This document shows, in pieces, positions 1 through 28,243 of a stretch of 28,243 bases of DNA. Each line of letters starts with the position of its first letter. Position 1 is the first letter of the stretch. Below the pieces are notes generated by a model. That model was given only the letters and a program-made list of their open reading frames with translations. It ran no database searches and had not been told where the DNA came from. The stretch comes from a virus. The DNA lies in the IMG/VR virus record IMGVR_UViG_3300033571_015157, positions 1-28,243 of that record. The stretch is one strand, 5' to 3'. Made by a program: the position numbers and the translations under genes.

Positions 1-81
1 CCTGATGTTCCACTTGAACCGTTTGCACCTGATGTTCCACTTGAACCGTTTGCACCTGATGTTCCACTTGAACCGTTTGCA
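1..81 (-). repeat. 27-bp tandem repeat, three identical copies
   Basis: Three exact copies (1-27, 28-54, 55-81) inside the collagen-like gene, each encoding nine residues, GANGSSGTS. The copies are identical even at third codon positions, which points to recent duplication or slippage. The array may continue beyond the window. Confidence 0.95.
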
Positions 82-1118
82 CCTGATGTTCCTGAAGAAC
101 CTGACTCGCCTGATGTTCCTGATGTGCCATCCATTGCAGATGTACCAGATGTACCGTTTGTTCCCGATGATCCTGATGTGCCCGATGTACCATTTAATCC
201 TGATGTACCTGATGAGCCATTCCCCCCTGACGTTCCTGATGAGCCATTCCCCCCTGACGTTCCTGATGAGCCCGATGTTCCAGAAAGTCCAGATGTTCCC
301 GATGAACCCGAAAGTCCAGCAAGACCAGATGTTCCCGATGAACCCGAAAGTCCAGCAAGACCAGATGTTCCCGATGTTCCACGAGTTCCACTTGTACCTG
401 ATGAACCAGATATTCCACTTGTACCTGATGTTCCCCGTGCTCCACTTGTACCTGATGAACCTGCTAATCCAGCAAGTCCAGATGTTCCCGATGAACCTCG
501 TATTCCACTTGTGCCTGATGAACCTGATATTCCACTTGTACCCGACGCTCCTCTAGTTCCACTTGTACCCGATGAACCTATTATTCCACTTGTACCCGAT
601 GTGCCACGGACTCCACTCGTACCTGATGTTCCACGAGTTCCACTTGTGCCTGATGAACCCGATACTCCATTTGTACCCGATGAACCTGATGCTCCGCTTG
701 TACCGGATGTTCCACGGGCTCCACTTGTACCCGATGTTCCACGTGTTCCGCTTGTACCCGATGTTCCACGTGTTCCGCTTGTACCTGATGTTCCACTGAT
801 TCCTGAAGTTCCGTTTATTCCATCGGTTATGGGTATCCATGTAGATCCATCTGATCTATAGACTTTGGTATCACTTATATTATAATATAGTCCACCTAAA
901 ATTGGTGATGGGTTGGTTGAATACTTTGGTAATTGTAATTCTTGATTAACTACTGATCTATAAACATCTATTGTTCCCGAAATAGACAAGTGCTGTACTA
1001 TAGATCCAGTGCCATCTAACAAGGTTTTGTCATCGGATGGATCTGTTTGCATTAATCTAAAGAATGATTCTGATATGTATAAGTCGGATAGATCTCGTGT
1101 TATATTAGGATCAGCCAA
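1..1118 (-). CDS. Collagen-like (Gly-X-Y) phage virion/tail-fibre protein, C-terminus outside window
   Basis: Probable fibrous virion protein. The frame is open from a TTG at 1118 to the window edge, giving 372 complete codons with no stop. Residues 1-99 are non-repetitive and end in a GGLYYN...DGSTW stretch of the kind common in phage tail proteins. Residues 100-372 form 91 collagen triplets, with Gly first in all but one; the exception is Ala-Met-Asp at 328-330. X and Y are mostly Ser and Thr, with Asn, Ala, Arg, Leu and Ile, and the visible triplets contain no Lys. The TTG start was chosen because an in-frame TAA lies just upstream, no ATG lies between them, and GAGAG sits 7 nt before it. 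The next in-frame ATG (1052) would remove 22 residues. It is the last gene of the glycan block, downstream of two glycosyltransferase genes. Its base composition is clearly more GC-rich than its neighbours because of the Gly codons. A fibre role is inferred; a capsid decoration is also possible. Confidence 0.88.
   Translation of the reverse strand, partial: MADPNITRDLSDLYISESFFRLMQTDPSDDKTLLDGTGSIVQHLSISGTIDVYRSVVNQELQLPKYSTNPSPILGGLYYNISDTKVYRSDGSTWIPITDGINGTSGISGTSGTSGTRGTSGTSGTRGTSGTSGARGTSGTSGASGSSGTNGVSGSSGTSGTRGTSGTSGVRGTSGTSGIIGSSGTSGTRGASGTSGISGSSGTSGIRGSSGTSGLAGLAGSSGTSGARGTSGTSGISGSSGTSGTRGTSGTSGLAGLSGSSGTSGLAGLSGSSGTSGLSGTSGSSGTSGGNGSSGTSGGNGSSGTSGLNGTSGTSGSSGTNGTSGTSAMDGTSGTSGESGSSGTSGANGSSGTSGANGSSGTSGANGSSGTS
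208..261 (-). repeat. 27-bp tandem repeat, two identical copies
   Basis: Copies at 208-234 and 235-261 within the Gly-X-Y region, followed by a partial third. Each encodes three triplets that include Gly-Gly-Asn. Confidence 0.9.
291..362 (-). repeat. 36-bp tandem repeat, two identical copies
   Basis: Copies at 291-326 and 327-362. Each encodes four Gly-X-Y triplets, including a Gly-Leu-Ala and a Gly-Leu-Ser triplet. The period is a multiple of 9 nt, so the triplet register is preserved. Confidence 0.9.
732..785 (-). repeat. 27-bp tandem repeat, two identical copies
   Basis: Copies at 732-758 and 759-785 within the Gly-X-Y region. They encode Thr/Ser/Arg-rich triplets, including Gly-Thr-Arg and Gly-Thr-Ser. 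Confidence 0.9.
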
Positions 1119-1125
1119 TTTTTTT

Positions 1126-1130
1126 CTCTC
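1126..1130 (-). promoter_or_regulatory. Ribosome binding site (GAGAG) deciding the TTG start
   Basis: On the minus strand GAGAG is followed by seven A residues and then TTG. The spacing is normal for a Shine-Dalgarno site and supports TTG at 1118 over the internal ATG at 1052. Confidence 0.55.
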
Positions 1131-1184
1131 ATATTATAGTATAATACAATATACGGATATAACTAACATCTATAAATATATGAT

Positions 1185-1212
1185 ATTATATTTTATATCT
1201 TTATTTTTTCAA
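1185..1212 (-). promoter_or_regulatory. Candidate sigma70-type promoter for the collagen-like gene
   Basis: Minus-strand TTGAAA (1212-1207), a 16-nt spacer, then TATAAT (1190-1185), in the 114-nt gap between the heptosyltransferase stop and the collagen-like start. Transcription would begin near 1178, leaving a leader of about 60 nt. The match is good, but the gap is extremely AT-rich, so chance matches are likely. The rest of the gap shows nothing recognisable. Confidence 0.35.
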
Positions 1213-1232
1213 ATTTCACAAGAGTTTAACCA

Positions 1233-2381
1233 TCATTTTTTTATAATTTTATCCATTTCTCTTTTTACCATATTAAATGTAATAGTTTTTGTACATTCAA
1301 ATTGTCTATCAGTCCCCTTATGTTCTGGACACCAATTCCAATCTCCCGCATCTAAGCGAAATCGATTAAAACAACCATTACATGAATCGTCATTAAACAC
1401 TCTATAAACATCAGTTCCTAAAAATTCAGCTATTGGTGTGCTGAATCCAGATATTAATATCGTTGGTATATTTAACGACCATGCTAACCAACTGAGACCA
1501 GATCCTATCCCTATAAAAAATTCACACGATAATAGTTCTTCTATTAAATTTTCTATAGATCCAGATGGAAATTTTGTTGCACCAATTGGATTTTTATTAC
1601 CCATATACCCATCTTCCTCTTTGGATAATATTGTCACTTCATATCCATTGGCAATTAGGTAATCCGTGACTTCTTGCCATCCAGTCGGATTGTTCCAATA
1701 TTTTGCTTGAGAAGTTGAGTGTATAGCTATACCCACTTTTTTTTGTCTTTCTATTTTTGGTAAATTTAATTTTGCTTTAATATGCTTAAATTCCAAACCC
1801 AAAATATCAGTTGCTGTTTGTTGTAGTGATATTTTTTTAAAATCTTGTGGATTCTTCAAGTTATTGTAGTTGTCCAATTCATCATAATACCAACCTATAG
1901 TATACATTGCATATAAATCTGTAACAATGTTACCGGGTTCCACAAATTCCAATTCTGAGTATGTGTCTTTGAATAGGTGGTTCCAAAATGTAGAGCAAAT
2001 AACATGACAATCCCATTTTTTTCTAAATTCATCAATATAAGGAACCCAAGCTAATGTATCGCCCAATGATTTTGAATCTAAGGCTATATAAACTCGTTTT
2101 CCCGTAGCATTATATTTTTCATCATATAATAAACCATCTTCATCGTAAATTTTACAAGTATATCCTTCAAAATATTTTTTGTTTGTTTTAGCCCAACAAT
2201 TTGAATTTACTTCCGTTCTAAATTCACAATGATTATTGGAATTCCAAAATTCAACAATAAATTTTTTATGAATTTGACTCTTTATTTCAATATACGCACC
2301 ATCTACAAAATGATTTATAATATTTATTTTATTATTTTTATTTATTATGTTACTATTCATAGTAATATTTTCATATATCAT
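1233..2381 (-). CDS. TibC/BAHT-like O-heptosyltransferase (GT9 superfamily)
   Basis: Probable protein O-heptosyltransferase, transferring heptose from ADP-heptose to Ser residues of a repetitive protein, as bacterial autotransporter heptosyltransferases do. Numbering from the ATG at 2381 (382 aa), the N-terminal part carries SLGDTL (105-110), whose Asp fits the catalytic position of this fold. The C-terminal half has GIGSGLSWLAW (291-301), typical of GT9 nucleotide-sugar binding. A cysteine cluster follows at C334, C337, C351 and C363 (C-x2-C-x13-C-x11-C), resembling the iron-binding finger of the TibC family. The ATG at 2381 is preferred over TTG at 2387 because AAGG lies 6 nt before the ATG but directly abuts the TTG. 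It sits between a multidomain glycosyltransferase and a Ser/Thr-rich collagen-like gene, which suggests a virion-glycosylation role. No signal peptide is seen, so it should act in the cytoplasm. Sugar and acceptor are inferred. Confidence 0.85.
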   Translation of the reverse strand: MIYENITMNSNIINKNNKINIINHFVDGAYIEIKSQIHKKFIVEFWNSNNHCEFRTEVNSNCWAKTNKKYFEGYTCKIYDEDGLLYDEKYNATGKRVYIALDSKSLGDTLAWVPYIDEFRKKWDCHVICSTFWNHLFKDTYSELEFVEPGNIVTDLYAMYTIGWYYDELDNYNNLKNPQDFKKISLQQTATDILGLEFKHIKAKLNLPKIERQKKVGIAIHSTSQAKYWNNPTGWQEVTDYLIANGYEVTILSKEEDGYMGNKNPIGATKFPSGSIENLIEELLSCEFFIGIGSGLSWLAWSLNIPTILISGFSTPIAEFLGTDVYRVFNDDSCNGCFNRFRLDAGDWNWCPEHKGTDRQFECTKTITFNMVKREMDKIIKK

Positions 2382-2387
2382 ACTCAA

Positions 2388-2391
2388 CCTT
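2388..2391 (-). promoter_or_regulatory. Ribosome binding site (AAGG) deciding the ATG start at 2381
   Basis: AAGG on the minus strand is separated from the ATG by six bases (TTGAGT). The alternative TTG at 2387 immediately follows AAGG and would have no spacing. Confidence 0.5.
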
Positions 2392-2410
2392 AAAAAATGC
2401 TAAAAAATGC
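2391..2410 (-). repeat. 10-bp direct repeat in intergenic gap
   Basis: Two adjacent copies of plus-strand TAAAAAATGC (2391-2400, 2401-2410), in the 71-nt gap upstream of the heptosyltransferase gene. Function unknown. The gap also holds a short AT palindrome near 2439-2450 but no convincing promoter or terminator. Confidence 0.5.
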
Positions 2411-2452
2411 AGTAAACAGTTGTTATTTGGTCTTATTTAAATTATAATTTAG

Positions 2453-5380
2453 TTATAGTTTGTTTATTAGACTGTCTTCACCAAAATGTCTAAATAGTTC
2501 CTCATTAGTAAATACTTGCCTACCATTCAATTCATTTGCAAATTGTGCCTCAAAGTTTTTAATTTTTTTAAATTCAAACTTGTGAAAAACACTACCTTTT
2601 ACAATAGATGGGTTATTTGTCCAATTATTTATAGAACCTCCAACCCAATGGTAAATGTCACCATTCCATCTTATAGGGTGACGAAACATATTAGGGTATG
2701 GATTATACCAATAGTCCAAGTCTTCACAATTTATATTTTTAATTTCATTTTCTTGTGCATATAATGGATCGCAAAATGCTATTTGTGTCCAATCTGAACT
2801 CAATAGCTTATTAACGTGATATTCTAATCTGATGTTAGCTTTGCACTCCCAATCATCTTCTAAAAATAAAACTACATCATCATAATTTATCAATTTACGA
2901 ATCATATTAAACTTATCAACAAAATCAAATGGTTTATTACTATTAAAATGTATAGTATTATAGTTGTCACCAAAATATTTATTCATTAATTCATCTACAA
3001 ATTTTCTGTCTTCGGAAGACGACCTATCGTCTAATAACCAAGTTTTTTCTAATTTACTCGATAAGTTTGGATTTTTATCAAATAAATGTTTTAACATTAT
3101 TTCTAAATAGTTATTTCGTCTACCTGATGATATTATTAATATTGGCTTTTTAATTTCGTTATACATTTCATCCTTTAACCGCATAGTAACGTTGTTAAAA
3201 TCTCTATGGACAAGGTGATAATTACTTTCTTCCAATTTTTTTATCATTGAAATAATTTCATTTTCATTATATAGCGAGTTTGCTTCAAAGTATATTTTTT
3301 TGGGTCTTATATTTGTTTTTAACATGTTATTCAGAATAGTTATATCATTCCCTTCGGTATCTACTTTTAAAAAGTCAATATCAACTATACCATATCGATT
3401 AACCAATTCTTCAAATGAAATACATTCTATAGATTCACACTTTAATATATGTTCTAAATTTCTTTCTTTTAAAAATAAATCTATGCTAGGATGTGGGTTA
3501 TCTATTGAATTACATCCTTTAACCCATTCTGGAAAGTTATTAGCCTCAATATCTTCAAGTGAAATATAGTATACGTTTGTTGTGTAATTTGTATCAGATA
3601 TTGCTACGTTTATTTTTTTGTTATTGGATTTTTCAGGTAGTCTATTCAAATATATTTGCATTGGGTCTATTGATAGGCCAAATTTATCATCCCCCATATA
3701 TTCCACCATTGTTTCAAAATCGGAAGTTCCTATTTCTATGTAATCATACTTATTACCATTTTTTTGCCATTTATTGACTAAATCTATTAAAGATTCACCT
3801 TCTATTTGATTGGAATATGCCACCTTTGTAGTGTATCTAGCTTTTGGGTATCTACTAAAAACATCATTTAACCACAAATCGTAACCGTCCCAAGGAACCT
3901 TTTCTATTTTGTCTAAGTACCAATCTTTATGTTTATTTGGTATTAGATAAGCATGACATAAATCTTGATCTTTACCTGTTTCTAAGAATATGTCATTTAC
4001 TTGATTTTTATATCTAGACGGATTATTACCAAATGACACATAATAAATGTCATCATATTTTTCAAAATTACAGGCCTCAAATATAATACTCACAAATTCA
4101 TCTATCGAATATTCTATATTAGCATCAGCTTCAAATATTAATGTATAATCATAATCATCATTCATAGACTTTATCGCATTTATATGTGCTAAAAAACAAC
4201 CATAGTGTCTTCCTGTTAATGTACCAAAACCACTTTCAAGATATTTCGGTTTGTCTGATATTAAGTGTGGTCTTTTACAAAAATTTTTTGGTGGTATTTC
4301 ATCATATGGTGGATTTATGTGTTGTGTATATTCTATCCCGTAATCTGCTAATTTAGATATGTAATTTATACTTCTTATCTCTCTTTTATGAGTTGTATTT
4401 GTTAGTAGATGTATTGCCTGTATTCTCGGTTTCTTTTCTTGTATTTTGAGTACATTTAGAAGATTTCTTATGTTTTCATATTGAATATTTTTTATGTAAT
4501 TTACTCTACCATCATATTCATTATCATAGGTATCTAAATTTTTTATAAATGTCGGTAGTCCATAACTCAATGCTTCCTTTATAACCAATGGGTTTAATTC
4601 TAAATTTGAAGTAAAATAAAAAGCATCAGATGCTTTATAAAATTTTTCAACGTCATCTCGTTCACCATGCCAAACACAATTATCTGGGAAATTTTCCATC
4701 AAATCACCCCAATAATCTCTAAAATTTTCAGCCTGATTTCCTACGAAATGAAATTTTATAGGTTTATCTATTAATTTTTTTGCCAAATTTATAAGTTCAC
4801 CTTGATTTTTTCCAGGCGTAAATAATCCCACATTCAAAACATGTTTGTATTTTGAATCAAATCCTAATTCTTTTTTAGCTAAATCTTTATCATATTTAAC
4901 TTCTGTAATTGGATACTCCCAAATATCACAGATGGACTCATCAAATACCTCTATAAACTTTTTTTTACTCCATTCAGAAACCAAAACATATTTGTCAGCA
5001 CCAAAAACTATGTTAGATGGCTCGGTTAATGAGCCATGGGTTGTTACTACTATTGTATATTGTCTATTTTTTGAATATATTACATTCAAATCATCAGATG
5101 ATATAAAACTTTGAGGGATTTCTTGAAAGTGTATTACGTCAGGATTAATATTTGAGATTATTTCATGTATTTCCTTTTTATCATTGGATAGGGAATAAAA
5201 ATTATCCTTTAATAAATCTATTATTTTATTTCTCTGTACAACAAATACACCACCTGTTATATTTTGATATTCTATGAGATATATTTCATTTGTTTTTCTA
5301 AACTCTTCTATCATTTTTAATGTATATTGTGGTAGTCCACCAGTAGAAAGATGTGGTACTATGTATAGAATTTTTTTCAT
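2453..5380 (-). CDS. Four-domain glycan enzyme: GT4-like, GT25-like, FkbM methyltransferase, GT-A-like
   Basis: Large (975 aa) cytoplasmic-looking enzyme with four apparent domains. Residues 1-310 look like a GT-B/GT4 glycosyltransferase: an STGGLPQY loop (12-19), VGLFTPGKNQGE (184-195) and an E-x7-E-type stretch near 261-269. Residues about 319-530 resemble GT25/LPS-type glycosyltransferases, with GRHYGCFLAH (390-399) and an EADAN metal-site-like motif (417-421). Residues about 545-735 look like an FkbM-family SAM-dependent methyltransferase, with DYIEIGTSDFET (546-557) and FLKVDTEGND (670-679). Residues about 745-975 resemble a GT-A/GT2-like fold, with LLDDRSS (782-788) and LEDDW (840-844). 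The ATG at 5380 has GAGGG upstream. It starts 12 nt after the Mre11-Rad50 stop and precedes the heptosyltransferase, so it probably builds or extends and methylates a glycan. Domain families are recognised from motifs; substrates are unknown, and each domain's activity is unproven. Confidence 0.82.
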   Translation of the reverse strand: MKKILYIVPHLSTGGLPQYTLKMIEEFRKTNEIYLIEYQNITGGVFVVQRNKIIDLLKDNFYSLSNDKKEIHEIISNINPDVIHFQEIPQSFISSDDLNVIYSKNRQYTIVVTTHGSLTEPSNIVFGADKYVLVSEWSKKKFIEVFDESICDIWEYPITEVKYDKDLAKKELGFDSKYKHVLNVGLFTPGKNQGELINLAKKLIDKPIKFHFVGNQAENFRDYWGDLMENFPDNCVWHGERDDVEKFYKASDAFYFTSNLELNPLVIKEALSYGLPTFIKNLDTYDNEYDGRVNYIKNIQYENIRNLLNVLKIQEKKPRIQAIHLLTNTTHKREIRSINYISKLADYGIEYTQHINPPYDEIPPKNFCKRPHLISDKPKYLESGFGTLTGRHYGCFLAHINAIKSMNDDYDYTLIFEADANIEYSIDEFVSIIFEACNFEKYDDIYYVSFGNNPSRYKNQVNDIFLETGKDQDLCHAYLIPNKHKDWYLDKIEKVPWDGYDLWLNDVFSRYPKARYTTKVAYSNQIEGESLIDLVNKWQKNGNKYDYIEIGTSDFETMVEYMGDDKFGLSIDPMQIYLNRLPEKSNNKKINVAISDTNYTTNVYYISLEDIEANNFPEWVKGCNSIDNPHPSIDLFLKERNLEHILKCESIECISFEELVNRYGIVDIDFLKVDTEGNDITILNNMLKTNIRPKKIYFEANSLYNENEIISMIKKLEESNYHLVHRDFNNVTMRLKDEMYNEIKKPILIISSGRRNNYLEIMLKHLFDKNPNLSSKLEKTWLLDDRSSSEDRKFVDELMNKYFGDNYNTIHFNSNKPFDFVDKFNMIRKLINYDDVVLFLEDDWECKANIRLEYHVNKLLSSDWTQIAFCDPLYAQENEIKNINCEDLDYWYNPYPNMFRHPIRWNGDIYHWVGGSINNWTNNPSIVKGSVFHKFEFKKIKNFEAQFANELNGRQVFTNEELFRHFGEDSLINKL

Positions 5381-5392
5381 GTAACCCTCATT

Positions 5393-8300
5393 TTAAAAAT
5401 TTATTGCAGAATATCCATTTTCTTTTCTTATATCTATTTGACTATCTACTATATCACGTACAACATCAATATGGGATATTATTATAACAAATTCAAACTG
5501 TGTTTTTAGGTAGTCCAAGAATATAGAGAAATTGGTTAATATCGTGGAGTCCAAAGCGCCCAATCCTTCGTCTATAACTATAAAATTTGGTCTTGGTAAT
5601 GAAGAAACGTTTATTAAAGCAGCTCTTATCGCTAATGAAGCAATAAATTTTTCCATACCACTCGAAAGTTCCAATGCCCAATATCTCTCATCATCGTAGA
5701 CTATGTAAGTGTTTATACTTTTACCATCCGTGTCAAATAAAACTTGAAAATCTACTATGTTAGATAAAATCAAATTTGTTTCATTCTGAACTTTTGGTAA
5801 AGCTTCACTTATAAGTTGATATGGTACGCCGTTTCTATTAACGGCTTTTAAATAATAATCGTAGGCATAAAATTCTTCTTCCAAATCCTTTAACTTTTGT
5901 ATCGATTCTTCACAATCTTCTACTACCTGCTGATGTATTTTTATGTCACCACTATACTTGATTATATCATCGTCCATCATTTTAACGGAATTTAAGAGTG
6001 TAAATTTTACAATCTTTATTGCTTCTATTTCTTCACGTGTCTTCTTATTAGATAAAATAATTTCTTCATTTTGCTTAAATGTTTGTATACCGTACTCAAT
6101 TTTTTTTATTGAATCATCTATGTCATTTAGGGCATCCTTATTTGTATTTAAGCGTTTTTCTAAGTTGTATAATTCTTTTTGATAGAAAAATACATCATTT
6201 TCATATTTTCTAAGATTATCCAATTCCACATAAACACTCGACTCTGACTTAAATTTATCTTGTAAATCTTGAAGTTCCGTTTCTACAGAATTTAATTCCA
6301 TAGTTAATTCCTTCATTTTAAGTTCAGACTGTTTTGCATCTAAAACAAAGGCATTATTAACACAAAATTTACAATTTGGATCATATTCATGCGATGAAAG
6401 TGTATCCAATTTTAATTCACAGTGCTTTATTTCTGATTTAATGTTTCTAAGGTCAGATTCTTTTTTATTTATAGTACCACGTAATAAGTCTAAATTACTT
6501 CCCCTATCTACTAATTCTTGTTTGTTAAAAGATTCTACTACTTTTGTATACTTTATAAAAGATGCATTTGCATCACTAAGTTGTTCTACTATAGAATTCT
6601 TTTCTTTTTCTAACTTATCTTTTTTATCTAATTCAAATTTTAAGTCAGTCTCCATTTCTTCTATAGAAGCTAATGAAAAGTCTTCATTTATTTCTACCAA
6701 TCTTTTACTCAACTCCATTAGAGACGCATTTAAGGTTTCTATCGTCTCATTGGTAGTTTTTTTAGAGTCATAGACTTCATCTAATAATTTTGAATATTCT
6801 TTGAATTTTACCTTTGAATCAGCTATCTTTGATGAATAATCATGCTTACTAAATTCTTTTATTAGTGTCTGTACTTCTTTCACATCAGCTGATGCTATTG
6901 AATTTAATTCCTCAAACAAATCCAAATCTAAAAATTGAGCTAACAAATCCTTTCTATCTTTTTGAGCTTTGTCAACAAAATTGGTATTATTTCCTTGAAG
7001 TGACATTACTGTTATTATAAAGTCGTCATAAGTACCCAAATATTTTCTTATTATAAAATTGGTTGAATCTCTATCTTGACCGTTTAAAACAGTTTTTCCA
7101 TCTTCATCCTCAGACCAAAAATCAACATTTACCTTAACACTACCTTTTTTATCTCTGTTACCAACCCTCTCTATGAAGTAAGTTTTACCAGCTAAAGTCA
7201 ATTCCAATTTACATCTAAAATTATCTTTTTGATTATTCATTACTTGAGCTGCTTTATATGTTCGAGAGCATTTGTCAAAAATACAGAACATTATTGCATC
7301 TAATACAGATGACTTTCCACTAGCATTAGGTGCAAATAACCCATATACGCCGTTCATGTCCGTAAAATCTATAGTGTTACCATCTCCGTATGAGAACATA
7401 TTATCAAATTCAAATCTTACTGGTTGCCACACGAGATTTCTTACAATATCAGACTCGGAAATTTTTTTGTTTATTAAGCGATTTATAGACGATACTTTTT
7501 CTAATATTTCATCCGTTACATTATATCTGCTCTTTATGAAGTCTGATATTAACTTATTTTGGTGTTCCACATCACGTATATCACCAACAGGTGATTGTGT
7601 AGTTTGTATTTGTGATGTTAGTTTATTGCTTATCCTTTGGATTCTTACGTCTTCTATATTTGCCTTAGATTTTAATTCGGTTATTATATTGAATATGTCA
7701 GCATTTGATGTATTATTTGATTTTAAGCGTATACAATTTATTTTTGAATATTCGGTAGGATAACTTTTTACAACACCTTCATTAACTTCTACGGTGTGAT
7801 ATGCCCAATCATTTTGTATTCTAACGAACTTTGATTTATCATTTTTTATATCCCATTCAATTACACCATGTATCAAACCTTCACCGAAATTTTGTTGGAT
7901 AAGAGATCCAGCGTAGGCAAATTTACACTTTGAATCCAAGTATTGAAATTTGTGTATATCACCAAACATACCATAATCGAATCCAGAAAAAAGGTCAACT
8001 GTTATTTTATTATTATGCATTACTGTTCCAGTATCAGTAGTTGCCATATCAACAGCACCATGATACAACACAATTTTTTTGTTATCAGATACTACATCTT
8101 TTGCTAAAATAAAATTTTCTGATTCTTCATATACTGAATTAACAACAAAATCAATATTTTTTAAAGTATAAACTCCAGATTCTTTTAGATAAAATAACAT
8201 ATTGTAATCACTATCTATGAAATCTACTATTGGTGTTAGCGCATCTAACCTTGATGAATTATTAAGATTACAGTCGTGATTTCCTGCTATTAAAATAGTT

Positions 8301-8569
8301 GGAGCTATTCTAGATAATGTGTTTAAAAACTCACTCACCAAATGTACCAATTCGGGTGTCATATCCGTCTTAGCGTGTACAATATCTCCAGCGAGATATA
8401 ATATAGTGTTTTTATTTTCTGCTGCCTTTTGTCTACAAAATGTATACAGTTTTTCAAAAACACCACGATATTCTTCGTGCCTTTTAAAATTACGAATGTG
8501 TACATCTGCTATATGTATTATAGTTTCTACTTCAGATATATGACTTGTTCGTAGAATTTCTTTATGCAT
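5393..8569 (-). CDS. Fused Mre11-Rad50 (SbcD-SbcC; T4 gp47-gp46-like) recombination nuclease
   Basis: One 1058-residue polypeptide joins the two subunits normally made separately. The Mre11/SbcD-type phosphoesterase occupies about residues 15-260, with its metal-site motifs in order: DVH (22-24), GDIVH (61-65), GNHD (96-99), YHG (169-171) and GDIH (203-206). The Rad50/SbcC-type ATPase begins near 383. It has a P-loop APNASGKSS (413-421), a Q-loop SLQG (523-526), long coiled-coil arms from about 555 to 900, a zinc hook CKFC (733-736), an LSSGMEK signature (968-974), Walker B FIVIDE (996-1001) and an H-loop SHID (1032-1035). In T4 this complex processes DNA ends for recombination-dependent replication. 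The ATG at 8569 is preceded by AGAGGA and overlaps the end of the primase gene by 8 nt. The P-loop has Ala instead of the usual first Gly. Confidence 0.95.
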   Translation of the reverse strand: MHKEILRTSHISEVETIIHIADVHIRNFKRHEEYRGVFEKLYTFCRQKAAENKNTILYLAGDIVHAKTDMTPELVHLVSEFLNTLSRIAPTILIAGNHDCNLNNSSRLDALTPIVDFIDSDYNMLFYLKESGVYTLKNIDFVVNSVYEESENFILAKDVVSDNKKIVLYHGAVDMATTDTGTVMHNNKITVDLFSGFDYGMFGDIHKFQYLDSKCKFAYAGSLIQQNFGEGLIHGVIEWDIKNDKSKFVRIQNDWAYHTVEVNEGVVKSYPTEYSKINCIRLKSNNTSNADIFNIITELKSKANIEDVRIQRISNKLTSQIQTTQSPVGDIRDVEHQNKLISDFIKSRYNVTDEILEKVSSINRLINKKISESDIVRNLVWQPVRFEFDNMFSYGDGNTIDFTDMNGVYGLFAPNASGKSSVLDAIMFCIFDKCSRTYKAAQVMNNQKDNFRCKLELTLAGKTYFIERVGNRDKKGSVKVNVDFWSEDEDGKTVLNGQDRDSTNFIIRKYLGTYDDFIITVMSLQGNNTNFVDKAQKDRKDLLAQFLDLDLFEELNSIASADVKEVQTLIKEFSKHDYSSKIADSKVKFKEYSKLLDEVYDSKKTTNETIETLNASLMELSKRLVEINEDFSLASIEEMETDLKFELDKKDKLEKEKNSIVEQLSDANASFIKYTKVVESFNKQELVDRGSNLDLLRGTINKKESDLRNIKSEIKHCELKLDTLSSHEYDPNCKFCVNNAFVLDAKQSELKMKELTMELNSVETELQDLQDKFKSESSVYVELDNLRKYENDVFFYQKELYNLEKRLNTNKDALNDIDDSIKKIEYGIQTFKQNEEIILSNKKTREEIEAIKIVKFTLLNSVKMMDDDIIKYSGDIKIHQQVVEDCEESIQKLKDLEEEFYAYDYYLKAVNRNGVPYQLISEALPKVQNETNLILSNIVDFQVLFDTDGKSINTYIVYDDERYWALELSSGMEKFIASLAIRAALINVSSLPRPNFIVIDEGLGALDSTILTNFSIFLDYLKTQFEFVIIISHIDVVRDIVDSQIDIRKENGYSAINF

Positions 8570-9518
8570 TTAATATCCTCTGCTTTATTAAATCGTAACT
8601 ATCTATTGTTTTTGATTCCGTCTTTAACTTGACGAAATCTTTAAATCCCAACTCATTTACATCTTTTTTTTCAAGTTTAACCATCGAAACATTTATACCT
8701 TCAGATAGAAGATTACTTGTAATCCTTTCAGCGTCTTTAATAGCATCATTGTCTAATGCTACAATTACTTTCGGTGGTTTGTTTAGTATTAACTTTTCTT
8801 TCAATTTATTTGAAAGGTTTTTTCCGAAAAGTGGAATTGCATTGAATCTAGCTGTTATTGCATCAAAAGCACCTTCAACTAATGTTATTGGTTGATTCCA
8901 ATTTATAAAAGACTCAAAACCTATTATATCTTTGCTTACATTTGGATTTTTATGTTTATACAGATCATCATCAAATATAGTTCTTGAAACAAAATAGTTT
9001 AATTGGTAGTTAGCATCATAGGATGGTATTATTATTCTTCCTGAATATTTACCACCTGAACAATAACCTATATCGTGACGTAAAATATCTATTTTGGTTA
9101 AACCACGATTTTTTAAATATTCAATAGCTTGTTTTAGTTCTATTCTCAATAATCTGTCTTTTGTTTTACTGTATTCTGACAATTTTGTGTATTCGGACGG
9201 TAACTCTAATCTCTCGGTTTTATTTATATTAGTATCAGTTTCATATAAAAATTTAGTTCCTAATATTTTATACAATTCTTCGTAGTAATTATTGTTCACT
9301 TTAAGTTTTTTAAAAAGTGATTTTATATTCCTACCTTTAGCGTTACTAACCCAACAATGCCATGGATTATCTTTTTGTTTGCTTATTGCTAAGTTTATTT
9401 CTAATTTTGGTTTGTAGTGTGAAACGAATGGAGAAAAAAATGCATAATTATCGCCCGATGTTTTTCTACCTTTACCCAAAACTTTTTCTAACAGATTCAA
9501 TAAATCGTAATTTATCAT
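8562..9518 (-). CDS. DNA primase, TOPRIM family (T4 gp61-like), with eroded zinc finger
   Basis: Primase of 318 aa that should synthesise RNA primers for lagging-strand DNA with the phage helicase. The N-terminal region follows the layout of phage primase zinc-binding domains (SPFVSHYKPKL at 29-39, then HCWVSNAKG at 54-62). Only C55 of the expected four ligands remains; the others are S29, V32 and S58. The TOPRIM core has the conserved Glu-Gly (LVEGAFDA, 213-220) and ALDNDA (254-259), which supplies the acidic metal ligands. The size matches T4-type primases. It is followed directly, with an 8-nt overlap, by the Mre11-Rad50 gene and preceded by a 72-nt gap with a candidate promoter. No clear Shine-Dalgarno site precedes the ATG. 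Primase identity is well supported; the functional effect of the lost cysteines is unknown. Confidence 0.88.
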   Translation of the reverse strand: MINYDLLNLLEKVLGKGRKTSGDNYAFFSPFVSHYKPKLEINLAISKQKDNPWHCWVSNAKGRNIKSLFKKLKVNNNYYEELYKILGTKFLYETDTNINKTERLELPSEYTKLSEYSKTKDRLLRIELKQAIEYLKNRGLTKIDILRHDIGYCSGGKYSGRIIIPSYDANYQLNYFVSRTIFDDDLYKHKNPNVSKDIIGFESFINWNQPITLVEGAFDAITARFNAIPLFGKNLSNKLKEKLILNKPPKVIVALDNDAIKDAERITSNLLSEGINVSMVKLEKKDVNELGFKDFVKLKTESKTIDSYDLIKQRILNA

Positions 9519-9549
9519 AGATACACTTTATGGAAAATGGTATTTACAA

Positions 9550-9581
9550 CAAATATACAAATTTTTTGTTAGAAATCCAAG
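9550..9581 (-). promoter_or_regulatory. Candidate promoter for the primase/recombination/glycan genes
   Basis: The 72-nt gap after the endonuclease stop holds minus-strand CTTG, 20 nt, then TATATTTG (9557-9550), which fits the Bacteroidota pattern (TTTG, about 19-21 nt, TAnnTTTG). The same bases can be read as a sigma70-like TTGGAT, 17 nt, TATATT. Transcription would start about 25 nt before the primase ATG. The gap separates the structural block from the downstream genes, so a promoter is plausible here; sequence alone cannot choose between the readings. Confidence 0.35.
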
Positions 9582-9590
9582 CAATTTTTT

Positions 9591-9998
9591 TCACAAACAC
9601 TCATTTAACCAATCTTTGGGTATATCTTTTTTTGCCCATAACCAACCCTTTTTGTCACAATATTGTGCATAAGTAGTTTTACTTCCCTTGTATAGTTTTG
9701 CGTTTGGATTTTGAAAAACAAAACGAATATCTATCGTTGGATATTGATTGAATATTAAATCAAATTTCAATCGATCAGCCATAACCCATCTACCTTTGGA
9801 TTCTACGTACATTTTTTCTCCATTCTTTTTATTTAATATAAAGTCTGGAGTGTAGTTGTGTTTTGTTTGTGGTTGAATATATGATATTTTTTCCGATTCG
9901 TAACCATATATCTTTTTTGATTTTTTTAAAGCTTCATTTATGGTTTCTTCTAAACCACTCCTAAAACCATGTTTTAATGCAACCTTATTTCTTTTCAT
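9591..9998 (-). CDS. Endonuclease I (T7 gp3-like Holliday junction resolvase)
   Basis: Structure-specific nuclease of 135 aa that cleaves branched DNA and Holliday junctions. It follows the T7 endonuclease I pattern closely: FRSGLEE (12-18, catalytic-type Glu17), YTPDF (49-53, Asp52), then VESKGRW (65-71, Glu66 and Lys68), and the LYKGS and DW segments seen at the T7 C-terminus. All four active-site residues are present. T7 endonuclease I works as a domain-swapped dimer. The ATG overlaps the stop of the preceding gene by one base (TAATG), so it is probably co-translated with the last tail paralogue. With the primase and Mre11-Rad50 downstream, it would resolve the branched DNA formed during recombination-driven replication before packaging. 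Confidence 0.94.
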   Translation of the reverse strand: MKRNKVALKHGFRSGLEETINEALKKSKKIYGYESEKISYIQPQTKHNYTPDFILNKKNGEKMYVESKGRWVMADRLKFDLIFNQYPTIDIRFVFQNPNAKLYKGSKTTYAQYCDKKGWLWAKKDIPKDWLNECL

Positions 9999-11845
9999 TA
10001 CATGTCAAACCTTATTATAATATTCAAATCTACGTCTTTTCTTTTTTTTATAGGATTTGATAATTTTGCAACTGCTAATAGATTATTATGCTCATCATAT
10101 AATCCTATGGTTGTAAAATATGGCCTAAAATCTGTATTTGACAGTATTTCTTTTGGTTTCAATCGCTTATCATATTTTCTATAGGTTGAAGGATTTTGAG
10201 TCATGTTAAGATCTGTTTTTGGAATCCTACATACTATTTCATGTTCGTATAAAGTTGTTGAAGTCTTAAATTCTCCAGAAAATCCTTCACTTCCACCATC
10301 ATAATCAAACTGACCAGTCCTCCCTAAAAATGCATTCTTATATTTTGGTCTGAAATCGGATATTATTGCTAAACCCGTATCATATAATATTGTACCTATC
10401 TTAGCTGTTTGATATGCAGATCCAGTAAAAACACTATTATGATTTAAATAAAAAATTTCAGTTTCAGTTAAAGCTTTACTGTATATTTTTATTTCGTCTA
10501 AAGAACCCGATAAATAGTTTATGTTTTCATTATAACCACCTATACAAAATATGCTGTTATTTTGTATATTATTCATCATTTCATATGATTGTGTGGTATC
10601 TAATTCTCCATTTAACCATATCTCATAAACACTTCCTGTTTTTTGACAAACTACATGATTCCAAGAGTTTGGCACTATTGGTGTTGACGATAAATTTACT
10701 AATTCTGCATCGGAACTTTGAGCAAATTGTATTGAATGTGAAACTGAATTTGTTCTATTTGTTATTGATATATCAAATGGAAAATGACCTGAAATGGTGT
10801 CGACCTTGTATACATTAATTCCCGTACCACTTGAATAAAAGTCTTTATTAGTTATAAATCTTTTTGTAAAAATTGGATTTGTATTAAATGTTTCTATAGA
10901 TTGTGATTGTGGTACTTTTATCCAAAAACTAAAAGCAAAATCTAATGTATTATCAAAGTTAAATAAATCACTATTTACAACCTCCAAATGAGCTCCATTT
11001 AAATTTGCACAAATTCCTGTCGGTTCATCGGAATCTGTTGTATGTATACCTGAGCTATAATTTATCAGTTTTGTATTTACGATTTGAACTTCGTTCAGAT
11101 TATTTGAGGAATCTATAACGTAGGATTTCTTTTTGTTTATAAAATTGTATTCTCTATACTTTTCATTGAATCCTATTGATAATAATTCATATCTATAATC
11201 CACAAAAGTTGATGTATCAAATGAAGTATCTATCAAGTTACCTTTGCCGTCATCAATTATGGTGTATTCGAGATTTGTGTCTGTACTGTTCATTTTTAGC
11301 GTAAATGTATTCTCCCTAACACCTTCACCAGATAATCTTCTAGGCAAAATTAATAATGATCCAGTATCAGACAATACATTTGCTAAATTTTCATCTAAAA
11401 CGGTTGAAGAAAATTTGTCAATATAATAGTCTTTATAAAAATTATGATCTAAATAATACCAAATTAGTCTAGGATCTATGGACTGATATGTATGTGGATT
11501 TGAATACAATGATGACGAAATATTCATTACATTTCCAAAGTACTTGTCATTCTCTGGATAGAGAAATCTATAAGCATTTATTACTGGTGCATCTTCTACA
11601 TAATTGGCAGATTGAGCAACAATTGATACGTAATTTGTAGCTAATTGTTGCATCCATCTCTTTAACATATCAATCCATTTAATATTTGCAGTTTTCCAAA
11701 CAATATCAAATCCCCCTTGTTGTCCACCCTGCGTTTCTACTAAACTTGAATCTACTTGCCAAGTTTTATTAGCTAAAAACGGTCTTATATTGTAGTCACC
11801 ATTTCTAATATGTTTGAAAAATATATTTATACCACTGTGTTTCAT
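9998..11845 (-). CDS. Tail paralogue 5: shared core module with inserted LamG-like domain
   Basis: Structural protein of 615 aa and the last of five tandem paralogues. A concanavalin A/LamG-type jelly roll occupies about residues 275-470, shown by FAFSFWI (303-309), SWNHVVCQK (394-402), EIWLNGE (408-414) and GSLDEIKIYSKAL (447-459). This fold often binds carbohydrate or protein. It interrupts elements of the family core: VRENTFTLKM and TIIDDG (176-200) lie before it, and ILYDTGLAII lies after it, matching the NFQL, LIDDS and VYP-GLIIL segments of the sister proteins. The C-terminus has the family signature YFTTIGLYDEHNNLLAVAKL. It begins 3 nt after the 856-residue gene and is translationally coupled to endonuclease I. 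A tail or baseplate appendage role is inferred from position. The N-terminal 150 residues are not recognised. Confidence 0.85.
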   Translation of the reverse strand: MKHSGINIFFKHIRNGDYNIRPFLANKTWQVDSSLVETQGGQQGGFDIVWKTANIKWIDMLKRWMQQLATNYVSIVAQSANYVEDAPVINAYRFLYPENDKYFGNVMNISSSLYSNPHTYQSIDPRLIWYYLDHNFYKDYYIDKFSSTVLDENLANVLSDTGSLLILPRRLSGEGVRENTFTLKMNSTDTNLEYTIIDDGKGNLIDTSFDTSTFVDYRYELLSIGFNEKYREYNFINKKKSYVIDSSNNLNEVQIVNTKLINYSSGIHTTDSDEPTGICANLNGAHLEVVNSDLFNFDNTLDFAFSFWIKVPQSQSIETFNTNPIFTKRFITNKDFYSSGTGINVYKVDTISGHFPFDISITNRTNSVSHSIQFAQSSDAELVNLSSTPIVPNSWNHVVCQKTGSVYEIWLNGELDTTQSYEMMNNIQNNSIFCIGGYNENINYLSGSLDEIKIYSKALTETEIFYLNHNSVFTGSAYQTAKIGTILYDTGLAIISDFRPKYKNAFLGRTGQFDYDGGSEGFSGEFKTSTTLYEHEIVCRIPKTDLNMTQNPSTYRKYDKRLKPKEILSNTDFRPYFTTIGLYDEHNNLLAVAKLSNPIKKRKDVDLNIIIRFDM

Positions 11846-11848
11846 TTA

Positions 11849-14419
11849 TTATGTATACCTAACTTTAACATTTATTACGTATTCTTGCGTACTATCTTTT
11901 AAAAATGGTCTTGAAAATTTTCCTATTGCTAATAACTCGTTTCTTTGATTGTAAAGACCTATTGTTGTTATGTAGGTTTTAGTTCCATTATTCAATTTAT
12001 CATAATATATCTTCAAAGTAGAACCACTAGCATAAGTATAATTATTGGAGTAATTAAATTCGTTCCTATTTATCCTACAGAAAAAGTTTTGATCTGCATA
12101 CAGTTCCGAAGAACGCATATACCAATGTGATCCACTATCTCTAACTAAATTCGGTGAACATGAACCACTTAGTGATACAAATAATTTTCTTGGATTATCA
12201 CCGTCGATTGAAGCTGTCACAGTATTGAAAGAACATGAAGCATCCAACATCTCGCCGTTTAGCAATATCAAGCCCTTATTTGGAAATACCAACCCCCAAC
12301 CTTCAGAATTTTCATAGTCTATTGGACCGTCTTGTATTGTACCCGATACTAAATTGTAGCATTCATCTGACGTTTCAAACGAAGATGAGTATATCATAGT
12401 ATACATAGAATCGTCAATTAAAGTAAATACCGTACTAGAACTAACATCAATTTGAAAATTGCTTCCAGTATTTATCAATTGATTCGGATTTGACAATAAT
12501 GGCGATAACGATATTTGTATATTTCCAGTATTTAATTTATCCTTAAAAGCGTCTCTATCAAATTGTAAAGCATAAAAGTAATCACTTTCATTTCCATTTT
12601 TAAACTTTATTCTATCTACACCGTTAAAACATTCTGCCATATATTTTTTATACATGCCTTTTGATGGAAAGTTTTCAATTTCAATATTCAAGTTAGTTGA
12701 TATATGGGATGATCCAGATCCAGATATATGTGCATATGCAATATCAAATATTTTTTTAGATCTTATATCCGATAAAGGCCTATTATAAACACTCATATAA
12801 TACTTAGCTGTTGTTTCATTTAGTGTACTACTAAAAAACTGATTGGTTCTATCCGAATCTGCTAAAAAAAGTGGTTTTGTTTTGTAGATTTGATCTGATA
12901 TTGAATAGTCATTAGCAAAATCAAATGATTTATAAATTGATGCTATAGAACTAATTGGTGTTACATTACTAACCCGTGTTGTATTCAAATCACTAGGACC
13001 TTGTTGTATAGCTACAGTTGATTCAGTTAATCCTGTTAGGATAAATGGATCATCCATTGGAATTGAATTAAATTCATTAAACTTTACAGGTATTTCTGAT
13101 ATTAATGGGTATGAATATTTTTTTTGTAGGGAAATGTATTTGTGTATTAAGTTATACAGTTTACCGTTTATGATACCTATGCTATAGGCATTTTCTAACT
13201 TATATTTAGAAAAAGTATCCGTCATTTCTGCATATAGTATATCAAAGCTATCAGTTTGTGTTAAATCAGGCTGTGTTGGTTCTGCTTCACCATCTCCTAT
13301 ATCTAAAGTATCTGATATTGAAGTTATAGTAATTTGTGCTTGTATTTCTAAAAAGAAATTTGTTACTGCATAATCCTCAACTAGATTAATATCAGTTATT
13401 TCTGGTTCTACATTGTATATCTGCTTTGTAGTTAAAGTGTCCAATATTTCTTCTAAATTCGGATTTACTTCACTATAAATTCCAACATTGAATGTGTCTG
13501 GATTTTTTATAAAGGAGTATATTTTTCCATATTTTGATTTTTCTGTTCTTAGTGTTTTTATGTATTCTGTTGGATCGTAATATTCTCTTGGTCTAAATCC
13601 TACAGGCTTATCACCAACAAATTCTTTGAAGTATTTTGCCAATTCTTCTATATGACGGTCTGTTACTAAAAAAACATAATTTGCATTTTCAACATTAGTT
13701 TTTTTGTGGTAATCCGAATATACTAAATTGTTAGCATCATTCTTATCTATTGAAAACCCGTCCCAATCATATCCTAACTTTATATTACTATATTCTATAT
13801 TATTTGGATACTCGGTATCAAACAGAAATAAACAACTAAGATTTTTTAAAAAATTATAAGATATACTTGTTTGTTTTTCTACTTCCATTAATTGTTTGTG
13901 TGTTAACTTACCTATTTTATATTCTCTTTTAGAAAATCCAATATCATATGGTATTTTTTTTGAAAGATTACTTAGCATATCTTGCGTTTGAAGTGTGGTT
14001 GGCCAATTAATCATATTATTGGAAGTAAAGTATACTGCCTTTTCACACGATTTATATTGATTTGGTATAGATTGGCCATAGGTATATGTATAATTACTAC
14101 CAGAAAAAGATTCGGACACACAAACTTCAGTATAAAAGGTATTTATTACTTTTATTGTTTTTCCAATATTTTTTATAACTAAATCTGTTGTTGGGTTGGT
14201 TGGTTTCGTTCCATTGAATTGAACGAATTGCGGATCGTTAGTATCTCCCTTAGAAACAACACTTTCTAATACTCCAGTACGTGGGTTTACAACCCACACA
14301 TTATTATCGGGTACTCCTAATGATATACTTTTTTTTAAGTCATATCCATCGTTATCTGCCCTTTCATCTATAAAAGACCCAATATATCCTACTTCGATAA
14401 CATCATATTCTTTAGCCAT
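11849..14419 (-). CDS. Tail paralogue 4: unique N-terminus plus shared core module
   Basis: Probable virion protein of 856 aa. Residues 1 to about 488 are not recognised; they are mixed alpha/beta with no transmembrane segment. From about 490 the sequence aligns end to end with the 381-residue paralogue: SIYKSFDF (494-501), KYYMSVYN, FDIAYAHISGSGS, FTLIDDS, a VSGTIQDG segment, WGLVFPNKGLILLNG, FNYSNNYTY, and finally TYITTIGLYNQRNELLAIGK close to the C-terminus. The ATG lies one base after the TGA of the 1006-residue gene (TGATATG), which suggests translational coupling. Its position in the baseplate/tail cluster suggests an appendage or fibre-network component. Function is inferred from context only. 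Confidence 0.85.
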   Translation of the reverse strand: MAKEYDVIEVGYIGSFIDERADNDGYDLKKSISLGVPDNNVWVVNPRTGVLESVVSKGDTNDPQFVQFNGTKPTNPTTDLVIKNIGKTIKVINTFYTEVCVSESFSGSNYTYTYGQSIPNQYKSCEKAVYFTSNNMINWPTTLQTQDMLSNLSKKIPYDIGFSKREYKIGKLTHKQLMEVEKQTSISYNFLKNLSCLFLFDTEYPNNIEYSNIKLGYDWDGFSIDKNDANNLVYSDYHKKTNVENANYVFLVTDRHIEELAKYFKEFVGDKPVGFRPREYYDPTEYIKTLRTEKSKYGKIYSFIKNPDTFNVGIYSEVNPNLEEILDTLTTKQIYNVEPEITDINLVEDYAVTNFFLEIQAQITITSISDTLDIGDGEAEPTQPDLTQTDSFDILYAEMTDTFSKYKLENAYSIGIINGKLYNLIHKYISLQKKYSYPLISEIPVKFNEFNSIPMDDPFILTGLTESTVAIQQGPSDLNTTRVSNVTPISSIASIYKSFDFANDYSISDQIYKTKPLFLADSDRTNQFFSSTLNETTAKYYMSVYNRPLSDIRSKKIFDIAYAHISGSGSSHISTNLNIEIENFPSKGMYKKYMAECFNGVDRIKFKNGNESDYFYALQFDRDAFKDKLNTGNIQISLSPLLSNPNQLINTGSNFQIDVSSSTVFTLIDDSMYTMIYSSSFETSDECYNLVSGTIQDGPIDYENSEGWGLVFPNKGLILLNGEMLDASCSFNTVTASIDGDNPRKLFVSLSGSCSPNLVRDSGSHWYMRSSELYADQNFFCRINRNEFNYSNNYTYASGSTLKIYYDKLNNGTKTYITTIGLYNQRNELLAIGKFSRPFLKDSTQEYVINVKVRYT

Positions 14420-14420
14420 A

Positions 14421-17400
14421 TCACCAATTCAATCTTATTTTTATTAAAATGTCTTTATCTGGTGTTTTAAGAATTGGTTTGCTAACTTTAGCAACTGCCA
14501 ATAATTCATTCATGTCATTGTAAAGTCCAATAGTTGTTATGTATGTTGTTGGTCTGTGTCTAAAATATTCGTTTTTAATATAACGACTATCAGTGACCAT
14601 TTCATCTATAACGGTTGGATTATTTGTATAGTTAGATGTGGATGCACCAACTCTAACAAAATAATGGTTAGTCTTTTTATTTTTAGAACTTCTTGCCTTT
14701 AATGGATTCCCAATTGAAGCTGCACCACTTATAGCTGTAAATAATTTGTAGGAGTTATCACCATCGATATTATCATCCAAGTCAGTGCCCAATGATATTT
14801 CATCATCTAATTTTTCAGCATCCAATATGATGAATCCTAAATTTGGATAAACTCTACCATATGTGGTTATATTTTTGTTCGTCTCTATACTACCGCTTCC
14901 TGATGGGTGTATTCCATCTGATAGACTTCCACTTACTATGTCAAAATAAGTGTATACATATTGATTTGAAAATTTATCTTCTAATATATCCCTTGAATTA
15001 TCAATTAAGGTGAGTGTATTTCCACCACCATATAGACTTAATTCAAAATTACCTGGATCTATTCTATCTGTTAATGAATCTCTATTAAACGATATAGCGT
15101 ATATGTCTTTTCTTGAACTGCTATATACACCGTTATTATAAAAATTAAATTCAGTTTCCGATTGATCCAAAGCTAATAGTCTATATTGACCATATATCGC
15201 TCTTGATGGTGAATCGTTAAATTCATATCCCTCATACAGAGACCCAGAACCATACTTATTACCATAAGCTACAGAAAAATATGATACCGGTGTTCCATTA
15301 ATAACTCTTGTTTCATCTACAACATCATAATAATATTTTTTTGAATCTAAAGATTGAATAGAGCTGGTACTATATGATAGTAATGATTGTGTGTGGTTAA
15401 ACAATCCCTTAGTTACTAAAATATCACGAGCAGCCATTATATCTTTTCCTTTTATTAAAGGATGGTATACTCTTAATGGTGTATCTATGCAGTCTGCACG
15501 TTGTACCTTTCTTGATAATTTAATTCCAGGACCAAGGCCACTATAATCTTCAGTTGTTAGAGTTTCTGGACCTTTAATGTAATTATCCATCCCAGAGGTA
15601 CTATAGTCTGGATATTTATTGAATATTTTTAAAGTGTGTATCTCGTAACACCCTCTAATGTCCGAAGCATCTACGTAAGGTTCTTGTTCTTTTGCTAATT
15701 CAGTTGGAATACATACATCATTAAACCCAATTTCTGTTCCAGCAAACTGCACATCTTCCCATACTTCAAATTGCATACCTCTTTGTGCAAACAGTGCTTC
15801 ATCAACTCTCCATTCATACTCATTGAATATTTTTCCCAAACAATTTAATTGCACTTCCCATTTTCTTTCGTGAACAAAACCACGTATGTATTTTGTTCTA
15901 AATCCACGATAACATGGATCACTTGGTATTTGTTCTGGAACAGCTGATCTACCGTTTGGTGCAAGTTTTATTAATTGTTCTCCAACAGGTCTCAATTCAG
16001 AAGTTGGTTTCTCGTCTGTAATAAAACATCCAGTATTAGGAGAAAGGCATGATAATCTACCATAAACTACATTAGAAATATAAGCGTATGGAAGTGTTCT
16101 TTCTGGAACGCCACTTATTTTAGATAATAAATCTGGTTTAGAAGCTCGAGTAGTTGTTGATCTTACCTGTTTCTGATCACTTCTACCGTCATATATTTTT
16201 ATTTGTGATTTTCCTGTTAATTTTGAGGTTATAACTGTATCCAAATATAATGTATTTGCTTTTGAAAATCTATTGCATGATGTAGCATTTGGATTATTAG
16301 AATCAAATTCACTCCAATATGCTGTTCCATCATCTATTTCATCAGCTATTGCTGTTATAGTTTGTTTAGCTTTTAGTAACTGACCCGCTGTTGGTATTAA
16401 ATTTGCAAAGTTAGCTGCATTTATAGCTTCTAATGAATCGTCACTAAATATTTGGATTGGTATAGAACCAGGGTCTAATTTTCTCCATTCCCTTATGTCA
16501 TTGAACTTAGAATTATCATAATAGTATTGGTATACCGGAAGTAATCCACCTAAAAAATCATCACAATCTTCATACCAAAAGGAACCAACTCCATTGGCAA
16601 TAACAACATTATCCATAACCATAGTTTGAGTTGTTGCTCCATTCTGTGCGTTTGGTTTGGTATAACATTGGTATATGTCAGCTATTATTTTTGCAGAATG
16701 CTTTGTTTTTCTTGAATCAAAGTATGGTGAATTTATATCAGGATTATTTGATGTTTCGGTATAAATCTCTCTAACATTTCTTAAACTAAAATATCTAACA
16801 CTTCCCGTAGCCTTTCTGCCCAAAGGACTGTTTATTCCTGGATCCTGAGGTTGTTGTCCTACTCCCCTCAAAACTATACTATTTGTTCCACCAACACTGT
16901 TACTATAAAAAACTATACTAGTTGTAAATGATGCAACTGCACTTGGACTAAATCTTACTTGTAAGTCTAATTGTCTGCCACTTGGTATTGTGTATCTACT
17001 CGATGGGTTTATTGCTGGCCAATTTACAGGCGTAAATACATTGGATTGTGGTGAAATGAAATAACTATCTATTATTAAGTCAGCGGTTCCCGTATTTCTT
17101 ATTGTAAATGTTTTAGTCGTTGATGTATTAATATCCAAAGCAGAAAAGTCTAACGTATTACTGACTTCTATTTTTGCTTCTGGAGTGGATGTACCACCAC
17201 CACCGATTGTAACACCACATCCTAATTGTGATGAAGCAGTTTCTAAGTTTGATAAATCAGCTTCTAAATCATTTAATTCATTTCTAAGTTGTTCTTGTCT
17301 GAAAGTATCATTAGAACTAATAGAGGCATTCAATTCTGCCCTAAGTGTTGGTATAATAACTTCACCATATACCTCTATTTCAGATAGTATAAAATCACAA

Positions 17401-17441
17401 TCTAATAATAAAGCATCTGTTAATGTATATCTAACTGCCAT
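14421..17441 (-). CDS. Tail paralogue 3: helical start, ASH/Hydin-like Ig domain and shared core module
   Basis: Structural protein of 1006 aa, the largest of the five paralogues. Residues about 10-75 look helical and partly coiled-coil. Residues about 88-196 resemble an ASH/SPD-2/Hydin-type immunoglobulin-like domain, with FTIRNTGTADL (112-122), VRFSPSAVASF (162-172) and IVLRGVG (189-195). Residues about 200-670 are unrecognised and rich in Tyr, Asn and Cys. From about 672 the shared module appears: FSVAYGNKYGSGS, SRAIYGQYRLLALDQ, YAISFNRD, LTLIDNS, YGRVYPNLGFIIL, KLFTAISGA and YFVRVG, ending with TYITTIGLYNDMNELLAVAK. AAGG lies 6 nt before the ATG, and the gap to the 381-residue gene is 8 nt. 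Ig-like and coiled-coil elements are common in phage tail appendages. The exact role is unknown. Confidence 0.85.
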   Translation of the reverse strand: MAVRYTLTDALLLDCDFILSEIEVYGEVIIPTLRAELNASISSNDTFRQEQLRNELNDLEADLSNLETASSQLGCGVTIGGGGTSTPEAKIEVSNTLDFSALDINTSTTKTFTIRNTGTADLIIDSYFISPQSNVFTPVNWPAINPSSRYTIPSGRQLDLQVRFSPSAVASFTTSIVFYSNSVGGTNSIVLRGVGQQPQDPGINSPLGRKATGSVRYFSLRNVREIYTETSNNPDINSPYFDSRKTKHSAKIIADIYQCYTKPNAQNGATTQTMVMDNVVIANGVGSFWYEDCDDFLGGLLPVYQYYYDNSKFNDIREWRKLDPGSIPIQIFSDDSLEAINAANFANLIPTAGQLLKAKQTITAIADEIDDGTAYWSEFDSNNPNATSCNRFSKANTLYLDTVITSKLTGKSQIKIYDGRSDQKQVRSTTTRASKPDLLSKISGVPERTLPYAYISNVVYGRLSCLSPNTGCFITDEKPTSELRPVGEQLIKLAPNGRSAVPEQIPSDPCYRGFRTKYIRGFVHERKWEVQLNCLGKIFNEYEWRVDEALFAQRGMQFEVWEDVQFAGTEIGFNDVCIPTELAKEQEPYVDASDIRGCYEIHTLKIFNKYPDYSTSGMDNYIKGPETLTTEDYSGLGPGIKLSRKVQRADCIDTPLRVYHPLIKGKDIMAARDILVTKGLFNHTQSLLSYSTSSIQSLDSKKYYYDVVDETRVINGTPVSYFSVAYGNKYGSGSLYEGYEFNDSPSRAIYGQYRLLALDQSETEFNFYNNGVYSSSRKDIYAISFNRDSLTDRIDPGNFELSLYGGGNTLTLIDNSRDILEDKFSNQYVYTYFDIVSGSLSDGIHPSGSGSIETNKNITTYGRVYPNLGFIILDAEKLDDEISLGTDLDDNIDGDNSYKLFTAISGAASIGNPLKARSSKNKKTNHYFVRVGASTSNYTNNPTVIDEMVTDSRYIKNEYFRHRPTTYITTIGLYNDMNELLAVAKVSKPILKTPDKDILIKIRLNW

Positions 17442-17449
17442 TTTTTACC

Positions 17450-18595
17450 TTAATAATCTAATTTAATTTTTATGATCATTTCTGAACTTGATGTTTTTAT
17501 TACGGGTTTTGATAACTTAGCTACGGCTAATAATTCGTTATCATCATTGTAAAGTCCAACGGTAGTTACATAAGTAACATTTCTATTCGTATCATTTGCC
17601 GTACCTGAGAGTCTTAGGTTATCTTTTATCCTATACGAATCACTAACACTTGCTGTATAGTAGCTGATATTATTACTATAATTAAATTCACCATTACCAA
17701 CTCTTGCAAAATAAATAGTAGAGTGTATTGTTTCAAGTGTTCTTCCTTCAAAAGTATAGGCAGAACCAGATGACATAGAAGCACTTATAGAATTAAAAAA
17801 TCTTATACTATTATACTTACTACCCGTTTCGGCAGCTGCTCTATTAGTATTCATAGAAGCGGATGCATCTAAAGCTTTACCGTTTAAAACTATGAGTCCG
17901 TAGTCTGGATACACAACACCATATGGCACGGCAGAGTTTGCTCCACTATAAAGTCCATCATCTAAACTACCACTGTAAACAAAGTAATATTGGCCACCAT
18001 TTCCAGTACGTACAAGACTTGTATCTAATAGATAAGTTTGACTTAAAGTTTCATCTACTAATTTTGTTATTTTATTACCAGATGGAAGACCAGTAACTGC
18101 ATTAGTACCGTGTAATGATAACTCCCAAGACCCAGGTGCAAGTTTTTCTTTATATCTGTTTCTATTAAATGATACAACATATACATATTCTGAGGTTTCT
18201 GTGTATGGTGCAGTTAATGTATTTGAATTATCGTACCCATTTGCTTGCGATACAAACTCAAATAAATTCTGTTCAGTATCCAACAGTAATTGTTTGAATT
18301 GTGAATACATAGCTTTAGATTCTAATGCTTCAGTATTGATGCCATTTTCTAATGAACCGCTAGACGAACCACTATTTAAAAAATCACAATATGTTATTGT
18401 AAATTGTTTTTCAGCTCTTGATCCAGAATCATTATACACGTCTAAATAGTATAATTTTTGTGTTTCTGACTGAAGTGAACTTGTGTAGATTTTAGCTAAG
18501 GATGAACTATTTTTCGACCAAATAGGTCTTGATATAAAATCACGTCTATCATAAGCTATAGAACCAAATTCAAAGTTTTTATAAACCGAAGTCAT
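17450..18595 (-). CDS. Tail paralogue 2: shared core module alone
   Basis: Protein of 381 aa that is essentially the bare core module. In order it shows SVYKNFEFG near the start, LYYLDVYND, FTITYCDFLNSGSSSGS, SKAMYSQFKQLLLD, YVVSFNR, GSWELSL, KLVDETL, YVYSGSLDDG-like segments, YGVVYPDYGLIVLNG, YFARVGNGEFNYSNN, and the C-terminal signature VTYVTTVGLYNDDNELLAVA (about 340-359). Its whole length corresponds to the C-terminal half of the 856-residue protein, so one may derive from the other by gain or loss of the N-terminal part. It begins 3 nt after the 388-residue gene. A beta-rich virion subunit is likely; no catalytic motif was seen. Confidence 0.83.
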   Translation of the reverse strand: MTSVYKNFEFGSIAYDRRDFISRPIWSKNSSSLAKIYTSSLQSETQKLYYLDVYNDSGSRAEKQFTITYCDFLNSGSSSGSLENGINTEALESKAMYSQFKQLLLDTEQNLFEFVSQANGYDNSNTLTAPYTETSEYVYVVSFNRNRYKEKLAPGSWELSLHGTNAVTGLPSGNKITKLVDETLSQTYLLDTSLVRTGNGGQYYFVYSGSLDDGLYSGANSAVPYGVVYPDYGLIVLNGKALDASASMNTNRAAAETGSKYNSIRFFNSISASMSSGSAYTFEGRTLETIHSTIYFARVGNGEFNYSNNISYYTASVSDSYRIKDNLRLSGTANDTNRNVTYVTTVGLYNDDNELLAVAKLSKPVIKTSSSEMIIKIKLDY

Positions 18596-18598
18596 ATA

Positions 18599-19765
18599 TT
18601 AATACTCTAACTTAACTGTTATTGAAACTTCACTATTAAAAGATTTTTGTATTGGTTTACTGAGTTTTGCAACTGCTAATAAATCATTATTATCGTTATA
18701 CAATCCAACTGTTGTTATGTAAGAATATGGATTGTATTTGAAACTATCAAAAAGTAATTTACCGTCATCATCAAATTTCATAGTTGGATTATTACTATAA
18801 TTCATTTCATCACTGTTTACCCTAACAAATATAGTTTGCTGATTTTTTATTTCAACACCACGTGCTATGAATCCATAGTCTGAATTTATTTCAGCTGCTC
18901 CACTAATTGCTGTGAATAATTTGTGAGCGTTTTCACCATCTATATTGGATCCAGTAACAGTATTAAATGAAGCGGACTGATTTAATTTTTGAGCACTTAT
19001 TAGTATTACTCCTTGCTCTGGAAAAACCAATCCAAAGTATTGTGGTATTCCACTACCATCATTGTATATTGAACCCAATGTTCCACTGACTAAATTTCTA
19101 ACCTTTGCTGGTTTTTGTGTAGTCTCCATCGAGTCCATGTAATCGGATGAATCATCTATCAACGATATTATACTTTGAGATGGTGATACTTCAACATTAC
19201 TTCCAGTATAAACGTTATTAGCATAGTCGTTGCCATTCAGTACGGCTATATTTAATTGGAAATTTCCAGAATCTAATCTATCACCATACTTTTCTCTATT
19301 CAAGCTAACAGCATAAAAATCATTTATGTAATTAAATGTATCTCCACCTGATGATGTTATCCATCCATACTCAGCTAAATGAGAGTTTTCAGCTGAACGT
19401 AATTGGAACTGATTTCCAGCTGGAATTTCATCTAAACAACTTAATCTGTATTGTGAATATATCGCTCTTGATGGTGTGTCATCTAATCCAGGTGTATTAA
19501 TATCACCCTCCACCCAAGTCGTGCCGTATCCTGAAACATGACCGTATGCTATAGAAAACATTTCATTTTCTATAGTATCAACGGATTGGGACATCCATAC
19601 TTGTGTATAATATTGCTTAGACGTATTTGATTGAGCAGAACTAGTATGAAATGTAGTTAGTGTTCCAATCCCGTTTGCCCAAACTCCACGAGTGTATAGT
19701 GATGTGAATATATTTGATAATAAAGTATTATTATCATTCGTGGTAACTTCTTTAAATACTGACAT
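18599..19765 (-). CDS. Tail paralogue 1: shared core module alone
   Basis: First of the five tandem paralogues, 388 aa. It carries the full core: FSIAYGHVSGYG (70-81), SRAIYSQYRLSCLDE (99-113), YAVSLNREKYGDRLDSGNFQ, ISLIDDS, LVSGTLGS, FGLVFPEQGVILI, HKLFTAISGAAE, FVRVNSDEMNYSNNPT, and the C-terminal signature SYITTVGLYNDNNDLLAVAK. It starts 36 nt after the 213-residue gene, a gap that contains a run of ten T bases. The motif set is shared with its neighbours but I know no named family for it. It is probably a beta-rich structural subunit of the tail or baseplate. Confidence 0.83.
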   Translation of the reverse strand: MSVFKEVTTNDNNTLLSNIFTSLYTRGVWANGIGTLTTFHTSSAQSNTSKQYYTQVWMSQSVDTIENEMFSIAYGHVSGYGTTWVEGDINTPGLDDTPSRAIYSQYRLSCLDEIPAGNQFQLRSAENSHLAEYGWITSSGGDTFNYINDFYAVSLNREKYGDRLDSGNFQLNIAVLNGNDYANNVYTGSNVEVSPSQSIISLIDDSSDYMDSMETTQKPAKVRNLVSGTLGSIYNDGSGIPQYFGLVFPEQGVILISAQKLNQSASFNTVTGSNIDGENAHKLFTAISGAAEINSDYGFIARGVEIKNQQTIFVRVNSDEMNYSNNPTMKFDDDGKLLFDSFKYNPYSYITTVGLYNDNNDLLAVAKLSKPIQKSFNSEVSITVKLEY

Positions 19766-19801
19766 AGATTAATCCATATTTTTTATTCGTTAAAAAAAAA
19801 A

Positions 19802-20443
19802 TCAAACATTTCTTTGGGTTATTTTTATATTAGCTACAAACCTTGCACCCGTTTGATCTGCTGTTACTATCAATTTTGTAGTTGCAGATGTATTTGTTGG
19901 AAGTTGTGTTCCGGTTGGTATAATGCGTATTCCACTTTGTGCTGGAACCGATGAGTTTGTTACCGATCTTCCTGGAAGCACATTTGTAAATCCTTCAAAT
20001 GTTGCATAAGTATTGTCTAATATATGATAGGTATATGACGTATTTGGGTCTGATTGTTGACCGTTTGTACTTAAATGTACAGATGATGGTTTTACTTCTC
20101 TACCAAGTGTATCATTTGTAAATAGATCTATTTGGCCTTTGTATACACTATCTGGGTTTATAAATGGTATGTGTGTTGTTCCAGGGGGCATTGTTATCAG
20201 TTTATATTTTAATGCTTGAGTTTCATCTGGAACAGCTTGTAATATTGGTAAATTCTCTATAGTTGCACCATAGTAATCAGTTCCACCTGGATGGGATGGG
20301 TTCCATAAATCATAATCAATTTCATCATCTGCCAAAGCAAATTTAGTTATATTAAATGCATTTCTTCCTTGAGCCAAAAGTTCACGACCTTTTTTTGTGA
20401 GGATTGCATCTACCGTTATGCTACTATTATTCAAATAAGACAT
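19802..20443 (-). CDS. Virion-type protein of unknown function, marine T4-like phage family
   Basis: Protein of 213 aa with a distinctive N-terminus: ITVDAILTKKGRELLAQG (8-25), then ITKFALADDEIDYDLWN (32-48). As far as I can recall, this pattern recurs in structural proteins of marine T4-like phages near the baseplate genes, but I cannot name a function. The rest is predicted beta-rich, with many Thr, Pro and Asn, and there is no signal peptide or membrane segment. It has the clearest ribosome binding site in the window, AAAAGGAG 6 nt before the ATG. It also lies behind the longest intergenic gap, so it may be strongly and separately expressed, as an abundant virion protein would be. It is followed by the five paralogues, which it may help attach. 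Confidence 0.8.
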   Translation of the reverse strand: MSYLNNSSITVDAILTKKGRELLAQGRNAFNITKFALADDEIDYDLWNPSHPGGTDYYGATIENLPILQAVPDETQALKYKLITMPPGTTHIPFINPDSVYKGQIDLFTNDTLGREVKPSSVHLSTNGQQSDPNTSYTYHILDNTYATFEGFTNVLPGRSVTNSSVPAQSGIRIIPTGTQLPTNTSATTKLIVTADQTGARFVANIKITQRNV

Positions 20444-20449
20444 ACGATA

Positions 20450-20457
20450 CTCCTTTT
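20450..20457 (-). promoter_or_regulatory. Strong ribosome binding site (AAAAGGAG)
   Basis: Minus-strand ATAAAAGGAG followed by six bases and ATG at 20443. It is the best Shine-Dalgarno match in the window and supports the start of the 213-residue protein. Confidence 0.75.
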
Positions 20458-20516
20458 ATAAATTCATATACATAAATAGTTAATTTTTTCTTTCTAAATA
20501 TAATAAGCAACTACTG

Positions 20517-20524
20517 CATTTATA
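20517..20524 (-). promoter_or_regulatory. T4 late-promoter-like box (TATAAATG)
   Basis: Seven of eight bases match the T4 late promoter TATAAATA, on the coding strand about 75 nt upstream of the 213-residue gene and inside the 123-nt gap 20444-20566. No sigma70 -35 is needed for such promoters. The gap is very AT-rich, so this may be chance. Apart from this box, the ribosome binding site and an inverted repeat, nothing else is seen in the gap. Confidence 0.28.
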
Positions 20525-20539
20525 GATATAAATATAGTC

Positions 20540-20567
20540 ATAAATAAAATTACGTTATTTTATTTAT
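20540..20567. repeat. 11-bp perfect inverted repeat at the end of the gp7-like gene
   Basis: Arms at 20540-20550 and 20557-20567 with a 6-nt loop, overlapping the TAA stop of the 1438-residue gene. It could form an AT-only hairpin in RNA, but no U-tract follows on the minus strand. Terminator function is doubtful; it may instead be a binding site or chance. Confidence 0.4.
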
Positions 20568-23500
20568 TATTTTTGATATGCTGGGTTATTTGGATCTGTA
20601 ACTGCTACCGCATTATCTGATGTTTGTGTTGTTGTAAAACCATTGTCTGGTCCTAAATTTTGTGTACTTGCATTTGATCCAGACCACCAAAGTACCCAAG
20701 GAAACGATCTAACATATTCACGTGAGGTTGGATAATTTACATAAGTATTTGCGTTTGTTACTCTACCTTCTTGTAAATACTTGGATGAAAACAACTTACG
20801 TCCACTCATATATGGTTTACTTGTATCTAATTTTATTATTCTTGGTGCAGTATCTATCATACCATAAACGTTTTTAAACATTGCATCTGGGTAAGTTGCC
20901 GACCCAGTTAGGAATCCACCTCTAATGTATGTTCTCCAATATGAACTACTTGGGAATGTACCGAAATTCAATGACCCAGAATATTTTAAAATATTGTATT
21001 GTACATCATTATATTCATATGACTCGTCTTCAAAATTTTCCAATATCAGAGAATAATCCAATATATTAGAGTTTGAATTGTAGTAAGAATTTTTTGGGGA
21101 TATTGATTTTTTATATGGTAATGCATAATCATTACAACCAGCAAATTCTCTATTTCTTTTTGCGGTATTGAATGAGTTTGGAGAAATAAAAGTAGATCCT
21201 GTTACTACACTATAATCAATGTCATTTAAATTTGAATTATTACTATATTTTATCACGTAGTTATAATAAATATCCGTCTCATAATTAGAAACTTGATTCA
21301 TATACACGCCATCTAAATGTGCTGAATTATTATTTTGGATGAAGTCTGTGCTTATTTCTGATGATGCTATATCGTAAATTTTTCCGATTAAATTTCTATT
21401 ATTCCAAACATTTAACGGAGCTATATGACTAACCGATTTCATTGTTAATCTATCGTCCGATAATTGTGTTTTTAGAGTTGCACCATATGCCTTGTAATTG
21501 AATTTTAAGTTATTTTCTTCAAACATCTGTAATTTAGTTTTTTTAGTGATTATTTCGGACGGTAATTTTGGATCTGCTTCTATTTCACCATCTCTTATGA
21601 TTTCATCAGTATCACTACTAACCTCGGAAATTACATCGTTTTCCGAATCTACCATGTTAACTTCTATTAAATCACCTTCCTCAAATCCTATAAAAAGTAC
21701 AGTACTCTTTGAATCATATGATAATACAACATCTGTAGCTTTTATTAACGGTTCTGTTTCTTTTACAAAATTTTCAGTTTCACCTGTAATTTTTCTTATC
21801 GGTAGCGTTTTAGATCTTTCTAAAACATTTGGTTCTAATACTATACCTAATAATTCATTTGTTCTTGCGGGTAAAGTTTGTGCTATTTGTTCAAATACAC
21901 TTAAATCAAATTTGGCTATTAAATTTATGTAAGCATTAAAATCATTTCTATTTTCATATTTTTTCCAGTATTCGTTTGAAAACTGATTTAGTAAAAAATA
22001 TTCTTCATCATCTATAGTGGAGTAATCACCTATGTATTCTGATAAGTCAGTACTTCCTATTGATTCATATATGTCTTCGTTTATAACATGCTGTGGTGAA
22101 AATGCAACCGTTAATCTGTTTGAATCATTTGATCCAGCAGTTAAAGTTGATTTTTCATATGAAGTATGCATATTTAAAGCACCTTGCAAAGACGCAGAAT
22201 CTATTCGTATCTTATCGGGATAGATTATACTTGCACCCAAATTTGCAACGTTCATATTGTACGTTTCTGTTGTTGGTTCAAATGATGCCGAATTAAATCC
22301 AACTATGTATACTTCCTTCGATGAACTAAAAAATGTTTTTTGTTTTTGATTCGGGTGTGTACTACTTATACTAAAAGTTGTTTCTAAATCTATGGGTTGC
22401 CAAAATTTAAATTGAGCTTGCAAATCATAAAATGAGGATGATTGTGTATTTCCATTATATGCCCTTGCAGCTAATACATGGTTATCAAACGATTCTTCTT
22501 TTAGTTGGTTAGACCAATATCTTAATTCAAAAATAGATCCAAACAGTGGTGTATTCGTCTCTACGTTACTTCCATTTCCAATGGTTAGTACACCATCAGA
22601 AGACCAAGCTCTATTGTAGTCTGGCATCGATGGTCCATCTATAGAAATACTAGCAGATCTTTCAATTGATAATTTGCCATATTTTTCAGTCTTCAAAAAG
22701 AAATCATATATCTGATCACCAAGTATTAAATCACTTGTATATCTTCTACGAATCATTATATTCAGAGGAACATCATCGTATAAATATTCATCGTAAAATG
22801 AAGCAGTAGCATAATTTGTACCATCACCCAACCAAAAAGTCAATGTTCCTTTTTCTACATCAGTTCCATTATTATTTATGGTTACAAACCAATCTGCTCT
22901 AGATCCAGAACTTTTTTGCAATACAACTTGGTTTTCCATTCCAGAATAATTGTAAAGTTTTTCTGGATTCATTTTCCATTTAAACGTTACTGTATCTGGA
23001 TAGACCCAATTATTTTCATAATATACCTTTTCCCAAGGCGCACTTATGTATTGAGAATAACTACTTGTTAAATTTAAATAATATGTTGCCTTGTCATAAA
23101 CATTCTTTCTTACATTTTGATTTGTTGGGTTATAGTATCCACCATGTTCTTTTATGTATAAGAGGGTTTGTGGTATTCCATAAGCTGCTAATAAGGCTCT
23201 TATTCCACGAGTTGTTCCTTTGGTTTTTTGTATGTATGGTAAATTATTTAATATTCTTCGCCAAACTTCTTTAGTTCTTTCTTCTTCTGTCTTATTATAT
23301 TTTTGTCCTAAAACATTAGTTTTTTGATCAAATTCACTATTTACACCTAATGCAAATTCCCACAAGTCCTTATCTTGAATATTACTTGATAATTTCCAAC
23401 CAAATGTATTTGTTACAGCTTCTACTAAATCTTGAGATAATTCATTTTTTGGATTTTGATCTCGTGTATTCTTTTTTAGAATGTGATTTATGTATAGGTA

Positions 23501-24883
23501 AACAACATCAAAGTGTTGACCTATCATGTTTATGAAGTTAATAAACTGTTCATTTTGTGAATCAGTTGTTATAAACTCTGGTAAAACATTTTTTAGTGAA
23601 TTTACATTATTTCTATCAAAAGATTCTGCTAAATCTAATAAATCTCTGTACCAATTTTCGACTACACTGCTATTCAATCTATAGAATCTATATTTGGCAT
23701 TTTTTGTTTGTACGTCCGTATTTGCTATATCTGATACTTCATATTTTGGGAATGGTGATACTGTTCCAGAATTAGGTACATATTCTTCATAATACATCCA
23801 TTTTTCCCAATCATCTAAACCAGCTACTACTTTATCTATCAATTTTTGTATAGCATTTATATTATTATTCATATCCACTGTTGAAGCTGGTATAGATAAC
23901 AATTCGTCTATTTGATTTTTATACGTATCTAATAATTGTATTTTATAATAAAAGTTTTCAACTCGCTCATAAGCTGATGAGTAAAATATAAAATTTTCAA
24001 ATTTTGTATAGTCTATATTAAGTTTTACTGATGGCATGACACCATCGATACATTTATTTATTAGTTCTTGAGACGTATTTACGTTATTACCTAATAACTC
24101 TTCCCATGATTTTAATTCTGTATCTGAAGCTATATTGTATGAAGATGCTACACTATAATTTGGTCCTCTTAATTCATTAGCATTTGTTGTTATGACGGGA
24201 GTTGAGTCATATAATTCAAATAAATCTATGTATGGTTTTAATATTTGTGTTTCTAACCAACATTCAGATCTTAGATCTAAATAACTTGGTAATGGTTTTA
24301 TTAACTTTACATAAAAATAATTTAAACTCCCATCCGATGTTACATTTATTACATCTATTAACCTGTTTTGACCAAAATTCATAATTACCGTCGGTAAATA
24401 TTTTTTTGGTTTTAAATAATTTAGTACAAAATTTTTAAGATTATTTTGTTCAATGTTATCATTTGGATTTGTTAAAGCTAATACAAGTTCTTGTCTATTT
24501 CTCGATATTTCCGCTATAAATAATTTATTAGAAGCAGCTCTACTTGATACTAATTGTCTTGTAAAATTGTATACAAATCTATATGAACCTAAAGGTAAAT
24601 TAAATGGTTTTATGTCATTTATTAGATCAAAGTATATCGTTGTTGGATCCTGTATACTGTCAACTGTCCAACTTTTTAATTCGTAAATAGAACCAACATA
24701 ACTCGTATTCTTATTGAATATATGTAATTCAACTTTGTCTTTTTGTATGGAATTTATAGTATCATCAACATAGTTTACGGTTGGCACTATTATTCTGCGT
24801 TCTTTATTTACGTTATATCTAGAACCACGTATAGCACCATTTGATGAAAGTATTTCATTTATATTATCATATGAAAACGTCAT
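20567..24883 (-). CDS. Baseplate wedge protein, gp7/P2-I-like, with embedded LamG-like domain
   Basis: Large (1438 aa) baseplate protein. Residues about 440-580 resemble the tail protein I/gp7 region, with VWRRILNNLPYIQKTKGTTRG (540-560; KGTTRG 555-560) and IRALLAAYGIP (561-571). This matches the helix and KGT-containing turn typical of P2 gpI relatives, the structural counterparts of T4 gp7. A concanavalin/LamG-like domain follows at about 628-810: VTFKWKMNP (632-640), DWFVTI (664-669), LTFWLGDG (681-688) and FGSIFELRYWSN (781-792). A later block, FDLSVFEQIAQTLPARTNE (992-1010), ending in LEPNVLERSK (1016-1025), is conserved-looking but unnamed. AAGGGA precedes the ATG, and the gap to the coiled-coil gene is 8 nt. 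The order gp6-like gene then gpI-like gene mirrors J-I in P2 and 6-7 in T4. Wedge role inferred from motif and order. Confidence 0.8.
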   Translation of the reverse strand: MTFSYDNINEILSSNGAIRGSRYNVNKERRIIVPTVNYVDDTINSIQKDKVELHIFNKNTSYVGSIYELKSWTVDSIQDPTTIYFDLINDIKPFNLPLGSYRFVYNFTRQLVSSRAASNKLFIAEISRNRQELVLALTNPNDNIEQNNLKNFVLNYLKPKKYLPTVIMNFGQNRLIDVINVTSDGSLNYFYVKLIKPLPSYLDLRSECWLETQILKPYIDLFELYDSTPVITTNANELRGPNYSVASSYNIASDTELKSWEELLGNNVNTSQELINKCIDGVMPSVKLNIDYTKFENFIFYSSAYERVENFYYKIQLLDTYKNQIDELLSIPASTVDMNNNINAIQKLIDKVVAGLDDWEKWMYYEEYVPNSGTVSPFPKYEVSDIANTDVQTKNAKYRFYRLNSSVVENWYRDLLDLAESFDRNNVNSLKNVLPEFITTDSQNEQFINFINMIGQHFDVVYLYINHILKKNTRDQNPKNELSQDLVEAVTNTFGWKLSSNIQDKDLWEFALGVNSEFDQKTNVLGQKYNKTEEERTKEVWRRILNNLPYIQKTKGTTRGIRALLAAYGIPQTLLYIKEHGGYYNPTNQNVRKNVYDKATYYLNLTSSYSQYISAPWEKVYYENNWVYPDTVTFKWKMNPEKLYNYSGMENQVVLQKSSGSRADWFVTINNNGTDVEKGTLTFWLGDGTNYATASFYDEYLYDDVPLNIMIRRRYTSDLILGDQIYDFFLKTEKYGKLSIERSASISIDGPSMPDYNRAWSSDGVLTIGNGSNVETNTPLFGSIFELRYWSNQLKEESFDNHVLAARAYNGNTQSSSFYDLQAQFKFWQPIDLETTFSISSTHPNQKQKTFFSSSKEVYIVGFNSASFEPTTETYNMNVANLGASIIYPDKIRIDSASLQGALNMHTSYEKSTLTAGSNDSNRLTVAFSPQHVINEDIYESIGSTDLSEYIGDYSTIDDEEYFLLNQFSNEYWKKYENRNDFNAYINLIAKFDLSVFEQIAQTLPARTNELLGIVLEPNVLERSKTLPIRKITGETENFVKETEPLIKATDVVLSYDSKSTVLFIGFEEGDLIEVNMVDSENDVISEVSSDTDEIIRDGEIEADPKLPSEIITKKTKLQMFEENNLKFNYKAYGATLKTQLSDDRLTMKSVSHIAPLNVWNNRNLIGKIYDIASSEISTDFIQNNNSAHLDGVYMNQVSNYETDIYYNYVIKYSNNSNLNDIDYSVVTGSTFISPNSFNTAKRNREFAGCNDYALPYKKSISPKNSYYNSNSNILDYSLILENFEDESYEYNDVQYNILKYSGSLNFGTFPSSSYWRTYIRGGFLTGSATYPDAMFKNVYGMIDTAPRIIKLDTSKPYMSGRKLFSSKYLQEGRVTNANTYVNYPTSREYVRSFPWVLWWSGSNASTQNLGPDNGFTTTQTSDNAVAVTDPNNPAYQK

Positions 24884-24891
24884 AAATTCCC

Positions 24892-25494
24892 TTATGAGTT
24901 ATTATTAGTAATGGTATTCAGTGTACTTACCAATTGTTCTGTCTGTTTCATTGATAAGTCCTCTATTCTTTGGAGACTTTCTGTGGTAGCAGCAGCAATA
25001 CTTTGAACAGAACTTCTGAGTTGTTGTATTTCTTCATCTTTTCTTGATATTTCTTGATCCTTTACTTCAATATCTAATATCTGCTGATAAATCTGTTCGT
25101 CTTTTATAGCTATAATTTCGTCCTTATTGAGAACTTCATTTTCCAAATCATTTATTTTAGACTTCATTCCCGTTGGTGAATTTTCGTCTTGATTTATTAG
25201 ATTGGTTAAATCACTATAAAATTGTTCTGTTGCTGAAATTTCTGCATCTTCAACTGTTGTTTCTGGTTCCAATCCAACTCTAGCTTCACTCAATATATCG
25301 GAGTAACGTCTTAATACATAATCTTCAGCATTAACAGCTTGAGGTAAATCTTTAAAACCAATATCTACCAAATAAGCAAACTCGTCTAAAATAAATCTAT
25401 CATCAACTAATGGTATATCTAATTTTGCCATTCCTTGATATGACTTATCTATCTTTAAAGCACCCATACTATTTCTATCCAAAAACACACTCAT
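24892..25494 (-). CDS. Small coiled-coil baseplate-region protein
   Basis: Protein of 200 aa, unrecognised by family. Residues about 110-185 form a long charged coiled coil with repeated Asp/Glu/Lys heptads (KDEIIAIKDEQI, KDQEISRKDEEIQQLR). The N-terminal 70 residues are mixed, and the tail is Thr/Asn-rich. The start overlaps the stop of the upstream DNRLRE-like gene by four bases (ATGA), indicating translational coupling. Lying between the gp6-like and gp7-like genes, it could be a rod-like linker or oligomerisation partner in the wedge. That role is inferred from context. Confidence 0.78.
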   Translation of the reverse strand: MSVFLDRNSMGALKIDKSYQGMAKLDIPLVDDRFILDEFAYLVDIGFKDLPQAVNAEDYVLRRYSDILSEARVGLEPETTVEDAEISATEQFYSDLTNLINQDENSPTGMKSKINDLENEVLNKDEIIAIKDEQIYQQILDIEVKDQEISRKDEEIQQLRSSVQSIAAATTESLQRIEDLSMKQTEQLVSTLNTITNNNS

Positions 25495-26594
25495 CTTGTA
25501 ACCTTGAAATAATGGTTATTATCAAACATTTGTATATTATCCCCATCATCTGTTATAGTTTTTACTACTACTCTGTAAAATCTCTCTGGTTGAAATGAAT
25601 CCATCCAAATATTAAAATAGCTACTTGTACCATCACAACTTATTTTCGTTCCTGTTTCTGAAAATGGTATGTAGATTTCATCTGTATGAGCGTCTCGTAT
25701 TTCATAATAAGATGATGATGGTAGGTAAAAATTTTCAGTGTAATAAGATGTTGTAGTATATGTTTTTATAGGGTATCTTAGATTAGCATATATTCTTATC
25801 TTTGCTCTTTCATTTATAGTGTAATACTTTTTTAGTTTTACATTTACATTCATATTATCCAAATTTACTTGGGATAAACTTCCTGTATTAAAGATAGAAT
25901 CATCCCATATTACGTGTAATTTTGGAACATATATTGTATTACTATCCGTACTAAAAAACTGTATAGTGTTGGTGCTATCAATTAGACGCTCTACATCATC
26001 ACTAAACTTTATTATGAAACCTTCGTTTTTTACATCAGAACCACTAAGCCAAGCATAAACAATCGGACTAACATCCATATAAACGTCAGTCGTCTCATAT
26101 GAAAATGATTCAGTACACTCTAACTGTGGCTGATTCCACCATGTGCCACCACCATATCTGGCCATATAAGAACCTGTTACGAATGGATTTAGACTTTGAG
26201 AGACATTCCATTCTATTTCAGATTTTGCAGATGATCGGTATTTCCAAGATACCCCATCTGTAATTTGTGGTCTGTAATCTTTTTGTCCAGTTCCATTTAT
26301 CCAAGATTCACTTATTGGATAAGCATGTATAGTGTATTCTTGTGGTATTTCTTGTACATTAGCTGTTTTTAATTCTAAATAATATTCAGCAGTATTTGGT
26401 ATTTTATTTTCATTTATGTACTCTTGTATTTTATTGAGATTAAACTTCATCAATATTCTACTATTATACATTGAAGATGTCTCTGTACCTCTAGACTGAT
26501 GTGATAGTTCTAATATTGCATCTATTCCAGCATTAAGGGACTGAGACCTTTCATATATTGTTGTATCGAAATTTGGATAAATGGTGTATATCAT
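25491..26594 (-). CDS. Baseplate-region protein with DNRLRE-like beta domain
   Basis: Protein of 367 aa. Residues about 5-232 fit the DNRLRE-type beta-sandwich pattern: DTTIYERSQSLNAGID near the start, SRILMKFNL (45-53), AEYYLEL (69-75), a WINGTG segment (98-103), then VYMDVSPIVYAWLSG (171-185) and GFIIKFSDD (192-200). In cell-surface proteins this fold is associated with adhesion or carbohydrate binding. Residues about 240-367 form a second beta-rich region. As far as I recall, similar proteins accompany gp6 in marine phages. The gene overlaps the gp6-like stop by one base (TAATG) and shares a 4-nt ATGA overlap with the coiled-coil gene downstream. It is probably a structural part of the baseplate periphery or an attachment site for appendages. 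Confidence 0.8.
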   Translation of the reverse strand: MIYTIYPNFDTTIYERSQSLNAGIDAILELSHQSRGTETSSMYNSRILMKFNLNKIQEYINENKIPNTAEYYLELKTANVQEIPQEYTIHAYPISESWINGTGQKDYRPQITDGVSWKYRSSAKSEIEWNVSQSLNPFVTGSYMARYGGGTWWNQPQLECTESFSYETTDVYMDVSPIVYAWLSGSDVKNEGFIIKFSDDVERLIDSTNTIQFFSTDSNTIYVPKLHVIWDDSIFNTGSLSQVNLDNMNVNVKLKKYYTINERAKIRIYANLRYPIKTYTTTSYYTENFYLPSSSYYEIRDAHTDEIYIPFSETGTKISCDGTSSYFNIWMDSFQPERFYRVVVKTITDDGDNIQMFDNNHYFKVTR

Positions 26595-28243
26595 TAGAAT
26601 GACCTCGATTTTCCTATTATATCATTGTCTGGAAATTTTATTTCAAATATTGATGGATCTAAGGATGGGAATATTATTCCATCTTTAGTTGCTGACTGTA
26701 TATTGTATACATTTTTTGAATAACCTAAATCTTCATCATGTTTATTTATAATTCTTAAATCAACTACTGTTTGTACACCCTCCACTCTATCTAATTCCGT
26801 ATAGACATTGCTTAGAACTATTGGTTGATTTATTTGCCATTGGGATATATCAAAATATTCTTTTAATCTATTTATACATCTTAAAATTACTTGATTACCA
26901 TTTTGATTTGGTAGTGATATTATTTCAAACTCTATACCTATATTTATGATATATGCATCTTTTATACTTATACCATCGGTTAGCATTCTATACTGATCTA
27001 AATAAACTTTTAAATTTTCTTTCGTTGTATTATTAATTGGTATTAACTTTCCTTCTCCGTCATAGCCTAAGAGATAAAAACTTATGCCAAGATTATTGTG
27101 CATAACATCCTTGTTATTCAATCCATTATATGTTAGATCCGAATCTTTTATAACGTGAACTTTAGCTATAGAACCGTACTTTGCTGGTAGAGTATAAGCT
27201 CTCAACATATAATCTTCTCTTGTAACAGCTCTATTTTGTGAAGCAAAATGTGCTAAAGCATTTTGACGTATCTCTTCAATTTCTTCACCAACCTTTCCAC
27301 CTGTTGCTGGGTCAGAATTTGTTACAGCTAAGCTGTTTATAACTCTTGAATATAATGTAGAGTCTAATCCAGACTCATCTATGAGAATTGATTTATTCAG
27401 TATTCTTGTTATGGTGTCACTTGCAACATTATCTTGTGGACCACCACCAACGGTATAGTTTATTGTTAATAATGTATTACTTGGAGCTATCCCATATGTT
27501 TTTGTGTATAAGAAATTTGCAGGATTCAGATCACTAACTAAAATATTGTTAGTATTTTTCATGTTACCACTAACTAAGTCTGGATTTGGTATTAATATCT
27601 CATCATTTAAATCAGATACTCCAGCTCCAAATTGAATTTCAAAAGTACCAACATCACCAACCTGTCTTGACGTGAATCTTCTAGGTATTTTTCTCAGTTT
27701 TAATAGATATGGAGATTGTTCTCTGTCCATTGATAGGAATTTATCATTTCTTGGTATATTTGGAACAGACTCAAATATCGTATCTTGTGCTAAATACGGT
27801 ACATGATACCATCTATTACCGTCAGAATCTACTGCATCTATTATTTCTATTAAATTTGGTTCGTTTAATATTACTTTTGTATATGGTACTGGAGAATTAA
27901 ATGTAAATGTTCTTGAATTAACTACACCCGAAATAGCATTAACTGATTTTTTTAATAGCCAAAAATCAACAGCACCTGTAGTATCACTCACTTCAAATGG
28001 TGTAATTTCTGTTGGGTCTAAACTACTACTAAATTTAAAGTCCAAATAATCTAATGTTCTAAATCTCACAGTTGTATCATTTGTTTCTGCTGCTACTATC
28101 ATTCCCTCTTCTATTGCTAATGCATAATTCCAATCTGGAACAGCTATTCCAGATTCATTAGCTATAGATGGAACTATCTGAAACACATCTATCTTAGCAA
28201 CAGAAGCTACTCTATTTTTTGGCATATAACCCATAGATTGAGC
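26594..28243 (-). CDS. 6: Baseplate wedge protein gp6-like (baseplate J family), N-terminus outside window
   Basis: Baseplate wedge subunit that, in T4-type tails, dimerises with copies from neighbouring wedges to form the inner baseplate ring. Counting from the ATG at 28234, the J-like core is at about 315-365: GEEIEEIRQNALAHFASQN and RAVTREDYMLRAY (336-348), followed by IAKVHVI (356-362). The C-terminal part has the expected ending: HRLKEYF-like helix (RLKEYFDI), PIVLSNVYTEL and VEGVQTVVDL. The frame stays open upstream of that ATG to the window edge (codons for Ala-Gln-Ser), and the protein is shorter than T4 gp6. The true start is therefore probably outside the window. It is the first visible gene of the baseplate operon and is coupled to the DNRLRE-like gene. 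Confidence 0.9.
   Translation of the reverse strand, partial: AQSMGYMPKNRVASVAKIDVFQIVPSIANESGIAVPDWNYALAIEEGMIVAAETNDTTVRFRTLDYLDFKFSSSLDPTEITPFEVSDTTGAVDFWLLKKSVNAISGVVNSRTFTFNSPVPYTKVILNEPNLIEIIDAVDSDGNRWYHVPYLAQDTIFESVPNIPRNDKFLSMDREQSPYLLKLRKIPRRFTSRQVGDVGTFEIQFGAGVSDLNDEILIPNPDLVSGNMKNTNNILVSDLNPANFLYTKTYGIAPSNTLLTINYTVGGGPQDNVASDTITRILNKSILIDESGLDSTLYSRVINSLAVTNSDPATGGKVGEEIEEIRQNALAHFASQNRAVTREDYMLRAYTLPAKYGSIAKVHVIKDSDLTYNGLNNKDVMHNNLGISFYLLGYDGEGKLIPINNTTKENLKVYLDQYRMLTDGISIKDAYIINIGIEFEIISLPNQNGNQVILRCINRLKEYFDISQWQINQPIVLSNVYTELDRVEGVQTVVDLRIINKHDEDLGYSKNVYNIQSATKDGIIFPSLDPSIFEIKFPDNDIIGKSRSF

Follow-up and report, generated by a model that had tools for sequence, protein, structure and literature searches.

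Why does a phage encode, side by side, a relative of the bacterial autotransporter heptosyltransferases and a collagen-like protein rich in serine and threonine, and what does this transferase modify? The question arises from a viral contig of 28,243 bases, which is called the window below. An earlier note on this DNA had proposed that the phage uses neighbouring genes to glycosylate its own collagen-like fibre. We examined this proposal gene by gene, and by comparison of the locus with viral and bacterial relatives.

The genes of the locus and their products

A multidomain enzyme, a BAHT-family transferase and a Gly-X-Y protein are encoded contiguously on the minus strand (unless stated otherwise, all window coordinates below refer to this strand). 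In the order of transcription, an SbcCD-like fusion is followed by the 975-aa enzyme, the 384-aa transferase and the Gly-X-Y protein, with spacers of 12, 65 and 114 bases between the four genes, and all credible genes nearby lie on the minus strand. The three adjacent genes and their coordinates had been read correctly in the earlier note, with one reservation: the collagen-like gene is not complete. The SbcCD-like gene (5393-8569) is a single ORF of 1058 aa that joins an SbcD-like nuclease and an SbcC-like ATPase (matches to phrog_100 and phrog_77). Farther upstream in the window, the region 11849-25494 of the same strand encodes several large proteins of 856, 1006, 381, 388, 213, 1438, 200 and 367 aa, for which PHROG matches were absent or marginal.

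The gene for the Gly-X-Y protein (3..1118) starts at 1118 and leaves the window at its edge; 372 aa from the N-terminus onwards are visible and the 3' part of the gene lies outside. The product matches PF01391 (132.6 bits) and is a probable fibre and the probable acceptor of a glycan. Its tract (3..821) consists of about 90 (S/T)(S/T)G triplets, mostly GTS (40 triplets) and GSS (17 triplets), in uninterrupted runs of 76 and 14. Serine and threonine occupy 73 % of the X and Y positions, in agreement with the Ser/Thr-rich protein described earlier, and proline occurs at neither position, unlike in proline-rich collagen. The first ~50 residues have a relative in the Microcystis phage Mel-JY01 that is annotated as a structural protein, which suggests that the window protein is a virion component. 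A plus-strand ORF at 1-861 (PDVP/PLVP repeats) was discarded as a gene; it runs antisense to the Gly-X-Y tract.

The 384-aa transferase (1233..2387) scored 287.5 bits against TIGR04414 (autotransporter O-heptosyltransferase), for which the curated cut-off is 200, and aligned over its full length with TibC (PDB 4RAP; E 7e-60). The TibC/BAHT identity assigned to it earlier is thus firm. Key residues of TibC are Asp-110, Thr-226, Lys-230, Trp-305, Arg-286 and the four iron-finger cysteines Cys-339, 342, 358 and 370 (PMC4358343). The window enzyme retains the catalytic Asp110 together with Thr225, Lys229 and Trp300, and all four cysteines of the iron finger (Cys336/339/353/365). We scanned viral contigs for relatives of the transferase and kept 80 loci of 357 matched stretches; with phage records and L085 added, these formed 35 clusters at 90 % identity. 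The Asp, Thr, Lys and Trp residues and the four cysteines were invariant across the 35 clusters wherever the position was covered. Arg-286, which in TibC contacts the donor adenine and is needed for activity (PMC4358343), is replaced by Leu in the window enzyme and by a hydrophobic residue in most relatives of its clade. The TibC-type clade retains this arginine, as do L003 and one bacterial lineage (L219, L222-L225).

In a maximum-likelihood tree, one branch (SH-aLRT 99-100) separated the phage BAHTs and the repeat-associated bacterial BAHTs from TibC and the other bacterial BAHTs; a second tree omitted two long-branched rows and one fragment. Within the first of these groups, phage and bacterial enzymes were interleaved in a quick-search tree that is not suited to fine reading, and this interleaving would imply transfers. 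No autotransporter domain was matched among the seven nearest proteins scanned in the window, which is itself a fragment. Because an autotransporter partner, Arg-286 and a grouping with TibC were each looked for and found to be absent, we file the window enzyme as a BAHT relative in a sister subfamily, which probably acts as TibC does, on a different repeat.

The 975-aa enzyme (2453..5380) had been described as a protein of four domains. Two of these are firm, namely the GT4 glycosyltransferase domain (residues 1-310, 4451..5380; PF00534, 52 bits against a cut-off of 26.4) and the FkbM-type methyltransferase domain (residues 566-722, 3215..3685; PF05050, 39.4 bits against 22.7). The other two stay below threshold in the window. 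The GT25-like domain (residues 313-545, 3746..4444) scored 18.7 bits with PF01755 (cut-off 24) and 29-33 bits in relatives. Its AF2 model (pLDDT 85.5) had COLGALT1, as the best, and mimivirus R655 as top PDB fold matches; at the ~16 % identity of the COLGALT1 match, no substrate can be read from the model. The C-terminal domain (residues 736-975, 2456..3175) is possibly GT-A/GT2-like, with its identity unsure (PF00535, 15.1 bits, cut-off 23.3; single-sequence model pLDDT 49), and no relatives of it were found in viral contigs.

Relatives of the whole 975-aa protein were limited to one viral contig, recognized by peptide patterns, together with two phage records that cover residues 1-537 only. 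With whole-protein relatives so few and partial, the four-domain arrangement is not conserved. The notion of a coherent three-gene unit had to be given up for the large enzyme, of which only the GT4 part recurs generally: a GT4 homologous to that of the window lies near the BAHT or is fused to it in 27 of the 35 phage clusters, and the presence of the other domains varies. The nearest syntenic relative (L006) has an SbcCD-sized gene, a GT4 protein, a BAHT and a collagen-like protein in the same order as in the window, with a GT4 protein whose second half is unlike that of the window enzyme. The neighbouring ORF in this relative, of 1059 aa, matches the size of the 1058-aa SbcCD-like ORF.

Pairing of the transferase with Ser/Thr-Gly tracts

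We scored a tract as present when eight or more triplets occurred within the fetched flank. By this measure, 26 of the 35 phage BAHT clusters have a tract, which may lie on either side of the BAHT and on either strand, and several of the nine clusters without one are short contigs. Nearly all of the phage tracts are Ser/Thr-rich and almost free of proline, the exception being L074 (21 % proline). For the 17 viral records that were read completely, the distance between BAHT and tract was smaller than under random placement (combined p ~3e-6, on the assumption of independent records, which does not apply to related phages). The contig of L058 (G010) has two BAHT genes, at 1941 and 72713, each of them with its own convergent collagen-like gene less than 2 kb away.

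The earlier note had regarded independent occurrence of the transferases and the collagen-like gene as evidence against its model. Such cases were found: in L009 the BAHT is kept beside a fibre without a tract, G006 and LR756504 contain a BAHT and gave no collagen match, and in G009 the BAHT and the tract are 39 kb apart. Independent occurrence, the refuting case named in that note, is thus seen in some related phages and is not family-wide. These records can be read as signs that the BAHT acts on a different protein of the virion (a beta-rich tail protein or another fibre) and that the tract co-travels with it in exchangeable fibre modules. Consistent with this reading, L009 retains its BAHT beside a fibre that shares its ends with that of L008 and lacks the tract, three sizeable records have no tract or a distant one, and TibC itself acts on beta-helical repeats (PMC4358343). 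What weighs against it comes from the bacterial loci described below.

The two fibre proteins in question (L008, 11190-12290; L009, 6910-8322) have near-identical ends and adjoin related BAHTs. With a collagen insert in the former and none in the latter, the pair looks like a natural swap of the tract. The gene that follows the fibre gene in L009 (8335-16857) encodes a protein of 2841 aa, in which RCC1-like repeats (GTLWGWG...) occur.

A scan of bacterial genomes yielded eighteen loci nearest to the phage enzymes (L209-L226) and a second set that we call TibC-type, a label assigned from the tree. In most of the eighteen loci, an (S/T)(S/T)G tract is found close by, usually within a small protein of exported or lipoprotein-like type; these bacterial proteins share only the tract with the phage proteins, the other phage fibre parts being absent. 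Five loci (L209, L210, L220, L221 and L226), in which the BAHT fusions are phage-like, are possibly of viral origin. When whole genomes were examined, a collagen-type tract lay near the BAHT in 12 of 14 genomes with a BAHT of the window's clade, within 1.3 kb in 11 of them, against none of five (beside the BAHT) for the TibC-type clade. In six genomes of 2.3-9.2 Mb (G033, G037, G038, G039, G041 and G042), the sole collagen-type locus of the genome adjoins the BAHT. The combined p for the bacterial pairing was ~1e-19 under simple assumptions and with genomes chosen by similarity to the window's BAHT.

Other neighbours (DUF6502, GST, adenylosuccinate lyase, a regulator) are not common to all loci of the first set that were scanned. 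Because these neighbours vary from locus to locus, the repeat protein stands out as the one constant neighbour, and we therefore consider it quite unlikely that the BAHT is directed at some other virion protein. A DUF6502 protein (PF20112) is encoded directly before the BAHT in three loci from gammaproteobacterial genomes (L223, L224, L225).

A search that starts from the repeat avoids choosing genomes by their BAHT. We searched 61 Methylobacter-family genomes for (GTS)3 DNA and found the tract in four; in three of these four, a BAHT is encoded less than 0.6 kb away from it. A BAHT above the cut-off was present in seven of the 61 genomes. Three of the seven were already known from the BAHT scan, which makes the test partly independent, and G173 was new. 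We also compared viral contigs of at least 20 kb that carry a (GTS)4 tract with those that carry a GPX tract. Among the matches listed, 14 of 50 GTS-tract contigs had a BAHT above the cut-off, compared with 1 of 45 GPX-tract contigs (p ~5e-4), and the single GPX-tract contig with a BAHT, again among the matches listed, also has an SSG/TSG tract. The remaining 36 of the 50 GTS-tract contigs among the matches listed, contigs being fragments, had no BAHT. Two broader associations were rejected: that any collagen-type tract tracks the BAHT, since GPX tracts do not, and that GT4 is an equally specific marker (17/50 versus 8/45, among the matches listed).

These comparisons bear on a further explanation, in which the transferases modify the host surface (LPS or envelope glycans), for instance to block superinfection, and their nearness to the fibre gene reflects clustering in the tail-fibre region. 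In its favour, enzymes of the FkbM and GT4 families are often involved in envelope glycans. For pelagimyophages, the glycosyltransferases and rfaE of the tail-fibre regions have been interpreted as agents of host modification (PMC7029224). We nevertheless find modification of the host surface unlikely. Bacteria also show the pairing with the repeat, away from tail-fibre regions; the pairing is specific to Ser/Thr-Gly tracts and does not extend to GPX collagen, with GT4 alone a weaker marker; and the acceptors of known BAHTs are protein serines (PMC4358343). The proposal that a TibC-type transferase acts on the neighbouring Gly-X-Y protein is strongly supported by the pairing, which is seen in phages and independently in bacteria.

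Probable donor sugar and proposed assembly of the glycan

Heptose had been named as the first sugar. No HldE-like gene was found within the window. In G019, G020, G023 and G024, an HldE-like nucleotidyltransferase gene lies at most 0.4 kb from the BAHT, and in L032 such a gene is flanked by those for a cupin protein and a PfkB kinase (HldE-like). The best NCBIfam matches are the HldE activities, at scores below the cut-offs: TIGR02198 (heptose-7-phosphate kinase) with 131.7 bits and TIGR02199 (heptose-1-phosphate adenylyltransferase) with 90-109 bits. The HldE-like neighbours of some phage copies favour a heptose-type donor; another nucleotide or sugar is possible, because most of the clade lacks Arg-286. 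Taken together, heptose is likely but not certain.

On this evidence, we think it probable that the locus encodes an O-glycosylation module of a BAHT subfamily. In the host cytoplasm, the BAHT would place the first sugar, most likely heptose from an ADP-heptose-like donor, on Ser and Thr of the (S/T)(S/T)G tract of the fibre, as TibC does on serines of its own repeats. The GT4 domain of the next gene would probably extend this sugar, and the GT25-like and FkbM parts, which are variable between phages, might then further modify or cap the glycan, methylation included. The first-sugar step draws its support from gene identity and pairing, the later steps from the functions of the families. The core of the earlier proposal is well supported, in a broader form than it was given there; the same cannot be said of its detailed pathway. 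If the protein is present in the virion, its glycan could influence stability or adsorption, or cloak the particle.

A more far-reaching version of this model applies to the BAHT subfamily of phages and of bacteria from several phyla. In it, the (S/T)(S/T)G repeats serve as a dedicated acceptor and the O-glycan stabilizes a proline-free rod; we offer it tentatively, as a possibility that may well prove wrong. Ordinary collagen is stabilized by proline and hydroxyproline. Because the tracts lack proline, a dense glycan might stabilize the rod, and worm collagen with glycosylated threonine provides a parallel.

Phage DNA would be a different kind of acceptor altogether. Virus-encoded glycosyltransferases that modify DNA are known (cited in PMC12619734). 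With the active-site and iron-finger residues of the BAHT intact and the bacterial copies adjoining repeat proteins, we regard glycosylation of the phage DNA by these enzymes as highly improbable.

Relation to known glycosylation systems

Glycosylation of the fibre tract, the reading that we favour, has counterparts elsewhere. BclA of Bacillus spores is a glycosylated collagen-like protein, and animal and mimivirus collagens are likewise glycosylated, with GT25/COLGALT enzymes. The proposed system resembles these in bearing sugars on Gly-X-Y repeats and in its GT25-like domain, the fold of which matches COLGALT1 and mimivirus R655. It differs in that the enzyme proposed to add the first sugar is a BAHT and in that the repeats are without proline.

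With the TibC/AAH autotransporter heptosyltransferases (TIGR04414; 4RAP, 4RB4; PMC4358343), the window enzyme shares homology over the full length, the catalytic Asp, the Thr/Lys phosphate contacts, the Trp and the four Cys residues. Unlike them, the phage-type BAHTs belong to a separate clade and have mostly lost Arg-286, their partner is an (S/T)(S/T)G repeat protein and not an autotransporter, and they are often fused or next to a GT4.

In mycobacteriophages, too, glycosyltransferases encoded by the phage are believed to act on virion proteins of the phage itself (Freeman et al. 2023, as cited in PMC12619734). As described there, the modified sites are the C-termini of capsid and tail-tube proteins, which sets that system apart from the BAHT and likely Gly-X-Y acceptor found here. 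The tail-fibre hypervariable regions of pelagimyophages resemble the window in having glycosyltransferases near fibre genes and contain rfaE in addition; they are interpreted as modifying the host O-chain (PMC7029224), and in the text consulted we found no BAHT and no link to a Ser/Thr-Gly tract.

A literature search, which did not cover all journals, found no paper describing the pairing of a BAHT with (S/T)(S/T)G repeats, and nothing directly relevant turned up on phage BAHTs, TSG-repeat glycoproteins or Mel-JY01. The occurrence of the enzyme-plus-repeat pairing in many phages and in unrelated bacteria points to a widespread, apparently undescribed mode of producing sugar-coated protein rods. 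If this is true, an unexplained class of Gly-X-Y repeats would acquire a function, and BAHT enzymes would act not on autotransporter adhesins alone but also on phage fibres and on surface proteins of bacteria. It would also suggest an alternative reading of those glycosyltransferases in phage tail-fibre regions that have been attributed to modification of host LPS (PMC7029224), and might open a way to a collagen-like material without proline. The enzyme and its acceptor would form a simple pair, testable by co-expression of two genes.

The same array is present in the cultured Microcystis phage Mel-JY01 (PP395634.1), which encodes a GT4-BAHT fusion and, besides the structural protein that shares the N-terminus of the window protein, a large ORF with TSG repeats. 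At one end of this record (L002, 1-3052), the only annotated CDS is one of 177 aa (2519-3052). Since the frame is open from the start of the record for 1016 aa and contains long TSG/SSG tracts, we read it as encoding a giant collagen-like protein that was missed in the annotation.
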